Assembly: GCA_003945285.1 (NCBI GenBank)
Contig: AP019005.1
Location: 1,502,001-1,566,000, forward strand
Length of the DNA stretch: 64,000 bases
Direction: 5' to 3'
DNA from: Hydrogenimonas sp.
Lineage (GTDB): Bacteria > Campylobacterota > Campylobacteria > Campylobacterales > Hydrogenimonadaceae
Part shown: piece after piece, positions 1 to 64,000 of the stretch
How positions within the stretch are numbered: position 1 is the stretch's first letter
Layout: every line of letters starts with the position of its first letter
The notes under the pieces: generated by a model
What the model was told of the DNA's origin: nothing
Databases searched by the model: none
What the model saw: the letters and a program-made list of their open reading frames with translations, nothing else
Position numbers and translations under genes: made by a program

Positions 1-98
1 ATCTTCAACAGAACGATACCGAGAGCTATAGCGACGAAGATGGCCGCGACGGTCTCGGCTATAACCGGCCAGGTTACCGGTTTTGCAAGATCAAACAT
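1..98 (-). CDS. Small membrane protein, N-terminal part only
   Basis: An open frame starts at an ATG at 98-96 and runs off the left edge. The 32 visible residues begin MFDLAKPVTWPVIAETVAA and continue into a hydrophobic stretch rich in Ile, Val, Ala and Leu, which looks like one transmembrane helix. The start overlaps the last eight bases of ileS, so it is probably translationally coupled to it. I do not recognise the family; the visible part is too short to assign a function. Confidence 0.55.
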   Translation of the reverse strand, partial: MFDLAKPVTWPVIAETVAAIFVAIALGIVLLK

Positions 99-2844
99 TC
101 AAAACCCTCGCACACCTCTCGCACAGCGCATCCTCTTCCGGTGCCGCAAAGCGCCAGCAGCGCGGACACTTGTGACCGGAAGCCCTGACTATCTCGAATC
201 TGTCACCCTCCACTTCGAACTCTCCAAGCACCTCCCGGCCGCCTGAACCGATCTCGCTGACTACAAACCAGTCCTCGGCATCCTTTTCGCTCAGAACGGA
301 GAGTCTCTCACTCTCTGTCACTACGGCAAGCTCCAGGGTCTGCTTTATGACACCCTCTTTCTTGAGGCGGTCGACGATTTCAAAGAAGGCCTCTCTGGCA
401 GCCGTCAGATACCTCTCATCGAGCAGGGTCTCAGGTTTTTCCAGCGGCTCGTAACGGAAGTCGAAGATATCTTTCGCTTCACCCTTTATCACGCCCGGAG
501 CGTACTCCAGCAGTTCGTCGCATGTATACGTAAGAACCGGAGCGACAAGCGGAATGAGCGCCCTGGCGATCATAGCCACGGCGCTCTGGCTGCTCCTTCT
601 TATCGTACTCTCCTTCTCTTCACAGTAGAGGCGGTCCTTGGTGATATCCAGATAGATGCCGCTGAGCTCGTTGGTTATGAAGTTGTTGAGAAGATGGAAA
701 CCTCTCGAGTAGTCGTAGTTGTCGAACGACTCCCTCATAGAGTCGAATACCTCGGCGGCCTTCCTTACTATCCAGCGGTCGAGCTCACCCATCTCTTTGA
801 GCGGAAGGGTCCTATCCAGGTCATCCACGTTCGCGAGCAGAAAGCGGAAGGTGTTTCTGATTTTACGGTAGTTTTCCGAAATCTGTTTCAGTATCGCATC
901 GCTTATCTTCAGGTCGCTCTTGTACTCGCTCATGGCGACCCAGAGACGAAGAATCTCGCTTCCGTACTTTTTCGCCACCTCGTCCGGTGCGACGACATTC
1001 CCCTTCGACTTAGACATCTTCTCGCCCCTCTCGTCGACGGTGAAGCCGTGCGTGAGAATGGCTTTGTACGGCGCTTTGTGCTCAACGGCGCACCCCAGAA
1101 GCAGTGAGCTCTGGAACCATCCCCTGTGCTGGTCGCTGCCCTCGAGATAGAGATCGGCCGGGAACTCTCCGGCGTCGTAGTTTCTGGATTTGAGCACCGC
1201 ATACCACGTAGAACCGCTGTCGAACCAGACATCGAGAATATCCATAACCTTTTCGAGATCTTTCGGATCGTAACCGCTTCCCGGGTAGAGAAGCTCTTCG
1301 ACACTCATATCGTACCAGGCGTCGCACCCCTTCATCTCGAAGATCATCGCTATGAAGTTCAGAACCTTCTCGTCGAGTATCACCTCTCCAGTCTTTTTGT
1401 TGCGGAAGAAGGCGATGGGAACACCCCAGTCCCTCTGGCGGCTTATACACCAGTCGGGGCGCCCTTCGACCATCGAAGTGAGACGGTTGCGACCCCACTC
1501 GGGGTAGAACTTCGTCTTGCCTATCTCACCCAGAGCGATCTCCCTGAGGCTCTTCTCTTCGCCTTCCGGTTTTCCGTCTATGCTGATGAACCACTGTTTC
1601 GTAGCGCGGAAGATGAGCGGCGTATGGCTTCGCCAGCAGTGCGGATAGGAGTGTGTAAACTTCTCCACCTTCAAAAGCGCTTTGCCGAGGTGCTTCAGTA
1701 TCTCCTCGTTCGCTTCGAAAATATGTTTACCGACAAACTCTTCGGCATTCGGCAGAAGAGCCAGACCGACTACGGACTCATCGAATCTCCCCTCTTCATC
1801 TACAGGCATTATCACATCGAGCCCGTATTTCAGCCCTACCCTGTAGTCATCCTCTCCGTGCCCCGGAGCGGTATGTACCGCCCCCGTTCCGTTCTCCATC
1901 AGGACATGTTCGCCCAGAACTATGCGCGACGGCCTGCCGTTGAGCGGGTTTATGGCGATCTCCCCTTCCAGATCTCTTGCGGGAATTCGCATCTCGATAG
2001 GCCCTTCCACGACACCGCTCTCCTGAAGATCGTCGAACAGTTTTTCCGCCACTATGTAGCCGTCTCTCGTAAGAACATACATCTCATCCGGGTTGAGGCT
2101 GATACCGACGTTAGCGGGAAGAGTCCACGGCGTCGTGGTCCATATGACGATCGCCGCGGCTTCCGGGTGACCCAGCTTCTGCTTCGTCTTGTCAGAAAGT
2201 TCGAAGGCGACATATATGGAGTAGTCCTCTCTCTCCTCATACTCCACCTCCGCCTCCGCAAGGGCGGTTCTTTCGGCCCAGCTCCAGTAGACGGGCTTGT
2301 TGCGCTCCACAAGCAGCCCCTTCGCGGCTACGCTGCAGAGTGTCCTGTAGATATTCGCCTCGAAACGGAAATCCATCGTCACATAGGGCTTTTCCCAGTC
2401 TGCTATGATTCCCAGGGCCTTGAACCCCTCTCTCTGTACATCTACGAACTTGGCTGCATGCCTCCTGCAGAGTTCGCGTATCTTTGTCTTGGGAAGCTGC
2501 TCCTTTTTCGCTTTTCCGATCTTCTTCTCCACCTGCTGCTCTATCGGAAGCCCGTGACAGTCCCACCCGGGCGTAAAGCGCACCGCGCGACCCTGGAAGT
2601 AGTTGTCTTTGACGATTATATCTTTAAGCACCTTGTTGAGCGCGTGGCCTATATGTATCTTGCCGTTTGCATACGGCGGCCCGTCGTGAAGTGTGAAGAT
2701 CTTCTCTCCCTGACGGTTGGCCTTCATCCTCTCGTATACCCTCTCTTCAAACCACCTGGCATATCGTTTAGGTTCGTTTTGGGGAAGGTTTCCGCGCATC
2801 GGGAAACCGGTTTTGGGAAGATTTAGTGTAGACTTGTAATCCAT
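91..2844 (-). CDS. ileS: Isoleucyl-tRNA synthetase
   Basis: Class I aminoacyl-tRNA synthetase of 917 residues that charges tRNA-Ile and edits mischarged valine. The HIGH signature lies in the segment PPYANGKIHIGHALN near residue 60, the KMSKS loop is read as GEKMSKSKGN near residue 600, and the C-terminus carries the zinc-binding pattern CPRCW...CERC expected of bacterial IleRS. Length is normal for the family. The gene is divergent from the cinA-like gene, with a 107-base shared promoter region, and overlaps a small membrane-protein gene at its 3' end. Identification is certain from motifs and full-length architecture. Confidence 0.98.
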   Translation of the reverse strand: MDYKSTLNLPKTGFPMRGNLPQNEPKRYARWFEERVYERMKANRQGEKIFTLHDGPPYANGKIHIGHALNKVLKDIIVKDNYFQGRAVRFTPGWDCHGLPIEQQVEKKIGKAKKEQLPKTKIRELCRRHAAKFVDVQREGFKALGIIADWEKPYVTMDFRFEANIYRTLCSVAAKGLLVERNKPVYWSWAERTALAEAEVEYEEREDYSIYVAFELSDKTKQKLGHPEAAAIVIWTTTPWTLPANVGISLNPDEMYVLTRDGYIVAEKLFDDLQESGVVEGPIEMRIPARDLEGEIAINPLNGRPSRIVLGEHVLMENGTGAVHTAPGHGEDDYRVGLKYGLDVIMPVDEEGRFDESVVGLALLPNAEEFVGKHIFEANEEILKHLGKALLKVEKFTHSYPHCWRSHTPLIFRATKQWFISIDGKPEGEEKSLREIALGEIGKTKFYPEWGRNRLTSMVEGRPDWCISRQRDWGVPIAFFRNKKTGEVILDEKVLNFIAMIFEMKGCDAWYDMSVEELLYPGSGYDPKDLEKVMDILDVWFDSGSTWYAVLKSRNYDAGEFPADLYLEGSDQHRGWFQSSLLLGCAVEHKAPYKAILTHGFTVDERGEKMSKSKGNVVAPDEVAKKYGSEILRLWVAMSEYKSDLKISDAILKQISENYRKIRNTFRFLLANVDDLDRTLPLKEMGELDRWIVRKAAEVFDSMRESFDNYDYSRGFHLLNNFITNELSGIYLDITKDRLYCEEKESTIRRSSQSAVAMIARALIPLVAPVLTYTCDELLEYAPGVIKGEAKDIFDFRYEPLEKPETLLDERYLTAAREAFFEIVDRLKKEGVIKQTLELAVVTESERLSVLSEKDAEDWFVVSEIGSGGREVLGEFEVEGDRFEIVRASGHKCPRCWRFAAPEEDALCERCARVLNV

Positions 2845-2951
2845 TCAGCGCTCCGGATAAAAATTGGACTATTATATTTAAAGAGCCATTAAAAAGCGCT
2901 GATTCGTGCCGTTCACTTTGGTATAATGGCGTAACAGGAGGGATCCGGACA
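2845..2951. promoter_or_regulatory. Divergent ileS / cinA promoter region
   Basis: A TATAAT hexamer at 2922-2927 lies before the cinA-like gene, followed by a strong ribosome binding site (AGGAGGGA, 2936-2943). On the opposite strand a TATAAT (read from 2876 down to 2871) precedes ileS. Neither has a good -35 box at the usual distance, which is common in Campylobacterota. Confidence 0.55.
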
Positions 2952-4037
2952 ATGAAAAACAGATTGATAATCATAGGAAAAAACCTCTACCTCAATCCTC
3001 CGTTCATGGAGTATATCGAACGTGAACTGGAGCATCTCGGCTTTCTCGAACAGATAACGAAACTACCAGAAACCAGCAGTGAAATTGTGCCGCTGCTTCA
3101 GGAGCAGATAAGCGGTGAAGGGAACATTGTAATCGTAGCCAACAAGAAGGCCTTCGCACCCATCAGCAAACTCCTGGCGACGATGACGGATGACACGCTG
3201 GTACTCAAAGAGTCTATTCTAATACCCTCAAAAAGCGAAGTTTACGACGACAACAGCTTCCTTCTGCGTTACGGGGAGAGATCAGTAAACGTCGTGATGG
3301 CCGAACCCGGCAAAACCGTCCCTCTCTTTCTGGTAGAAGGGGAGAAACGGCAGGGAGTGATCCATATATTCAATATAGACGAAGAGGGGGCGGAGGCACT
3401 TTTGGATCCGCTGGCCAAAAGTTACGAAGTCGAATTTTCCTCTACCGCCCTTACACCCGGATGGCTGGTGGTAGAGTGCGGTGCCAGAAAGTTCGGGCGT
3501 ATGGAAAACTTCCTAAAAAGTGTAAAGCAGCTTATGGGAGAGAAGGTGATAGAGTCGACAGATATCATCTCCTACCTAATAAACAGACTCTCACGGGCCC
3601 AAAAGAGTGTAACATTCGCAGAGAGCTGCACCGGGGGACGCATAGCGGCAAAACTCACATCAAAGGCGGGCTCTTCCACAGTCTTCAAAGGCTCCCTCGT
3701 AACTTACTCGAACAGGCTCAAAGCGGGATGGCTGGGTGTCGAGAAGGAGGTGCTCGAGAAGTTCGGAGCAGTCAGCAAAGAGTGTGTGGAGCAGATGCTG
3801 ACCGGAGCCAAAGAGATAGCCGGGGCCGACTATGCAGTGGCAGTCAGCGGCATAGCCGGCCCAGGAGGAGGAACACCCCAAAAACCGGTAGGAACCGTAA
3901 TAATAGGAGCGATGAGCGATACCCACACAATAGTGGAAGAGCTGCACTTCGAAGGAGACAGAAACTATATACAGGACCAGAGTGTTCTGTATGCGTACAA
4001 GCTGCTCTTTCAGGTAGCATCCGATGAGTTATTTTGA
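2952..4037 (+). CDS. cinA: CinA-like protein with PncC amidohydrolase domain
   Basis: Protein of 361 residues. The last ~160 residues form a CinA C-terminal (PncC) domain, seen in AESCTGGRIAAKLTSKAGSS, in SLVTYSNRLKAGWLGV and in VSGIAGPGGGTPQKPVGTV. This domain deamidates nicotinamide mononucleotide in NAD salvage. The first ~200 residues do not show the molybdopterin-binding (MoCF) motifs of a classical CinA and are shorter than usual, so this half is diverged or reduced. The start is fixed by AGGAGGGA eight bases upstream. It stands alone; a hairpin-rich gene-free stretch follows. The enzymatic half is confidently assigned; the role of the N-terminal half is unknown. Confidence 0.88.
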   Translation: MKNRLIIIGKNLYLNPPFMEYIERELEHLGFLEQITKLPETSSEIVPLLQEQISGEGNIVIVANKKAFAPISKLLATMTDDTLVLKESILIPSKSEVYDDNSFLLRYGERSVNVVMAEPGKTVPLFLVEGEKRQGVIHIFNIDEEGAEALLDPLAKSYEVEFSSTALTPGWLVVECGARKFGRMENFLKSVKQLMGEKVIESTDIISYLINRLSRAQKSVTFAESCTGGRIAAKLTSKAGSSTVFKGSLVTYSNRLKAGWLGVEKEVLEKFGAVSKECVEQMLTGAKEIAGADYAVAVSGIAGPGGGTPQKPVGTVIIGAMSDTHTIVEELHFEGDRNYIQDQSVLYAYKLLFQVASDELF

Positions 4038-4039
4038 TT

Positions 4040-4250
4040 GACACGCAGACAGGAGCAAAGCCCCTGAAGACTACGCTGGCCGCTGTGGCACTAAAGCTTG
4101 CCCCATTCGGGGCAGACGCTCGCTTTGTTCGCGGGAAGCTTAGCAGTGTTTTAGGCTTTTTCCTTTCTCGAAATCTCCGATTTCGTAGCTTTAGGGGGTT
4201 ATAGGGACAATTTGTCCCTGCTCTTTTGCGGGCTCTGCCTGTAAAAAGAG
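4040..4250. other. Gene-free stretch with a series of hairpins
   Basis: No coding frame with coding character is visible between the cinA-like gene and the tRNA operon. Several short stems occur: GCCCC/GGGGC around 4099-4112, CGAAATC/GATTTCG at 4169-4185, and AGGGACA/TGTCCCT at 4203-4219 followed by a T-rich run. The last may be the cinA terminator. The outer parts (around 4055-4075 and 4186-4202) are also imperfectly complementary. It could be an untranslated RNA, a degenerate repeat or a terminator cluster. Confidence 0.4.
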
Positions 4251-4261
4251 GTCACACAGCC

Positions 4262-4493
4262 ACGGTAATTTAAAACTCAAAATATATGAAGAGACGGGTC
4301 GACAAAATCTGCCGGTATTACGATTTGAGCGGCAACGGGGCGTGAAGAAAACCTCTCTTGCCCGAAGGGTTCCGTCCGTAGGAATTTGCGGTTTTTAGCC
4401 CCGCTGCCGCGTCCCAAAGGGCAGATCGCATCTGCGTACGGGTTTTGCCGACCCGTCTCGGTTTTTTCTTTACGCTTAATTTTGAATTACCGT
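4262..4493. repeat. Long imperfect inverted repeat
   Basis: Three colinear pairs of complementary segments fold this 232-base stretch into one long hairpin: ACGGTAATT (4262-4270) with AATTACCGT (4485-4493); 17 bases at 4291-4307 with 4443-4459 (one mismatch); and 13 bases at 4329-4341 with 4398-4410 (one mismatch). The ~56-base centre is unpaired. No coding frame fits. It lies just upstream of the tRNA operon promoter. It resembles a MITE-like element or a structured RNA, but terminal duplications are not apparent. Confidence 0.5.
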
Positions 4494-4511
4494 ATTCCGT
4501 GGAGAAACCCC

Positions 4512-4540
4512 TTGACAAGCCTGCTCTTTTTTCCTATAAT
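4512..4540 (+). promoter_or_regulatory. Consensus sigma-70 promoter of the tRNA operon
   Basis: TTGACA at 4512-4517 and TATAAT at 4535-4540 are separated by exactly 17 bases, a perfect vegetative promoter. It lies 37 bases before the first of four tRNA genes and no other promoter is apparent between them. Confidence 0.9.
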
Positions 4541-4577
4541 TTCGCTCACGTTTACAAGATAAACGTAAAAAGAGATC

Positions 4578-4653
<76 letters not shown>

Positions 4654-4697
4654 TTTGATCACTGTTGATCGAATCTGAAAAGAGTAAGGGTCCTCAT

Positions 4698-4773
4698 GAC
4701 CCCTTCATCTAGTGGCCAAGGATGCCATCTTTTCAAGGTGGACACAGAGGTTCAAATCCTCTAGGGGTCGCCA
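4698..4773 (+). tRNA. tRNA-Glu (TTC)
   Basis: A complete cloverleaf with encoded CCA. The acceptor GACCCCT pairs with AGGGGTC, and the loop TTTTCAA between CCATC and GGTGG gives anticodon TTC. Confidence 0.97.
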
Positions 4774-4781
4774 GTTCAAAC

Positions 4782-4857
4782 GGTCGCTTAGCTCAGTTGG
4801 TAGAGCGCCACCCTTACAAGGTGGATGCCAGTGGTTCGAGTCCACTAGCGACCACCA
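4782..4857 (+). tRNA. tRNA-Val (TAC)
   Basis: A complete cloverleaf with encoded CCA. The acceptor GGTCGCT pairs with AGCGACC. The anticodon loop CTTACAA between CCACC and GGTGG gives anticodon TAC. Confidence 0.97.
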
Positions 4858-4875
4858 TTTACTTCTAAATCCGGT

Positions 4876-4952
4876 GCGGTGGTAGTTCAGTTGGTTAGAA
4901 TACCGCCCTGTCACGGCGGGGGTCGCGAGTTCGAGTCTCGTCCACCGCGCCA
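4876..4952 (+). tRNA. tRNA-Asp (GTC)
   Basis: A complete cloverleaf of 77 bases with encoded CCA. The acceptor GCGGTGG pairs with CCACCGC, and the loop CTGTCAC between CCGCC and GGCGG gives anticodon GTC. Last tRNA of the operon; an AT-rich stem (around 4986-5004) follows. Confidence 0.97.
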
Positions 4953-5092
4953 CTCTCCACTACAATCTTCAAAACATAATAAAACCTTTTTTGTCGAAAA
5001 AAAGAAGATGTCACTTTTCCGTCATTTTTTTCTGTGCCCAAATATTTTTAACGTATTTCGCCCTGTTAATTTTCCTTTATGTTTTTATCGGT

Positions 5093-5122
5093 TATAATTA
5101 CAGAACAACATCATAAAGGAGT
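5093..5122 (+). promoter_or_regulatory. Promoter -10 box and RBS of the response regulator
   Basis: TATAAT at 5093-5098 sits in AT-rich DNA without a clear -35 box. AAAGGAG at about 5116-5122 is placed correctly for the ATG at 5129. Confidence 0.6.
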
Positions 5123-5128
5123 ACTGTT

Positions 5129-5683
5129 ATGATCGATAACGATATTGTAAAAATCGCGAACGAGACCAAAAAGCTGAACGCTCTGGTTGTTGAAGATGAG
5201 AAGGAAGCGAACGAGCTTATGCTCTCCACTTTCGGAAACTTCTTCAACTCTGTAGATTCAGCTTCAAACGCCGAAGACGCACTCGAGATATACAAGGAGA
5301 AGAAGCCGGATGTCGTTTTCATAGATATCATTCTTCCAGGGATGGACGGCCTGGAACTTGCACGCAGAATACGTGAAATCAAGCCTGATCAGATCATAGT
5401 CATCATATCCGCCAGCAACGATATGAACAAGATTTCCGAAGCTATCAAGATTGGTGTCGACAGCTTCATCCAGAAGCCCATAGACTCCAATAAGATCATA
5501 GATCTTCTCAAGAACATCAACAAAACGATAGCGAAAAGAAAGAAGATAGAGACAAAAACATTCTCAATCACCCTGCCGATGGATCTTTACGACAGGGTAC
5601 ATGCAGATGCGAAAGTGGAGAGAATCTCCAAAAACGCGATGATTATACGCGCGCTCAAAGCATTTTACGACATCAAGCCCTGA
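5129..5683 (+). CDS. Response regulator with ribbon-helix-helix-like output domain
   Basis: Protein of 184 residues. Residues 15-135 form a receiver domain: acidic pair in VVEDEKEA, phosphoacceptor Asp near residue 66 in VVFIDIILPGMDG, and the switch Lys in FIQKPID. A ~20-residue linker leads to a short C-terminal segment, TLPMDLYDRVHADAK then RISKNAMIIRALKAF, which has the strand-helix-helix pattern of a CopG/Arc-type ribbon-helix-helix DNA-binding domain. Most bacterial response regulators use OmpR, NarL or NtrC outputs, so this output type is uncommon. The gene converges on a histidine kinase gene and overlaps its 3' end by 11 bases; the two are probably cognate partners, but their opposite orientation means this is inference. 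RBS AAAGGAG supports the start. Confidence 0.9.
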   Translation: MIDNDIVKIANETKKLNALVVEDEKEANELMLSTFGNFFNSVDSASNAEDALEIYKEKKPDVVFIDIILPGMDGLELARRIREIKPDQIIVIISASNDMNKISEAIKIGVDSFIQKPIDSNKIIDLLKNINKTIAKRKKIETKTFSITLPMDLYDRVHADAKVERISKNAMIIRALKAFYDIKP

Positions 5684-7718
5684 AGATAGGTAGTTCGACC
5701 CAGAAAGATGCCCCGCGACTCGTGTTGCGGGCGCTTATCTTTCCGTGCAGCCTCTTTTCGACAATCATTTTCGACATATAGAGCCCAAGACCTGTCCCCC
5801 TTGCCTGGTATTTGGTTGTGAAGTATGGTTCGAAAATCTTGTGAATGATACTCTCGTCTATCCCCCCTCCGTTGTCCCTTACATTGATATTTACACTTTC
5901 ATTGTACTTAACCTCGATCTTGATATATGGCTCTTCCGTTTTCGACTCCTTCAAGGCATCGACCGCATTGTATATGAGATTCAGAAGCACCTGCTTCAGG
6001 TCATTTGCACTACCCTTGACGATGGCCTCTTTCTCCGGAAGCTTGAGCTTTAACTTTATATTCTCATCCTCCAGCACAACGGAGACCAACCTTACCGTAT
6101 CTCTTATGGTTCTGCAGACTTCAAAAGCGCCGGGATGCTCGTAATCCTTCCCGTTCGATGCGAACTTCCTGAAGTCGTCAATTGTGTCGGAGAGATATTT
6201 CAGCGTATCGTGAATCTTCTTTTCAGCATGTATTATCGCCTCTTTAGAGATACTTCCTACACGCGCCTTGATGGAAAGGTCCTGCATTATCAGGGCGATG
6301 ATATTTAGAGGCTGGCGCCACTGATGGGCGATATTGTTTATCATCTCACCCATGGAGGCGAGTTTCGACTGGTGGTAGAGAAGCTTATCTTTTTCCCTGT
6401 TTTTCTTAACCTCCAGGGCGATCCTGCGCTCGAGGGAGGCATTGAGTTCGGCAAGCTCTTTCGTTCTCTTCTCAACCTCTTTTTCAAGATGGCGGTTTAG
6501 ATCGACAATCTCGTTTGTACTCGATGTAACCAGCGTCGAGAGCGTCATAAGGAGCTCATCTTTGCTGTCCAGTTTGGGCTCTCTCTCTTTCAGCTGCAGT
6601 CTCGACTCTTCCGACTCCGTCAGAGCGACTCTGGTCAATGTGTAGTTGTAGTAGCGGTTCTTTCCCTGCTCATGCGTAAACTCACCGAAGGTAACCAGCC
6701 CATAAATATCTTCAGGATTTTCGAACATCTCCGCCGAGCGGCGGAGAATGTCCATATAGCCGTTTTCGTAAGAGATACATATGAAAAACCAGGCCACTTT
6801 AGCCGGAACATACCTGTATACCTCCACCATACTCTCGTAGCGGCTCATCATACGTTTATAGTGCCCGAACCCTATCTGTACCTTCTCACCCTCTTCGAAC
6901 TCTCCCGTGAAAAAACCCTTTCCCTCTTCAAGTGTCAAAAGTGTTCTTGCCACGGTACCGAATTCGGCAGACCTGCGTATAAGAGGGTGTGCCAGCGTGA
7001 TCTGAAGGATTTTATCCTCGCACATAGGACCGAAATATCCGGCATAAACCTCTTCTATGGGCTTGCCGTCGAGCTCCTGGAGATACCTGCCGTTCGCCTT
7101 CGTAACGGTAAGCTCCTTTCCGATTGGAACCCAGTCGAAATAGTGCCTGCAGTCTACCCGAAGAGATTCACCCTCCATCAAAACCGCCACTATACCCTCT
7201 TCTTTATAGATACGGTTTTTTGAGAAAACCATAAAATTATTATATGGTTCGTTGTCGGATGCGATACCTCCGAAAATAGGAACCTCTCCGAAACGGCTGT
7301 TGCACTTTTTGAAAAACTTCTCCATATTGAAATAGACGGCATTGGTCAGGAGAAGGATTCCCTTCGTTTTCGAAGATATTTTCGAAGCCAAAGCGGCAGC
7401 CAAAGCGTCGTAATCTGAGTCGGACTCAGCCTTCAGGACGCTCTCGAAGAGTGTAAGAGTACTCTTTTCGAAATGAGTCAGGGAGAGGACTATGCTCTCT
7501 TTTATAAGATTACCGCCATATAGCTGGGTCACGCCGGTGGCACCTGCAATCATAGCCTTCGGAAGATGCCTTTGCAGACTCTCTTTCAGAAGATTCAGGT
7601 CCGCACCGGGGCGGCAGTTTACCTGCACAAGCAGCTGCTCCATCTGTGCGAGTCGATGCTCTCTTACAAACTCCGCAAATCCAGCTTCATTTTCATACTT
7701 GAAACTCCACTGCCGCAT
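5673..7718 (-). CDS. FIST-domain sensor histidine kinase
   Basis: Protein of 681 residues. The first ~370 form a FIST N plus FIST C region (for example AGATGVTQLYGG, PIFGGIASDNEP), a sensor unit proposed to bind small ligands such as amino acids. A coiled coil (around 395-455) leads to the phosphoacceptor segment KLASMGEMINNIAHQWRQPL (His near 464), then an ATPase domain with N-box NAVDAL, G1 box DNGGGI and G2 box GTGLGLYMSK. There are no transmembrane segments or signal peptide, so it should act in the cytoplasm. It converges with, and overlaps, the response-regulator gene, its likely partner. The start at 7718 is preceded by a purine-rich RBS (GAGAGGT). hisD lies 84 bases upstream on the same strand. 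Confidence 0.93.
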   Translation of the reverse strand: MRQWSFKYENEAGFAEFVREHRLAQMEQLLVQVNCRPGADLNLLKESLQRHLPKAMIAGATGVTQLYGGNLIKESIVLSLTHFEKSTLTLFESVLKAESDSDYDALAAALASKISSKTKGILLLTNAVYFNMEKFFKKCNSRFGEVPIFGGIASDNEPYNNFMVFSKNRIYKEEGIVAVLMEGESLRVDCRHYFDWVPIGKELTVTKANGRYLQELDGKPIEEVYAGYFGPMCEDKILQITLAHPLIRRSAEFGTVARTLLTLEEGKGFFTGEFEEGEKVQIGFGHYKRMMSRYESMVEVYRYVPAKVAWFFICISYENGYMDILRRSAEMFENPEDIYGLVTFGEFTHEQGKNRYYNYTLTRVALTESEESRLQLKEREPKLDSKDELLMTLSTLVTSSTNEIVDLNRHLEKEVEKRTKELAELNASLERRIALEVKKNREKDKLLYHQSKLASMGEMINNIAHQWRQPLNIIALIMQDLSIKARVGSISKEAIIHAEKKIHDTLKYLSDTIDDFRKFASNGKDYEHPGAFEVCRTIRDTVRLVSVVLEDENIKLKLKLPEKEAIVKGSANDLKQVLLNLIYNAVDALKESKTEEPYIKIEVKYNESVNINVRDNGGGIDESIIHKIFEPYFTTKYQARGTGLGLYMSKMIVEKRLHGKISARNTSRGASFWVELPIFRA

Positions 7719-7802
7719 CTCATACCTCTCTATCCCGCAAAGTGCGGAGATTTTTTCCGGTTCTGCACAAACGGCGCAACTTCCGGTGATTCAACTCGGA
7801 CA

Positions 7803-9092
7803 CTACCCCAGTCTTATGCGTACCGACTTCTCATGAGCCGTGAGCCCTTCGGTTTTCGCAAGTAGAGCGCATGCTTCCCCGATGGCGTTTATTCCCCCCT
7901 CGCTCATCGCTATGATGGATGATTTCTTGATGAAGTTCTCGGTACTCAACGGCGAGTAGAACCTGGCCGTACCGCCTGTCGGTAGAGTATGGTTCGGACC
8001 GGCCATATAGTCGCCTATGGGCTCCGGTGTAAACTCTCCCAGAAATACGGCACCCGCATGTTTGATTTTGGGCAGCAGTTCGAAAGGGTTCGCGGTGACG
8101 ACTTCTAGATGTTCCGGCGCTATCCGGTTCATCAGCTCCACCGCTTCGTCCAGGTTTTGCGTAACTATGATCGCCCCCCTCTCCTCTATCGACTTCCTGG
8201 CTATCAACTCCCGCTCCAGCTTTCCAAGCTCCAAGTATACGGTCTCTCTTACAGCCTCGGCAAGCTCCCTGGAGGGTGTTATCAGTATAGAGCTGGCCAT
8301 TTCGTCATGTTCGGCCTGTGAAAGCAGATCGATCGCCAGATATTCCGGTATCGCCGTCTCGTCCGCAACTATACCTATTTCACTGGGACCGGCTATCATA
8401 TCTATGTTCACATCCCCGTAGACCATCTTTTTCGCCGTAGCGACGAAAATATTGCCCGGGCCTGTAATGACATCCACTTTCGGAACGCTCTGCGTACCGT
8501 AGGCCATCGCTGCTATAGCACTGGCCCCACCCACCTTGAACATCTTTTTTATACCACAAAGATGCGCCGCCGCAAGCAGAAGATGGTTTATCCGGTTCTC
8601 CGGCGCCGGTGTGGTTACGACAATCTCCTCCACTCCCGCGACTATCGCCGGTATCGCATTCATCAACAGTGAACTCGGATAGGCCGCTTTACCGCCCGGT
8701 ATATAGAGCCCCGCCCTCTCCACGGGCGTAACCTTCTGCCCAAGTATGTTTCCCTCTTTGTCGAAATCTATCCAGCTTTTGGGCAGCTGCTTTTCGTGGT
8801 AGGCTTTTATGCGGTCATACGCGAGATGAAGAGCACTTTTGAGATCGGCCTCCAGTTCATCGTAAGCTCTTTTCATATCCGAAGTATCGACCTTCAGATC
8901 GTCGCCGCAAGAGGGGCTCCAACCGTCAAACTTCCCTATATGTCTCAAAAGAGCCTCATCACCTTCACTTCTAATCTCTTTTATTATCCCGCCGACGATC
9001 GAAGAGACCTCTTCCATATCCATCGCTCCCCGACCCAGCAGCTCTTCAAACTTCTGCGAAAATCCGTCGTCACAGCTTCCAATAATAACCAT
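7803..9092 (-). CDS. hisD: Histidinol dehydrogenase
   Basis: Catalyses the last two oxidations of L-histidinol to histidine, using NAD and zinc. Family signatures include GLYIPGGKAAYPSS, the signature helix region IDMIAGPSEIGIVAD, QAEHDEMASSIL, and NHTLPTGGTARF near the C-terminus. About 429 residues from the start chosen here, normal for HisD. I place the start at 9092, where GGGAGC lies just upstream; an in-frame ATG 18 bases further upstream is less well placed. It stands alone and not in a his operon, as is common in Campylobacterota. Confidence 0.96.
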   Translation of the reverse strand: MVIIGSCDDGFSQKFEELLGRGAMDMEEVSSIVGGIIKEIRSEGDEALLRHIGKFDGWSPSCGDDLKVDTSDMKRAYDELEADLKSALHLAYDRIKAYHEKQLPKSWIDFDKEGNILGQKVTPVERAGLYIPGGKAAYPSSLLMNAIPAIVAGVEEIVVTTPAPENRINHLLLAAAHLCGIKKMFKVGGASAIAAMAYGTQSVPKVDVITGPGNIFVATAKKMVYGDVNIDMIAGPSEIGIVADETAIPEYLAIDLLSQAEHDEMASSILITPSRELAEAVRETVYLELGKLERELIARKSIEERGAIIVTQNLDEAVELMNRIAPEHLEVVTANPFELLPKIKHAGAVFLGEFTPEPIGDYMAGPNHTLPTGGTARFYSPLSTENFIKKSSIIAMSEGGINAIGEACALLAKTEGLTAHEKSVRIRLG

Positions 9093-9177
9093 AGCGCTCC
9101 CTTTCGGCATCTTATGGCCATTATTGTATTTAAACTATTATTTAAGTATGCTTTTGTATACTTTCATTCCCATTCAC

Positions 9178-9264
9178 GCGGACGTGGCGGAATTGGTAGA
9201 CGCGCTAGATTCAGGTTCTAGTGGGCATTAGCCCGTGGAGGTTCAAGTCCTCTCGTCCGCACCA
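9178..9264 (+). tRNA. tRNA-Leu (CAG)
   Basis: An 87-base tRNA with a long variable arm and encoded CCA. The acceptor GCGGACG pairs with CGTCCGC, and the loop TTCAGGT between CTAGA and TCTAG gives anticodon CAG. Its last 24 bases are the left attachment site of the integrated element that follows. Confidence 0.97.
9241..9264 (+). repeat. Left attachment site (tRNA-Leu 3' end)
   Basis: The 24 bases from GTTCAAG to CGCACCA end at the CCA of the tRNA and are repeated identically at 13009-13032. Tyrosine integrases commonly use the T-arm and acceptor end of tRNA genes as core sites. Confidence 0.93.
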
Positions 9265-9312
9265 TCGACAATCCCCTAAAAATCGGCCTTCCAAGCACCT
9301 CACCTCTCAATG

Positions 9313-9337
9313 TGTGCAGAAAGTGTGCACTTTTTTA
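9313..9337 (+). repeat. 25-bp direct repeat, copy 1 (possible integrase arm site)
   Basis: Identical to 12881-12905. Internally it holds TGTGCA twice, 11 bases apart, followed by six T. It lies 48 bases inside the left att site and overlaps the integrase stop codon. Position on either side of the core in the circular form suggests arm-type integrase binding sites. Confidence 0.7.
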
Positions 9338-10429
9338 CCCGACTTTCAAGTCAAGATTTTCTATAAATCCGGCGCGTTTCCTCCTTTCTCTTGGTATATA
9401 CCTCGAATAACGGGTCAATGTTGTATGAATATCTTTGTGGCCCATCATGGCAGAAACCCAGGGAATTTCTTCGCCCTGCTGAAGCATAATAGAAGCGAAA
9501 GTGTGGCGTGTTTGATACAGAACCCTGTAATTCAAACCGCATGATCGAAGCAATGGCTTCCAGTGATACCGTACGATCTTTTCGTATTGGGTAAAATTTT
9601 TCCCGTATTGATTGAGAAAAATGTAACTGTTTTCCAGTCCTGTAAGTAGATATTGCGCTTTCATTGCTTTGGAAACAATGGGGAGCATATCCACTATACG
9701 CACACTGTTTTCGGTTTTGGGCGTGCTGATCGTTCCGCGACTAACCGCTCTGGAGATGGAGATATATTCTTTTTCCCAGTTAACATCTTCCCATTTCAGA
9801 GCCAACAATTCCCCGATACGCATTCCGGTAAAAAACGCTGTCGTAAGATAGTGCTTAAACCATCCCTGGGCCCGATTGATAAGAATTTGCACCTCTTCCA
9901 AGCTGAAAGAATTGATTTCAGGTTTGACAATCCTGGGAGCTTTGACCCGATCGAAGGGATTCTTGTCGATAATTTCATTGACGAAAGCATCCTGCAATAT
10001 GCCACGGAATACATGACGAATATTCATGACATATTTGCCGCTGAGACCGGACTTTAGAAGTTTTACTTGCCACATTTTAAGATCCATTGGCCGGATCTCG
10101 TAAAGTTTCCATCCCTGAAAATGTGGTAATATATGCCTTTGGAAGTCACCGAAATATTTTCGGTTGGTACTCTCCTTTCGGTCCATTGCACTAGATTCCA
10201 ACGATAAAAGGGCGAAGTCCTCGAAGAGAATTTCCTCGTTGGGTTCAGAAGGCATGCCGACAAGTTTTGAAAGAACATCCTGGGCATTTCGTTTAACCCA
10301 GGCAATATTTGCCCGTGTGGCCGGTTTTTTCGTACTAATTCGGTAAAACCTTCCATTTATGCTACCTTGAACATGAATAGTGTTATTGCGTACGAAATAG
10401 CCGGCTTTGTTGTACTGCTTCTTTTTCAT
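9335..10429 (-). CDS. Tyrosine-type site-specific integrase
   Basis: Protein of 364 residues that should recombine the element with the tRNA-Leu site. The catalytic domain shows the first Arg in TGMRIGELLALKWEDV (near 202), the His-x-x-Arg region in YQTRHTFASIML (near 307), GHKD, and the nucleophile Tyr in TLTRYSRYI (near 342). The N-terminal half contains a SAM-like core-binding domain (FEDFALLSLESS onward). The gene is last in a leftward operon: its start overlaps the stop of the AlpA-like gene by four bases. Its end is 70 bases from the left att site, the usual place for a tRNA-targeting integrase. Confidence 0.95.
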   Translation of the reverse strand: MKKKQYNKAGYFVRNNTIHVQGSINGRFYRISTKKPATRANIAWVKRNAQDVLSKLVGMPSEPNEEILFEDFALLSLESSAMDRKESTNRKYFGDFQRHILPHFQGWKLYEIRPMDLKMWQVKLLKSGLSGKYVMNIRHVFRGILQDAFVNEIIDKNPFDRVKAPRIVKPEINSFSLEEVQILINRAQGWFKHYLTTAFFTGMRIGELLALKWEDVNWEKEYISISRAVSRGTISTPKTENSVRIVDMLPIVSKAMKAQYLLTGLENSYIFLNQYGKNFTQYEKIVRYHWKPLLRSCGLNYRVLYQTRHTFASIMLQQGEEIPWVSAMMGHKDIHTTLTRYSRYIPRERRKRAGFIENLDLKVG

Positions 10430-10674
10430 GGCCGTTTCCTTTGAATTCTTGAAACGGCACTTCTGGCAATATAGATTTTATTGCCGATGTACTTAAAATC
10501 TACTTCCGGTTCAAACTCCCCGCGCTGAATTCGTGCCCATAATGCCTGACGATTCATTCCCCGATCCCTGGCCACGTCACCAAGGCTGATCCATTCAGGT
10601 ATCGACAAGACCGCCTTTTTGATCTCTTCGATCTCCTGGCGAATTTGAATGAGTAGCTGTCGGTCTTCCATCAT
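10426..10674 (-). CDS. AlpA/excisionase-like helix-turn-helix protein
   Basis: Small protein of 82 residues. An N-terminal helix (QLLIQIRQEIEEIKKAV) is followed by a MerR/AlpA-type helix-turn-helix: EWISLGDVARDRGMNRQALWARIQRG, then a short strand region. Proteins of this kind act as excisionase or as regulator of the integrase. It overlaps the Rep stop upstream and the integrase start downstream by four bases each, so it is co-translated with both. The family assignment rests on the HTH pattern only. Confidence 0.75.
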   Translation of the reverse strand: MMEDRQLLIQIRQEIEEIKKAVLSIPEWISLGDVARDRGMNRQALWARIQRGEFEPEVDFKYIGNKIYIARSAVSRIQRKRP

Positions 10675-11726
10675 GCCGCCCTTAGATATTCTCTTTCAGC
10701 ACGGCCGATGCGATTGATTCTAAAGTTTTCATTCCGCATATAGAGTAGCTCATCGCCATCGAATATCTCCATGATCTTGTTTTCGTCATCAACAGGAACA
10801 AAGATGCTCAGTTCTTTGTTTCGACACAGTTTCGTTAGTGCACGTAGCGAGAAGCGGCGATATAGAAGCCTATAGATTTTTAGCGGGGCTAGGGTTCTGC
10901 TACTGTTGAAGCGGATAATCCGATGCTTGCTATACCAGGCATTGAGATAACGTTCCGATTCGCTGAGTTTCTCCTTTTTGGAGAGGGGGAGCGTTTTGTT
11001 GATGTACTTCATGACGTAAGCCGAAGCGTCATTGATGTCGGTTTGGATGTCGTTTGCCGACGGGTCGAAGAGCCGATTGAAAGCTCTGATGACACGATCA
11101 ACCCTATCGGCGGGAATATACATCAGAATGTGGGTGTGCGGCGTGCCATCTTTATGAGGCTCATTCACCCGGTAATAGATGCGTTCCTCTTTGGAAAGCT
11201 CTTTGAGCGAACGATCTTGGCGAAGTTTTGCAAATAGCTTCGTAAGCACTTTGACCGCTTCGGCAGGAGATGTGCCGTTATAGCAGGGGTTGGCAATCAT
11301 CTTCCTGAATTTTGTCTGCTTCATCCGGTGATATTCGCCCGGAAGCGTCAGCGTCATGAAGATCGGGACAAGTCCCCGGCGCGTCGCCTCTTCCACCAAG
11401 GTATTAACACGGTTTTGAATTTCGGCGTAATATCGGTCCGGGTTGTGGTAGGCCGAGATTACGATACTTTCCAACGGAAGCTTCTTTTCCTGGAGTGTAT
11501 CGTAGAGATAGCTGTATCGAAGGAAATCACGCTGAGTTTTTAGCTTCCGTTGAACCTCGTTGTAGTCGTTTTGACTGAGGCCATAATGGATGATTTGCTG
11601 TTTGCCTTGTTGTGAAATGTCCACAACTTTTTTATAAGTAGTCAAGAGGCCATCCCCTGCAATTCGTTCCGCCGCAAGCGGCGTCACGATTTGCAGTTGC
11701 TGGCCATTTTTTACTTGTTTAATCAT
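10671..11726 (-). CDS. HUH-type rolling-circle replication initiator
   Basis: Protein of ~351 residues. Three motifs of HUH nucleases occur in order: motif 1 in VPIFMTLTLPGEYH (near 140), the metal-binding pair in GTPHTHILMYIP (near 197), and the catalytic Tyr region in ASAYVMKYINKTL (near 236). This order is typical of phage and plasmid Rep proteins, including those of filamentous phages. The start at 11726 is chosen because GGGGGAGG lies upstream; a longer frame extends to 11840 but would overlap the upstream 72-residue gene fully. Its 3' end overlaps the HTH gene by four bases. Nicking specificity cannot be read from sequence. Confidence 0.85.
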   Translation of the reverse strand: MIKQVKNGQQLQIVTPLAAERIAGDGLLTTYKKVVDISQQGKQQIIHYGLSQNDYNEVQRKLKTQRDFLRYSYLYDTLQEKKLPLESIVISAYHNPDRYYAEIQNRVNTLVEEATRRGLVPIFMTLTLPGEYHRMKQTKFRKMIANPCYNGTSPAEAVKVLTKLFAKLRQDRSLKELSKEERIYYRVNEPHKDGTPHTHILMYIPADRVDRVIRAFNRLFDPSANDIQTDINDASAYVMKYINKTLPLSKKEKLSESERYLNAWYSKHRIIRFNSSRTLAPLKIYRLLYRRFSLRALTKLCRNKELSIFVPVDDENKIMEIFDGDELLYMRNENFRINRIGRAEREYLRAA

Positions 11727-11937
11727 TGCCTGCCTCCCCCAATGTAACAGCGATTTGGACTTTAATCTTTTCAATTTCGGCAATGATTGATTGGATAAGC
11801 AGATAGTGACCGATAGAAACTTCTTCCGATACGCCATCAAGCTGAAGCATGCTCAAAGCGTTAAGCTTGTAAATGATGTCTTGCAGCTGATCTACCGGCT
11901 CTAATTCTTTTTGAGCATCGTTTTCGATATAATCCAT
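11719..11937 (-). CDS. Small acidic protein of the integrative element
   Basis: Protein of 72 residues, acidic at the N-terminus (MDYIENDAQKELEPVDQLQD), then amphipathic helices. The start has a good RBS (GGAGGGTAACGA) and the stop overlaps the Rep start, so translation is likely coupled. I do not recognise it. The position suggests a replication accessory or copy-control role, which is only inference. Confidence 0.6.
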   Translation of the reverse strand: MDYIENDAQKELEPVDQLQDIIYKLNALSMLQLDGVSEEVSIGHYLLIQSIIAEIEKIKVQIAVTLGEAGND

Positions 11938-12115
11938 TTCGTTACCCTCCAGGTAATATGTCCAGGAAAAGCGGTCAAACTACTTCCTGGATGTGCGCAG
12001 CTAACGGGTCGCTAACGCCCTCGCTGCGCTCGGTTGTTTCCCCAAAGTGTGCTTCGCTTCGCGAATTTCCTTTGTGGCCCTGTTGATCCCTCGGCCGGGC
12101 ATACGGGATGCGCGA

Positions 12116-12388
12116 TCATACACCATAGAACTTGACCGGCGTATTGTTTTCGGTAAAGAACTTGCAACGAACTTGAACGGTTTCACCGATCTTTTCTTTA
12201 TAGGTAGAGACCAGACTATCGGGAATGCTGACGTTGTAGAGTTCAAGCCTCTTTTCCCCGTTTTTCAACTCATTGAGGGATTGAAGCTGGAGTATATGTT
12301 TCCCCGGTCTGACTTCTCCGGTATCTTTATCCTTGAACTCCGGTTTCTGGTACATGGACGCAAGTTGGCCTTCGATGATCACCGTCAT
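12116..12388 (-). CDS. Possible ssDNA-binding protein of the element
   Basis: Protein of 90 residues, predicted to be mostly beta strands: MTVIIEGQLASMYQKPEFKD, HILQLQSLNELKNGEKRLEL, and a short basic/aromatic C-terminus. Size, predicted fold and a place next to an HUH Rep fit a filamentous-phage gene V-like or OB-fold ssDNA-binding protein, but no signature residue proves it. Its start overlaps the end of the upstream RHH gene by four bases. A 178-base spacer follows before the 72-residue gene. Confidence 0.6.
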   Translation of the reverse strand: MTVIIEGQLASMYQKPEFKDKDTGEVRPGKHILQLQSLNELKNGEKRLELYNVSIPDSLVSTYKEKIGETVQVRCKFFTENNTPVKFYGV

Positions 12389-12801
12389 TGTTTCTCCCTC
12401 CTTTTCTTCTCATCCATCAACAAATGCAAGCTGTATTCGGCATCAGCAATTGCTTCTTCTATAAGCTCATAATTCATCAAAGGATTACCAACTTCATCTA
12501 TATCAATGGCTACTTCAACCATCGTTTCACCTTTATCACGCTTTGTGCGAAGATCTTTGATGTATTTTTTTAAATTCTTTATCCTTTTATCCAATTCATC
12601 AAGATCAAGATGAGAAAATTTTCTTCGATTTTCTTCTATGGCTATTTGCATAAAAGATAATAACAATGATGTCATTGTTACACCTCGATTTCTACAAACC
12701 TCTTCAAATTGCTCTTTTAGGCTTACAGGTATTTGCATACTAAATCCTACCTTTTGCTCTGGTCCCTTCTTGGCCAGTTGTACAGCTTTGTCCAAAATCA
12801 T
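12385..12801 (-). CDS. Ribbon-helix-helix protein with coiled-coil tail
   Basis: Protein of ~138 residues. Residues 15-45 (VGFSMQIPVSLKEQFEEVCRN then GVTMTSLLLSFM) match a CopG/Arc ribbon-helix-helix fold. A charged helical region follows (DLDELDKRIKNLKKYIKDLRTK), likely a coiled coil, and the C-terminus is again helical and very basic at the tip. The start at 12801 has AAAGGAG nearby; an upstream in-frame ATG lacks one. First gene of the element's leftward operon, next to a 25-bp repeat, so a regulatory or partition role is plausible. Confidence 0.75.
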   Translation of the reverse strand: MILDKAVQLAKKGPEQKVGFSMQIPVSLKEQFEEVCRNRGVTMTSLLLSFMQIAIEENRRKFSHLDLDELDKRIKNLKKYIKDLRTKRDKGETMVEVAIDIDEVGNPLMNYELIEEAIADAEYSLHLLMDEKKRREKQ

Positions 12802-12880
12802 ACATGCTCCTTTTATTAATATATGATAATTATATACCTTAATCAAATATATGTCAAATATATGCTATTCACATATAAAT

Positions 12881-12905
12881 TGTGCAGAAAGTGTGCACTT
12901 TTTTA
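12881..12905 (+). repeat. 25-bp direct repeat, copy 2 (possible integrase arm site)
   Basis: Identical to 9313-9337, and placed 103 bases inside the right att site. In the excised circle the two copies would lie on either side of the core in the same orientation. Confidence 0.7.
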
Positions 12906-13008
12906 GCGAAAAACATTGACATTTTGACGGTATTTATATTTGCCAGAAGTGCCGTAAAGCACCTATTGAAGGTAGTTGAAAGGGGTTTTCAGGGGCTAAT
13001 GGTTTTGC

Positions 13009-13032
13009 GTTCAAGTCCTCTCGTCCGCACCA
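13009..13032 (+). repeat. Right attachment site
   Basis: Exact copy of the last 24 bases of tRNA-Leu (9241-9264), without the rest of the tRNA gene. Marks the right end of the integrative element and the left limit of accessory island I. Confidence 0.93.
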
Positions 13033-13197
13033 CTTCGAGACTTTAAACAAATCCCCCAAAACGATCTTACGTAAAATCTGAACGCCGAACGGATCTGCCC
13101 AGTCGGACGCCGCGAAATATCTAAAAACCGCTGAGGGGCAGGGGCGGTTTTTCGACCTATCTTTCCGCTCAAATCCCGATACCACAAGTATTGCAAA

Positions 13198-13229
13198 TCA
13201 CAATAAGTGTGACGTTCGTGCTCTACAAT
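13198..13229 (+). promoter_or_regulatory. Island palindrome promoter P1 (ATPase 1)
   Basis: The palindrome TCACAATAAGTGTGA (13198-13212) is followed by an 11-base spacer and TACAAT (13224-13229). It has no conventional -35 box; the palindrome occupies that place. The ATG of the ATPase gene lies 119 bases beyond the palindrome, behind a G-poor leader. The rest of the 298-base gap (13033-13330) holds no gene. Confidence 0.8.
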
Positions 13230-13330
13230 GGCGGTATGAATTTTCAAACACCCAAATCAAACTCACCATCTCACCATTTTTTTTATACCTCTTTCATTAC
13301 CCTTCATATTTATAGTTCAAGGAGGATCCG

Positions 13331-14920
13331 ATGGGCGTAATAGGTCTGATAAAAAACAGAAGCGAAAGCGAAACCGGCATCGACAAAAAAGCTTCGTCTG
13401 TTCTGCTGGAGGATAACTTCGAACACTGCTGCATCGTGGGCCAGACAGGCTGCGGCAAGACGACATCCGTCATCAACCCCAACGTCGAGGACCGTATCAA
13501 AAGAGGTCATGCCCTGCTGGTGTTCGACCACAAGGGAAACTATCACACCACCGTAAAGGCGCTCGCGAATCGCCACGGACGCCTTGAAGAGGTAGTGGTG
13601 CTTGGCGAACCACTCGGGGGCAGAATCAACCTTATCCGGCATATGAATCAGCGCGACCTGGAGCAGTTTCTCAGCCTGGTTCTCGGACATAACGACAGAG
13701 ACAGGTTCTGGGAGCATAGCGCCATATCCCTCGCCATCGAAATATGGAAACTTCTCAAAGCCTATGAAACCCTCATCGGCGTAGATGGCAGGAGACTGGG
13801 CGCGGACTTCAGCCAGATGCGTTATCCGGTGACGATCGGATCGATCCACGACATCGCAAAAAATGTACGAAACATTCATGCGTTCGGCGAGCGGATGAGA
13901 GAGTATTTCTACAAAATCTCCGATCCGGAATGCAAAGCGATCGATTACGACAAAAATCCGACGCCAGAGACGAAACAGCACATCGACGACCATTACAGAT
14001 TCGGCCGGGCCTATCTCGAATTCAAAAAAAACATCCTGGAGAACGACACTTACAAAAAAAGGGGTGAGTCCGATGAAAACAGAACCGCCACGAGTATCCT
14101 CATCTGCCTTACCGGCCCGCTGGGCGCACTCGCTTCCAACGAGAGCCTCAACGACCCGGACGGCGAAACGCTGGAAAACCTTCTAAACAGCGGGAAGATC
14201 GTCGTCATGCGCACCAACAGCCTCTCCGACAACGCCATGGCCGCCATTACCAGATCATATTTCGACAGGGCGCTCAAACGGATCGGCGACAGAAAATCTC
14301 CTCCCGTCAGCGTCTTCATCGACGAGGCCCAGAAGGTGCTCAGTCCCCATTTCGACCTGCCGCTGGATACTGTTCGTGAAGCCCGAATCGACGTATTTCT
14401 GGCTTTCCAGTCCATCTCCCTGTTGGAGCTGGCGGTGGGAGAGATAAAGTCGAAGGCGCTGCTCGTCAACATGACGCGCCGCTTCCTTTTCAAAAGCTCC
14501 GAACCTACGGAGGGCGTCGCAACGTCCGGCCTGGAGCGGTTCGAATACTATACAAGCCTGGACGACTACGCCAAGAGCCATCACGCCGCACCCTTTTTCA
14601 TCGAAAAGAGGGAGATATTCGAGGCTGAATACGCCCATCAGCGTCGGCTAGGGCTTTTGGATATCGTTCCACCCCAAGAGCGTCCACAGGAGTGCAAATT
14701 CATACTCTTGCCGGACGATACCCGAATCGGCAACAGTGCGACCATCGTTCTTGAAAACGGCGACAGCCGAAGGGTGAACCTATGGAACGAAGAGAGAGAG
14801 GAGAATGTCTGGACCATGCTCGAAAAGATGTATCGGTACAGAAAGAAAATGGATTCTCGGGAAAACGAAGTCGAAAAAGTCGAACTGTTGTTCCAGGAGG
14901 TTTACCAGGCACGGATATGA
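13331..14920 (+). CDS. TraD/VirD4-like P-loop ATPase, copy 1
   Basis: Protein of 529 residues. The Walker A motif is in CCIVGQTGCGKTTSVINPN (near 40), followed by LVFDHKGNYH, and Walker B is in VSVFIDEAQKVLSP (near 325), then REARIDVFLAFQS. This order matches the nucleotide-binding part of type IV coupling and HerA/FtsK-like DNA-translocating ATPases. There is no N-terminal membrane anchor. No relaxase or secretion genes lie nearby, so a conjugation role is unlikely. A paralogue at 25145-26701 shares the motifs and overall plan. RBS AAGGAGG supports the start. Both copies have the island palindrome promoter. It may pump, scan or load DNA in the island's function; that is inference. Confidence 0.85.
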   Translation: MGVIGLIKNRSESETGIDKKASSVLLEDNFEHCCIVGQTGCGKTTSVINPNVEDRIKRGHALLVFDHKGNYHTTVKALANRHGRLEEVVVLGEPLGGRINLIRHMNQRDLEQFLSLVLGHNDRDRFWEHSAISLAIEIWKLLKAYETLIGVDGRRLGADFSQMRYPVTIGSIHDIAKNVRNIHAFGERMREYFYKISDPECKAIDYDKNPTPETKQHIDDHYRFGRAYLEFKKNILENDTYKKRGESDENRTATSILICLTGPLGALASNESLNDPDGETLENLLNSGKIVVMRTNSLSDNAMAAITRSYFDRALKRIGDRKSPPVSVFIDEAQKVLSPHFDLPLDTVREARIDVFLAFQSISLLELAVGEIKSKALLVNMTRRFLFKSSEPTEGVATSGLERFEYYTSLDDYAKSHHAAPFFIEKREIFEAEYAHQRRLGLLDIVPPQERPQECKFILLPDDTRIGNSATIVLENGDSRRVNLWNEEREENVWTMLEKMYRYRKKMDSRENEVEKVELLFQEVYQARI

Positions 14921-14958
14921 GGGAATAGCTCCGCTAAAGTAGGCATAACCGGTCTCCG

Positions 14959-14990
14959 TCACACTAACTGTGACTTTTCTATTCTATCAT
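14959..14990 (+). promoter_or_regulatory. Island palindrome promoter P2 (DUF285 / McrBC unit)
   Basis: TCACACTAACTGTGA (14959-14973), an 11-base spacer and TATCAT (14985-14990). The next ATG lies 119 bases after the palindrome, the same distance as at P1, also behind a G-poor leader. Confidence 0.82.
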
Positions 14991-15091
14991 TCCGTCATGA
15001 TGACGGCAAAACCATTTTTCCATCTTTACCCTCATCCCCAATTTCATTTTTCTATACATCAACCAATCCATAAACATAAAAAGGAGGTCGC

Positions 15092-15802
15092 ATGGCACGC
15101 ATCATCAAACCCGAAACCAAAGAAAAATTGCAGTGGCTCATAAAAAAAGGGAATCCACTGAAATATCTCGACGTCTCTTCGATAACCGATATGTCGTTGC
15201 TTTTCTTTTACGATAGATCCATCGACTGGGACGATCCGGACAACGACATTTCCGGATGGAACGTAACCAACGTCACGGACATGACCATGATGTTCACGGA
15301 AACGGGCTTCAACCAGGACATCTCCGGTTGGGACGTATCGAAGGTGGAGAGCATGTGTCTCATGTTCGCCTACACGCCTTTCAACCAGGACATTTCCAGC
15401 TGGAATGTCTCGAACGTCACCAATATGAACGGCATTTTCGCCGTCACGCCATTCAACCGGGACATTTCGTCCTGGAACGTCTCGAAGGTCACCGACATGA
15501 GTCTGATGTTCAAATCGTCATCTTTCGTGAAACAGACGGACATTCTCTGCTGGGACATCAACCCCCAATGCAATATGGAGACTTTCTGTGAAATCATAGG
15601 TATAACGAGCTATGGGGACTGGGCCTCCCTTGCGGAAAAGTTGCATATAGACCACTTAAGACAAATCTGGCAAAATGGTGGTGACAAATCAAAGTACGAA
15701 ATCATGCTCTTCATCAGAAAACATAAAAAAGCATTTCTTGTACGAAATAGGGAAATAATGCATACTATCGCCGATATGAAAAAGCAGAAGGATGCAGGGT
15801 AA
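15092..15802 (+). CDS. DUF285 (BspA-like) repeat protein
   Basis: Protein of 236 residues. About four copies of a ~25-residue repeat run through residues 30-150, with the core N-Q-D-I-S-x-W-N-V-S-x-V-T-x-M. These are DUF285 (BspA-like) repeats, which are commonly found in surface and lipoproteins. Here no signal peptide or lipobox is present, so it should stay in the cytoplasm and probably serves as a protein-binding scaffold. The C-terminal ~80 residues are basic and helical. RBS AAAAGGAGG fixes the start. It is first in the rightward unit that continues, with an 11-base overlap, into the next gene and then McrBC. Confidence 0.85.
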   Translation: MARIIKPETKEKLQWLIKKGNPLKYLDVSSITDMSLLFFYDRSIDWDDPDNDISGWNVTNVTDMTMMFTETGFNQDISGWDVSKVESMCLMFAYTPFNQDISSWNVSNVTNMNGIFAVTPFNRDISSWNVSKVTDMSLMFKSSSFVKQTDILCWDINPQCNMETFCEIIGITSYGDWASLAEKLHIDHLRQIWQNGGDKSKYEIMLFIRKHKKAFLVRNREIMHTIADMKKQKDAG

Positions 15803-16535
15803 GTGGATTTCACTCGTTAAAGAGACTTTTCAACCGAAAGGAGCAGATTTGCCTAAAAGAGATGATAAAAAAATTCATACTATTATGGAAATAATCGAAA
15901 AGATTACTGACCACCGAAGACACAAAGATAGTGTCATTATCACAGAAGAAGATTACAAGCGCATCAGAAAAGAGGTTATCGATGCAATGAGAATCAAATA
16001 CAATCTCTCAGAAAAAGATATTCATACCATAAGAACCCGATACAATGATTGGTTTGCGGAATTGAAAAAAGTCAATCTCATACAGAACAGCGACATCGAA
16101 CGTTTGGACCGTATAGGCCCGGACGACTATGAAATATACATTACGAGACCGGCGAAGAAGATATCGTCGGAATCGGCGGCGGCGAAAATGGTGGCCAGGG
16201 CTGCGGTCTTGAGCGACGATGAGACTTTTCATGATGAGGATTTGAACATCATATGGGAAAAATATGACTGTGAATACCGCATTCCCGAAGAGCCGCAACC
16301 TGCAATATTGCGAATGCTTATACCTTCGGTGCGAAGGACGATGATGCGCGCCTACGCCAAAACGGTCACCCACATCTTCGCCTCGTGGCGAGAGGAGATG
16401 GAAGAGGCCGAACGCGCGGGGAGAGGGAAAAGGGCCTACGACATCGCCAAAAAGATGAAGCTCTTCCTGGAGTATATGCGGGAGTACCAAGAGGAGATTC
16501 CCGAATACCGGGAGATTCTCGGCCGTCGGCGTTGA
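15792..16535 (+). CDS. Uncharacterised helical protein
   Basis: Protein of 247 residues that I do not recognise. It is highly charged: the first ~110 residues are helical and basic, the middle holds an acidic stretch around SDDETFHDEDLNIIWEKYDC, and the C-terminus has long helices (EEMEEAERAGRGKRAYDIAK). No membrane segment, signal or catalytic motif is seen. The frame overlaps the end of the DUF285 gene by 11 bases, so the pair is probably translated together under promoter P2. An upstream-extended or a shorter start (around 15852) is also possible. Confidence 0.6.
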   Translation: MQGKWISLVKETFQPKGADLPKRDDKKIHTIMEIIEKITDHRRHKDSVIITEEDYKRIRKEVIDAMRIKYNLSEKDIHTIRTRYNDWFAELKKVNLIQNSDIERLDRIGPDDYEIYITRPAKKISSESAAAKMVARAAVLSDDETFHDEDLNIIWEKYDCEYRIPEEPQPAILRMLIPSVRRTMMRAYAKTVTHIFASWREEMEEAERAGRGKRAYDIAKKMKLFLEYMREYQEEIPEYREILGRRR

Positions 16536-16676
16536 ATGCGTGAAGAAAGAGTCGGCCGGGGCCGAAACGGGTTCGGTGCAAAGAGGACGCCCCGTTAAAA
16601 AATTTCGGATTTCGACCGATTTAACACCGATTCGGACATACCGACGAAATGCATGGAGCGTGACGAAAGGAACGAG

Positions 16677-18365
16677 ATGAGTATTGATTGGGATTATAGT
16701 AATAGAAATTGCGATGACGACGGAACGCTGCAGAAAATCTGTAAAATTGCAATGTTTTATGCTGGGCATTTTAAAAACCAGCGTGAGATGTTCGCTGGAT
16801 TGATCAATGAATATTTTAGTAAATCCAATAAGACTAAGAAAAAAATAAATTTCAATAACAATGAAATAGAGATAAAAGATCCGTTTACATTGATGCTCGA
16901 CTATTTGGGAAGAGGAGACGATGAGAGGAACAAATACTATAATAAAATATTAGGAAAAGAAGAAACACATTTCTATTTAGGCGTTCAGAAGTTGGTCAGA
17001 ACGAAAACACAGCATCTAAAGAGTTATAAAGATCAAACAGATTATGATAATAATTTTGCCACTCAAATAAGAAAAATTTTTTTAGATAATAATGATGATG
17101 AACTAAAAAAATTTCTTGACGCAAACGACATCGCCCAATTCATCGCTCTCTTTCAAAAACCGACCGTAACGGCCACCTCCGTTCTTTATTGGCTCTTTCC
17201 CCATCAATTCATCCCTTACGACAGGCATACGAAATATTATCTGGAGAAATTGGGTTGTCAAAAAAAATATAATTGCTTGATTTTGACCAAATTTCACGCC
17301 GATTTAGAAAAAGATGAGTGGAACAAGTATTTCTCCGCCATTTTTTGTCTGTCGCAAAAAAATGTATTCAACCCTACCAACAATTCCTATCCGGTAGAGC
17401 TCCATCCCGCGGCGGTTTGTGCCATGAGTCTGCTGGCCTATGCGGATACGAAGGGGGTCAACGAGATTCTCGAGGAGATGATTAAAGGGAAGAGGGATGC
17501 GAAAAATCTGGTCATTACCGGTATTCCCGGTACGGGAAAGACCCATGCGGTGGTGCGGTTCCTGGAAGAGAATAAGGAGATAGGCGGTTACAGGTTCGTG
17601 CAGTTTCACCCCTCCTACGATTATGAAGATTTCATCGAAGGGCTGAAACCGTTTCCCGATAATAATAATTTGACCTTCAAACTGGTTCCCGGTATATTCA
17701 AGGAGTTGTGCAGGGAAGCGATAAAAGATAAAAATAAGAAATACGTTATGGTCATCGACGAGATCAACCGCGCCAACCTCTCACGGGTATTCGGGGAACT
17801 GCTCTACTGCCTGGAGTATCGCGGCAAGCCGGTCGACACGAAGATGACGGGGTATATCAAAGGCCTTTCTGATGAAGATGAACAAAAAAAACATACCGTC
17901 GATCATAATAATGAGAATAGTGGCCGTTTCGAGATTCCCGAAAACGTCCTGGTCATCGGCACCATGAACGACGTGGACCGCAGCGTCGACGCTTTCGACC
18001 TGGCGTTGAGACGGCGTTTCGTCTGGGAAGAGGTCGATTTCGACAGGTTTCAGCTCGCCGTGTACGACAAATTTTTCGAAAGAAAAATGGGGATTGAGAA
18101 CATTTTTGCCCTCATCGAAAAAGCCGAGAAGCTCAACGAGAAAATCGAAGAGAAGATGGGCAAAAACTTCAGGGTCGGGCATACCTACTTTTTCAAAGTC
18201 GCCGACTACCTGAAAAACAAGGATTATTTTGACAGTGCCCTGGAGGATCTCTGGCGCTTTCACCTGCACTCCCTGCTCAAAGAGTATTTGAAGATGCACT
18301 ACGACGAAAGCGAGATCGATGAAGAACTCAAAGAGTTCGAAAAAATCGTCGTCGGAGACAAGTGA
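16677..18365 (+). CDS. mcrB: McrB-like AAA+ GTPase of a modification-dependent restriction system
   Basis: Protein of ~562 residues. The C-terminal half is a McrB AAA+ domain: Walker A GIPGTGKTHAV (near 281), Walker B VMVIDEINRANLSRVFGE (near 360) and the McrB signature GTMNDVDRSVDAFDLALRRRF (near 427). It should hydrolyse GTP and drive the nuclease McrC on modified DNA. The first ~150 residues are encoded by strongly AT-rich DNA unlike the rest and show no known recognition domain; this is where McrB proteins carry their specificity module. I chose the ATG at 16677, which follows AAAGGAAC. The stop overlaps the mcrC start by four bases. Confidence 0.9.
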   Translation: MSIDWDYSNRNCDDDGTLQKICKIAMFYAGHFKNQREMFAGLINEYFSKSNKTKKKINFNNNEIEIKDPFTLMLDYLGRGDDERNKYYNKILGKEETHFYLGVQKLVRTKTQHLKSYKDQTDYDNNFATQIRKIFLDNNDDELKKFLDANDIAQFIALFQKPTVTATSVLYWLFPHQFIPYDRHTKYYLEKLGCQKKYNCLILTKFHADLEKDEWNKYFSAIFCLSQKNVFNPTNNSYPVELHPAAVCAMSLLAYADTKGVNEILEEMIKGKRDAKNLVITGIPGTGKTHAVVRFLEENKEIGGYRFVQFHPSYDYEDFIEGLKPFPDNNNLTFKLVPGIFKELCREAIKDKNKKYVMVIDEINRANLSRVFGELLYCLEYRGKPVDTKMTGYIKGLSDEDEQKKHTVDHNNENSGRFEIPENVLVIGTMNDVDRSVDAFDLALRRRFVWEEVDFDRFQLAVYDKFFERKMGIENIFALIEKAEKLNEKIEEKMGKNFRVGHTYFFKVADYLKNKDYFDSALEDLWRFHLHSLLKEYLKMHYDESEIDEELKEFEKIVVGDK

Positions 18366-19981
18366 AAATAGAGACTCGAGCCATGTCCAAAGCGCTGAAA
18401 GAATTGACGGATTACATGGTCGATGTGCCGTTGGACAAAGAAAGCCAAACAAACATAAAGTCTTCCCATACATTCACCGCCACGAAAGAAGATGTCGTCT
18501 ACGGAAGAAGCGAAGAGCCCGTCATCACTTTCGATGTAGGGAAAACCGCCAAGGGAAATAGGGAGGTCAGAGTGACCACCTACGGTTACATCGGTTCTTT
18601 CCATATCAAGATCGGGAAGTGGGAAAAAGAGGTCTCCATAGGCTACAGGTTCGGCAAGCCGGTTCTCGAACGGATGGTGGCGAGGTCGATGGGCTTCGAC
18701 TCTTTCATTCACTACGATCGAAGCGGTGAGGGAAAGAAGAAGGCGGAGGAGCGTATCGTCATAGTGATGATGTGCCTCGCCTACGTGCTTGCCATGGAAA
18801 AGGCGACGGCGCTGGGGCTGCCCCAGGGCTACCGTCGGCGGGAATACAGGGAGAGCTCTTTGCGCGGGCAGGTGGATGTCTCCCGTTTCGTGCGCAAGGA
18901 CATCCCTTTCATGGGGAAGATATCTTCCGTCCTCTACGAACGGGTCGAGGCGCAGGAGATCATCGACCTGCTCGACGCGGCCTTCGGAGTCGTGGAAAGG
19001 GAGAACCGGAATCTGGTCAATCGTCGCGTCTGGGGCATCCGGCAATATGTGCGGGAGAGAGCGAGCCGGCGTTTCGTCGACCGGCGCGTCGTGGAAAAAG
19101 CCCTGGGGCATCGGCTGCTCAAAAATCCCCTCTACGCCCATTTCAAAAAGGCGGTGGAGCTGGCGGCGAGGCTGATTCGGCTCGACGATACGCAGAAGGA
19201 GGGCAAATTCGAAACCTACCTGTTCGACGTCAACGCCATGTGGGAGGGGTACGTTTATGCACTGCTCAAAGAAGCGGTGGAGTCGGACGAAGATTTGAAA
19301 GGGAGCTGGCGCGTCCTGCACGAGCCGGAACTGCCGGTTTACGAAGCGTGCTTTTTTCGGCGGCTCATGAAACCGGACGTCGTCATCGTCAACGAAAGTG
19401 AAAAGCGAGTGCTGGTGCTCGACGCAAAATCCAAGCGCATGGCTTGCCGCGGGAGCGGACGTCACGACATGGGGGACCTGGACAGGGGGGACTTTTTTCA
19501 GCTTCATACCTACATGAGCTACTACCGGGGCGCGGGTTACGAAGTGCTTGGCGGAGGACTCCTCTACCCCATGGAAAAAAGTTGCGCGGAGCGCTCCTGC
19601 GAATGGTTCGGGGACGAAAAAGGCAGCTTCTTCGTAGAGGGCCTCGAGCTCGATTTCATGGATGAAATCGATAGACAAGTAGAAGAGATTGACCAGTTCA
19701 AGGAAAATTATAATCCGAACAAGACAGAGCTAATAAGCAAGCTAAACGAATTACTAACAGATGGTGATTCAAATAAAACGGAAATTGATGAAGATGAGAT
19801 AGAAAGACGGTTTAGTTTTATATGGACCACAAGAAATAGATTAAACAGAAATAATGTTGATAATAAAGAAGAGTGGAAAAAATTGATAGAAGAAATTAAA
19901 AACAGACGCTATGAAAAAAAGATAACGGCTTCGGAAGAAAAATTCTGCCAAGCGATTATGGGGTATTTGAAACAGTCGTGA
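18362..19981 (+). CDS. mcrC: McrC-like nuclease subunit
   Basis: Protein of 539 residues starting with GTG, with a four-base overlap with mcrB. The middle contains McrC-type segments (EYRESSLRGQVDVSRFV) and the C-terminal region a PD-(D/E)XK nuclease core: MKPDVVIVNESEKRVLVLDAKSK (near 335-357), with the Asp and Asp-x-Lys residues intact. It should cleave DNA when activated by McrB. The last ~100 residues (from about 19680) are encoded by AT-rich DNA and are Asn/Lys/Glu-rich, unlike the rest; this tail is longer than typical McrC and may be an added module. Confidence 0.88.
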   Translation: MKIETRAMSKALKELTDYMVDVPLDKESQTNIKSSHTFTATKEDVVYGRSEEPVITFDVGKTAKGNREVRVTTYGYIGSFHIKIGKWEKEVSIGYRFGKPVLERMVARSMGFDSFIHYDRSGEGKKKAEERIVIVMMCLAYVLAMEKATALGLPQGYRRREYRESSLRGQVDVSRFVRKDIPFMGKISSVLYERVEAQEIIDLLDAAFGVVERENRNLVNRRVWGIRQYVRERASRRFVDRRVVEKALGHRLLKNPLYAHFKKAVELAARLIRLDDTQKEGKFETYLFDVNAMWEGYVYALLKEAVESDEDLKGSWRVLHEPELPVYEACFFRRLMKPDVVIVNESEKRVLVLDAKSKRMACRGSGRHDMGDLDRGDFFQLHTYMSYYRGAGYEVLGGGLLYPMEKSCAERSCEWFGDEKGSFFVEGLELDFMDEIDRQVEEIDQFKENYNPNKTELISKLNELLTDGDSNKTEIDEDEIERRFSFIWTTRNRLNRNNVDNKEEWKKLIEEIKNRRYEKKITASEEKFCQAIMGYLKQS

Positions 19982-20020
19982 TCGGAGCGTGGCGTTGCCG
20001 TCCGACGGGGGGCGGTCCCC

Positions 20021-20944
20021 TCATCTTTCGGCTTCTTTCACGATACCTTCCGCGAAAGCGGTATCCCGGCCCGTTCGACGCAGGTAGGCCAGAACGGATT
20101 CGAGTGCCCTTCTGCCTTCATCGCCGGCTTTGGCGTAAAGGTCGGCAAATTCCGACTTCGCGTCGACCCCTTCGTGCAGCCGGTAGAGGAAGAGATGGGC
20201 GGGGGCGTAATTTTTCATGGCCGCCAGCAGTTCGTACCTGCCGTAATCGAAGGTGTCGATGAAGGCAAACGTCCGTTCCATGGCACCGAAAGAGCGGGGT
20301 TGCTCCATAAGAGTGCCGATTTTTTCCAGGGTCTCTTCCTCTTTCGTATCGGGAAAGGCGGTCATGAAAAGGCGATTGAGCAGTTTCGCCAATGTGTCGT
20401 CGGTCAATATCCCCCTTTTTTCCAGCAGCACCAGCAGCTTTTCGAATCTTTCCGCTCCGGGGTGGGCTTTTTCGAGCAGGGTCACGGGGTCCGTGCGATT
20501 CATGATGGAATCGTAGAGCCCTTCGTAGGCCAGAAGCATGTCGGCGTACAGGTCGTGTTTGACGTGGCCGTACTCGCTTTCGTAGAAGTCGAGTACATAT
20601 TCGAAAAAGCGCGGATCGGGATTCTCCACCGAGGCGATGAAAACCTTCCAATCATGTGGGTAGGTCAAGATGGGAACCAGAAGAAGCGGCAGGCCGCGTT
20701 CGCGCATCGTGCGGCTGAGATCTCCTTTCATCGTCAGGTAGCAGAAAATGTCGCGCGAGACATGCCTGAAAGCTTCGACGAGAAGGTCGTCGTCGTTGCC
20801 CGTTTCTGGCAGCTCCTCCCTCGCTTTCAGGAGTGTCTCCAAATCGTCATTTACAATCGCGTCGCGCAAGAAATCCGTTAACGGTTTCGGAACGTTAATA
20901 GCCTTCTTTGGAGCGGTGATTTGTCTGTCTGTGGTCAGCTTCAT
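20021..20944 (-). CDS. Uncharacterised all-helical protein
   Basis: Protein of ~307 residues that I do not recognise. It appears to be built of repeated helical pairs (LTDFLRDAIVNDDLETLLKA, then several FEYVLDFYES-type segments), somewhat like ankyrin- or HEAT-type solenoids but without a clear consensus. It is acidic and has no signal or membrane segment. The start at 20944 is fixed by GGAGGAT; a frame up to 20989 lacks an RBS. It is downstream of the winged-helix gene (45 bases apart), likely in one unit, and converges with mcrC. Confidence 0.65.
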   Translation of the reverse strand: MKLTTDRQITAPKKAINVPKPLTDFLRDAIVNDDLETLLKAREELPETGNDDDLLVEAFRHVSRDIFCYLTMKGDLSRTMRERGLPLLLVPILTYPHDWKVFIASVENPDPRFFEYVLDFYESEYGHVKHDLYADMLLAYEGLYDSIMNRTDPVTLLEKAHPGAERFEKLLVLLEKRGILTDDTLAKLLNRLFMTAFPDTKEEETLEKIGTLMEQPRSFGAMERTFAFIDTFDYGRYELLAAMKNYAPAHLFLYRLHEGVDAKSEFADLYAKAGDEGRRALESVLAYLRRTGRDTAFAEGIVKEAER

Positions 20945-20989
20945 GCAAGATCCTCCTTCATGGTATCTCTGTCTCCCCGGATACAGCAA

Positions 20990-21667
20990 TCAAAGAAATC
21001 TTTTGAGTTCTTCGATGATATGATCGGACATGGGGATACCTTGTTTTTTCAACTTTTTCATACACTCGTAGCGCTCTTTGTCTCTATTAGTCGAGATCTC
21101 CTCGTCGAACAGTTTTGGACATGCGTTTTTTAGATATTTGGCGAATTTTCGTACATGCTCATGGTTCTTTTCATCTTTCAGTTTTTCATACATGTGCTTC
21201 ACTTTTATCCAGGGAAGATTCCTGTAGAACTCTCCGGCGGAGATGGAAGTGAAGAGGAGTTTGCCCATTCCCTCGACATGCATCTCCTCACACTCAATCA
21301 GCGAGGTTCCTGCGATCCTATCCAGAGCCCAATCGACATAAGATGTGTCGGTTTCCTGTCGAGCCTCTTTGTTCGAGGCGATCGCGGCCAATGAGATAAG
21401 TACGAATTTTTCGTAATCATCTTTTTGCGGTTCCTCTATCTGAATGAAGTATTCTCCGGTCACGGTATCGTTCTTGGCGAGTATGTAGAGTTCGGTCAAT
21501 TCGTCCAGGCGCCTGTTGACAGATATCTTCTCGGCGCGGGTCAGTTTCCTTCCATATTTTTGGGTGAGTTTTTCGTAAATTTCCTTGTTGGTTGTCGTTG
21601 TAGAGCCGTTTTTACGAATTTTCAAAATGATCTCCAAAATTTCTTGCTGTACCGAAAATTTGCTCAT
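20990..21667 (-). CDS. Uncharacterised protein with winged-helix-like N-terminus
   Basis: Protein of 225 residues. The first ~80 residues (VQQEILEIILKIRKNGSTTT, then NKEIYEKLTQKYG and NRRLDELTELYILAK) have the pattern of a winged helix, so it may bind DNA. The remainder is helical and basic with no motif I know. A strong RBS (GGAGAG) precedes the ATG. The palindrome promoter P3 points at it from 318 bases upstream. It is the best candidate in island I for the protein that binds the palindrome, but nothing in the sequence proves this. Confidence 0.65.
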   Translation of the reverse strand: MSKFSVQQEILEIILKIRKNGSTTTTNKEIYEKLTQKYGRKLTRAEKISVNRRLDELTELYILAKNDTVTGEYFIQIEEPQKDDYEKFVLISLAAIASNKEARQETDTSYVDWALDRIAGTSLIECEEMHVEGMGKLLFTSISAGEFYRNLPWIKVKHMYEKLKDEKNHEHVRKFAKYLKNACPKLFDEEISTNRDKERYECMKKLKKQGIPMSDHIIEELKRFL

Positions 21668-22019
21668 ATTCGACTCTCCTATCTTACTTTTGCAAAAACG
21701 CCGGGGTTCTTCTCTTCTTGCACTGTTTCTTATATTTCGAGAACCCCTTTCGAGTTGTCGCCTCTTCTATTATCGACATATTTGCAGTTCGGATTATCTA
21801 TTATCCTCTCATGCTCTTTTGCCGCAGCACTCACCTAGGGGCATTGGGCATATAGTCGAACATTTCCGGTACCCGACGATCCGTTCGCCACCTTCGAAAC
21901 CTTCACGGGCGGTGAAAATATGACGGAATAGCGGGTTTTGCCGGGTCGATCCATGATTTACGGTGCCATTGTACAGCACATGTGTCACAAAAATTGTGAC
22001 ATCGGCATACGCAAACCGT
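21668..22019. other. Gene-free leader region downstream of P3
   Basis: No convincing coding frame is seen in these 352 bases. The palindrome promoter P3 (21968-21999) lies at the right end and would give a leader of about 290 bases before the winged-helix gene. I cannot recognise a riboswitch or other known RNA in it. Confidence 0.5.
21968..21999 (-). promoter_or_regulatory. Island palindrome promoter P3 (winged-helix gene)
   Basis: Palindrome TCACAAAAATTGTGA at 21985-21999. Read leftward, TACAAT follows after 11 bases (complement of 21968-21973). Same spacing as P1, P2, P4 and P5. Confidence 0.8.
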
Positions 22020-22766
22020 TCAGCGGCCGTTCGCATCTCTTATCAGGTGAAGGAAGTCGTACATGCCGTAGAAAATTTCCAATCTGAATCGTTTTGAGAC
22101 GATCCGCCCTTTCTCCTTCAAATCGTCCCAAAGATCGAAAAAAGTGTCGTCCCCGGTACACCCATGACGGTCTTCCCCGATGTAGATCAGGTTGCTTATC
22201 GTGTCGTGCTCGGAGAAATATTTCAATACGTCATGCGCCAAAGGCTCCAGGTAGGGAGGCCACGAGAGGATGATCGTGTCAATCTCGTCGACCAGGTCGT
22301 ACGTTTGTATGAAGTCCTCGAAACTGCAGTCGATAATGTTGTCGAAGAGGGATATGCTATCCACTCCATAAGGACTACCCTCCATGCGGATGCCCAGCAG
22401 CCTGTTTTTCAGATGGGGGAGTCTCTTGGCCAGCATCCCCAGCATCAATCCGCTTCCGGCGCCGACGTCTAGAATGTATTTGCCTGCATCGTGATATTTT
22501 TCTACAAGTTTCTGAATCTTTTCCAAATTTGTATCCAAGGGTAAATAGTAACAGTATTTGCCCGCTATATACATTCTAAAATCTTCGGGCATCGGAAACT
22601 CGCCAAAAGCCCTTACATAGTCCAACAGATCATCGAATTCGCTGAACCCCAATATCTCCAGGTAGTCCATGGAGCTAAATGGATCCAGAGCCGTAAGCCT
22701 GCTGTCTATCAGCTCTTTCTCTTCTTTCGTTATATCTCTGTTTCTGCCTATTATTTTCTCTTTCAT
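22020..22766 (-). CDS. Class I SAM-dependent methyltransferase-like protein
   Basis: Protein of ~248 residues. Motif I of the Rossmann methyltransferase fold is seen in KYILDVGAGSGLMLGMLAKR (near 100), and IDTIILSWPPYLEPL (near 165) stands where the catalytic motif IV is expected. This resembles the N/S/D-PPY motif of amino-group methylases but has Ser-Trp in front; the substrate is unknown. The start at 22766 has GAAAGGAT upstream; longer frames lack an RBS. It lies downstream of the NusG-like gene on the same strand, with a hairpin between, and is probably partly driven by P4. Confidence 0.7.
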   Translation of the reverse strand: MKEKIIGRNRDITKEEKELIDSRLTALDPFSSMDYLEILGFSEFDDLLDYVRAFGEFPMPEDFRMYIAGKYCYYLPLDTNLEKIQKLVEKYHDAGKYILDVGAGSGLMLGMLAKRLPHLKNRLLGIRMEGSPYGVDSISLFDNIIDCSFEDFIQTYDLVDEIDTIILSWPPYLEPLAHDVLKYFSEHDTISNLIYIGEDRHGCTGDDTFFDLWDDLKEKGRIVSKRFRLEIFYGMYDFLHLIRDANGR

Positions 22767-22823
22767 TTCGATCCTTTCATGCAATGTAGCTTCAGGGGGT
22801 GCAGGGTGCGGTGAGTCCCTGCC

Positions 22824-22848
22824 AAAGCCTGGGCTCCGCTCAGGCTTT
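22824..22848 (-). terminator. Hairpin between NusG-like and methyltransferase genes
   Basis: An eight-base stem, AAAGCCTG (22824-22831) with CAGGCTTT (22841-22848), and a nine-base loop. It has no clear T-run on the leftward strand, so it may be an attenuator or processing site and not a full terminator. Confidence 0.4.
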
Positions 22849-22875
22849 GCGTAACGCAAGTCGAAGTCTCTCCTC

Positions 22876-23187
22876 TCACAGAAGCGGGGAAGGCTCCTCC
22901 TTTACGAGGCCCAGTTTTACGGCTTCCTCTTCAGGAAGAGGTATCGGGTATCGTGCGTCGCCGAGAATGGCGACGAAACCCGGTACACAGTTTTTCAGAT
23001 CTGTAAAGAGTGCTTTGTACTCTTTTGACGAGGTGTCAACACAGATATAGACGTACCCGGGAATCGGCCCGTTCATCTTGGCATCTATCAATGCGGGATG
23101 ACGATTCATATCGATAAGGTTTTGCAGGCTTTTGACGACTCTCTTCTCATATCTCGGTGCTGTTTGGATGGTGAACCAGTGATTCAT
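22876..23187 (-). CDS. NusG N-terminal-domain-only (NGN) protein
   Basis: Protein of ~103 residues. It starts MNHWFTIQTAPRYEKRVVKSLQN, the typical opening of a NusG NGN domain (W, aromatic, hydrophobic, then YEKRV), continues with GYVYICVDTSSKEY and ends PGFVAILGDARYPIPLPEEE, which matches the NGN ending before the linker. No KOW domain follows, and the frame stops ~13 residues later. NusG paralogues such as RfaH, LoaP or ActX bind RNA polymerase and suppress pausing in specific long operons. A KOW-less form should bind polymerase but not recruit rho or ribosomes. The start at 23187 follows AAAAGGAGC. P4 lies upstream. Confidence 0.8.
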   Translation of the reverse strand: MNHWFTIQTAPRYEKRVVKSLQNLIDMNRHPALIDAKMNGPIPGYVYICVDTSSKEYKALFTDLKNCVPGFVAILGDARYPIPLPEEEAVKLGLVKEEPSPLL

Positions 23188-23268
23188 GGGCGCTCCTTTT
23201 GAAAAATTTGGGCACAGGTGTATAGTGTGTGTTGTAAAATTGAGTGGAATTGAAAAAAAGACTCTGCA

Positions 23269-23300
23269 ATGATAGAGAAGAGTAGTCACAATAACTGTGA
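23269..23300 (-). promoter_or_regulatory. Island palindrome promoter P4 (NusG-like gene)
   Basis: Palindrome TCACAATAACTGTGA (23286-23300). Read leftward, TATCAT follows after 11 bases (complement of 23269-23274), 82 bases before the NusG-like start. In the rightward direction no -10 box is found at this distance. Confidence 0.82.
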
Positions 23301-23312
23301 CCCACGCCTGGA

Positions 23313-23342
23313 TTGCGCCGCATAACGATGGTTCGATATACT
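23313..23342 (+). promoter_or_regulatory. Probable promoter of the dGTPase gene
   Basis: TTGCGC (23313-23318) and TATACT (23337-23342) are 18 bases apart, and lie just right of the P4 palindrome. This would give the dGTPase gene a conventional promoter; the nearby palindrome could still affect it. Confidence 0.5.
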
Positions 23343-23370
23343 TTTACAAAAGAGTCGGAGGATAATATAT

Positions 23371-24693
23371 ATGTGGGACCGTTTACTCAGCAGTAAGAGG
23401 GTGGGAGCCGAGAGCGCTTTTCGGAGTAGTTGCGAAAGTCGGGACAACTTTCATAAAGATTACGACCGTATCATCTTTTCACACGCTTTTCGAAGGCTTT
23501 CGAAAAAGACACAGGTGCATCCGCTTTCGAAAAACGACCATGTCCACAACCGTATGACCCACAGTCTCGAAGTGGCCAGTGTGGGCAGAAGCCTGGGACT
23601 CGGAGCCGGTAAAGTGCTGAAAGCAAAAAAGATCCCCGTCGATCCGTATCAAATCGCCTACATCGTCCAGACCGCATGCCTTGCCCACGATCTTGGAAAT
23701 CCCCCTTTCGGCCATGCCGGGGAGGATGTGATAAAGGTATGGTTCAGGGAGAACGTGGAACGTCTGCCGGATATGGATGAAACACAGCGCAACGATTTTC
23801 GTCATTTCGACGGCAACGCCCAGAGCTTTCGCATCGTCACGCAACTGGAGAACTATCTGTACAACGGAGGTCTCCGGCTCACCTACGCCACCCTCGCCAC
23901 CCTCGTGAAATACCCCTTCTCATCTAACGAGTGTAAAAAAAGAGAAAAATCGAAATTTGGCTATTTTCAGAGCGAGAAAGAGCTTTTCGACCGAATCTTC
24001 GATGCTCTGGGCCTAAGGAACGACGACGGAAGCTACCGCAGGCACCCGCTCTCCTATCTCATGGAGGCGGCGGACGACATCTGTTACGCTCTTCTGGACA
24101 TAGAGGACGCGCTGGAACTGGGCATCGTGCGATGGGAAGATGTGGAGGAGATATTTTTCAAACTGACGGGTGAGAGTAAAGTCCGTGAAATCCTCTCCTC
24201 GAAAGGTCTGCCTCCTTCGCATCTCCATTCCAAGATCATCGCCTTCGCCATCACCCATCTCGTCGACGAGGGAATGGAGACATTCGAAAGAGAGTACGAT
24301 CGTATCGTCTCCACGGGACTGGAGAGTGATCTCGTTGCCTGCTTCGATAACCGGGCCCTGAGAGAGGGGTTGCAGGAGGCCAAAGATTTCGGGGTCGCCT
24401 CCATATTTTCCAACCGGCGGAACGTGGAACTCGAGCTGGGGGCCTACAGCATCATAAAAACGATTCTCGATGCGCTTGTCGACGCCGCATGCCGACACGC
24501 GCAAAACGAAAAGCTGAGCTTCTATCAGAAAAAGGCGCTTATGCTCATGGGTGAGAAGTCACCGCTGAAACTCCGGCCCGCGAACACATATGAAGCGATT
24601 CAGAGGGTCGTCGATTACGTCTCCGGCATGACAGACAACCATGCCCATCACGTCGCCCGGCAGCTTAAAGGAGTTTTCAGCGGCGTCGAATAA
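23371..24693 (+). CDS. dgt: dGTP triphosphohydrolase-like HD protein
   Basis: Protein of 440 residues of the HD-superfamily dNTPases. The metal-binding set is complete: HNRMTHSLEVASVGR (near 57), CLAHDLGNPPFGHAGEDVI (near 104), and SYLMEAADDICYALLDIEDA (near 232). It should split dNTPs, chiefly dGTP, into nucleoside and triphosphate. Bacterial dGTPases are known to defend against phages by draining dNTPs, and its place in this island next to McrBC suits that. RBS GGAGGAT precedes the start. It converges with a small gene to the right. Confidence 0.93.
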   Translation: MWDRLLSSKRVGAESAFRSSCESRDNFHKDYDRIIFSHAFRRLSKKTQVHPLSKNDHVHNRMTHSLEVASVGRSLGLGAGKVLKAKKIPVDPYQIAYIVQTACLAHDLGNPPFGHAGEDVIKVWFRENVERLPDMDETQRNDFRHFDGNAQSFRIVTQLENYLYNGGLRLTYATLATLVKYPFSSNECKKREKSKFGYFQSEKELFDRIFDALGLRNDDGSYRRHPLSYLMEAADDICYALLDIEDALELGIVRWEDVEEIFFKLTGESKVREILSSKGLPPSHLHSKIIAFAITHLVDEGMETFEREYDRIVSTGLESDLVACFDNRALREGLQEAKDFGVASIFSNRRNVELELGAYSIIKTILDALVDAACRHAQNEKLSFYQKKALMLMGEKSPLKLRPANTYEAIQRVVDYVSGMTDNHAHHVARQLKGVFSGVE

Positions 24694-24698
24694 CCCTG

Positions 24699-25040
24699 TC
24701 ACGCATCTTTGGTGATGGTTCCGTTTCTATATTTGGCTGTGAGATATTTTCGGAACTTCAAAAGAATGTATCGACGCTTGTCGGTCATAGAACTCCAAGC
24801 CTTTTCGTCCCTTTCGATCTGTGCCATGAATTTAACCAGCGAAACGAAATCCATCTGCATCTCTTTCATCGCTTCAAGGAACGGACTGCGATGGCTGCCC
24901 AGAAGAATTTCGACCTCCTCCAACTCCAGAAGCTTCAAAAACCAAAATTTATCAAGCCAATGTTTTTGATGGGAAGATGGAACTTTCGAAAAAAAATCGA
25001 TGATCGACCTGAAACGGTCTCCTCTATTTATAGCTGACAT
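24699..25040 (-). CDS. Uncharacterised small helical protein
   Basis: Protein of ~113 residues that I do not recognise. It is helical and charged with a Trp/Phe-rich stretch (HWLDKFWFLKLLELEEVE) and a basic C-terminus (RRYILLKFRKYLTAKYRN). The end resembles the end of the 225-residue winged-helix protein only in general character. The start at 25040 has AGGAGAAC upstream. It lies 104 bases downstream of the second ATPase on the same strand and is likely in its unit. Confidence 0.6.
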   Translation of the reverse strand: MSAINRGDRFRSIIDFFSKVPSSHQKHWLDKFWFLKLLELEEVEILLGSHRSPFLEAMKEMQMDFVSLVKFMAQIERDEKAWSSMTDKRRYILLKFRKYLTAKYRNGTITKDA

Positions 25041-25144
25041 GAGTTCTCCTTTCACTTTCTGTGCTCTATCATGCACCTACCCTGTTTTGTTTTTCAATAG
25101 AGTCGTGTCGCGACAGAGCATTACGCTTACATCCGATCTGTTTT

Positions 25145-26701
25145 TTACGCACCGGCCAGCATTTCGTTGATTTCACTCAGCAAATCTTTTTCATTATCCC
25201 CGCTCGATCTCTCCTCTCCATTGCCTATGGCTTCCAAATCGATCGAAATATCGATAAACTCCACCAACATGTTTTTCCCGTCTTCAAACCTCAAGTGGAT
25301 AAAGTCGTTCTCATAATGTTTGGGGAAATAGACAAATATAAATCTTTCATCGATCTCTTTATCCAGCAGATACCTGTCGAATATTCCCCTGCTCTTCTGG
25401 TAGGACCATTCGGCTTCGAAAAGCTCCTCTTTTGTGAGAAAGAGGGGCTCTGCACGGTACTTCTCTCTGTAACCGTCCATATTGGTCAGGTATTCGAAGT
25501 CCTCCAGGTCCTCTGTTTCAACCCCGTCGAAGGACTGGTCGCTTTTATATACCAGTTTCGTGGTCAGGTTGGCATGCAGAGATTCGTACCCGTCACTTCC
25601 GAGTCTCTCCCGAATCAGTGACTGGCTCTGAAAAGCCATGAATACGTCCACTTTCGCTTCACGCATCGTATCGATCGGAATTTCCAGCTCCTTGTCCAGA
25701 ACCTTCTGCGCCTCGTCGATAAAAACCGACACAGGCTTTTTAAACGGCAACAGGAAACGCTCTTTGAGATTTTCGAATATGGAGTGCGTCAAAAACTGCA
25801 GTGCCGCTTCGGCCAGTCCGGTAGTATTCAATATTACGATCTTTCCCTCGTTCAGTTCATCGACAATATCTGCCTCCGCAGAGTTGAACATGTCGTGTTT
25901 TCCGACAATGGCAAGCGTATCGATGCATGTATAGATCGACGAGAAAGTGGTATACCTCGTCGTATCTACATTTTTATATTGCGTGTGCGCTTTGGAGATC
26001 TTGTCTATGTGTCTGATGAGATCGACAAACCTTTTCTGCGCAAAATCATCCACACTTCCACTCTCCGACAGATTTTTGTATTGCTCCAGCAGGTGTCTCT
26101 TGAGTGAATCGTATCCGTTTACATACGATTTGATAGCGGCGAGAGAGGGGATGGCATCCAGAACTCCTTTTATCGTCGGAGGGTTTGCATAATCGGTCTC
26201 ACCGTCACGTATCGTAAAATCCATCTCTTTTCCGATCTCCCCGAGAGTGCATTGAAGTCTTTCGATCTTTCTATGCAGTTCGAATATAGGCATCAAGATA
26301 TTCAATGCACTCCGCTCCCAGTATTTGTCATCTTTTTTCATTCCCATGATTTTGGCCAACATATTCTCTATCTCACCAAGCGACATCTTTTCCACGATGT
26401 TGACTTTTTTGCCCCATGGTACGCCGATCATCGTTACATCATCAAGTCTGCCGTACTTTTTGGCGAGGGCTTTGACCTGCGCGTGCTGGTTGCCTTTGTA
26501 ATCATATACGAGTATCCCGTGCCCCTCGGAAATTCTCTCTTCGATATTGGGCAGTATCGCCGAACTCGTCTTTCCGCAGCCTGTCTGACCTACGATGGCA
26601 CAGTGGGTGAAGTTCTCCGCGACAAGCGCCTTCTTTGACTTCACCACCCGCTTTTCGCTTTCGTTCTTCGTTGTTGTTTGAAGAATACCTATTTTTGACA
26701 T
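25145..26701 (-). CDS. TraD/VirD4-like P-loop ATPase, copy 2
   Basis: Protein of ~518 residues, paralogous over its whole length to the product of 13331-14920. Shared landmarks are the Walker A region CAIVGQTGCGKTSSAILPN, LVYDYKGNQHAQVKALAKKYGR, the Walker B region VSVFIDEAQKVLDKELEIP and REAKVDVFMAFQSQSL. The C-terminus differs and ends with an acidic helix. The start at 26701 is preceded by AAGGAGTGA; a longer frame to 26749 would run through the palindrome and is unlikely. There is no membrane anchor, relaxase or secretion partner. The presence of two diverged copies at both ends of the island suggests a hetero-oligomer or two substrate-specific motors; this is inference. Confidence 0.85.
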   Translation of the reverse strand: MSKIGILQTTTKNESEKRVVKSKKALVAENFTHCAIVGQTGCGKTSSAILPNIEERISEGHGILVYDYKGNQHAQVKALAKKYGRLDDVTMIGVPWGKKVNIVEKMSLGEIENMLAKIMGMKKDDKYWERSALNILMPIFELHRKIERLQCTLGEIGKEMDFTIRDGETDYANPPTIKGVLDAIPSLAAIKSYVNGYDSLKRHLLEQYKNLSESGSVDDFAQKRFVDLIRHIDKISKAHTQYKNVDTTRYTTFSSIYTCIDTLAIVGKHDMFNSAEADIVDELNEGKIVILNTTGLAEAALQFLTHSIFENLKERFLLPFKKPVSVFIDEAQKVLDKELEIPIDTMREAKVDVFMAFQSQSLIRERLGSDGYESLHANLTTKLVYKSDQSFDGVETEDLEDFEYLTNMDGYREKYRAEPLFLTKEELFEAEWSYQKSRGIFDRYLLDKEIDERFIFVYFPKHYENDFIHLRFEDGKNMLVEFIDISIDLEAIGNGEERSSGDNEKDLLSEINEMLAGA

Positions 26702-26728
26702 ATTCACTCCTTTCCGATGAATTGGGAA

Positions 26729-26777
26729 ATTGTGGCATATGATGCTCACACTAATTGTGATGATCTGTCGATATCAT
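26729..26777. promoter_or_regulatory. Bidirectional island palindrome promoter P5
   Basis: Palindrome TCACACTAATTGTGA (26746-26760). To the right TATCAT (26772-26777) begins 12 bases after its end, toward clpP; to the left CACAAT (complement of 26729-26734) stands at the same distance, toward ATPase 2. Confidence 0.82.
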
Positions 26778-26813
26778 TCGTCTGCATTTCATCAAATAAA
26801 AAGGAGTTTCCAG

Positions 26814-27407
26814 ATGGCATTCATCCCTACAATCGTAGACACCGAAGGAAAAAGAGAGTACGCAACCGACCTTTTCTCCCGGCTTCTCAAAGACAGAATT
26901 GTGCTCGTGCATCAACCGATCGATTCGAATCTCGCTTCCACTGTAGTATCGCAGCTTCTCTATCTCGATAAAATGTCGGACGAACCCATTTACATATATA
27001 TCTCTTCTCCCGGAGGAGAGGTGATGGCGGGTTTCGAGATTATCGATATCATGAATCTCGTCAAATCGCCGGTGCATACCGTCGCAATGGGTATGGTCGC
27101 ATCGATGGCCTCGATTCTGCTTTGCAACGGTGAAAAGAGGTATATACTTCCAAACGCACAGGTCATGCTTCACCAACCGCTCGGCGGTGTGCAGGGACAG
27201 GCAAGCGATATCGAAATCACGGCCAAGCAGATTCTGAAGATAAAATCGAAGCTGAACGAAATACTCTCGGCAAAAACGGGAAAAAGCATCAAGACAATTG
27301 AAAACGTAACGGACCGGGACAGCTATTTCGATGCCCGTGAAGCTCTCGATTTCGGCCTTGTCGACGAAATACTCGACGGACGGGACCATTCGTGCGCATC
27401 GGCGTAA
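26814..27407 (+). CDS. ClpP-type serine protease paralogue
   Basis: Protein of 197 residues with the ClpP catalytic triad: Ser in AMGMVASMASILL (near 102), His in VMLHQPLGGVQGQ (near 127), Asp in ENVTDRDSYFDAREALDFG (near 176). The hallmark IYIYISSPGGEVMAG is also present. It should form a tetradecameric chamber fed by a Clp ATPase, but no such ATPase gene is adjacent. Compared with housekeeping ClpP, the segment around the active Ser (GMVASMAS) is unusual, and it sits in an accessory island under P5, so it is probably a second, specialised ClpP. RBS AAGGAG precedes the ATG. Confidence 0.9.
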   Translation: MAFIPTIVDTEGKREYATDLFSRLLKDRIVLVHQPIDSNLASTVVSQLLYLDKMSDEPIYIYISSPGGEVMAGFEIIDIMNLVKSPVHTVAMGMVASMASILLCNGEKRYILPNAQVMLHQPLGGVQGQASDIEITAKQILKIKSKLNEILSAKTGKSIKTIENVTDRDSYFDAREALDFGLVDEILDGRDHSCASA

Positions 27408-27753
27408 ATCAAAACAACAAGTAGAAAATACGCATAACAAAAAACTACGCTGTACAGATTGTTCAAAAAACGGTGTACGCCATGCTTGAGAAGGATATAA
27501 GCCGCCTCCAGCTTTAAGAGGCGGAGCTTCTTAGCCATCTGACACATTTTCGCGAAAAATTGCACGGTGTCAGACAAAATGTTTATTACACCAGATTTGA
27601 GGAAAACACGAGCAATTCGGGTTTTCTATACCCCATTTAGCCCATAAATGCAATCGGGCCGACATTTTTACGCATTCTTTCACAAAATTTTCAATACAAT
27701 ACCTAGTAAAGAACCGTCAAAAATAAAAAGAGAAATAAAAAAGAGATGCTGCT
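27408..27753. other. Gene-free junction between the two islands with two hairpins
   Basis: No coding frame is apparent in these 346 bases. Two stems are clear: CCGCCTC (27502-27508) with GAGGCGG (27518-27524), probably the clpP terminator; and TCTGACAC (27538-27545) with GTGTCAGA (27567-27574), with TTTTCGCGAAAA as a smaller palindrome inside its loop. The AT-rich end (27680-27750) likely holds the promoter of the downstream array. The island I palindrome is absent. Confidence 0.5.
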
Positions 27754-30588
27754 ATGAATGATTTGTCGTATGCCCCCGGCCAGAGGGCTCTTATCCGCGA
27801 TGCTGAATGGGTGATCCGTCGTGTCGATCTGCTTGCAGATGGCGGGTATCAGCTAACCTGCGAAGGCGTTTCAAATTTTGTCAAGGGGAAAGAGGCGATC
27901 TTTTTAACGAGCTATGAGAAAGAGATTAAAGTGATCGACCCGCCCAAGACAAAGCTCGTCATAGACGACTCTTCATCGTTCGAGCGTTCGCAGCTTTATA
28001 TCGAGAGTCTTTTGCGTGAGCTGGTTCCGACTGATGATAAAATCTACCGTGCCCACAAAGCGGCGATGGATGTGGTGCCTTACCAGTTCGATCCGGCTCT
28101 TCAGGCTCTAAAGCAATCCAGACAGCGAATTTTGATGGGAGATGCCGTAGGACTGGGCAAAACCCTTGAAGCGGGTATCCTGGTAAGCGAACTCATGAAA
28201 AGAGGGCGTGGCAAACGTATTCTTGTCTTGACTGTCAAGAGCATGCTCACCCAGTTTCAAAAGGAGTTCTGGAACAGATTCTCCATTCCTCTGACTCGTC
28301 TCGACTCACAGGGGATTCAAAGGGTGCGCAACCGTATACCGGCCAATATGAACCCGTTTTACTACTACGACAAAGCGATAATCTCCATCGATACCCTCAA
28401 GCAGGAAGCCCTTTACCGCACCTATATCGAGGAGGCCTACTGGGATATCATCGTCATAGACGAAGCCCACAACGTTGCTGATCGCAACAGCAGATCGCGC
28501 AGGGCGGAACTGGCCAAGCTTATAGCCTCCCGTTGCGATTCACTCATTATGCTCTCAGCTACGCCCCATGACGGCAGTGCGAAAAGTTTCGCTTCGCTTC
28601 TAAACCTGCTCGACCCAACAGCCATCGCCGATCCGGAGCACTACACTGCCGATGATTTCAAAGAGAAGGGCCTGGTTATTCGCCGCTTCAAAAAAGATAT
28701 CGCCGATCAGGTCAAAGAGGAGTTCAAACCCCGTAAAATCTTTGTCGCTGAGGGTATGGCGAAGGCAAGCGAAGCAGAAGAGAATGCTTTTGCCATACTC
28801 TCGAAAATCAAACTCCGCACAATCGATGCCAAAAAGCGCAGTGGAAGTGAACTATTTCGCACCACACTCATAAAATCCCTGATGTCCTCGCCTATGGCGT
28901 GTTCGGAGACGATAGAGGAGCGGATCAAAAAGCTTCAAGCGACTGAAGGCGATTTTGAAGAGGATATTGCGGAGCTGGAAGAGCTAAATTCGTCCCTGGC
29001 GGCGATAGGAGCGGAAGAGTTTTCCAAATACCGGAAACTGGTCGATCTCATCAAGCACCGGATAAAATGGAAAAAGAGTGTCACCGACGATCGGTTGGTA
29101 ATATTTACCGAACGTCTGGCGACGATGCGTTTTCTGGCCGAGCATCTCAAGCAGGATTTGAAGCTGAACGATGCCCAGCTGGTTACGCTGCATGGCGCCA
29201 TGCCGGATGTGGAGATCAACCGCATCGTCGAAGATTTCGGTCAGGAAAACTCCAAAGTCCGGGTGCTCGTCGCAACCGATGTAGCCAGCGAAGGGATCAA
29301 CCTCCACTATCTCTCCCACCGTCTATTTCACTTCGACATACCCTGGTCGCTGATGGTTTTTCAGCAGCGGAACGGGCGAATCGACCGTTACGGTCAGGAG
29401 AAAGAGCCGGAGATCTACTATATGCAGACAGCCAGCAGAGATCCGGAGTTCAAAGGGGACAACCGTATCCTCGAAATACTCATCGAAAAAGATAAACAGG
29501 CGGCCGAAAACATAGGAGATCCTTCGGCCTTTATGAATGTGTACGATCCGGAAAAAGAGGAGGCCATCACCGCAGAAGCGATCGCCGAAGGCAAAGATCC
29601 CGAAATCTTTTCCGCCGAACTGGACAGCAATGCGCAAAATTCGGAGTTCGATTTCCTCGCTTTGCTGGAAGAGAGACAAGAAAAGCGTGCAGAGACAGAA
29701 CCTGAAAAGGTCTTCGTCGATATGCCATCTCTCTATCCCGACGATCACCACTACGCCACTGCTGCTTTGAAATATCTGCAAAAAAATGCCAACGGGTATC
29801 TGGAGGTACAGTATGAAGAAGATCGCATCCGCCTTGTCGCTCCCGAAGATCTCAAATATCGTTTCAAAATGCTTCCCAAAGAGATCTGGCCGAAAGACGG
29901 TTATTTTATCCTGAGTCAAAATCGGCAAATTATAGAAAAGGAGATAAAAGAGTCCCGCAAAAACGAATCTGCATGGCCGCAGATCCATTACCTTTGGGAG
30001 CAGCACCCTGTGCTTGAGTGGTTGCGTGACAAACTGCTGAGCAATTTCGACCGCCTCGAAGCACCCCTTTTGCGCCTGCCTACACTGGCGGCTACTGAAA
30101 CACTCTTCATCGTTTCGGGACTTATCCCAAACAAAAAGGCCCAACCGCTCATTCACCATTGGATAGGCGTACTGTTTGTTGACAGGAGGTATTGCAAAAC
30201 TCTCTCCTGGGAGGAGATCGTGGCCAAAAGCGGATTGGGGCGGAAACGCTTCCCAAACCCTGCACAACCTTGCGACACGACGCCATACGAGACACTGCTT
30301 CCCGAAGTCATCGAAGCGGCCAGGGGCTACATGAATGAAGAGTATCGCCGTTTCGACGAAGAGGCAACCCGCCGGCTTCAGAAGCGTTACGAGGAGCTGG
30401 AGAAGCTAAAAAAGAGGCACATGAAGCGCTACAACCTCTTTCATGAAGAGGAGCTGGATCAGAGCAAGGAGGGGCGCCGCATCAAAAAGATATTCGACGA
30501 CTACTGGCGCTGGATGGAGGAGACGATGATTCTCGAAAAAGAGCCATATATCCAGGTGGTAGCCGCACTGATCGGAGAGCAGGCATGA
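27754..30588 (+). CDS. SNF2-family helicase/translocase (DrmD-like)
   Basis: Protein of 944 residues. The SF2/SNF2 motor is in the first ~600: Walker A GDAVGLGKTLEAGILVSELM (near 130), DEAH in IIVIDEAHNVADR (near 235), motif III LIMLSATPHDGS, and the second RecA lobe with VRVLVATDVASEGINLH and QQRNGRIDRYGQ (near 540). This class of SNF2 protein (RapA-like) translocates on duplex DNA and is the DrmD component of class 1 DISARM defence. The C-terminal ~350 residues are a helical domain ending in a coiled coil. It starts the 25-kb rightward array; its stop overlaps the methylase start by four bases. Only a weak RBS (AAGAGA) is seen. Confidence 0.9.
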   Translation: MNDLSYAPGQRALIRDAEWVIRRVDLLADGGYQLTCEGVSNFVKGKEAIFLTSYEKEIKVIDPPKTKLVIDDSSSFERSQLYIESLLRELVPTDDKIYRAHKAAMDVVPYQFDPALQALKQSRQRILMGDAVGLGKTLEAGILVSELMKRGRGKRILVLTVKSMLTQFQKEFWNRFSIPLTRLDSQGIQRVRNRIPANMNPFYYYDKAIISIDTLKQEALYRTYIEEAYWDIIVIDEAHNVADRNSRSRRAELAKLIASRCDSLIMLSATPHDGSAKSFASLLNLLDPTAIADPEHYTADDFKEKGLVIRRFKKDIADQVKEEFKPRKIFVAEGMAKASEAEENAFAILSKIKLRTIDAKKRSGSELFRTTLIKSLMSSPMACSETIEERIKKLQATEGDFEEDIAELEELNSSLAAIGAEEFSKYRKLVDLIKHRIKWKKSVTDDRLVIFTERLATMRFLAEHLKQDLKLNDAQLVTLHGAMPDVEINRIVEDFGQENSKVRVLVATDVASEGINLHYLSHRLFHFDIPWSLMVFQQRNGRIDRYGQEKEPEIYYMQTASRDPEFKGDNRILEILIEKDKQAAENIGDPSAFMNVYDPEKEEAITAEAIAEGKDPEIFSAELDSNAQNSEFDFLALLEERQEKRAETEPEKVFVDMPSLYPDDHHYATAALKYLQKNANGYLEVQYEEDRIRLVAPEDLKYRFKMLPKEIWPKDGYFILSQNRQIIEKEIKESRKNESAWPQIHYLWEQHPVLEWLRDKLLSNFDRLEAPLLRLPTLAATETLFIVSGLIPNKKAQPLIHHWIGVLFVDRRYCKTLSWEEIVAKSGLGRKRFPNPAQPCDTTPYETLLPEVIEAARGYMNEEYRRFDEEATRRLQKRYEELEKLKKRHMKRYNLFHEEELDQSKEGRRIKKIFDDYWRWMEETMILEKEPYIQVVAALIGEQA

Positions 30589-33500
30589 GTCTTGTCGGTA
30601 TTATCAATGAAAATGAATTCTACACCTCACACTATCTAAGCGAAATCTTTGAAAAGGATATCAAAGAGCGTATTGATATCTGGAGTGCCAAAGCCCAAGA
30701 GGATGAACGCCATATACCCCCCTATAAAGAGTTGCGCTCTATGGCGGGTGACTATTTCGCTATGCTCGACAAACTACGCAAAAAGCATCTGACGACCCCG
30801 GAAAAGCTGGAACTTTCGCGGGCGTTCATTCAGCGGTTACTTTGGGTGCTGGGGTATGAGACGCAGCCGGAGAGAGAAGAGCTAGAAGCCGGTTTTGTGC
30901 CGCTTCTGTGCCGCATCGACCGTGCAGACCACTCCCCGCTGCTCTGGATTCTTGAGAGCCACTGCTCTGAGCCGTGTGATGTGCTCAAAAGCGTACCCAT
31001 AGAGGATCAGTTCGGCCCCCTTGAAGATGGTATAGAGGCGGAGAACTACGATGAAATCATCACCTCCCATATCTTCAGCCTCGAAGAGCCACCACGCTGG
31101 GTAATGCTGGTCTCCGCCTGGCAGATCGTACTTATCGATCGCGCCAAATGGGCACAGAAGCGCTTTTTGCGTTTTGACCTCGAAGAGATCTTCGGGCGCA
31201 AAGAGGAGGCCACCATAAAAGCCGTCACAGCGCTCCTGCACGTCGACTCTTTGGCGCCGGCCGACGGTATCAGCCTGCTCGATACCCTGGATGAGAACTC
31301 CCATAAACACGCTTTCGGCGTCACGGAAGATCTCAAATATGCCCTGCGTGAAGCGATCGAACTGCTGGCCAACGAAGCGCTCCGTTACGCCAAAGAGCAA
31401 CGTCCCGAACTGCTGGACACTCCCGATCTCGATACGGTGCTCAGCCGCGAAAGCCTGCGCTACATGTACCGCCTGCTTTTTATCTTCTACATCGAGTCGC
31501 GTCCGGAGCTAGGTTATGTGCCCATCCGATCTGCCGCCTATTTGAAAGGGTACTCCCTGGAGAACCTTCGCGATCTGGAGTTGATGCCGCTGGTGAGCGA
31601 CCAGGATAAAAACGGCTACTTCTTCGACGACTCCATCCGCCTGCTTTTCGATATGATCTACCATGGACGAAGCTACACCCATCGGCAAAACGGAAGGGAG
31701 CTGTTCGAAATCTCTCCTCTGCGCTCCCACCTTTTCGATTCGGACCATACCCCTCTGCTCGATAGCGTCAAACTGCGCAACCATGTCTGGCAGGCGATAA
31801 TCCGCAGCCTTTCACTCTCGAGGCCGGGCAACGGCAAAAAGGGGCGCGGACGCATAAGCTACGCCAATCTCGGCATCAACCAGCTCGGCGCGGTCTACGA
31901 GGCGCTGTTGAGCTACAAAGGCTTCATCGCCCGCGAAACCCTCTACGAGGTCAAAAAAGCCGGCACCCATCCCACACCGCTGGAGAACGCCTACTTCGTC
32001 ACCGAATCGCAGCTCGCCGACTACAAAGAGGAGGAGCGCGTCTTCGACAGTGAAGGAAAACTGGTGCGCTACCCCGCCGGCACCTTCATCTACCGCCTGG
32101 CTGGGCGGGACCGCGAAAAGTCCGCCTCCTACTATACCCCCGAAGTGCTGACCCGCAGCCTGGTCAAATACGCTCTCAAAGAGCTCTTGCAAGATAAGAG
32201 TGCCGACGAGATTTTGCAGATAACGGTCTGTGAGCCGGCGATGGGGAGCGCCGCCTTTTTGAATGAAGCCATCAACCAGCTGAGTGAAGCCTACCTTCAG
32301 CGCAAACAGATCGAAACGGGTGAACGCATCTCTCATGACAAATACATTTTGGAGCGCCAGAAGGTCAAGATGTACCTGGCGGACAACAACGTCTTCGGGG
32401 TGGACCTGAACCCTACCGCCGTGGAACTCGCGGAGATCTCACTCTGGCTCAACGCACTCTTTGCCGATGAGAACGAAAGCTTCATCCCATGGTTCGGCCT
32501 GCAGCTTGTCAACGGCAACTCATTGATCGGAGCAAGAAGAGAAGTGTATGAAATCTCTGCCTTGAAAGCCAAAAACAAAGAATTGCTCTGGTACAAAGAT
32601 GCTCCCAGGCGACTCTCTCCCAAAAGTCTCTGGCTGCCAAAAAAGCGAAAAACCCGCACACAGGCGCAAGAAGGGGGTTCACTCTTCGACGATCATACGA
32701 AACTGCCGCCGGAGAGCGTCGTAGAAGAGCCGGAACAAAAGAGCGCGGGGCGCAAAGTGGAGAGTGAGGTGTACCACTTCCTGCTGGGCGACAAGGCGAT
32801 GGCCGACTACAGCGACAAAGTGGTCAAAACCCTTAAAAAAGAGCAGATCGAGACCATCAAAAACCGGCAAAAAAATTTTATCAAGCCCTACAGCGACCGG
32901 GAGATCGAGATTTTGCTCGCACTCTCCAGCTCCATCGACAAACTCTGGCAGGAGCATACCCGCCACCAGCACGAGATGCGCAAAAAGACCACAGATCCCC
33001 TCAAGGTCTGGGGGCAGCCGGGCAGCGAGCGCAAGCTTACCGACCTCAAGTTCAAGGACACGGTGCTGCAAAAAGAGCGAAACTCCCTATCGGTCAAAAG
33101 CTCCTCTCCCTACCGGCGGCTCAAGATGGTGATGGACTACTGGTGCGCACTCTGGTTCTGGCCCATCGACGAGGCGGACAAGCTCCCAACACGCGCGCAG
33201 TTTTTTGAAGATATCTCCCGTCTGGTGGACAAACGCGGCGATATATTGATGGATCTGGACAAAGATCTTTTCAGCGAAACGATGGACGAGGAGGAGATTC
33301 GCCTGCAGCTCGATGAACTGGGCTTTATCGATGTGGATGAGCTGATAGCCAAAAACGAGCGGCTGCAGGTGGTGCAGCGGGTAGCCAAAGCGCAGAAGTT
33401 TCTGCACTGGGAACTGGAGTTTGCCGACATCTTCGCCAAGCGGGGCGGCTTCGACCTGATTCTCGGAAATCCGCCGTGGCTGAAGGTGGAGTGGAACGAA

Positions 33501-34178
33501 GGCGGCATCATGGGCGAGGCCAATCCACTCTTTGAGATACGAAAGTTCAGTGCCAGCAGGCTCAATGAGCTGCGAAGCGAGACTTTTAAGAAGTATCCGA
33601 AACTCTTTAGCGACTATATCGCCGAGTATGAGAGCGCGGAAGCGACGCAAAATTTCCTAAATGCCGCAACCAACTACCCGCTGCTCAAAGGGGTGCAGAC
33701 CAATCTCTACAAATGCTTTCTCCCAACCGCATGGAGAGTAGGCAACAAAAAAGCGGTTACGGGACTGCTGCATCCCGAAGGGGTTTATGACGATCCCAAG
33801 GGCGGAGGACTTAGGAGGGAAATTTACAAGCGGTTGAAGTATCATTTCCAGTTTCAGAATGGTAAAAATCTTTTCCCAATTGCGCATAGAGCAAAATTTA
33901 GTACAAATATCTTTTTCAATGCCAACAAAGAGGTCAATTTTACAACGATCGCCAATCTTTTTTTACCCCAAACCATCGATGCCTCTTTCGAGCACAGCGG
34001 AGAAGGGGCTGTTGGCGGCATCAAAAATGATGAGAACAGGTGGAATATAGAGGGCCACAAACACCGTATCGTCCCCATCACCAAAGAGGAGTTGAAATTT
34101 TTGCAAGACTCTATGACGAAGAGGGTACACATTGGCTCGAAGCGCGCCTGCCCGCCATCCATGCCGTCGAGCTGCTGA
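30585..34178 (+). CDS. Eco57I-type adenine methylase, 5' part of a frameshifted gene
   Basis: The first 1171 or so residues belong to a large N6-adenine methylase of the Eco57I/type IIG kind, like DrmMI of DISARM. Motif I is TVCEPAMGSAAFLNEAI (near 549), VFGVDLNPTAVELAEISLW follows, and catalytic motif IV is FDLILGNPPWLKVEW (near 961). After residue ~1171 the frame runs through ~25 unrelated residues to a stop, while the true continuation lies in another frame (next entry). The break is at a run of five T (34098-34102); six T would restore the frame. No nuclease motif is seen in the first 500 residues. The gene overlaps the SNF2 gene by four bases and should act with it, marking self DNA. Confidence 0.88.
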   Translation: MSLVGIINENEFYTSHYLSEIFEKDIKERIDIWSAKAQEDERHIPPYKELRSMAGDYFAMLDKLRKKHLTTPEKLELSRAFIQRLLWVLGYETQPEREELEAGFVPLLCRIDRADHSPLLWILESHCSEPCDVLKSVPIEDQFGPLEDGIEAENYDEIITSHIFSLEEPPRWVMLVSAWQIVLIDRAKWAQKRFLRFDLEEIFGRKEEATIKAVTALLHVDSLAPADGISLLDTLDENSHKHAFGVTEDLKYALREAIELLANEALRYAKEQRPELLDTPDLDTVLSRESLRYMYRLLFIFYIESRPELGYVPIRSAAYLKGYSLENLRDLELMPLVSDQDKNGYFFDDSIRLLFDMIYHGRSYTHRQNGRELFEISPLRSHLFDSDHTPLLDSVKLRNHVWQAIIRSLSLSRPGNGKKGRGRISYANLGINQLGAVYEALLSYKGFIARETLYEVKKAGTHPTPLENAYFVTESQLADYKEEERVFDSEGKLVRYPAGTFIYRLAGRDREKSASYYTPEVLTRSLVKYALKELLQDKSADEILQITVCEPAMGSAAFLNEAINQLSEAYLQRKQIETGERISHDKYILERQKVKMYLADNNVFGVDLNPTAVELAEISLWLNALFADENESFIPWFGLQLVNGNSLIGARREVYEISALKAKNKELLWYKDAPRRLSPKSLWLPKKRKTRTQAQEGGSLFDDHTKLPPESVVEEPEQKSAGRKVESEVYHFLLGDKAMADYSDKVVKTLKKEQIETIKNRQKNFIKPYSDREIEILLALSSSIDKLWQEHTRHQHEMRKKTTDPLKVWGQPGSERKLTDLKFKDTVLQKERNSLSVKSSSPYRRLKMVMDYWCALWFWPIDEADKLPTRAQFFEDISRLVDKRGDILMDLDKDLFSETMDEEEIRLQLDELGFIDVDELIAKNERLQVVQRVAKAQKFLHWELEFADIFAKRGGFDLILGNPPWLKVEWNEGGIMGEANPLFEIRKFSASRLNELRSETFKKYPKLFSDYIAEYESAEATQNFLNAATNYPLLKGVQTNLYKCFLPTAWRVGNKKAVTGLLHPEGVYDDPKGGGLRREIYKRLKYHFQFQNGKNLFPIAHRAKFSTNIFFNANKEVNFTTIANLFLPQTIDASFEHSGEGAVGGIKNDENRWNIEGHKHRIVPITKEELKFLQDSMTKRVHIGSKRACPPSMPSSC

Positions 34179-35419
34179 GCGTTTTGCGAAAGTTCGCCGA
34201 CTATCCCCGCAGGCTTTCGGATATCAAAGAGGAGTACTACTCAACGGTTATGTTCGATGAGACATATGCGCAAAGAGATGACATTATCAAACGCGAAACC
34301 ACATTTGTCGATTCTCCCGATCGATTGATTCTTTCCGGCCCCCATTTTATGGTGGGAAATCCACTCTACAAAACCCCGAGAAGTGTTTGTACGGAGAAGG
34401 GTCATTACGATGTCATCGACCATACCATCATCCCCGACGACTACCTGCCCCGCACCAACTATGTGCCGCTGGCGGCGGATTATGAAGAGAGAATACCGAC
34501 GGTCGATTTTGGGGAGGGGAGGCGGAAGGTTACGGAGTTTTATCGATATATTCATAGAGCAATGTTGTCGCAAGCAGGAGAAAGAACATTAGTTCCTATC
34601 ATTGGTATAAAAAAATGCGCTCATATAGATTCAATTTTTAGTATCGCTTTCGACAACAATGATGAAATGATTAAATTCTCTTCAACTATGCATTCACTAA
34701 TTTTAGATTTTATTATAAAAACAACAGGAAAATCAAAATTAAGAGGCGACATTACCAAGCATATGCCATTGATAGATTTCGATATAAAATTAAAAAATAG
34801 AACTTTAGTTTTGAATTGTCTCACAATTTACTACGAAGAACTATGGGAGGAACAGTTCAATCCTTCTTTCACCAAAGACCGATGGACCAAACCCGACGAC
34901 CCGCGTCTCAACCAAGACTTTTTCAAAAACCTTACACCACACTGGCAGCGCAATGTCGCGTTGCGTACCGACTACGAGCGCCGTCAGGCGCTGGTGGAGA
35001 TCGATGTATTGGTGGCGCAGGAGCTGGGTTTGAGCCTCGAAGAGCTTAAAACCATCTACCGCATCCAGTTCCCCGTCCTCAAACAAAACGAAGCCGAAAC
35101 CTACTACGACATGAACGGACGCATCGTCTTCACTGTCTCCAAAGGCCTCACAGGCGTAGGACTCCCCAGAAAAGCCCGCAAAACCGACCGCCCCTGCAAA
35201 ATCGTCATCGACGGCATCGAAGAGGAGCGCGTCATAGGCTGGGAGGACATCGCAGACTTCCCCGAAGGCGAGATCCACCAAACCATCACCGACGACACCA
35301 TGCCCGGCGGGCCGATTGAGCGCACCGTCTTTTACAAAGCTCCGTTTGCCAAGTGCGACAGAGAGAAAGATTACGAGATCGCATGGGCGGAGTTTGAGAG
35401 GAGGAAAGCAAAATTATGA
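34040..35419 (+). CDS. Eco57I-type adenine methylase, 3' part (specificity domain)
   Basis: Continuation of the methylase after the frame break; the genuine sequence starts about at ARLYDEEGTHWLEARLPA (34103). It holds a target-recognition region and a C-terminal helical part (NEAETYYDMNGRIVFT, PRKARKTDRPCKIVIDGIEE). With the 5' part the protein would have ~1610 residues. An internal ATG at 34040 opens the frame, but without a good RBS, so separate translation is doubtful. An AT-rich patch (about 34580-34830) lies inside the recognition region and differs from GC-richer flanks. The stop overlaps the next gene by four bases. Confidence 0.8.
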   Translation: MEYRGPQTPYRPHHQRGVEIFARLYDEEGTHWLEARLPAIHAVELLSVLRKFADYPRRLSDIKEEYYSTVMFDETYAQRDDIIKRETTFVDSPDRLILSGPHFMVGNPLYKTPRSVCTEKGHYDVIDHTIIPDDYLPRTNYVPLAADYEERIPTVDFGEGRRKVTEFYRYIHRAMLSQAGERTLVPIIGIKKCAHIDSIFSIAFDNNDEMIKFSSTMHSLILDFIIKTTGKSKLRGDITKHMPLIDFDIKLKNRTLVLNCLTIYYEELWEEQFNPSFTKDRWTKPDDPRLNQDFFKNLTPHWQRNVALRTDYERRQALVEIDVLVAQELGLSLEELKTIYRIQFPVLKQNEAETYYDMNGRIVFTVSKGLTGVGLPRKARKTDRPCKIVIDGIEEERVIGWEDIADFPEGEIHQTITDDTMPGGPIERTVFYKAPFAKCDREKDYEIAWAEFERRKAKL

Positions 35420-38400
35420 TAAAGCCTGATTGGAATCGATTCAAGACAAAGTTTAGTGAAAATCCTCATGACGCCTTTGAATGGTTTGCATATCTTCTGT
35501 TTTGCAAAGAGTTTAATAAGCCATCAGGAATTTTTCGTTATAAAAACCAATCGGCAATAGAGACAGAGCCTGTTATTATGGGAGAAGAGGTTATTGGCTG
35601 GCAGGCCAAGTTCTATGAAGACACCCTGTCGAGACATAAAACAGATTTGTTGGAGACTATTAAAAAAGCGAGGAGAGATTATCCAAATTTAACTAAACTG
35701 ATTTTTTACACCAATTCTCAATGGGGACAAGGCCGAGGTGCCAACAATGCTCCTAAACTTAAAATTGAAATTGAAAAAAAAGCAAAAGAATTAAACATTA
35801 CCATAGAATGGAGGATAGACAGTTATTTTGAATCACCCTTTGTAGCAATTGATCAAAAAATTATTTCCAGTTATTTTTTTAGTGAATCACCTCTCATAGA
35901 TTTGAATCCTGCAAAGGGCTGGTTTCCTTATGAAAACTGGTCTAATCCTTCACAAGGCTTGGATGAAGAGTTTTTTATTAGCGACGAAGCTGTAATTTTT
36001 AATGACCAAAATGAAAAAAAACCTGTATTAGATGGATTGAATGAAGTCAGAAACACTCTTTCAAAAGAGCAAGGTGTTGTTCGATTGGTAGGGCTTTCAG
36101 GTGTTGGGAAAACAAGATTCGTACAAGCCGTTTTCGATGAAAGAATAGGAGAAAACGCACTTGATCCGTTAATGGTTTGTTATGCAGATATGTCGAGAGA
36201 ACCAAATCCATCACCTTTAGCTATGGCTGAAACACTTTTTGAATTGAAAGAACGAGTTGTATTAATTGTCGATAACTGCCCTCCCGACTTACATAGAGAG
36301 CTTGTAAAGATTGTTACAAAAGAAAAGAGTCATATTAGTCTTTTAACCGTGGAGTATGATATAAAGGATGATAAACCAGAGGAAACTTCTGTATTTAAAC
36401 TTGAGCCAAATAGCATAAGAGTTATTGAAAAAATACTTGAAAATAGATTTCCATATATCGGATATGTCGATAGGGGAAAAATTGCAGAGTTTTCCGGAGG
36501 CAACGCAAGAGTAGCCATCGCTTTGGCGAACACTGTTGGCCAGGGTGAATCACTTTCGGGACTTCGCGACAGTGAACTGTTTAAAAGACTATTTCTGCAA
36601 AGACATGAACAAGATAATAATCTAATGAAAAGCGCAGAAGCACTTTCACTTGTCTATTCATTTAGCGGAAAAGAGACCGATGAAAATTCCGAGTTGCATT
36701 TTTTGGCAAAAATAGCTGGAAAAGATGTGTATAAATTGTACAGGGATGTACAGGAGTTGAAAAAAAGAGGCTTGGTTCAAGAAAGAGGAGTCTGGAGAGC
36801 TTTGCTTCCACAGGCTATAGCAAACCGATTGGCCAAACAGGCACTTGAATATATGCCACCTTATATAATAAGTAAAATGATTTTATCATCCGCCAATGAA
36901 AGACTTATAAAATCTTTTGCTCATAGACTCTCCTTTTTGCATGATTCGACAGAGGCCAAAGAAATAGTAGAAAAATGGTTGGATGAAATTGGTTGGTTGG
37001 GGAAGGAAGAATGTAATTTCAATGACTTTGGAATGGTTATTTTCCGTTATGTTGCGCCTGTGCTTCCAAATAAAGTATTGAAGTGCATTGAGAGAGCCGC
37101 TATAAGTAGAGGCGAAGATTTTTTGAGCCCTTCAAAAAACATCGAGACAATGGAATTTGTGCATATTTTAAGACATGTTGCTTATGAGACGGAATATTTT
37201 GAAAGAGCTGTTGATCTGATTTTAGAATTTTTATATTTTGAAAAGAAAAATGGTAAAGAGAACAGTATAGAAGAAATTTTGAAGTCGTTATTTTGGCCAG
37301 TGCTCTCAGGAACTCATGCACCACCTCATTTACGCAAAGTTTTTATAAAAAAATTGCTGGAATCTGAGAACCTGATAAAACAGGATATAGGATTTGAACT
37401 TCTTGAGGCTTCTTTAGAGACCGACTATTTTACTTCTCCTTATGGTTTTGATTTTGGAGCTAGACCTAGAGACTTTGGATGGGAACCTAAAACCAACCAA
37501 GAAAAATCATTATGGTACAGTTTATTTATTGAAGTATGTGTAAACCTTGCTTTGTCTGAGCATCGTTTATCAAAAAGAGCCAAAAAACTTTTGGCTGATA
37601 GGTTTATGGGTTTATGGAACAATTCCTTTAATTTCGATTTACTTGAAGATGTAATAAGACGACTCAATGAAGATGAACCATGGATAGAAGGATGGCTTGC
37701 CGTAAAAGAAGCAATCCGGTTCGATAAAGAGAGATATTCTCCTGAAGTTTTGGCGAGAATATCGAACCTAGAAAAGTTTTTAAGGCCAAAAACACTTTAT
37801 GAAAATGCACTGGTTTTTACACAGGAAGATGTGAATTACGCATATGAGTGTTTTGATTTTGAAGAAGACGAAGAGAGGAGAAAGTGCGAAGAGACACTTC
37901 GAAAAAAAGCTTTTGAAACTGGTGAAAACTTGGTAATTGAGCAAGAATTGTTTTTATTATTGCTACCGCGAATTGTTACTTCAAATAATTACATGCTTGG
38001 GGTATTGTTGAAGGGTGTCATTTCAAAATATACTGATAAAAAAGAATTATGGAATGTATTATATGAGCAATATAGAAAAACTCCAAAAGAAAAAAGGCGG
38101 CTCGATGCAATTAATGCTGTTTTAGGATTTTGGTTTGAAAATGATATGGAGTTTTTCAACAAAACAATGGATTTTCTGTTGGAGGATGAAATATTTGCAG
38201 ATTATTTTCCGGTGTTGCAAATCAATTATCTTGATAAAAATGGATTGCGTAGGTTGCATAAAGCCTTGGATTTGAATATAGCACCATTGCGGCGATACAT
38301 AATTTTGGCTTACGGTCGCAGTCATGAAAGATTGAGCGATGAGGACTTGTATGAGTTGTTAGAACATATTCTCGCATTAGATGGCGGTTTGGAGGTAGCT

Positions 38401-39144
38401 TCTGAAATTTTATCGATGCGTTTTCACGGTAGAACCGAGGAAAAGCATTTTGAAAAACTCATCGAACTTGGATATAGAATATTGCAACAGTTTCCTTTCC
38501 TCGACGCTTCCAGTAGCCATAGTGACCATATGATTGAGATTATTGCTAAAACATGTTTTGGAAACAACCATAGTGAAACAAAGGTAAAAATTATTTGTGA
38601 AAATATCATAACTTTATTTAAAAATAATTATCGTAGATTTGATTTTCACCGATTCAAAAAGGTATTGGCAGTTTACTACCCTTCTGTATTTTTAGATTTC
38701 ATATTTAATTTAGAAAATAATAAAAATAATATTCATTTAATTGATCGATGTAAAAAGATAGATGTAAATATAGATGATGAAACTATTTTACTGTGGTGCA
38801 AAGATAAACCTGATATAAATATAGCGTTTATTCTTAAAAATATACAAATTTTTGATGACAATAAAAATTTAAGAATGATAATATATAAATTGTTGGAAGA
38901 ATATGGTGATTTGGAGGAAGGATTAGAGTTGCTTTATCAATCTTCAATTTCTTGGTCGTGGATAAATTCTGAAGTTAATCGGTATGAAAACTGCAGGTTA
39001 TTTTTAAATGGACTAAAAAAATCGGACAATAAAATTATAAGAAAATGGGCAAATAGGAAATATAAAGAATATTTGAAAGTAATTAATGATATTAAAAAAA
39101 TAGAAAGCGAGGAGGAATCTAGAATATATGAAAGATTTGAATAA
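35416..39144 (+). CDS. Mrr-like nuclease / P-loop NTPase (STAND-like) large protein
   Basis: Protein of 1242 residues. Residues ~10-140 look like an Mrr-type PD-(D/E)XK nuclease: AIETEPV followed by EVIGWQAKFYED, with a Gln-x-Lys in place of Glu-x-Lys, as in Mrr. Walker A is RLVGLSGVGKTRFVQAVF (near 225) and Walker B RVVLIVDNCPPDL (near 278). The rest (~900 residues) is helical and repetitive in pattern, as in STAND ATPases whose C-terminus senses a ligand. This plan resembles Avs-type phage sensors with an Mrr-like effector, but exact type is unresolved. The DNA is much more AT-rich than the flanking genes, indicating separate origin. It starts in the stop of the methylase (four-base overlap). 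Confidence 0.8.
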   Translation: MIKPDWNRFKTKFSENPHDAFEWFAYLLFCKEFNKPSGIFRYKNQSAIETEPVIMGEEVIGWQAKFYEDTLSRHKTDLLETIKKARRDYPNLTKLIFYTNSQWGQGRGANNAPKLKIEIEKKAKELNITIEWRIDSYFESPFVAIDQKIISSYFFSESPLIDLNPAKGWFPYENWSNPSQGLDEEFFISDEAVIFNDQNEKKPVLDGLNEVRNTLSKEQGVVRLVGLSGVGKTRFVQAVFDERIGENALDPLMVCYADMSREPNPSPLAMAETLFELKERVVLIVDNCPPDLHRELVKIVTKEKSHISLLTVEYDIKDDKPEETSVFKLEPNSIRVIEKILENRFPYIGYVDRGKIAEFSGGNARVAIALANTVGQGESLSGLRDSELFKRLFLQRHEQDNNLMKSAEALSLVYSFSGKETDENSELHFLAKIAGKDVYKLYRDVQELKKRGLVQERGVWRALLPQAIANRLAKQALEYMPPYIISKMILSSANERLIKSFAHRLSFLHDSTEAKEIVEKWLDEIGWLGKEECNFNDFGMVIFRYVAPVLPNKVLKCIERAAISRGEDFLSPSKNIETMEFVHILRHVAYETEYFERAVDLILEFLYFEKKNGKENSIEEILKSLFWPVLSGTHAPPHLRKVFIKKLLESENLIKQDIGFELLEASLETDYFTSPYGFDFGARPRDFGWEPKTNQEKSLWYSLFIEVCVNLALSEHRLSKRAKKLLADRFMGLWNNSFNFDLLEDVIRRLNEDEPWIEGWLAVKEAIRFDKERYSPEVLARISNLEKFLRPKTLYENALVFTQEDVNYAYECFDFEEDEERRKCEETLRKKAFETGENLVIEQELFLLLLPRIVTSNNYMLGVLLKGVISKYTDKKELWNVLYEQYRKTPKEKRRLDAINAVLGFWFENDMEFFNKTMDFLLEDEIFADYFPVLQINYLDKNGLRRLHKALDLNIAPLRRYIILAYGRSHERLSDEDLYELLEHILALDGGLEVASEILSMRFHGRTEEKHFEKLIELGYRILQQFPFLDASSSHSDHMIEIIAKTCFGNNHSETKVKIICENIITLFKNNYRRFDFHRFKKVLAVYYPSVFLDFIFNLENNKNNIHLIDRCKKIDVNIDDETILLWCKDKPDINIAFILKNIQIFDDNKNLRMIIYKLLEEYGDLEEGLELLYQSSISWSWINSEVNRYENCRLFLNGLKKSDNKIIRKWANRKYKEYLKVINDIKKIESEEESRIYERFE

Positions 39145-39289
39145 ACTAATTAAATTAAGTGATTATTTAGTATGTTAAAGCAAGATAGCAGTCCAAAAAT
39201 TATGACATTACTTGATGTTACAGAAAATCATCTAAAGATATTGGAGAGGTTAATTTGAATGTGATAGTAAATGAGTAAAGGAGAACAAT
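39145..39289. other. AT-rich spacer before the RecQ gene
   Basis: No gene is seen. The AT-rich base composition continues from the nuclease/NTPase gene up to about 39280, then changes sharply at the RecQ start, so the right end of the transferred segment probably lies here. AAAGGAG (39279-39285) serves the RecQ start. Confidence 0.45.
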
Positions 39290-41377
39290 ATGCTACTATC
39301 TAAACAAAAGGCCCTCCAGTATCTTCACGATTCTCTTCAAAGAGACAATATCGATTTCCGCGAAGATCAATGGGAAGCCATTGACGCTGTAGTTAACAAA
39401 AACAAAAAGCTCCTCGTCGTACAAAAAACCGGATGGGGAAAGAGCAGCGTATATTTCATCTCTACCAAATATATGCGTGAGCAGGGCAAAGGGCTTAGCA
39501 TCATTATCTCGCCACTGCTGGCCTTGATGCGCAACCAGATCGATTCCGCTAAAAAACTGGGACTTAAAACCGTTACAATCAACTCCTCCAATACCGAAGA
39601 GTGGGATCAGATCAAATCTGAGATCTTGGCAGATAGGGTTGATGCTCTGCTTATATCGCCCGAACGACTTTCGAATGAAAAATTTATGCAAGAAGTGTTA
39701 GAGCCTATAGCGGGCAATATCGGCCTTTTTGTCATTGATGAGGCGCATTGCATAAGCGACTGGGGACATGACTTCAGACCTGACTATCGGCGTATCACCA
39801 ACATTCTCAAGCAGATGCCGGCCAATACTCCTATATTGGCGACGACAGCGACGGCCAACGACCGAGTCATCGAAGATATAGAACAGCAGATTCACGGCCT
39901 TTCGACGCTTCGGGGGAGTTTGAGCAGAGAGAGCCTCAGCCTTCATACCATTAGACTGCCGGAACCTTCGCACAGATTGGCCTGGCTGGCGGAACATATA
40001 CCAACCTTTAAAGGTTCCGGTATCGTATATGTTCTTACGCAGCGTGATGCCCGCATTGTCTCTGAGTGGCTCAATAAAAACGGCATTGGCGCCGAGGCCT
40101 ACTACAGCGGTGTCGAACACGAAGATTTCGAAAGTAAAGACGACTATAGGATCTATTTGGAAAACAGGCTTCTGAACAATGAGATCAAAGTATTGGTCGC
40201 AACATCGGCGCTTGGCATGGGGTTCGACAAGCCCGACCTCGGTTTTGTCGTGCATTACCAGGCACCCGGATCGATTATAAGCTATTATCAGCAGGTCGGG
40301 CGTGCTGGGCGCGGGATAGAGAATGCTTACGGTGTATTGCTTAGCGGTCATGAAGATGACGATATTCACGAGTTTTTCAGAAGTTCATCTTTTCCGAAAG
40401 AGGAGAACATTCAATCGATACTGGATGAATTGGCTCAAAGCGACGGACTTTCCATAGTTGAACTGCAAAAACGTTTGAATCTTTCTCAAAGGGAAGTTGA
40501 CAAAACGCTGAAATATCTCAATGTAGAACAGCCGGCCCCAGTAGTGAAGATGGGGAGCAAATGGCACCGAACGCCAAATGTCTACCGGTTCGACCGTGAA
40601 AAAGTTGAAGCTGTGCTTGAAATTAGAAAAAAAGAGTGGGATGAGATGCAGGAGTATCTCGATACCGACGAGTGCCTTATGAAGTTTTTACAAGTTGTAC
40701 TCAACGACCCGCACCCCAAAGAGTGCCGTCGGTGTGGGAACTGCACGACCATGATGAGCGGGGCGTTCAGTCATGAAAATGGATTGAAGGCGGCAGAATT
40801 TTTGCGAAAGAGTGAAATCGTTTTTATTCCCAAAAAGCAGGTGAAACTCGATGCACTCTCGGAATACGGTATTCGAGGAAATATCAAGGCCGATTTGAGA
40901 GCCGAGGAGGGGCGCATACTTTCTCGCTGGGAAGATGCCGGCTGGGGTAGAGTTGTAGCACAGGACAAACACAGCGGCTATTTTCGTGACGAACTGGTTG
41001 ACGGTATGGTGGAGATGATAAAAAAATGGAACCCAAACCCTTTTCCAACCTGGGTTACCTGTGTGCCGTCACACCGGCATCCGGATTTGGTGCCTTCATT
41101 GGCCAAAAGGGTGGCAGACAAACTTGGGCTTCCTTTTGTCCCGGCAGTTAAAAAAGTCAAAGAAAACGCGCCGCAAAAGCAGATGAACAATACCTATCAT
41201 CAGGCAAAAAACCTCGACGGTGTTTTTGAGGTAAGCGGCAGTATGGATGGACCGGTGTTCCTGGTCGATGACGTCATAGACTCCGGCTGGACTGCAACCG
41301 TTATAGCACTCTTGCTCAGAAGCGATGGTTCCGGCCCGGTCTATCCGGTAGCCCTTGCGACGACAGGGAAAATGTAA
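39290..41377 (+). CDS. RecQ-type helicase fused to phosphoribosyltransferase domain
   Basis: Protein of 695 residues. The RecQ motor has Walker A VVQKTGWGKSSVYF (near 47), LIISPERLSNEKF, DEAH in FVIDEAHCISDWGHDFRPDYR (near 149), and TSALGMGFDKPDLGFVVH with QQVGRAGRG (near 340). A zinc cluster follows (CRRCGNC, near 480). The last ~180 residues hold a type I phosphoribosyltransferase domain with the PRPP loop VFLVDDVIDSGWTAT (near 656). RecQ-PRTase fusions are found beside DprA in suspected conflict loci. A strong RBS precedes the start, and the stop overlaps the DprA-like start (TAATG), so the pair is co-translated. Confidence 0.92.
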   Translation: MLLSKQKALQYLHDSLQRDNIDFREDQWEAIDAVVNKNKKLLVVQKTGWGKSSVYFISTKYMREQGKGLSIIISPLLALMRNQIDSAKKLGLKTVTINSSNTEEWDQIKSEILADRVDALLISPERLSNEKFMQEVLEPIAGNIGLFVIDEAHCISDWGHDFRPDYRRITNILKQMPANTPILATTATANDRVIEDIEQQIHGLSTLRGSLSRESLSLHTIRLPEPSHRLAWLAEHIPTFKGSGIVYVLTQRDARIVSEWLNKNGIGAEAYYSGVEHEDFESKDDYRIYLENRLLNNEIKVLVATSALGMGFDKPDLGFVVHYQAPGSIISYYQQVGRAGRGIENAYGVLLSGHEDDDIHEFFRSSSFPKEENIQSILDELAQSDGLSIVELQKRLNLSQREVDKTLKYLNVEQPAPVVKMGSKWHRTPNVYRFDREKVEAVLEIRKKEWDEMQEYLDTDECLMKFLQVVLNDPHPKECRRCGNCTTMMSGAFSHENGLKAAEFLRKSEIVFIPKKQVKLDALSEYGIRGNIKADLRAEEGRILSRWEDAGWGRVVAQDKHSGYFRDELVDGMVEMIKKWNPNPFPTWVTCVPSHRHPDLVPSLAKRVADKLGLPFVPAVKKVKENAPQKQMNNTYHQAKNLDGVFEVSGSMDGPVFLVDDVIDSGWTATVIALLLRSDGSGPVYPVALATTGKM

Positions 41378-42549
41378 TGAATATAACAAACCTTAATTCT
41401 CAAGCAATTATTTTATTGACGGCATACTTCAACAAGGGTGACAAACCTTTGACGATTACGGAGTATGGAAGATTTGCCCAATGGCTTCGAAGCGAAGGCA
41501 TGACTCCCGCCGACCTGCTCCAAAACAATCCTGAAAAAATCGTCGATGGGTATGAAGACAAAAAGGTTACCGGGGAAAGGATTTTGTCACTTCTTGAGCG
41601 CGGAAATGCAATGGCCATAGCGATGCAGAAGTGGCAAAATGCCGGTATATGGGTTATTACCCGAGCAGACGATGAGTATCCTAAGCGGCTGAAAAAGAGG
41701 ATGGGGCAGAAGTGTCCACCAATTCTTTATGGAGCAGGCAATAAAAAGATTCTGCGCACGAAAGGCGTTGCCATTATTGGTTCCAGAGATGTCAGTGATG
41801 CCGATCTGGATTTTACTTTCAAGCTGGGAGAGAAACTGGCCCTTTCCGGTTATAGTGTTGTTTCCGGGGCAGCGAGAGGTGTGGATGAGGCGTCGATGAT
41901 GGGTTCAATTCATGCAGATGGTACGACCATAGGTGTTGTGGCCGATGGTTTGATGCAAAAGACCCTCTCGAAGAAATATCGTGATGCGATCATGAACAAC
42001 AATTTGGTGCTGATAAGTCCTTACTACCCCGAAGCACGATTCAGTGTGGGTAATGCCATGGGGCGCAATAAGTACATTTATGCGTTGGCGGAGTCTTCCA
42101 TTGTGGTCTACTCCGGATTGAGTGGCGGTACATGGGAGGGTGCAAAAGAGAATCTCAAACATCAATGGGTGCCGCTTTTTGTAAAAGAGAAGATCGATGA
42201 ACGTTCCGGAAACAGCAAACTGTTGGAGATGGGCGGGTTGCCGCTTGATAAAGATATTTTGGATAGAGAGGATATGGAGTTTCTGTTTGTTGTACCGAAA
42301 AGCAAAAATGTATCGGAGGATACTTCGGTTACAGGTGAAAATAGAGAGTCCATCGACCTTGAGGAGAAAATATTACAGGTTGTAAAAGGCAGAAAACTGA
42401 CAATTTCAGAGATTGCCAGCGAGATAGATGAAGAGGAAAAAAGTGTCAAGAAAGTGGTTGAAACACTTGTCAAAACAAAAGAATTGCAAAAACATAGAAA
42501 TAGACCTTTGAAATTCAGCAGAATAGATAAACTACCCGGAATGGCATAA
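41377..42549 (+). CDS. DprA/Smf-like protein
   Basis: Protein of 390 residues. The Rossmann-like DprA core is clear: GVAIIGSRDVSDADL, SGYSVVSGAARGVDEASMMG (near 165), and later SSIVVYSGLSGGTWEGAKE. The C-terminus has a winged helix (GRKLTISEIASEIDEEEKSV). Classical DprA loads RecA on ssDNA in transformation; this copy is probably an accessory type, since it is paired with RecQ-PRTase and not with com genes. The core superfamily is also used for nucleotide binding, so it may bind a nucleotide made or cut by the PRTase (inference). It begins in the RecQ stop. Confidence 0.88.
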   Translation: MNITNLNSQAIILLTAYFNKGDKPLTITEYGRFAQWLRSEGMTPADLLQNNPEKIVDGYEDKKVTGERILSLLERGNAMAIAMQKWQNAGIWVITRADDEYPKRLKKRMGQKCPPILYGAGNKKILRTKGVAIIGSRDVSDADLDFTFKLGEKLALSGYSVVSGAARGVDEASMMGSIHADGTTIGVVADGLMQKTLSKKYRDAIMNNNLVLISPYYPEARFSVGNAMGRNKYIYALAESSIVVYSGLSGGTWEGAKENLKHQWVPLFVKEKIDERSGNSKLLEMGGLPLDKDILDREDMEFLFVVPKSKNVSEDTSVTGENRESIDLEEKILQVVKGRKLTISEIASEIDEEEKSVKKVVETLVKTKELQKHRNRPLKFSRIDKLPGMA

Positions 42550-42620
42550 TAAGCTCTCCGGACTGGAAAGATTATCTATGGATAGGAAAATCGATATCCG
42601 GAAGCATGGTTTATAAATAA

Positions 42621-42720
42621 TACTCTCTGCAGAGTATATATATGCGATATTTACCAAATATAAACTTTTTAACTCATCAAATGGTTTATTAAGTAAAATA
42701 AACGCATACTCTGTGTATGC
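42621..42720 (+). promoter_or_regulatory. AbiE operator-like inverted repeats
   Basis: Two inverted repeats sharing ATACTCT: TACTCT-CTGC-AGAGTA (42621-42636) and GCATAC-TCTGT-GTATGC (42704-42720). The second includes the ATG of abiEi. AbiEi antitoxins are known to repress their operon by binding inverted repeats in its promoter, so these are likely autoregulatory sites. The 167-base gap holds no other gene. Confidence 0.65.
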
Positions 42721-43514
42721 AAAAAGAAGTAAATAATAAACTATCGACACATCGAATAGAGCAACTGCTCCCGGATGGGCAGGTTGTCAACCGCGAATGG
42801 CTTCGAAACAAAGGGTATGGACGGACTGCTATCGATTATTTCCTGCGATCGGGAAAACTGGAGAGTTTGGCGCGGGGCATCTATCGCCGTCCCGGTCCTC
42901 CATTGAGATGGCAGCATATCTACTATTCACTCCAGCAGATGGGCATGGACCTCCATGTGGGTGGCCAGAGTGCCCTTGAATTGCAGGGATTTACCCACTA
43001 TCTCTCTCTGGGAGGCAAAACTACAGTCATCGAACTCTACGGTCATGATAAATTGCCCAAGTGGGTCGAAGAGTGGGAGGGGGATGCCCGTTTCATCAAA
43101 AAGCCGATGAAATGTTTTAAAAGTACTCCCAAAGAGGCATTGACGGAGATACTCTTCGGTCATTGGGATTGGAGGTTGAAAATTTCCTGTGCGGAATTGG
43201 CGCTATTGGAATTACTTGCGGGTGTTCATGACGAATCCGGTTTTTTCAAAGCGGATAAATATTTCGAATCGGCGACGGCACTACGTCCTGCGCTACTGAA
43301 TTCACTATTGCAAGCGTGCACCCATATTCAGACCAAAAGGCTTTTTCTGTGGTTTGCCCATCGTCATGGTCATGCCTGGGTAAAGCATATCGATGAAACG
43401 CAGATCGGGCTCGGAAGCGGCAAGCGTGTTATTGTCAAAGGCGGTGTTTTGGATAAAACCTACAAAATTACAGTACCTAAGGAGATGGCAAGCGATGTCG
43501 CCGATTTTTTTTGA
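42717..43514 (+). CDS. abiEi: AbiEi-family antitoxin/repressor
   Basis: Protein of 265 residues, the antitoxin of a type IV toxin-antitoxin pair. The N-terminal winged helix is seen in NREWLRNKGYGRTAIDYFLRSGKLESLARGIY, followed by LHVGGQSALELQG and ELYGHDKLPKWV, typical of AbiEi. It counters AbiEii and represses the operon. The assigned ATG lies in an inverted repeat and has no Shine-Dalgarno sequence; the message may be leaderless, or translation may begin a few codons later. The toxin gene starts before its stop (20-base overlap). Confidence 0.88.
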   Translation: MQKEVNNKLSTHRIEQLLPDGQVVNREWLRNKGYGRTAIDYFLRSGKLESLARGIYRRPGPPLRWQHIYYSLQQMGMDLHVGGQSALELQGFTHYLSLGGKTTVIELYGHDKLPKWVEEWEGDARFIKKPMKCFKSTPKEALTEILFGHWDWRLKISCAELALLELLAGVHDESGFFKADKYFESATALRPALLNSLLQACTHIQTKRLFLWFAHRHGHAWVKHIDETQIGLGSGKRVIVKGGVLDKTYKITVPKEMASDVADFF

Positions 43515-44418
43515 ACAGGTCAAGTTGCTTGTTTCTATCTTGCCGCTTATAGGGAAAGAGAGTTGTTTCGCCCTGAAAGGCGGGACGGCGATCAATCTGT
43601 TCGTGCGCGATTTGCCGCGACTCTCCGTGGATATCGATCTGACATATACACCTGTCCACGATAGAGAGAAGAGTTTGCAAGAGATTACGGCTGCCTTGTT
43701 GCGGATTAAACAGTATATCGAAGAGATATTTCCCGATATTGAAGTGATAACCAATCGGCTCCAAGGGGCTGAGACTTCTACCAGATTGATTCTCAAAAGA
43801 TCCGGAATTCAGATCAAAATCGAGGTTTCACCGGTACTCCGCGGGTGCGTACACAAGCCCGCGCTACGTTCCATTTCTCCCGAAGCCGAATCTGTTTTCG
43901 GCACAGCAGAGATGGTGTGCCTGGCAATGGAGGACCTCTATGGCGGCAAAATCTGTGCGGCACTGGACCGTCAGCACCCCAGAGATCTTTTCGATGTCCA
44001 TTTACTGCTGGAAAACGAGGGCATAACCGTCGCTATGAAAAATACATTTATGGTTTATCTGTTGAGTCATCCACGTCCGGCGGCTGAACTGCTGGAGCCG
44101 CGATGGAAAGATATCGGCGCACTTTATCAGCAAGAGTTTGCGGGTATGACGACGATGCCGATGAGTCTGGAAAAGCTACTGGAAACACGACATCTGCTTC
44201 TTGAAAAGCTCTTTTCATTGTTGGATGCAAAAGATCGCGAGTTTCTGCTATCTTTTAAACGTCTTGCTCCTAAATGGGAGCTTTTCGCTTATCCTAAAGC
44301 TGCACAACTGCCGGCGATTCGTTGGAAGATGCACAATTTGCAAAAAATGCATCCACAAAAAAGAGCGAAGGCAGTTGTTAAGCTGGAAAAAGTATTGCAA
44401 AAAGGTAATGTTCTATGA
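43495..44418 (+). CDS. abiEii: AbiEii-family nucleotidyltransferase toxin
   Basis: Protein of ~307 residues of the DNA polymerase beta-like nucleotidyltransferase fold. The motif FALKGGTAINLFVRDLPRLSVDIDLTY contains the Gly-Gly and Asp-x-Asp residues that bind nucleotide and metal. AbiEii/MenT-type toxins add nucleotides to targets such as tRNA and halt growth. The start at 43495 follows AAGGAG; a longer frame to 43393 would overlap the antitoxin by 122 bases. Its stop overlaps the start of the giant helicase gene by four bases, which ties this cargo into the array's operon. Confidence 0.88.
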   Translation: MSPIFFEQVKLLVSILPLIGKESCFALKGGTAINLFVRDLPRLSVDIDLTYTPVHDREKSLQEITAALLRIKQYIEEIFPDIEVITNRLQGAETSTRLILKRSGIQIKIEVSPVLRGCVHKPALRSISPEAESVFGTAEMVCLAMEDLYGGKICAALDRQHPRDLFDVHLLLENEGITVAMKNTFMVYLLSHPRPAAELLEPRWKDIGALYQQEFAGMTTMPMSLEKLLETRHLLLEKLFSLLDAKDREFLLSFKRLAPKWELFAYPKAAQLPAIRWKMHNLQKMHPQKRAKAVVKLEKVLQKGNVL

Positions 44419-47400
44419 TCCCATCTGTACTCTCGACCCAGGTGATTCAGGGTGTCAAAGATTTTTTGACGACGACGTTTCATAGCACTACACCGGCATT
44501 TTCCGGAGCGATCGAACGTTTTGTCGAAGAGGAGGGGATGCTTTTCAAAGGACCCTACTTTTCCATCGCTTTGCCATTTCGTAAAGGGAGTCGAAAGAAG
44601 CGTTTTTTTCCTGAAATTTTGGAGAGCTCCTTTGTGCCCTACCTGCATCAGGAGCTGGCCTTCGAGCGGTTGGGTGTAGAGAAGCCATTGCCTACACTCG
44701 TGGCGACCGGAACGGGATCGGGGAAGACCGAATCGTTTATGTATCCGATTTTGGAGTATTGCCGCCTGCATAAGTCGCAGCACGGTGTCAAAGCGATCAT
44801 CATCTACCCTATGAATGCCCTCGCCGCAGACCAGGCGAAGCGGTTTGCCAAAGCGATCTCCTCGGCCCAGGCTCTGAAAGGAGTTCGTGTGGGACTTTTT
44901 GTCGGAGGAGAGGATGGCGATAGACAGTCACAGATGAGCAAGGATTATGTCATAACCGACAAAGATATCCTCCGCCGGGACCCCCCTGATATTCTGCTTA
45001 CCAACTACAAAATGCTCGACTTTCTACTTATGCGTCCTAAAGATCAGACACTCTGGAAATATAATATCGGCACCGGTGTTTTGAAGTTTCTGGCGGTGGA
45101 TGAGATCCATACCTTCGATGGTGCGCAGGGGACCGACCTGGCGTCACTGCTCCGTCGCCTTCGTGCAAAGTTGCAGATAGAAAAAGGGAGCCTGGGCTGT
45201 ATCGGAACCTCCGCTACACTGGGAACCGAGGGGAGTGAATCGATACGGGATTTCGCCTCAAGAGTATTTTCGGAAACTTTCGATGCAAATTCGGTGATCG
45301 AGGAGCATCGCATTGATGCTGATGAGTTTTTGCGCGATGTCCAAAACGACTTTTTCAACTTTCCGATGCCCGATCGGCTTGAGGAGCTGCTCTATACAAA
45401 TTATCAAAATATGGAAGGGTATATCGCTGCGCAATATGCCTTGTGGTTTGGAGAAAGTGGGAACGAGGTCGCATCGACAGATTTCAGAATCCGATTGGGC
45501 AAGCGGCTCAAAGAGTTGTCCCTGTTCAAATTGCTATTGCGCCATGCGGGCGGAGAGATTGTGGAAAAACGCAAGCTTGTTGACATTTTTAGAAAGCATA
45601 TTTTGGCCCGCAACGGCGGACTCCGTTATTATGAAGCGCTGATAGATTCGTTACTGGCGCTTCTCTCCTGGGCCAAAGGTGAACCGCTGGGAGAGTATGT
45701 GCCGCCTTTTTTGCATCTGCGCGTGCAGTTGTGGTTACGGGAGATGACTCGGATGGTCGGTAGCTTGGAAGCGCAACCGAAGATTCGATTTTCTCATGAT
45801 CTTGGCGGTAAAGAGGAGCAAAAATACTATCCGCTGATTCATTGCCGTGAATGTCACGCTATGGGATGGGGCGGTGTGAAGAAAGAGGGTGACGATGAGC
45901 TGATTGACGATCTGGATCTTTTCTATAAAGTCTTCTTCGCCAAGGATCCCAGACTGCGTTTTATTTTCCCTGTCGAAGAGTCATTCTCTGCACCTCATGG
46001 ACGAATCTATCATATCGATACGGCGACGGGCAGAGAAGCTGTCGAAAGTGGTCGTGATGAGGAGAGGGTATTGGTATGGGAGAGCGATACCCGGGTGGAC
46101 GGCAAAGCCAAAAGCCATAACGACTGTCCTTTTTGCGGCAACAAAAACGCGCTGACGATTTTGGGTTCGAGGGCGGCTAGTCTGGGGTCGGTGATGATAG
46201 GACAGAGTTTTGCCAGTTCTTACAATGACGACAAAAAGCTGATCGCCTTTTCCGATTCGGTACAGGATGCCGCCCACCGTGCCGGGTTTTTCGGAGCCAG
46301 AAGCTGGCAGTTTACGATGAGGGGTGTCATTCAGCAGGCACTTGAAGCTGAAGGCGGCAGCGTAAGGATGTCTGAACTTTCAAAAGTTGTAGCCAATCAC
46401 TGGAGAGAGAAACTTGAAAGTCGCGAGCGGTATATCGCTACCTTGATCGCTCCGGACATGATATGGTTACGTGCATACGAAATATTACAAAAAAGCGGAA
46501 AGCTGCCAAAGGAGAGTGATATCGAGCGTTTGGTAAACGAGCGTCTCGACTGGCATATTTACAGTGAATTTGGTTATCGAAGCCATATCGGCCGGACGCT
46601 TGAGCGTTCCGGCGCCTCAACGGTTGGGTTTAAACCGCTCGAAGCATTGACAAAAGCGCTTTTGCCAAAACTGCAAAATGATTTCGAGCCTCTGAGGGAA
46701 TTGGATGAGGTGAAGCTTGAAAAGTTCATTTACGGACTTTTGCAACATATGCGCAAACAGGGTGCGATTTTCAATAGCCATTTAGGAAGCTATATCGCAA
46801 GAGGGGGGCATATTTACGCCTTTACGAAATTTCAGCAGTTCTACATGGCATCGTTTACCTTCCGCTCCCGTTCGCCGGCCTTTTTGACTACTGGGCCTTT
46901 TCAAAACTTCGAAAAGATACACAACAAGACAAAAAGCACCTGGTGCGACTGGTGGGTTCAAGTCAATTTCCTCGATAACATCCTTTTGACAGGCAGCTAT
47001 GCGGAAGCGCTCTATAAAAAGGTTATGCAGGCATTGATCGAATATCATTTCGTTGAAGAGAGAGAGGTTTCCGGAGCGCCGGTTTGGGGCTTAAAGCCTG
47101 AAAATCTGCGTATCGAAAGCGGTGTGGTGCAACTGCACTGTAACCGATGCGGCGATGTTTTGACAGTAGTGAATGGTGAGAAAAACAGAGCGGCAGGAGT
47201 GTACTGTTTAAGAAAAGGGTGTGAGGGGCATTATGAGATAAGCTCTACAAAAGCCGACTTCTATCGCGATCTTTTCCGCTATGGAGATATTGAGCGCATC
47301 GTTGCCGTAGAGCACACCGGACTGCTGGAGCGAAGCGACAGGGAGAGAGTAGAGAGAAGTTTCATTGAGCGGAGCTCCAAGGAGCCCTGGAAACCAAATC

Positions 47401-50400
47401 TGCTTTCGGCTACGCCGACCTTGGAGATGGGTATAGATATAGGGGATTTGAGCAGCGTCCTGCTCTGCTCCACACCTCCATCCGCAGCGAATTATCTACA
47501 GCGTATCGGACGCGCCGGACGAAAAGACGGCAATGCACTCAATGCCACAGTGGCCAATGCCCAGCCTCATGATCTCTACTTTTACAGCGAACCGATGGAG
47601 ATGATGCGTGGAAAAATAGAAGCGCCTGGTATCTTCATCGATGCTTCGGCTATTTTACAGCGGCAGTTTCTCGCTTTTTGCATGGATAGGTGGGTTTATG
47701 AAAAAAGTGTGGACGAGTCGGCGATTCCATGGAAGCTTTCCAAAGTTCTATCAGCAGTAAAAGAGAAACACCGGGAGCGTTTCCCCTGGACGCTGATAGG
47801 ATTCATTTCAGAAAATGTCGATAGTCTGCTGGAGGAGTTCTTTTCACTCTACGGCGAGGAATTACATGAGAAAACACGGGAAGAGCTGCGGATTTTTGCA
47901 AAAGGAAATGTGGAAGAGATACAAGAAACCGAGTGGCCGGACGAGCTGAAAGAGGCTAAGTCTCTCAGCTACAAGTTGCTTCATAGGCTTGAACTGGTGA
48001 TAGCCGAAAGAGATGCTTTGGCACGGCAGATAGATTTTTTGAAAGAGAAGATCCGGACGCATAAAGCGACGGAAGCGAAAGACAGAGATTGGCAGGAGGA
48101 GCTGCAAAAACTTGAGAGCGAGCTTACGGGGTTGAGATCCGTGCGCAGAATGATCAACAAGAAAGAGACTTTCGAGTTCTTTACCAACGAGGGGTTGCTG
48201 CCAAACTATGCTTTTCCCGAATCCGGTGTTACGCTCAAATCGATTATCTATCGTCATAAAGAGAAGATCCAGGGCGATGATGGTGCCGGATATGAGAGCT
48301 TCTCTTTCGAATACGAACGACCCGGCAGCAGTGCCATCAGTGAACTGGCGCCCCACAACCGGTTCTATGCCGGCGGACGAAAAGTTCGGATCGATCAGAT
48401 CGATATGAAGATCAGTGAGATAGAAACTTGGCGTTTTTGTGACAGATGCTCTTATAGCCGGCGGGAAGGGGCGACGGTGGAGTCTGTATGCCCACGTTGC
48501 GGAAGCCCTATGTGGTGTGATGCCGGACAGAAACGTGATTTGATACGTTTACGACAGGTTATGGCAACGACCGGCGACCGGCAAAGCAGATTGATGGATG
48601 ATTCGGACCAGCGCGAGCCGCTTTTTTATACCAAGCAGCTTTTGATAGATATCGAGTCTGATCAGATTCAGGAAGCCTGGGTAACGGAGAGTGAAACCTC
48701 ACCCTTCGGTTTCGAATTTGTGCAAAAAGCCCATTTCAAGGAGATAAATTTCGGAGAGTTTTCTCTTACCGGTGAAGAGGTAAGCATCGCGGGAAAACGT
48801 ACACCCAGAAACGGTTTTATTCTTTGCCGCTGTTGCGGAAAGGTGCAGAAGAAAAAACCGGAGGATCCAAATTTTAAACCCGTTCACGCTTTCTCGTGTG
48901 AATGCAGCGATCCAAATGATCCGGAGAATTTCGTTGAATCACTATATCTCTATCGGGATTTCGATTCCGAAGCGATCCGTATGCTTTTGCCCATGACCAC
49001 TATGGCGAATGATGAAGAGAAGCTGCACTCTCTAATCGCTGCATTTCAGATGGGTTTGAAAGCCTATTTCGGCGGCTCGGTGGATCATCTACGGGTAGGG
49101 TTGCACGAAGAGGGTGTAGCGGGCGAGGAGTATCGGAAACAGTTTCTGGTACTATATGATACGATCCCGGGAGGGACTGGATATCTACGGCAATTGATGC
49201 GGGGTAATTATCCGTTATTCGATGTTTTAGAGCTTGCCTATAATGAGCTGAATACCTGTGTGTGCAATGAAGATCCCCAGAAAGATGGATGCTATCGTTG
49301 TATTTACGCCTATAGAAACAATTTCGACCGGCCACTGGTCTCCAGGGATCGGGCCAAAGAGGTGATCGAAGAGATTTTGACCTACAAGGAGCGTGTAAAA
49401 CGTGTCGAAAACCTAAGTGCTGTTTCGGTGGACGGGCTCTTCGACAGTGAACTGGAAGCACGCTTCTTAAAAAAGCTTTCGAGCTATTGTGAAGAGGGTG
49501 TTCGTGCGAAATTGCGTGAGTACGTAACCAGAAACGGACGGGCGGGCTACCTTTTGGAAATCGGAGAGCGCCGCTATGAAATCGAACAGCAGGTGGAGTT
49601 GGGGGAGCGAAATGGAGTTTCTATATCCAGTCGTGCCGACTTTGTGATCTACCCGGATGAGGGAAAACCCATTGTCGTTTTTACGGACGGGTATGCGTTT
49701 CATAAAGATAGATTGGAACTTGACAGCGCACAGCGTATGGCTATACTGGAAAGTGGAAATTATGAGGTTTGGAGTATTACATGGGAAGATGTGGAAAAAG
49801 AGGGGTTGAATGAAGAGTCTTGTCTCAATTTTATCGACCGGGACAGCTTTAATCCTGTTGTCTTAGCCAGGTACTGCAACGATGATTCATTTATGGAGCA
49901 AAACAGTTTTCAATGGCTCATGAAGAGACTGGCGCAAGGCGATAAGGCATTATGGTCAAAGCGAGCCGACAGTGTAACGCTCTCTATGATGCAGGGTGTC
50001 ATAAAAAAGGAGACCTCTGCATGGGAGGATATCATGGAAATCCTAAGCACAGAGATGAAAGAGATCCTTGATGAATTGAAAGAACCGATCGTATATGGTC
50101 AAAAAACGTATGAGTCGATGAGGCTTTTTGTCCTGGGAGAGCTTAAGTCGATCAACCGTAATGACTTTTCCAAACTGGTTGCCGCTATCTATCTAAACGA
50201 TGAAGAGCAGGTAGACAAAGCGCTTTGGGCAGGGATGCTTCGGCTTTGGAATTTATTACAGTTTGTATCTTATCCTTTCTGGACTACCAAAAAGGGGCTT
50301 GAAAGTGGGATGTACGATGCCATAGATTGGTTCAAAGAACAGGAGAAAGCGGTAGATAAAGAGTGGAACGGTGTATATGAAGAGGTATTGGAGGAGGCAA

Positions 50401-50627
50401 AAGCATTGGTCAAAGCGCTAGCCGGTGCCGGTGTTCCACTGCCGGAAGTAGGATATGAAATTACAGATGAGAGCGGGAAAGTACTTGCCGATACGGAGTT
50501 GGCGTGGCCAGATAAAAAGATAGGGGTGGTTTTGGGCGAAATACCGGATACAATAGGTGGTTGGCATCTGTTTAGTGTAGAGGAGAAAGAGTTATTGATA
50601 CGACACCTCAATGAAGGAGAAAAATAA
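44415..50627 (+). CDS. Giant DUF1998 (YprA-type) DEAD/DEAH helicase
   Basis: Protein of 2070 residues. First RecA lobe: Walker A LVATGTGSGKTESFMYPILE (near 97), IYPMNALAADQ, DEIH in FLAVDEIHTFDGAQGTDL (near 228) and GTSATLG. The second lobe follows an insert of several hundred residues: LLSATPTLEMGIDIGD (near 997) and YLQRIGRAGRKDG. Zinc clusters are FCDRCSYSRREG...CPRCG (near 1341) and the DUF1998 cysteines CVCNEDPQKDGCYRCIYAY (near 1614). Near 1675-1795 is a Vsr/DUF559-like nuclease fold, ending VVFTDGYAFH, in which the usual Glu is replaced by Phe, so activity is uncertain. Such helicases are central to DISARM and Druantia. Confidence 0.88.
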   Translation: MIPSVLSTQVIQGVKDFLTTTFHSTTPAFSGAIERFVEEEGMLFKGPYFSIALPFRKGSRKKRFFPEILESSFVPYLHQELAFERLGVEKPLPTLVATGTGSGKTESFMYPILEYCRLHKSQHGVKAIIIYPMNALAADQAKRFAKAISSAQALKGVRVGLFVGGEDGDRQSQMSKDYVITDKDILRRDPPDILLTNYKMLDFLLMRPKDQTLWKYNIGTGVLKFLAVDEIHTFDGAQGTDLASLLRRLRAKLQIEKGSLGCIGTSATLGTEGSESIRDFASRVFSETFDANSVIEEHRIDADEFLRDVQNDFFNFPMPDRLEELLYTNYQNMEGYIAAQYALWFGESGNEVASTDFRIRLGKRLKELSLFKLLLRHAGGEIVEKRKLVDIFRKHILARNGGLRYYEALIDSLLALLSWAKGEPLGEYVPPFLHLRVQLWLREMTRMVGSLEAQPKIRFSHDLGGKEEQKYYPLIHCRECHAMGWGGVKKEGDDELIDDLDLFYKVFFAKDPRLRFIFPVEESFSAPHGRIYHIDTATGREAVESGRDEERVLVWESDTRVDGKAKSHNDCPFCGNKNALTILGSRAASLGSVMIGQSFASSYNDDKKLIAFSDSVQDAAHRAGFFGARSWQFTMRGVIQQALEAEGGSVRMSELSKVVANHWREKLESRERYIATLIAPDMIWLRAYEILQKSGKLPKESDIERLVNERLDWHIYSEFGYRSHIGRTLERSGASTVGFKPLEALTKALLPKLQNDFEPLRELDEVKLEKFIYGLLQHMRKQGAIFNSHLGSYIARGGHIYAFTKFQQFYMASFTFRSRSPAFLTTGPFQNFEKIHNKTKSTWCDWWVQVNFLDNILLTGSYAEALYKKVMQALIEYHFVEEREVSGAPVWGLKPENLRIESGVVQLHCNRCGDVLTVVNGEKNRAAGVYCLRKGCEGHYEISSTKADFYRDLFRYGDIERIVAVEHTGLLERSDRERVERSFIERSSKEPWKPNLLSATPTLEMGIDIGDLSSVLLCSTPPSAANYLQRIGRAGRKDGNALNATVANAQPHDLYFYSEPMEMMRGKIEAPGIFIDASAILQRQFLAFCMDRWVYEKSVDESAIPWKLSKVLSAVKEKHRERFPWTLIGFISENVDSLLEEFFSLYGEELHEKTREELRIFAKGNVEEIQETEWPDELKEAKSLSYKLLHRLELVIAERDALARQIDFLKEKIRTHKATEAKDRDWQEELQKLESELTGLRSVRRMINKKETFEFFTNEGLLPNYAFPESGVTLKSIIYRHKEKIQGDDGAGYESFSFEYERPGSSAISELAPHNRFYAGGRKVRIDQIDMKISEIETWRFCDRCSYSRREGATVESVCPRCGSPMWCDAGQKRDLIRLRQVMATTGDRQSRLMDDSDQREPLFYTKQLLIDIESDQIQEAWVTESETSPFGFEFVQKAHFKEINFGEFSLTGEEVSIAGKRTPRNGFILCRCCGKVQKKKPEDPNFKPVHAFSCECSDPNDPENFVESLYLYRDFDSEAIRMLLPMTTMANDEEKLHSLIAAFQMGLKAYFGGSVDHLRVGLHEEGVAGEEYRKQFLVLYDTIPGGTGYLRQLMRGNYPLFDVLELAYNELNTCVCNEDPQKDGCYRCIYAYRNNFDRPLVSRDRAKEVIEEILTYKERVKRVENLSAVSVDGLFDSELEARFLKKLSSYCEEGVRAKLREYVTRNGRAGYLLEIGERRYEIEQQVELGERNGVSISSRADFVIYPDEGKPIVVFTDGYAFHKDRLELDSAQRMAILESGNYEVWSITWEDVEKEGLNEESCLNFIDRDSFNPVVLARYCNDDSFMEQNSFQWLMKRLAQGDKALWSKRADSVTLSMMQGVIKKETSAWEDIMEILSTEMKEILDELKEPIVYGQKTYESMRLFVLGELKSINRNDFSKLVAAIYLNDEEQVDKALWAGMLRLWNLLQFVSYPFWTTKKGLESGMYDAIDWFKEQEKAVDKEWNGVYEEVLEEAKALVKALAGAGVPLPEVGYEITDESGKVLADTELAWPDKKIGVVLGEIPDTIGGWHLFSVEEKELLIRHLNEGEK

Positions 50628-52724
50628 ATGAAAGTAGCAATTTCCTCCGATTTTTTTACGGCTCTCTCCAAACTTCCGAGAACCCAGATGAACAAGACCA
50701 TTCGTCTTGTGGAAAAGTTTAAGAATAATCCGACATCACCGGGGCTCAATTATGAAAAATTACAACTGGGAAACGACAGCCAAATCTATTCGCTGCGGGT
50801 GGATAATGCCTATCGTGTCATACTTTTCAAACCACAAAAGGGCGATGTCTACATTCTGCTTTGGGTCGATCATCACGATGAAGCGTACAAGTGGGCAAGG
50901 AATCATCAATGTACGATACATCCGGAGACCGGAAGCCTGCAGATCATTCAGGTAACGCACGAAACAAAGAGTTACTCAGAAAAAGAGCAGAAGCGAGAAA
51001 GCTTTTTCAGCCACTTTAGAGATCGGGAACTGTTGCGGCTGGGGGTGCCGGAAAATATGCTGCCGGATATTAAAAGGGTCGATAGCGAAGAGGAACTTGA
51101 TGCGCTGCAAGGGCAACTGCCGGAAGAGGCTTATGAAGCACTTTTTTACCTTTTGGCCGGTGATAGCTATGAGGAGGTTTTGCGTTATCTTGCATTTGAT
51201 CGCGTTAAACCGAATATCGATATCGAAGATTATGCAAAAGCTCTGGAAAATGCCAACTCCCGACGCCGTTTCTATGTTGTAGACGAGAATGATGTCGACT
51301 TGATCAGTATGCTCAATGCCCCTCTTGAAAAGTGGCGGGTCTTTTTACATCCCACTCAACGTGCCATTGTTTATAGAGATTGGAATGGGCCTGTCCGGGT
51401 ATTGGGAGGTGCGGGTACAGGCAAGACAGTCGTAGCAATGCATAGGGCAAAATGGTTGGCTGCCGGCCAATCGGGGAATGGGAAGATTCTTTTTACCACA
51501 TTTACGAAAAACTTGGCAATGGATATCTATGAAAATCTTAAAACCATCTGCAGCGAAAAAGAGCTGGACCGCATCGAGGTAAAAAACCTGGACCAGTGGG
51601 TTTACGAGTTTCTCTACAAAAATGGTTATCGCGATCGCATTGCTTATGGAGATGAAACGGCGGAATTATGGGAAGAAGCACTTACGGTTGTTCCGGCTGA
51701 TTTAACATTTCCGGAAAGCTTTTATAAAGAAGAGTGGGAACATGTAATACAGCCGCAATCAGTTATGACGCTTGGGGATTATCTTAGAGCTTCCCGGGCC
51801 GGTAGAGGTACTCGCTTGAGCCGTGGACAGAGAAAAATGGTATGGAAGGTGATGGAGGAGTATCGCTCTTTGTTGCAGAAACATCATCTTAAAGAGCCTC
51901 AGGACGCGATGCGAGATGCAAAAGTTTTGATCGAAGCAGGACATTTGGACAGGTATTACGACGCAATAGTCGTTGATGAGGCTCAGGACTTCAGCATGCA
52001 GGCACTGCAGTTGCTCCGCTCGATGGTCCCGGAGACAAAAAACGATCTTTTTATAGTAGGCGATGCCCATCAAAGAATATATGGCCATAAAGTTGTTTTG
52101 GGACAATGTGGCATCAAAATTGTCGGACGGAGCAGAAAATTGAAGCTCAACTATAGGACGACAGATGAAATTCGAAAATGGGCTGTGCACATATTTGAGG
52201 GAGAAGAGGTTGATGACTTGGATAACGGTATCGATAGACAGAATGATTACAAATCTCTTTATCATGGTCCTGAACCGGAAGTTCGTAAAGCTGAAACTTA
52301 CTCAGATGAGCTACATCTAATCTGCGAGCATGTTGAAAATCTATGGAAACATGAGGAGAGTGCCTCAACATGTCTGGTGTTACGTACTATAAAGCTTAGA
52401 GACCAATATGCTAAAGAGTTAAAAAAGATGGGCATTCCTATTATCATTTTGGCAAAAGATACAAAAGACAACCTTGATGAAAAAGGATTGAGAGTTGCGA
52501 CCATGCATCGTGTGAAAGGTTTGGATTTTGATCATATGATTATTGCCTCGACAGTGAAAGGGATCATACCATACGAGAAAACCTTGGAAACTACTGATGC
52601 AGCCAGCAGGGAAGAGAGTCTGCAAAAAGAGAGGGCGTTATTGTTTGTTGCCGCAACTAGGGCAAAAAAAACCCTTTTGATCACAGGTTTTGGTGAAATG
52701 TCAGAATGGGTTGACAATGCCTAG
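50628..52724 (+). CDS. RelE-like domain fused to UvrD/Rep-type helicase
   Basis: Protein of 698 residues. The first ~100 (FFTALSKLPRTQMNKTIRLV, then YEKLQLGNDSQIYSLRVDNAYRVILFKP) look like a RelE/ParE toxin fold, in which catalytic ability is not clear. An SF1 helicase follows: Walker A VLGGAGTGKTVVAMHRAKWL (near 260), DEAQ in AIVVDEAQDFSMQALQ (near 449), VGDAHQRIYG, LNYRTTDEIR, and VATMHRVKGLDFDHMIIAS (near 625). It begins immediately after the giant helicase stop with RBS AAGGAG just before that stop. It is the last gene of the array; base composition changes at its end. Confidence 0.88.
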   Translation: MKVAISSDFFTALSKLPRTQMNKTIRLVEKFKNNPTSPGLNYEKLQLGNDSQIYSLRVDNAYRVILFKPQKGDVYILLWVDHHDEAYKWARNHQCTIHPETGSLQIIQVTHETKSYSEKEQKRESFFSHFRDRELLRLGVPENMLPDIKRVDSEEELDALQGQLPEEAYEALFYLLAGDSYEEVLRYLAFDRVKPNIDIEDYAKALENANSRRRFYVVDENDVDLISMLNAPLEKWRVFLHPTQRAIVYRDWNGPVRVLGGAGTGKTVVAMHRAKWLAAGQSGNGKILFTTFTKNLAMDIYENLKTICSEKELDRIEVKNLDQWVYEFLYKNGYRDRIAYGDETAELWEEALTVVPADLTFPESFYKEEWEHVIQPQSVMTLGDYLRASRAGRGTRLSRGQRKMVWKVMEEYRSLLQKHHLKEPQDAMRDAKVLIEAGHLDRYYDAIVVDEAQDFSMQALQLLRSMVPETKNDLFIVGDAHQRIYGHKVVLGQCGIKIVGRSRKLKLNYRTTDEIRKWAVHIFEGEEVDDLDNGIDRQNDYKSLYHGPEPEVRKAETYSDELHLICEHVENLWKHEESASTCLVLRTIKLRDQYAKELKKMGIPIIILAKDTKDNLDEKGLRVATMHRVKGLDFDHMIIASTVKGIIPYEKTLETTDAASREESLQKERALLFVAATRAKKTLLITGFGEMSEWVDNA

Positions 52725-52883
52725 AACATTTTCCATTGATATCTTTTCCCGTTATCACGCAAATATTTATCAGTGCCGGGATTTGAGCTTAAACATGTCG
52801 TCAAAAAGCCCTGTATATCCAGCACTGCAGATCCGGTTCGACGAGAATTTTTGGAATGTCGGAACTTCATTGAACGGAGATTT
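52725..52883. other. Right junction of island II
   Basis: A 159-base gap between the helicase and a chromosomal-type gene. No att repeat, tRNA fragment or terminal inverted repeat is visible. ACGGAGA (around 52873-52879) serves the next gene. Confidence 0.4.
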
Positions 52884-53849
52884 ATGATCAAACTCTTTTT
52901 CATCACGATTGCAATCGTTTCATGCACACTGCTTCCTGCATCGGATGATATGAACGTTACAGGCGGGATCGACGAAGTTCATGAGGCCATCAGTGAGTGG
53001 ATCTATGACACATCGAACCGTATTGATATCTTTTTCTCCGGCAGCAGTGAAGATGTTTCGGTACAGAAAGGGACCTATCTCGATACATCGTTCGATATGT
53101 ATGCCGAAACGTACCGCTCGGCGCAATATCGCTACAACATCTCTCTAAAACTACGTCTTCCCAGAACGCAGAAAAGACTGAACCTGGTTCTCGAAGATTT
53201 CAAGAAGACATCGTCGGTAGACCTGCCCCAAAGCACGACACCGGGCGATACGCTTACAAACAACGACTACCTTCTCGGCGTGAGCTATAGACAGCAGGAG
53301 TCGAAATATACCCGAATCGGCTACGGTGGCGGTATCCGTTTCAGAAGTTTCACCCCCGACCCCTATCTGACGGCATATATAAGCAGATCTTTCTACTTCT
53401 CCTATAGATGGGAGCTTCTTTTACGCAACAAAGTACGCTATTTCGCCGATTACCGGCTCGACAATACGGCTACGGCCGCTCTGATCAAGATAATAGATGA
53501 AAAACTCCGTTTTTCTTTTCAGAATATTTACCACTTTCTGGAGCATGACAAGTATAGGAATGAGATAGTAAACACTCTCAGTCTTGAACAGTTTATCGGC
53601 CCGAAAAAGGGGGTGAGCTACACATTGTCTGCATACAGCAGCGGCGATACCGACTCAGTTTTCAAACTCGGGTACTACTATGGCGGAGCATCGTTCAGGC
53701 ACTACTATTATAGAAACTGGGCCTACTACCAGGTGGACGGCGGAGTGATGTTCAGGGAGAGCAACAACTTCTCACCCTCCGCAAGAGCGATGTTCAAGAT
53801 AGGGTTTCTCTTCGGCAGACCAAAGAGGCTCGACGGGAGATTCAGGTAG
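52884..53849 (+). CDS. Exported, probably outer-membrane-associated protein
   Basis: Protein of ~321 residues that I do not recognise by family. It begins MIKLFFITIAIVSCTLLPAS, a signal peptide with a likely cleavage after the Ala-Ser. The rest alternates Tyr/Phe/Arg-rich strands (YRSAQYRYNISLKLRLPR, YYYGGASFRHYYYRNWAYY) as in a beta-barrel, and it ends in a short basic stretch. The start at 52884 has a GGAGA RBS; an upstream frame to 52773 lacks a signal peptide at its start. It overlaps the convergent permease gene by eight bases. Confidence 0.7.
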   Translation: MIKLFFITIAIVSCTLLPASDDMNVTGGIDEVHEAISEWIYDTSNRIDIFFSGSSEDVSVQKGTYLDTSFDMYAETYRSAQYRYNISLKLRLPRTQKRLNLVLEDFKKTSSVDLPQSTTPGDTLTNNDYLLGVSYRQQESKYTRIGYGGGIRFRSFTPDPYLTAYISRSFYFSYRWELLLRNKVRYFADYRLDNTATAALIKIIDEKLRFSFQNIYHFLEHDKYRNEIVNTLSLEQFIGPKKGVSYTLSAYSSGDTDSVFKLGYYYGGASFRHYYYRNWAYYQVDGGVMFRESNNFSPSARAMFKIGFLFGRPKRLDGRFR

Positions 53850-54888
53850 AGTCTCTACCTCTTTTTACCGTATCGGAGAGCAGAACGGCTATCCACTTCG
53901 TCGAGTCTGAAGTTTCGAGTGCGAATTTGACGATCATCGTGAGTGGAACGGCAAGCAGCATTCCTACTTTTCCGAAAACCCACCCCCAAAAGACCAGTGA
54001 CAAAAATACGACAAGTTCAGAAAGCTCCAAACCTTTTCCCATGAGCTTCGGCTCCAGAAGGTTTCCTATCGCGGTATTGATAATTAGAAACCAGCCGGCA
54101 ACCCACAGAGCATCCGAAAAACCGTGCGTCGCGAGTGCAATAAGGACCGGGGGTATAGCCGCGATTATGGAGCCTATGACCGGGATGAAGTTGAGAACGA
54201 ATCCCCCTACTCCCCAAAGTATCGGGTATGGAACATCGAACCAGTATAGAACCGCGACAATCCAGATTCCCGTCAGGGCGCTGGTGAAGGCTTTGAGCGT
54301 GAAGTAGTGGTTGAGACGCTCTGTAAAGATATCTATCCTCTCTGAAAAACCTGATGCCCCGCTCTTCTCGATATAGGCGATCTTCTCTTTTATATGAAAA
54401 GACTCTATCAGCATGAAAAGTACCGTAAAAAATATGAGAAACGAGTTGGAGAGTATCGCTGTGCTGTTTTTGAGCAGGGAGAGGGTGAAAGTGAAGACCT
54501 TCTGCGGCTGCAGAAACTCGAAAAAGGCCTCTCTGTCCACAGTGATTCCCCACTCGTGGAGTTGAAGAAGCCACTTCTGCAGATTCTCCGTCATAGACTG
54601 CTGCCAGCTTTCCGAATTTGCGAAAAGATCGGCGATATGTGTGCTGACAAGGCCTGTCAGTGAGATGAATAGTGCCAGCATGAAAATAATAATCAGCAAA
54701 AATGCAACTGGTTTCGGAACCCCTTTTCTTATGAGAAAGTGTAAAGGAGGTGAAAGCAGAAGGGCGATAAAGACAGAGAGCATGAAAGGTACGATCAAAG
54801 GTGCCGCCGCTTTTATTCCCGCTATGAAAACCACGAGAGCGGCAAGCACGACAATCGTCCTGTAAATGGAGGGTGAACCCATCGCCAT
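53842..54888 (-). CDS. AI-2E family transporter (PerM/TqsA-like)
   Basis: Inner-membrane protein of 348 residues with about eight hydrophobic segments in the family's order: two close pairs at the N-terminus (IVVLAALVVFIAGIKAAAPL, FMLSVFIALLLSPPL), an amphipathic middle, and the C-terminal bundle with GGFVLNFIPVIGSIIAAIPP, the family's most conserved motif. Members export quorum signals or ions; the substrate here is unknown. Divergent or isolated from its neighbours; a hairpin separates it from oadB. Confidence 0.92.
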   Translation of the reverse strand: MAMGSPSIYRTIVVLAALVVFIAGIKAAAPLIVPFMLSVFIALLLSPPLHFLIRKGVPKPVAFLLIIIFMLALFISLTGLVSTHIADLFANSESWQQSMTENLQKWLLQLHEWGITVDREAFFEFLQPQKVFTFTLSLLKNSTAILSNSFLIFFTVLFMLIESFHIKEKIAYIEKSGASGFSERIDIFTERLNHYFTLKAFTSALTGIWIVAVLYWFDVPYPILWGVGGFVLNFIPVIGSIIAAIPPVLIALATHGFSDALWVAGWFLIINTAIGNLLEPKLMGKGLELSELVVFLSLVFWGWVFGKVGMLLAVPLTMIVKFALETSDSTKWIAVLLSDTVKRGRDST

Positions 54889-54902
54889 GCTCCTATTTGA
54901 GC

Positions 54903-54922
54903 GGACCGTCCAAAGGCGGTCC
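54903..54922 (-). terminator. Terminator of the oad operon
   Basis: Stem GGACCG (54903-54908) with CGGTCC (54917-54922) and an eight-base loop, just after the oadB stop. Confidence 0.5.
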
Positions 54923-54928
54923 GTCAGG

Positions 54929-56266
54929 TCAGTTGAATATGGATATCAGGACACCTGCCGCTACGGCAGAACCTATAACCCCGGCCACGTTCGGACCCAT
55001 TGCGTGCATCAGCAGGATATTTCCCGGCTTCTCATCCATACCAACCCTGTTGACCACCCTGGCGGCCATCGGAACGGCCGAAACTCCGGCGGCACCGATG
55101 AGCGGGTTGATAGGTTCGGAAGAGAGTCTGTTCATCAGCTTTGCCATCAAAACTCCGGCAGCTGTTCCTACAGCGAACGCCACGAGTCCCAGAATCAATA
55201 TTCCGAGCGTATCGCCGACGAGAAACTTTTCTGCGGCCAGTTTCGAGCCGACACCGAGCCCGAGAAGGATGGTGACGATGTTTATCAGAGCGTTCTGCAT
55301 GGTATCGCTGAGGCGGTCCACAACTCCGGACTCTTTCGCGAAGTTACCGAATGCGAATGCACCGATAAGCGGAGTAGACTCGGGAAGCAGAAGAATACTC
55401 AGTCCCAGAACGATTAGAGGCAAAAAGAGCTTTTCGAGCCTGTGTACTTTTCTCTGCTGCTTCATGACGATTACACGCTCCGCCTTGCTGGTCAGCGCCT
55501 TCATGATAGGAGGCTGAATGACCGGGACCAGCGCCATGTAGGAGTAGGCCGCCACAGCAATGGCACCCAGCAGATCGGGTGCCAGCTTGGAGGCTATGAA
55601 GATAGATGTCGGGCCGTCCGCTCCCCCTATGATGGAGATCGCCGCACAATCCTGCAGGCTGAAGTCAAAGAGCGGCGTATATTGACTGAGTGCCGCCGCC
55701 CCTACGAGCGTCCCGAAAATTCCGAACTGTGCCGCACCCCCAAGCAGAGCGGTTTTCGGGTTTGCCAGCATTGGACCGAAATCGGTCATCGCCCCAACCC
55801 CCATGAATATCAGGAGCGGGAAGAACTCGTTGTGTATACCTGCAGCGTATATGACCCCCAGGAATCCGTCCGGGCCGGTCATATTCGCCAGCGGTATATT
55901 GGCCAAAAGACCGCCGAATCCGATTGGAATGAGCAGTAGAGGTTCGAAACCTTTGGCTATAGCCAGGTAGAAGAGAATCAGTGTAATGCCTATCATGATG
56001 ACCCGGCCCCAGCTCTGGTGGAACTTGCTCACCTCTTCCCCCTCACCGTTTACGACTCCCTCCTTCGGATTGGTAAACGCATAGATTCCGGTCGTTCTGT
56101 AGAAAGATGTAAGCAGCTCCCACATCCCCTTGTCATGACTAGCCGTATGTTCCGTCTCTACGCTCTTCTCTATGGAGTGTGCGGCAGGCTGATGCTCACT
56201 TGCGGAAGCCTGGGCCGCAAAGAGTGCGAAAAAGAGCAGCAGTGCTGCAATCAGACCTCTTTTCAT
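54929..56266 (-). CDS. oadB: Sodium-translocating decarboxylase beta subunit
   Basis: Integral membrane protein of ~445 residues that couples decarboxylation of carboxybiotin to Na+ export. Family motifs are [40 protein letters not shown] (the ion-coupling segment with the essential Asp) and [10 protein letters not shown] at the C-terminus. An additional N-terminal signal-like helix with a His-rich segment ([17 protein letters not shown] then SEHQPAAHS) precedes the usual start. I chose the ATG at 56266 (RBS GGAAGAGAG), as the frame further upstream runs into oadA. It is the last gene of the oadG-oadA-oadB cluster. Confidence 0.93.
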
Positions 56267-56276
56267 CTCTCTTCCC

Positions 56277-58091
56277 TTACTCGACCAGCGCCAGAATCTG
56301 ACCCTCTTGAACAGCCTGGTTGGTTGCAACGCTGATCTTGGCTATCGTACCGCTTTTAGGTGACGGTACGTCTATCTCCATCTTCATCGCTTCGAGTATC
56401 ATGATAACCTCACCCTCTTCCACGGTGTCGCCCGGATTTTTGATTATTTTCCAGACATTGCCCGGAACCTGTGCCTTCACTTCGGTCAGGCCCGGAGCGT
56501 TCTCCGCCGGAACTTCGCTCTCCGGGGCCGGCTGTGGAGCCGCCGCAGCCTCTTTTACGACTATTTCGCCTTCACCTTCGGCCACCTCTACTTTGAACTT
56601 CTCTCCGTTTACAACAACTGTATAGACACCGGTTGCGTTACTCATCGATCCACCTTCTTTTCTGTTTTCTTCTTCTTGATCTTTTTTGCGAACCATAAGC
56701 GGTGATTCGCCCTTCAGGAATGCGATACCCTTCTTGTCGCAAGCCGCCGCTATGAAGATATTCTCTTCCGTAGTTTCGAGCCCCTCATCTTCCAGTACCT
56801 TTTTCCAGTAGGCTATCGATTTGGTCTCGTCACGGTCGGCTATGTCGAGCGGATTCTCCTTCGTAGGCTCGAGCTTGAGCTGCTCGGCGGCAATTTTCAC
56901 CACTTCAGCATCCGGCTCCGAAGGGGTTTTGCCGAAATATCCGAGCACCATTCGTCCATAGCCGGGAGCTATCTTCTTCCATGGGCCGAACATTACGTTG
57001 TTGAATGCCTGCTGCCAGTAGAACTGAGAAACCGGAGTTACGGATGTGCCGTATCCTCCCTTTTCAACAACCTCCTGCATGGCTCTTATCACTTCAGGGT
57101 ATTTGTGGAGTATGCCGCTGTCACGCATCATCTGCGTATTGGCTGTCAATGCGCCTCCGGGCATGGGCGAAAAGGGAATTAGCGGTGACACCTGTGTCGC
57201 TTCCGGCGGGATGAAGTAATCTTTGAGGCAATCTTGCAGAACCTCTTCGTATGCGAGTACCTTCTCAAGTTCAAGTCCGCCGAGATCGTAGTCGCCGTTT
57301 TTGGTGGCATGAAGCATCGTGAGGATATCGGGCTGGCTGGTACCGCCGCTTACAGGGTGTGCCGCCATATCTATTCCGTCCGCTCCCGCTTCGAGTGCTG
57401 CGAGATAACAGGCCACACTGACTCCTGCCGTCTCATGGGTATGCAGGCGTAGATGCGTCCCTTCGGGAAGGAGCTTTCTCGCCATCTTGATGGTCTCGTA
57501 GACTTTGTTGGGGTTGGACGTTCCGCTAGCGTCTTTGAAGCAGACGCTGTCGAACTCCAGTCCCGAGTCGAGAATGTTGCGCAGAACTCTTTCGTAAAAG
57601 GGTGCGTCGTGGGCACCGTGGCAACCCGGGGGGAGGTCCATGATGGTGACGACCACCTCATGCTTGAGGCCGTGTCTCTTTATGCACTCGGCACTGTAAG
57701 CCAGGTTGTCCACATCGTTGAGGGCGTCGAAGTTGCGGATGGTGGTCGTACCGTGCTTTTTGAAGAGCTTGGCGTGAAGATCTATCATCTCCCTGCTGCC
57801 CGTGTCGAGCATGACAGTATTGATTCCGCGCGCGAGCGTCTGCAGATTCGCTTCAGGCCCCACTGTCTCCCTGAATTTGTCCATCATATCGAAAGCGTTT
57901 TCCTGAAGATAGAAAAAGAGGCTCTGAAAACGTGCGCCGCCGCCGAATTCGAAGTGCGTTATACCCGCCTCTTTGGCCGCTTCTACCGCAGGAAGAAAAT
58001 CTTCCATCAGAACACGGCCGCCGAAGACCGACTGGAAACCGTCCCTGAAGGTGGTATCCATTACATCGATATACTTCTTCTTTTTTGCCAT
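56277..58091 (-). CDS. oadA: Oxaloacetate decarboxylase / pyruvate carboxylase alpha (biotin) subunit
   Basis: Protein of 604 residues. The N-terminal carboxyltransferase (HMGL-like) domain starts [15 protein letters not shown] and has the metal-binding pair in [14 protein letters not shown]. The C-terminal biotinyl domain carries the biotinylated Lys in [17 protein letters not shown], after an Ala/Pro-rich linker. It transfers CO2 between oxaloacetate or pyruvate and biotin. With OadB and OadG it forms the sodium pump; in Campylobacterota homologous pycB proteins serve anaplerosis, so direction is open. Confidence 0.95.
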
Positions 58092-58111
58092 TTGATTCCT
58101 TTGATTGACCG

Positions 58112-58339
58112 TTATTTGCGGAGATTTTTGTGGTGTTGTATGGCGGCTATCGCGGCTGCAACCTTCTTCTTGTCGACTCCTGCCGCCTGGCCGCCGGTGT
58201 CGGCAGGTTTCTCAGGGAAATATTTCGCTATCAGTCTCGCCTGGAACTGTAGAACCAGAACCATTATGTAGAGAAAAACAAAGACTATTCCCATTCCGAG
58301 AATCATGTATTTGAAGCTCTCAGCTACCATGTTTTCCAT
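58112..58339 (-). CDS. oadG: Oxaloacetate decarboxylase gamma subunit
   Basis: Small protein of ~75 residues. It has one transmembrane helix (MILGMGIVFVFLYIMVLVLQF) followed by a hydrophilic tail with KKKVAAAIAAIQHHK, the typical OadG ending that contacts the alpha subunit. The start at 58339 is chosen as AAGGTGG lies seven bases upstream; a GTG three codons earlier is the alternative. First gene of the oad cluster. Confidence 0.9.
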   Translation of the reverse strand: MENMVAESFKYMILGMGIVFVFLYIMVLVLQFQARLIAKYFPEKPADTGGQAAGVDKKKVAAAIAAIQHHKNLRK

Positions 58340-58434
58340 TGTGTCCACCTTGTTGCAGTATGGGCTAATTTTAAAACAGTTTAACTTTTAAAAGATTGAA
58401 TATCGCAAAAAAAGGGGGGCTGTTCTTGCAAATG

Positions 58435-59337
58435 CTACTTTATGCCCCGAAAGGAGTATTGGTGAAGCTGTGAAACGTTTCCGCTTACACCCCCGCTGTG
58501 AACGTAGAGCAGGGGTTTTCGGAGTCTGTCGTAGGCTCTTTGGAGCTCTATCCACATCTTGGGGGCGTATATGAGGTCGAACTCTATTCCGCTCTCTTTC
58601 AGGCTCCTCCAGGTCTCGTAGAAGAGGGGATGGGGCCTGGCGAAGGGGTGTTTGCCGAATGTAAAGAGTATCTTCGGCAGAGAGGCCGCACCGGGTGCGA
58701 GCTTCCGCCACTGGGCTTTGAGTATCTCTTCGTCTCCCACTACCGGGGTGGTCACCACCTCCACCCTTTCGGGAAGAGCCTCTCTCAGGTAGAGCGCGGT
58801 CGTTCCGGTACCGCTCGGGGTAGCTACACTGAAACTCTCGTACCCCTCCCTTTCGGCCCACTCCATTATCTCCTCCGCCAGCAGCTTCACGCCGGCTCCG
58901 GCCATGGGGTCGGCACCTCCCTGCGGAACGAAGAGCTCCTTTTCACCGAGCTCCTCTCTTATCCTGCCGATAGATTCGTAGAAGTTTGATGCCGGCAGCT
59001 GCCGCAGATCCATACCCAGCTCCAAAGAGCGCTCCAGGTTCCCCGAAGGAGCTCTTTGCAGCCATGAAGGGAGCTTTTTGGAGTAGTAGACAAACCTCCA
59101 CCCCTTCATGGCACACAGATAGGCTATAGATAGCATCGCGTTGGATTGTGACCCGCCGTAGCTGACCACTTTTTCGACGCTGCCGCTCTCTATTTTGAAG
59201 AGGGAGTAGAGTTTTCTGAGTTTGTTTCCCGAGAAGCGGGGATCTATGAGTTCGTCTCGCTTGACGAAAAAGTCGAGCCCCCTCCATCTGAAGGGCTCGA
59301 CATCGGAGGCACGGAAGGAAAGATCAGTTTCGATCAA
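58435..59337 (-). CDS. PLP-dependent ACC deaminase / D-cysteine desulfhydrase-like protein
   Basis: Protein of 300 residues of the tryptophan-synthase-beta fold. The PLP Lys lies in FSGNKLRKLYSLFK, followed by SYGGSQSNAMLSIAYLC, and the phosphate-binding loop is in SVATPSGTGTTALYLREAL. Family members cut ACC to 2-oxobutyrate or D-cysteine to pyruvate and sulfide; the choice cannot be made by eye. The start overlaps the 3' end of fba by 14 bases, indicating co-translation. Confidence 0.88.
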   Translation of the reverse strand: MIETDLSFRASDVEPFRWRGLDFFVKRDELIDPRFSGNKLRKLYSLFKIESGSVEKVVSYGGSQSNAMLSIAYLCAMKGWRFVYYSKKLPSWLQRAPSGNLERSLELGMDLRQLPASNFYESIGRIREELGEKELFVPQGGADPMAGAGVKLLAEEIMEWAEREGYESFSVATPSGTGTTALYLREALPERVEVVTTPVVGDEEILKAQWRKLAPGAASLPKILFTFGKHPFARPHPLFYETWRSLKESGIEFDLIYAPKMWIELQRAYDRLRKPLLYVHSGGVSGNVSQLHQYSFRGIK

Positions 59338-60400
59338 GGCAGTTTAGATCCTCGAATGCCTGCAGGAGGCGCTTTACCATCGACTTTTCACCCTCTCTGA
59401 GCCACTTTCTGGGATCGTAGTACTTCTTGTTGGGCTTGTCGTCACCTTCCGGGTTTCCGATCTGACCCTGCAGATAGTCGTGATACTTTCCGATATATCC
59501 GCGTACACCGTCCCAGAAGGCCCACTGGGTGTCGGTGTCTATATTCATCTTGACTACTCCGTACTTTATGGCGTCGCGAATATCTTTGAGGTCGGAGCCG
59601 CTGCCGCCGTGGAAAACGAAGCTGACCGGCTTCGGGGAGGTTTTGTATTTCCGCTCGATATATTTCTGGGAGTTGTCCAGAATTTCCGGTCTCAAGACTA
59701 CGTTACCCGGCTTGTAGACGCCGTGAACGTTTCCGAAAGATGCCGCGATCGTAAAGCGGTCGCTCACCTTGCCCAGCTCTTCGTAGGCGTAGGCCACCTC
59801 TTCGGGCTGGGTATACAGGAGCTTGTTGTCGACATCGGTATTGTCTACACCATCCTCTTCCCCTCCGGTGATACCAAGCTCAATCTCGAGAGTCATTCCG
59901 ATTTTGCTCATACGCTCAAGGTATACTTTACAGGTCTCTATATTCTCTTCCAGCGGCTCTTCACTCAGGTCTATCATATGGGAGCTGAAGAGCGGTTTTC
60001 CATATTTGTGGTAGTGGTGCTCACTCGCTTCGAGCAGCGCATCTATCCACGGCAGAAGCTTCCTGGCCGCATGGTCTGTATGGAGCATAACCGGTACACC
60101 GTAGGCTTCCGCGAGTGTATGGATATGCTGTGCGCCGCTTATAGCGCCCAACACGGCGCCCTTTTCACTCTCCAGCCCCTTGCCGGCGTTGAAAGCCGCC
60201 CCTCCGTTGCTGAACTGTATTATTATCGGAGAGTCGGCGCTCTTCGCCGCTTCCATGGCGGCATTCATGGAGTTGCTTCCGACAACATTGACCGCGGGAA
60301 TAGCAAACTCGTTCGCCTTGGCGATCTCGAAAATCTTCTGAACGTCGTCACCCGTCACGACACCGGGAGTGACCAGATCCAAAATCTTCCTTCCACTCAT
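59324..60400 (-). CDS. fba: Class II fructose-bisphosphate aldolase
   Basis: Protein of 358 residues. It has the class II zinc-binding pattern VMLHTDHAARKLLPWIDA, the catalytic region LEIELGITGGEEDGVDN and the later HGVYKPGNV and FHGGSGSDLKDIRDAIKYGVVKMNIDTDTQW. It cleaves or forms fructose-1,6-bisphosphate in gluconeogenesis or glycolysis. It sits directly after ppiC with a ten-base gap; the same pair of genes is adjacent in Campylobacter jejuni. Confidence 0.97.
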   Translation of the reverse strand: MSGRKILDLVTPGVVTGDDVQKIFEIAKANEFAIPAVNVVGSNSMNAAMEAAKSADSPIIIQFSNGGAAFNAGKGLESEKGAVLGAISGAQHIHTLAEAYGVPVMLHTDHAARKLLPWIDALLEASEHHYHKYGKPLFSSHMIDLSEEPLEENIETCKVYLERMSKIGMTLEIELGITGGEEDGVDNTDVDNKLLYTQPEEVAYAYEELGKVSDRFTIAASFGNVHGVYKPGNVVLRPEILDNSQKYIERKYKTSPKPVSFVFHGGSGSDLKDIRDAIKYGVVKMNIDTDTQWAFWDGVRGYIGKYHDYLQGQIGNPEGDDKPNKKYYDPRKWLREGEKSMVKRLLQAFEDLNCLDRN

Positions 60401-60410
60401 TGCCGATTCC

Positions 60411-61229
60411 TTACTTTATCTCTATTTTCGCTTTGGAGCGCAGATCTCTTGCGATAGACTGGACCTTCTGCTTAAACTTCTCCATCTTTATGCTCTCTTT
60501 TATCCTCTCTTTCACCTCTTCGAAAGGTACGGTCTGAGCCGGTTTTTTCTCATCTACATATATAACGTGGTAGCCGAACTGTGTCTTGACCGGACTCTTG
60601 GTGAACTCCCCGGCTTTAAGAGCGAATGCGGCATCGCTGAACGGTTTCACCATCTGCTCCCTGGCAAAAGTGCCTAGATCTCCGCCTCTTGAGGCGCTCG
60701 GACCTGTAGACTTCGCCTTCGCAAGCTCTTCGAACTTGGCTTTGAGCTGATCTTTCGGCGTATTTTTCAGCGTATCGATGATCTGCTTCGCCTCCGCCTC
60801 GGTCTTTACCAGAATGTGTCTGGCGTGTACCATCTCCGGGCGCATGAATGCACTTTTGTGCTTCTCGTAATCTTTTTTCGCCTCCGCGTCCGTCACCTTG
60901 ATCGAATCCAGCTGCTTTTTCATCCAGACATCCAGCGCAAGCTTTCTCTTGAGCTTCTCGAGAGCGTCCAGATATTCAGGATCTTTCTCTATACCGCTTT
61001 TTATCGCTTTCTCTTCGAGCAGCTCCTGCTCGATCACCTGGTCGAGAACCCTCTTTTTCACATCGTCTGGAAGTGCGTCGTATGTTGTCTGTGCACCCAT
61101 CGAATTAAGCACTCTTTGTACCGTCTCTTTCGTTATCTGTTTGCCGTTGACCGTCGCAAGAACTTCCGCGGCGGGAAGCGAAAGAGCGAGCGTAGCCGCT
61201 CCGAGAGTCGCAAGAATCAATTTTCTCAT
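60411..61229 (-). CDS. Periplasmic PpiC-type peptidyl-prolyl isomerase (PEB4/Cbf2-like)
   Basis: Protein of 272 residues with signal peptide MRKLILATLGAATLALSLPA, a SurA-like N-terminal chaperone part (VNGKQITKETVQRVLNSMG) and a parvulin domain at ~130-225 (VHARHILVKTEAEAKQII, SRGGDLGTFAREQMVKPF, VKTQFGYHVIYVDEKK). PEB4 proteins help fold outer membrane proteins. Located upstream of fba, as in Campylobacter. Confidence 0.94.
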   Translation of the reverse strand: MRKLILATLGAATLALSLPAAEVLATVNGKQITKETVQRVLNSMGAQTTYDALPDDVKKRVLDQVIEQELLEEKAIKSGIEKDPEYLDALEKLKRKLALDVWMKKQLDSIKVTDAEAKKDYEKHKSAFMRPEMVHARHILVKTEAEAKQIIDTLKNTPKDQLKAKFEELAKAKSTGPSASRGGDLGTFAREQMVKPFSDAAFALKAGEFTKSPVKTQFGYHVIYVDEKKPAQTVPFEEVKERIKESIKMEKFKQKVQSIARDLRSKAKIEIK

Positions 61230-61287
61230 CTGTTTCCTTTAATTTTTGATTTGGTTATTCTACTGGAAATAAATTAACGACGGTTAA

Positions 61288-62001
61288 TCATGCCATATTG
61301 TGGTAGACATTCTGTACGTCGTCATCCTCTTCGAGAGCCTCTATGAGCCTCTCCACCTTTTCGGCCGTTTCGTCATCTACATCTATCGTATTCGTAGCGA
61401 CAAGCCCGACGGAACTCTCCACTATTTCGACTCCAGTCTTCTCTATGGCTTGAAGAAGAGTATCGAAATCGGCCGGTTCGCTCTCTATCACCAGCACCTC
61501 ATCGAACTCTTTTATATCGGTGGCTCCGTTTTCGAGTGCCGTTTCCATAACCTCATCGTCTTTGTCGCTCCTCGGAACGGTTATGACACCTCTCTTTTCG
61601 AACATCCACGCCACGCTTCCGCTGGTTCCGAGGCTCCCGCCGGCCTTCGAGAAGGCGTGGCGGATATTGGCTACGGTGCGGTTTTTGTTGTCGGTCATCG
61701 TCTCGACCATTATGGCTACGCCGCCGGGACCGTAACCTTCGTAGGTGATCTCTTCATAGCTTACACCTTTGAGATTTCCTGTGGCTTTGTCGATAGCACG
61801 CTGAATATTCTCCGACGGCATAGATACGGCACGCGCCCTCTCTATGGCAAGGCGCAAAGCGGCATTCTTGTCGGGATCTCCGCCCCCCGCTTTAGCGGCG
61901 GTGGTGATGTCACGCACCGCCTTGGTAAAGAGTTTTCCCTTTCTGGCATCCTCTTTGGCTTTTATATGTTTGACTTTGGACCATTTGTTATGACCGGCCA
62001 T
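61288..62001 (-). CDS. yebC: YebC/PmpR family protein
   Basis: Protein of ~237 residues starting [20 protein letters not shown], the family's hallmark. [22 protein letters not shown] and the acidic C-terminus are also typical. Members act as DNA-binding regulators or, as shown for some, as ribosome-associated factors that ease proline stretches. The start at 62001 follows GAGGAGCTT; the upstream seven-codon extension is unlikely. Divergent from nth. Confidence 0.96.
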
Positions 62002-62099
62002 AAGCTCCTCTTTTTGCAAAGTTTTCGCCCTATTATAGCGTCAATGGAGTATAATTTCGGTAAATTCATACCTGCCGGTCGGCAAAAAAGGTTTTTGCG

Positions 62100-62747
62100 A
62101 TGAAGATGGCCACCAAAAAAGAGATAGAAGAGATAAGAAGAAGGTTTCTGGAGCACTACCCTGACTCGACGACGGAGCTGCACTACAAAAACCTCTACGA
62201 ACTGCTTGTGGCGGTAATGCTCTCGGCACAGTGTACGGATAAACGTGTAAATATGATAACACCGGGGCTCTTCAAGAAGTTTCCGGACATTCCCTCACTG
62301 GCGAATGCCGACCTCGATGAAGTGAGGGAGATCATAAAGAGCTGCTCCTTTTTCAACAACAAAGCCAAAAATCTTATAAAGATGGCGCAGATGGTGATGG
62401 AGAGATACGAAGGTGAAATTCCCCTTGACGAGAAGGAGCTGGTAAAGCTGCCCGGCGTAGGTCAAAAGACCGCCAATGTCGTCATGATAGAGTTCACAAA
62501 AGCTAATCTGATGGCGGTAGATACCCATGTTTTCAGAGTTGCCCACAGACTGGGACTGAGTGACGCAAAAACCGCAAAAGAGACAGAGAAGGATCTAGAA
62601 AGAAAGTTCAAAACCGATCTGCACCGCCTCCACCAGGCGATGGTGCTCTTCGGACGCTACATATGCACGGCGAAAAACCCCAAATGCGATACAGAGTGTT
62701 TTCTTACAGACCTATGCAAAAGCAGAGATAGTTTCAAAGCGAGGTAG
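62100..62747 (+). CDS. nth: Endonuclease III
   Basis: Protein of 215 residues, a base-excision-repair glycosylase/AP lyase for oxidised pyrimidines. The helix-hairpin-helix with catalytic Lys is VKLPGVGQKTANVVMIEF (near 120) and the catalytic Asp is in MAVDTHVFRVAHRLG (near 140). The C-terminal [4Fe-4S] cysteines are spaced C-x6-C-x3-C-x5-C; Escherichia coli Nth has x2 in the middle. A hairpin follows the gene. Confidence 0.96.
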   Translation: MKMATKKEIEEIRRRFLEHYPDSTTELHYKNLYELLVAVMLSAQCTDKRVNMITPGLFKKFPDIPSLANADLDEVREIIKSCSFFNNKAKNLIKMAQMVMERYEGEIPLDEKELVKLPGVGQKTANVVMIEFTKANLMAVDTHVFRVAHRLGLSDAKTAKETEKDLERKFKTDLHRLHQAMVLFGRYICTAKNPKCDTECFLTDLCKSRDSFKAR

Positions 62748-62748
62748 C

Positions 62749-62768
62749 AAAGGGCCACACGGCCCTTT
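62749..62768. terminator. Hairpin terminator between nth and the host-attachment-like gene
   Basis: Perfect eight-base stem AAAGGGCC (62749-62756) with GGCCCTTT (62761-62768) around the loop ACAC. Convergent genes on both sides could share it. Confidence 0.65.
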
Positions 62769-62805
62769 CAGAAGCGGATGTTGCGACGTTTGCGCAACAG
62801 CGGTT

Positions 62806-63294
62806 TTAAGAGAGTTTTTTCTTGAAAAGATCCACCAGATCTTTTTTGTTCTCTTTCGTCAAATCCTTGCGGAGCCCTACAAAGAGCTTCTCCATCCACG
62901 AAGGCGATACCTTCTGAACGACCCTGTCGTAGATCGTCTCCGGAAGTGCGAGGAACCATTTAGGAGGGTTGTTCGCTCCAAGCGCCTCTTCTATATCTTT
63001 AGCGATCACACCGATGACATCCGCCTCCACCCTCTTTTCAAGTTCATGACGCTGCCCGACACTCCCTTGCGTAAACTCGCCTCTGCCCTGGCTGCCTCCC
63101 TTGAACTGTCCCGCTTCATCCGTCACTATATCCTGAATCTTCCAGTGGGAGACTACATAATCTTTCGCATCTATGAGGTCGAGCTTGACATTGTTGGGCT
63201 TGAGACCCGCCTCCGCTTCCAGGTCGCGTGGCTCCGCCCTGTATATCTTCATCTCTCCCAAATTGCTCACTATAACTATATCTCCGACTCTCAT
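62806..63294 (-). CDS. Host-attachment-protein-like (DUF2133-type) protein
   Basis: Protein of 162 residues. It has a pattern seen in the family annotated as proteins required for attachment to host cells: a beta-rich opening (MRVGDIVIVSNLGEMKIYRA), a middle rich in Gly and Gln, and the C-terminal segment NPPKWFLALPETIYDRVVQK. The family name comes from plant-associated bacteria; a role in host attachment is not implied here and its function is unknown. It precedes pepD's end by ~100 bases in gene order, on the same strand. Confidence 0.65.
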   Translation of the reverse strand: MRVGDIVIVSNLGEMKIYRAEPRDLEAEAGLKPNNVKLDLIDAKDYVVSHWKIQDIVTDEAGQFKGGSQGRGEFTQGSVGQRHELEKRVEADVIGVIAKDIEEALGANNPPKWFLALPETIYDRVVQKVSPSWMEKLFVGLRKDLTKENKKDLVDLFKKKLS

Positions 63295-63396
63295 CTATCT
63301 CTCCTTACTGTTTTTTACTTACCGATGGTGCGTATAGGGCGGCCGAAGCCCTCTATCGGTTGCTTAATGGGTACCTCCCATTATAACAACAGAAGA

Positions 63397-64000
63397 TTAA
63401 ACTGTCGATAAATCTTTTATCAGCATCTCCACTACACGGACAACGGTCTCTACGCTCCCCAGTTCCACTCTTTCACGTTCTGAGTGGGGGTCGAGAATCG
63501 TGGGTCCTACGGAGGCTATCTGCAGCCCTTCGAAGCGCTCGGCGAAAAGGGCACACTCGAGACCGGCATGGATTGCAGCGTATGATGCCTCCGGCTCCGC
63601 CTTTTTGTATATCTCCAATACCTTTTTCGAAAAGTCGTTCACTTCGGGGCTCCATGCCGGATATTTGCCCTCCGTCGTACACTCGAAGCCGAGCGCCTGC
63701 CAGCCGGCACAGCTCTGGGCAACCAGGCGTTCCAGGTCACGGTTCGACATGGCGCGTGCCGAAAGGACGATCTCTACCTCATCTTCGGTGATATCGACTC
63801 CGGCGAGGTTTATGCTGCTTTGCGGAAGCTCAAGATCGCTGTTCCACCCTCTTACACCGTGTGCGAAACCGAAAAGCGCCGCGGCCAGATTGCGGCCTTC
63901 GCGCAGGAGAGGGACACCGAGGGTATCCGCTCCGGAGATCCTTACATTTCGGTTCGACACGAGCGGCACGTGCCCCTCCGGCATCCAGACTTCGGCTTCG
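63397..64000 (-). CDS. pepD: Aminoacyl-histidine dipeptidase, C-terminal part
   Basis: The frame is open to the right edge, so the N-terminus lies outside the window; ~200 residues are visible. The segment SYAAIHAGLECALFAERFEGLQIASVGP and the ending DPHSERERVELGSVETVVRVVEML are characteristic of PepD/Xaa-His dipeptidases (peptidase family M20), with the metal-binding His and the C-terminal His-Ser-Glu-Arg. It should hydrolyse dipeptides such as carnosine-like Xaa-His in the cytoplasm. Confidence 0.88.
   Translation of the reverse strand, partial: EAEVWMPEGHVPLVSNRNVRISGADTLGVPLLREGRNLAAALFGFAHGVRGWNSDLELPQSSINLAGVDITEDEVEIVLSARAMSNRDLERLVAQSCAGWQALGFECTTEGKYPAWSPEVNDFSKKVLEIYKKAEPEASYAAIHAGLECALFAERFEGLQIASVGPTILDPHSERERVELGSVETVVRVVEMLIKDLSTV

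Follow-up and report, generated by a model that had tools for sequence, protein, structure and literature searches.

The closest described counterparts of the promoters analysed here are controlled by WYL regulators. In Caulobacter crescentus, the WYL activator DriD recognises the consensus ATACGAC(X)7GTCGTAT at sites that overlap the -35 position, lie at a constant distance from the -10 box and are accompanied by poor -35 hexamers (PMC12340889). BrxR and CapW, dimeric wHTH proteins that control BREX and CBASS defence loci, respectively, act in the opposite sense: BrxR, whose half-sites are spaced 5 nt apart, represses from a site at -51 to -27 that overlaps -35 (PMC9122589), and CapW is a WYL repressor that binds over the -10 (PMC9122588). 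The mycobacterial WYL factors PafBC and SiwR are placed near -26, where they substitute for the -35 contact, with PafBC acting as a heterodimer on one half-site.

Here we describe a set of promoters in island I, a mobile defence island within a 64,000-nt stretch of DNA (hereafter the window; genome positions 1502001-1566000) from a genome assembled as one contig of 2,193,435 bp. All five palindromes of the island (TCACA-N5-TGTGA) have the DriD-type register xxACA-N5-TGTxx (GAC-N7-GTC in DriD), albeit with different letters (CAC-N7-GTG), and the predicted sites lie over -35 at a constant 11 nt from the -10 box in six of six promoter orientations. Island I differs from DriD in carrying TCACA in place of CGACA, and in that no gene for a cognate wHTH-WYL-WCX protein was found in the window or its flanks; cognate WYL genes do occur at the TGACA CRISPR and CGACA loci described below. 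As the geometry and position agree with DriD but the regulon holds no WYL gene, we file island I as DriD-like, and its sequence suggests that it works like the WYL/DriD promoters, short of being a proven member. With the BrxR and CapW systems it would share a dimeric wHTH regulator of defence genes and, with BrxR, the position over -35. Those regulators, however, repress from one or two sites, whereas island I has six promoter orientations over ~14 kb with one exact spacing, and a WYL gene adjoining the defence operon and sharing its promoter region was not found in island I. Substitution for the -35 contact, as in PafBC and SiwR, is likewise what we propose for island I, but PafBC has no palindrome regulon of this form.

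TCACA palindromes and the genes of island I

Sites were counted genome-wide by pattern searches. TCACA-N5-TGTGA occurs five times in the 2.19-Mb genome, every copy falling within window positions 13198-26760. A rescan placed all five where the original prediction had located them and, as that prediction held for island II and the core regions, there are no further copies outside island I. Base composition predicts ~2.2 such palindromes genome-wide at random, and the probability of five random sites landing within so short a span is ~7e-9. With one mismatch tolerated in the palindrome the window still holds five, compared with a shuffle expectation of 1.4 +/- 1.1, and none of 100 shuffles reached that number. 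A chance origin of the cluster is ruled out by the shuffles, the genome-wide exclusivity and the span probability together. The half-site order is opposite to that of CRP, as had been noted, which rules out a CRP/FNR site (TGTGA-N6-TCACA).

A genome scan for the palindrome followed by 11 nt and TAYMAT recovered five perfect composites (TACAAT, TATCAT, TACAAT, TATCAT and TATCAT) and a sixth, CACAAT, with one mismatch; the next-best composites elsewhere in the genome carried two. The claim of a -10-like box at an exact distance in six orientations, with CACAAT the weaker, was thereby confirmed. The missing -35 hexamer is no diagnostic sign in this phylum, whose -35 boxes are weak and whose promoters normally do without one.

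Site 1 (TCACAATAAGTGTGA, plus strand, 13198-13229; TACAAT at 13224-13229 after 11 nt) heads ATPase 1 (13331-14920, plus strand; Pfam PF02534, PF01935 and PF12696), a soluble TraG/HerA-like P-loop ATPase. Site 2 (TCACACTAACTGTGA, plus strand, 14959-14990; TATCAT at 14985-14990 after 11 nt) heads a plus-strand unit encoding a DUF285 protein (15092-15802; PF03382, 7e-39), the orphan P0003 (15792-16535), a McrB-like AAA_5 ATPase (16653-18365; PF07728) and a McrC-like protein (18362-19981; PF10117, 3e-21). P0003, with a possibly HTH N-terminus and a helical C-terminus, is a candidate regulator. On the minus strand, site 3 (TCACAATTTTTGTGA, 21968-21999; TACAAT at 21968-21973 after 11 nt) heads P0001 (20990-21667, minus strand), an orphan with a winged-helix-like N-terminus that was the candidate regulator of the original prediction and lies within its own operon, followed by a second orphan, P0002 (20021-20989, minus strand). 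Site 4 (TCACAGTTATTGTGA, minus strand, 23269-23300; TATCAT at 23269-23274 after 11 nt) heads the genes for a NusG-like protein (22876-23187, minus strand; PF02357, 6e-7) and a methyltransferase-like protein (22020-22766, minus strand). In its plus orientation, toward the dGTPase gene, site 4 has no -10 box at the fixed 11-nt spacing, so the NusG-like operon is the only unit that it heads; neither the dGTPase gene nor 24699-25040 has a site of its own. Site 5 serves two orientations from one palindrome. In the plus orientation (TCACACTAATTGTGA, 26746-26777; TATCAT at 26772-26777 after 11 nt) it heads clpP (26814-27407, plus strand; PF00574, 5e-66), and in the minus orientation (26729-26760; CACAAT at 26729-26734 after 11 nt) it heads ATPase 2 (25145-26701, minus strand), a TraG-like protein 34% identical to ATPase 1 and, like it, soluble and TraG/HerA-like. 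Leaders from predicted start to gene measure 21-96 nt, with the exception of the 20990-21667 operon (~294 nt).

Two features of the leaders could be chance: those of sites 2 (14985-15094) and 3 (21665-21973) have the 10-mers CGGCAAAACC and ATTCCGTCAT in common, and the site 1 leader starts with GGCGGTA, loosely resembling an ops element, in a regulon that encodes a NusG paralogue.

The promoter grammar at other loci

A profile of the ATPases, run over 399 Campylobacterales genomes, found homologues of ATPase 2 in 28 of them. A ClpP gene directly adjoins the ATPase in several of these loci, including the Arcobacter plasmid p82, repeating the clpP-ATPase pairing of island I. The ATPase loci were scanned without bias for any palindrome with 5-bp arms and a -10 box at a set distance; in AT-rich relatives the -10 boxes were matched loosely, and several relatives are fragmented assemblies with gene starts from a simple caller. 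In the congener G105, GCACA-N5-TGTGC is present twice in locus L072, the only two copies in that genome, in each case 11 nt before a -10 box (TACAAT or CATAAT). One copy heads an ATPase that shares 42% identity with ATPase 2, and the locus (1-4463) also encodes a relative of the 22020-22766 methyltransferase-like protein, adjoining a GCACA site, before the contig stops short of any regulator. At a second locus of this congener (L098, G105:C15), two copies of CGACA-N5-TGTCG flank a WYL gene with the same 11-nt gap, and one of them heads another ATPase homologue; the CGAC-N7-GTCG of DriD has the register of these sites, with a 15-bp core. Two TGACA-N5-TGTCA sites in genome G347 (L095) lie 11 nt from their -10 boxes, one heading an ATPase, and the Arcobacter plasmid and G108 carry TAACA-N6-TGTTA upstream of a clpP-ATPase unit, 10 nt from the -10. 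Across loci the outer half-site letters vary on both arms together, as expected for the site of a dimer.

With the window excluded, the ATPase loci and the type III CRISPR locus of the same genome yielded nine matches at a gap of 11 nt compared with ~1 at other gaps; three of the nine come from the CRISPR locus, which was first spotted in the mismatch list of the genome composite scan. Most other ATPase loci carry no such palindrome, the grammar occurring in a minority only, and searching GTDB and viral contigs with an ATPase profile gave nothing past pattern matches. Looked for beside homologous genes in related genomes, the grammar was found at homologous ATPases with GCACA, CGACA or TGACA arms; the TCACA form itself stands at chance level outside this genome (two matches versus two control matches). 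We conclude that xxACA-N5-TGTxx followed by 11 nt and a -10 box, without a -35 hexamer, is a Campylobacterales promoter grammar that recurs with different outer letters. At another locus (L087, ~10632, in G261), a gene for a CI-like repressor lies upstream of an ATPase homologue and, as read from the sequence, an operator-like ATTAGTATAATGCTAAT covers the -10; such CI-like control indicates that ATPase elements use several control types.

The CRISPR matches belong to a type III CRISPR-Cas locus at genome 2075875-2089598 (L135 and L136), with genes for a Csx1-like protein and for a WYL regulator of its own (2075875-2076882). TGACA-N5-TGTCA followed by 11 nt and GATAAT, TATAAT or TACAAT is found there at three positions: 2078909, heading an operon with the Csx1-like CARF-HEPN protein and the WYL protein; 2082953, heading a cas2-like/cas1 unit; and 2089584, heading cas6-cas10-csm. 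The locus is like island I in its promoter grammar, with the 11-nt spacing at all three promoters, but it has TGACA half-sites and a WYL gene of its own, and we therefore regard it as a separate regulon. Homologous CRISPR loci in the congeners G162 and G129 were retrieved through the TGACA promoter pattern alone, which has 34 matches in the 399 genomes, whereas its reversed control has 3. At 11 of 28 TGACA loci a WYL gene is found no more than ~8 kb away, against a background of ~1.3 WYL genes per genome, although several of the WYL-bearing loci are mutually related and the independent cases number nearer eight. The WYL gene sits directly under the TGACA promoter at one of these loci (L190), and G347 has TGACA sites and no WYL gene detected by Pfam. 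By profile comparison, the WYL proteins linked to sites match PafBC and DriD structures. At a further locus (L187, 7878-8837), a WYL gene is divergent from a gene for an RtcB-like RNA ligase, with a TGACA-type promoter between them.

Candidate regulators and the direction of control

Taken as a whole, these observations are probably explained by one island regulon under a homodimeric winged-helix regulator that binds a WYL/DriD-type site over -35. The five palindromes would be the operator-promoter modules of this regulon, with the centres of the two half-sites separated by 10 bp, or one turn. A dimer bound to TCACA-N5-TGTGA would cover -35, with the centre of the site near -31 and exactly 11 nt between site and -10, and would switch together the two TraG-like ATPases, ClpP, the DUF285-McrBC unit, the NusG-like operon and the site-3 operon. 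The site geometry is of the WYL type, and other half-sites in the same grammar would serve further defence loci, with a separate specificity at each. The original prediction of an island regulon with a dedicated regulator, here taken to be dimeric, is well supported by sequence, with strong support from the exclusive sites, the exact spacing and the GCACA pair at the congener ATPase. Two findings modify it: the grammar is not private to the island, recurring at the CRISPR locus of this genome and at other loci of the order, and the regulators linked to it, where seen, are WYL proteins, not relatives of the orphan P0001.

An island-encoded WYL regulator was rejected, as Pfam and a custom profile at full sensitivity found no WYL gene in the window or in 12-20 kb on either side. 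The candidates that remain are P0001 or P0003, a conserved WYL protein encoded at genome 2071600, or an undetected regulator. There is a considerable, if less than even, chance that the regulator is P0001 or P0003, unrelated to WYL and controlling its own expression through site 3 or site 2. Confinement of the sites to the island makes an island-encoded regulator economical, the P0001 operon carries its own site, and the modelled N-terminal helices of both proteins look HTH-like. Against this, the AF2 models are of low confidence (pLDDT 54.5 for P0001 and 58.6 for P0003), a PDB fold search for P0001 was uninformative, and neither protein has homologues in the order sample, including G105 with its GCACA regulon (genome 88% complete), or in the plasmids searched; viral and GTDB contigs likewise held none for P0001.

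Within the single-regulon explanation, we consider activation slightly more likely than repression; DNA damage or ssDNA would be the trigger, as it is for DriD and PafBC. That the 11-nt spacing is invariant across loci speaks for activation by a regulator that replaces the -35 contact, but BrxR represses at -35 and CapW acts over the -10, so position alone is no proof of it. A repressor dimer spanning -38 to -24 that obstructs RNA polymerase until released on infection or damage, in the manner of BrxR and CapW, is a serious contender. BrxR provides the precedent with its overlapping -51 to -27 site, defence islands are mostly kept off, and promoters without a -35 hexamer are normal in the phylum; a blocking dimer, however, would allow other spacings, whereas a fixed 11 nt is expected if the regulator touches polymerase, as in DriD.

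We think it unlikely that the conserved host WYL protein reads TCACA and that the island thereby borrows a host DNA-damage sensor. Its gene (genome 2071600-2072550) lies 545 kb from the island. The protein is present in this genome (G000) and in G105 at 65% identity, is unaccounted for by the CRISPR TGACA sites, and has the recognition helix SxKTIQR where other site-linked WYL proteins have SxRT or similar. Yet 13 of 18 genus genomes encode it, TCACA sites being absent from almost all of these, and in this genome no TCACA site lies outside the island as a core target for it. An idea built on K versus R in the recognition helix failed at G183, which has a K-type WYL near an ATPase without the palindrome. 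It is highly improbable that, instead of being promoters, the palindromes serve the TraG-like ATPases or a recombinase as loading or recognition sites: two of the five adjoin ATPase genes and related ATPases bear similar palindromes, but the -10 spacing is exact and the grammar recurs at the CRISPR locus without a matching ATPase, the genome's only two being in the island.

With TCACA in island I, TGACA at the CRISPR locus and other letters in relatives, each island seems to be under a separate regulator. More speculatively, the mobile defence elements of Campylobacterales may share one modular promoter in which only the outer half-site letters vary and serve as an address, so that TCACA and TGACA islands would be orthogonally switched, with island I under either a regulator without a WYL domain or the host WYL sensor. 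Little is known about the switching of defence islands as units. A grammar that is strict and searchable and that ties CRISPR, McrBC and ClpP-ATPase elements together within one order lets regulons be predicted with nothing but sequence, predicts orthogonal regulators within one cell, and makes it possible to test directly whether defence is activated by WYL-type factors at a fixed position over -35.

Island I lies between other elements in the window. Island II (27754-52724), in which the palindrome is absent, is a dense defence cluster according to PADLOC, comprising a DrmD/DISARM-like helicase with a type IIG enzyme, PD-Lambda-4/Avs4-like, PsyrTA and AbiE systems, a Druantia-like protein of 2070 aa and NERD-UvrD. 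Immediately to the left of island I is a small element integrated at a tRNA-Leu (9265-13032), encoding an integrase (9335-10429) and a GPA-type Rep (10671-11840). Its att repeats, each 24 nt long, are at 9241-9264 and 13009-13032, and copies of a 25-nt repeat, TGTGCAGAAAGTGTGCACTTTTTTA, lie close to either end, at 9313-9337 and 12881-12905.

Follow-up and report, generated by a model that had tools for sequence, protein, structure and literature searches.

An island of defence genes in Hydrogenimonas sp. encodes a NusG paralogue that has an NGN domain and no KOW domain. That single-domain architecture is real. Alignment with ordinary NusG proteins indicates that most of the beta-loop 'mini-domain' is missing from the paralogue too; this leaves a compact, minimal NGN, a feature that goes beyond the earlier note made on this DNA. 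A natural NGN-only architecture is apparently new to the literature searched, where no description of such a bacterial NusG was found, though protein databases may hold single-domain NGN entries. I take the protein to be a specialised, horizontally acquired elongation factor of the NusG family, cut down to a compact NGN and predicted to bind RNA polymerase, and put the probability of this reading at roughly 0.45. If it holds, an NGN-only protein that occurs naturally and lacks most of the beta-loop would be a minimal system for testing what binding to the clamp helices, by itself, achieves in a cell.

An NGN domain and the missing KOW

The gene lies on the minus strand at positions 22876-23187 of the window, by which is meant the whole 64-kb stretch of DNA that was analysed, and its letters spell 103 amino acids and a stop codon. 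A longer frame is possible from a GTG at 23289; the ATG at 23187 is preceded by AAGGAG, a Shine-Dalgarno sequence read from the letters on the same strand (23193-23198), five nucleotides 5' of the ATG. A promoter scan gave none of the scanned type on the gene's strand.

The earlier note had seen in the protein the beginning and the end of an NGN domain, and profile searches agree. The Pfam NusG family (PF02357) matches residues 3-91 (89 residues) at 30.4 bits (E 5.8e-7), above the curated cut-off of 22.2 bits, and a whole-genome search with an NGN profile gives the protein 28.1 bits. An HMM made for this work from 25 housekeeping NGN domains scores it at 18.1 bits, whereas 2000 shuffles of the protein reach 7.4 at most and no other frame in the window exceeds 6.1, the set being 412 stop-to-stop frames of at least 60 amino acids. 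The protein falls far under the cut-offs of the NCBIfam models for NusG, LoaP and Mycoplasma-type NusG. A sequence search of the PDB returned a weak match to Thermus thermophilus NusG alone (E 0.097), and pairwise BLASTP against E. coli RfaH and NusG gave no meaningful alignments.

AlphaFold2, run without an alignment, produced a best model with a mean pLDDT of 73.8 and a pTM of 0.63; the other four models reached 70.2, 43.5, 41.4 and 36.8, so that two of the five exceed 70. Strands at residues 2-9, 33-37, 45-51 and 71-77 and helices at 11-26, 57-67 and 86-91 follow one another in the order of an NGN domain (b-a-b-b-a-b-a). Foldseek places complexes containing E. coli NusG at the top of its PDB matches (E 3.4e-5, with modest TM-scores of about 0.5), and VIA-align places NusG/Spt5 NGN chains there (best Z 9.8). 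Modules of the Lrp/AsnC type also match, up to Z 8.8, and for this reason the NGN fold is not specific by itself. The match in fold is supportive, not exclusive, and it is the match in sequence that decides the protein's identity. The earlier note had asked whether a structure would resemble NGN: the one predicted here is NGN-like by AlphaFold2, Foldseek and VIA-align.

It also held that the protein ends before a KOW domain, with the caution that a sequencing error might hide one in another frame. No KOW is seen in the three frames 3' of the stop codon, and with a KOW profile drawn from the same 25 NusG proteins no frame of the 412 in the window exceeds 4.0 bits. Nor is there one elsewhere in the island: PF00467 (KOW) matches the genome at just two places, both outside it, one at 2,023,638 in the housekeeping NusG and the other at 2,054,808 in a 96-aa frame that is presumably ribosomal protein L24. 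A KOW domain concealed by a frameshift is thereby ruled out.

What remains of the domain is informative. In the alignment with the 25 housekeeping proteins, an 18-column stretch from strand 2 to the PGYV motif is nearly all absent. The genome's own NusG and the E. coli proteins NusG and RfaH all share Trp4, Pro43, Tyr45 and Pro81 with it. In RfaH, Tyr54 is the counterpart of Tyr45 and Phe56 that of Tyr47, and excerpts of one study assign both RfaH residues to the surface that contacts the clamp helices of RNA polymerase (PMC2871177). The HTT anti-pausing motif of RfaH and its Lys10 are not conserved.

The island and the rarity of the gene

The gene was said to lie inside an island, and the flanks confirm it in a comparison of eight genomes, this one included. 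Here 44.7 kb separate hisD from the gene for an AI-2E permease, whereas the distance in G017 is 1.1 kb, in G012 about 1.4 kb and in G001 3.0 kb; the island is absent from these three relatives. Of the other genomes, G002 and G009 yielded no permease match, and G016 and G005, with the two genes on separate contigs, are uninformative. A tRNA-Leu(CAG) gene (9178-9264, plus strand), the integration site at the island's left end, adjoins hisD in the same three relatives as well. Since the aligned flanks of G012 meet window positions 9264 and 52977, the island extends roughly from 9265 to 52976, about 44 kb of a 2.19-Mb genome in one contig; its left end is the 3' end of the tRNA, and its right end is at or before 52976. 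A search for RNA families between 9000 and 54000 found the tRNA alone.

The defence genes of the island include McrBC-type genes, PsyrTA-like genes and AbiEi/AbiEii, besides genes for a dGTPase, an SNF2 helicase accompanied by a type IIG-like methylase, an Avs/PD-Lambda-4-like protein and two helicases, one DruE-like and one UvrD-type. The type IIG-like restriction-methylase is apparently split over two overlapping frames (30585-34178 and 34040-35419), of which the first covers profile positions 169-1176 and the second 1168-1575, in what appears from the sequence to be a frameshift, either real or a sequencing error. Among the defence genes is also one for a ClpP-like protease (26730-27407; 216.9 bits, under the equivalog cut-off of 308.6). 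Three island ORFs (20021-21667 and 24699-25076) have no convincing family match in the libraries searched, and a neighbouring protein of 225 amino acids has no relatives in viral contigs.

A 3.8-kb integrative element at the island's left edge (9241-13032), with a tyrosine integrase and a phage GPA-type replication protein, is flanked by perfect 24-bp repeats of the tRNA-Leu end (9241-9264 and 13009-13032); in G001 the same tRNA has such a pair of repeats about 2.8 kb apart (L095:1207-4061). Two TraG/VirD4-like ATPases (13331-14920 and 25145-26749) are encoded on opposite strands and are 34% identical, and the second has relatives, at 31-34% identity, on plasmids of the Arcobacter group. For one protein of the island, the closest relatives on plasmids come from Arcobacter and Aliarcobacter.

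A second NGN is a rarity in this phylum. At E 0.001, 394 of 397 genomes at least 90% complete have an NGN match and three have none; the Hydrogenimonas sp. genome alone has two and every other matching genome one, in a count that a very divergent second NGN could escape. The protein has no homologue in the plasmids, genome contigs or viral contigs searched. Among 18 genomes of the family it is found in its own genome only, and 398 genomes of the order offer no confident relative, a 16.7-bit fragment in one of them (G303; residues 14-49, within a 429-aa frame) being taken as chance. With no homologue in the collections searched, selection on the gene cannot be demonstrated.

Downstream on the same strand, at a distance of 109 nucleotides, is the gene for a class I SAM methyltransferase-like protein (22020-22766, where 22766 is a chosen start in an ORF that opens at 22859), possibly co-transcribed with the NGN gene. 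Its relatives are absent from genome contigs and partial, in one record, among plasmids; within the family it is found in its own genome, together with short, stop-containing pieces in G002 and elsewhere in its own genome, which coincide with a dispersed repeat. Relatives so few or so partial make guilt by association unusable. The repeat, REP-like and about 70 bp long, stands between the two genes (22786-22855), one of 47 places in the genome that are 76-100% identical, and forms a strong hairpin (-29.3 kcal/mol, z -2.06). It was considered as a terminator and rejected, being a dispersed repeat with no T run and going uncalled by the scan.

What an NGN domain might do by itself

How might a NusG protein act without its KOW domain? 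Engineered fragments of RfaH and NusG give some guidance. Excerpts of the study already cited report that the NGN domain alone binds polymerase and reduces pausing without recruiting Rho: isolated RfaH-N supports antitermination, Rho sites included, and NusG-N opposes pausing without stimulating Rho (PMC2871177). A review, in the portion available, regards the NGN contacts with the clamp as sufficient for effects on RNA synthesis and the KOW as what decides regulation (PMC7819879).

By analogy, I propose as a plausible mechanism that the island's protein would use its conserved PGYVY surface to bind RNA polymerase at the beta' clamp helices, and there would displace NusG or compete with it. 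Having no KOW, it would neither recruit Rho nor couple polymerase to the ribosome. The genome has a gene for Rho and a separate full NusG, so I infer that a KOW-less NGN seated on the clamp helices would take the Rho-recruiting arm of NusG away from polymerase. Overall, termination by NusG and Rho would decrease in poorly translated genes of the island, and perhaps pausing too. With no KOW to inhibit it, the protein would be constitutively active, and the limit on its action would thus be set by its dose and not by a DNA signal. RfaH-N is described, in the same excerpts, as poorly soluble and independent of ops (PMC2871177); it follows that the present protein would need to be soluble alone and would probably require no sequence signal. 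The loss of most of the beta-loop may have a cost. For RfaH, those excerpts propose contacts of this loop with the DNA fork or the clamp helices, and for the activity of E. coli NusG the size of the mini-domain matters (PMC2871177), so that lacking most of it may weaken anti-pausing.

The proposal can be carried further. The protein might be a dedicated NusG competitor, through which the island constitutively counters silencing: loading on RNA polymerase with no KOW, it would keep NusG and Rho from terminating the large defence operons and might also disturb those phage antitermination complexes that need NusG. I hold this extension to be tentative at best. If it is true, acquired islands have a simple route by which to escape silencing by NusG and Rho.

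Perhaps, instead, the gene is a drifting relic of a two-domain NusG paralogue whose KOW was lost, possibly when the 70-bp repeat arrived past its stop codon. This would make the gene an ordinary one. The repeat does begin just 20 bp past the stop codon, the beta-loop is largely gone as well, and the collections searched hold no homologues by which conservation might be demonstrated. Between the stop and the next gene, however, no remnant of KOW exists in any frame. The reading frame is intact, the ribosome-binding site is good, and the GC content of the three codon positions (0.56/0.37/0.55) is similar to that of the adjacent genes. As for the repeat, its presence at 46 other places makes its presence here nothing special. 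On balance I consider a relic doubtful.

The earlier note had also raised the idea of a phage-type inhibitor of host NusG. So conceived, the protein would be a tool of host takeover, derived from a phage or other mobile element, that masks the clamp helices, blocks host NusG and works with the adjacent methyltransferase. The phage-like character of that neighbour stands, its best matches, partial or distant, being in large phages and archaeal viruses, and a NusG-like antiterminator does exist among phage protein families (phrog_6386, 20.6 bits, E 0.0006). The NGN protein itself, however, has no viral homologue: none in viral contigs, none by fold in BFVD at E 0.001 or less, and, among 50,697 phage records, a single match at E 0.08. 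That match is to a full-length, housekeeping-like NusG (MT837845.1, 5184-5711), in a record labelled 'Bacteriophage sp.' whose other genes look bacterial and which is probably a bacterial contig. The gene's surroundings, moreover, are genes of defence. The idea thus has little to support it, and I judge it unlikely. Still less probable is that the fold has been reused for some role away from RNA polymerase, such as a partner for the methyltransferase. In favour of reuse, identity to known NGN domains is low (19-26%), the beta-loop is lost, and the tyrosine that follows QT in 25 of 25 housekeeping NusG proteins is Ala10 here; against it, the protein keeps an intact PGYV motif where published work places the surface for the clamp helices.

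Comparison with known NusG proteins

The reading of the protein as a specialised elongation factor invites comparison with the rest of its family. With housekeeping NusG it shares the NGN fold, the W-x(3)-Q-T start, the PGYV motif and the P-x-P-L end of the domain. It differs in having no KOW, in missing most of the 18-column beta-loop, in an identity of 21-26% and in its location. A housekeeping NusG is a full-length protein encoded in the order secE-nusG-rplK-rplA, and the genome's own, with 176 amino acids, is found at 2,023,764 beside the genes for L11 and L1 (named from reading their translations); the island gene is shorter and lies outside that operon, away from ribosomal protein genes.

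RfaH and the other specialised paralogues (NusG-SP, such as LoaP and plasmid RfaH) are closer in circumstance, being likewise second NusG-family genes on horizontally acquired DNA, and Tyr45 and Tyr47 occupy the positions of RfaH Tyr54 and Phe56. These proteins end in a KOW, and the island's does not, with the consequence that it has no autoinhibition. No RfaH model matches it at E up to 1, and the LoaP model (NF033641) gives 18.6 bits against a cut-off of 125. The HTT motif was not found in it, nor did an ops element stand out from chance: sites like ops with one mismatch number four in 64 kb, where 2.04 are expected and 14 of 100 shuffles do as well, which is no excess, although recruitment signals of another kind may exist.

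In domain content the protein is the same as the laboratory fragments RfaH-N and NusG-N. Those, however, are engineered products rather than natural genes and retain the beta-loop. The NGN of archaeal Spt5 belongs to a protein that has a KOW as well and pairs with Spt4. This NGN is also of comparable compact size (3lpe_A, 84 amino acids), and VIA-align superimposes it on the model with a Z of 9.4 over 74 residues.
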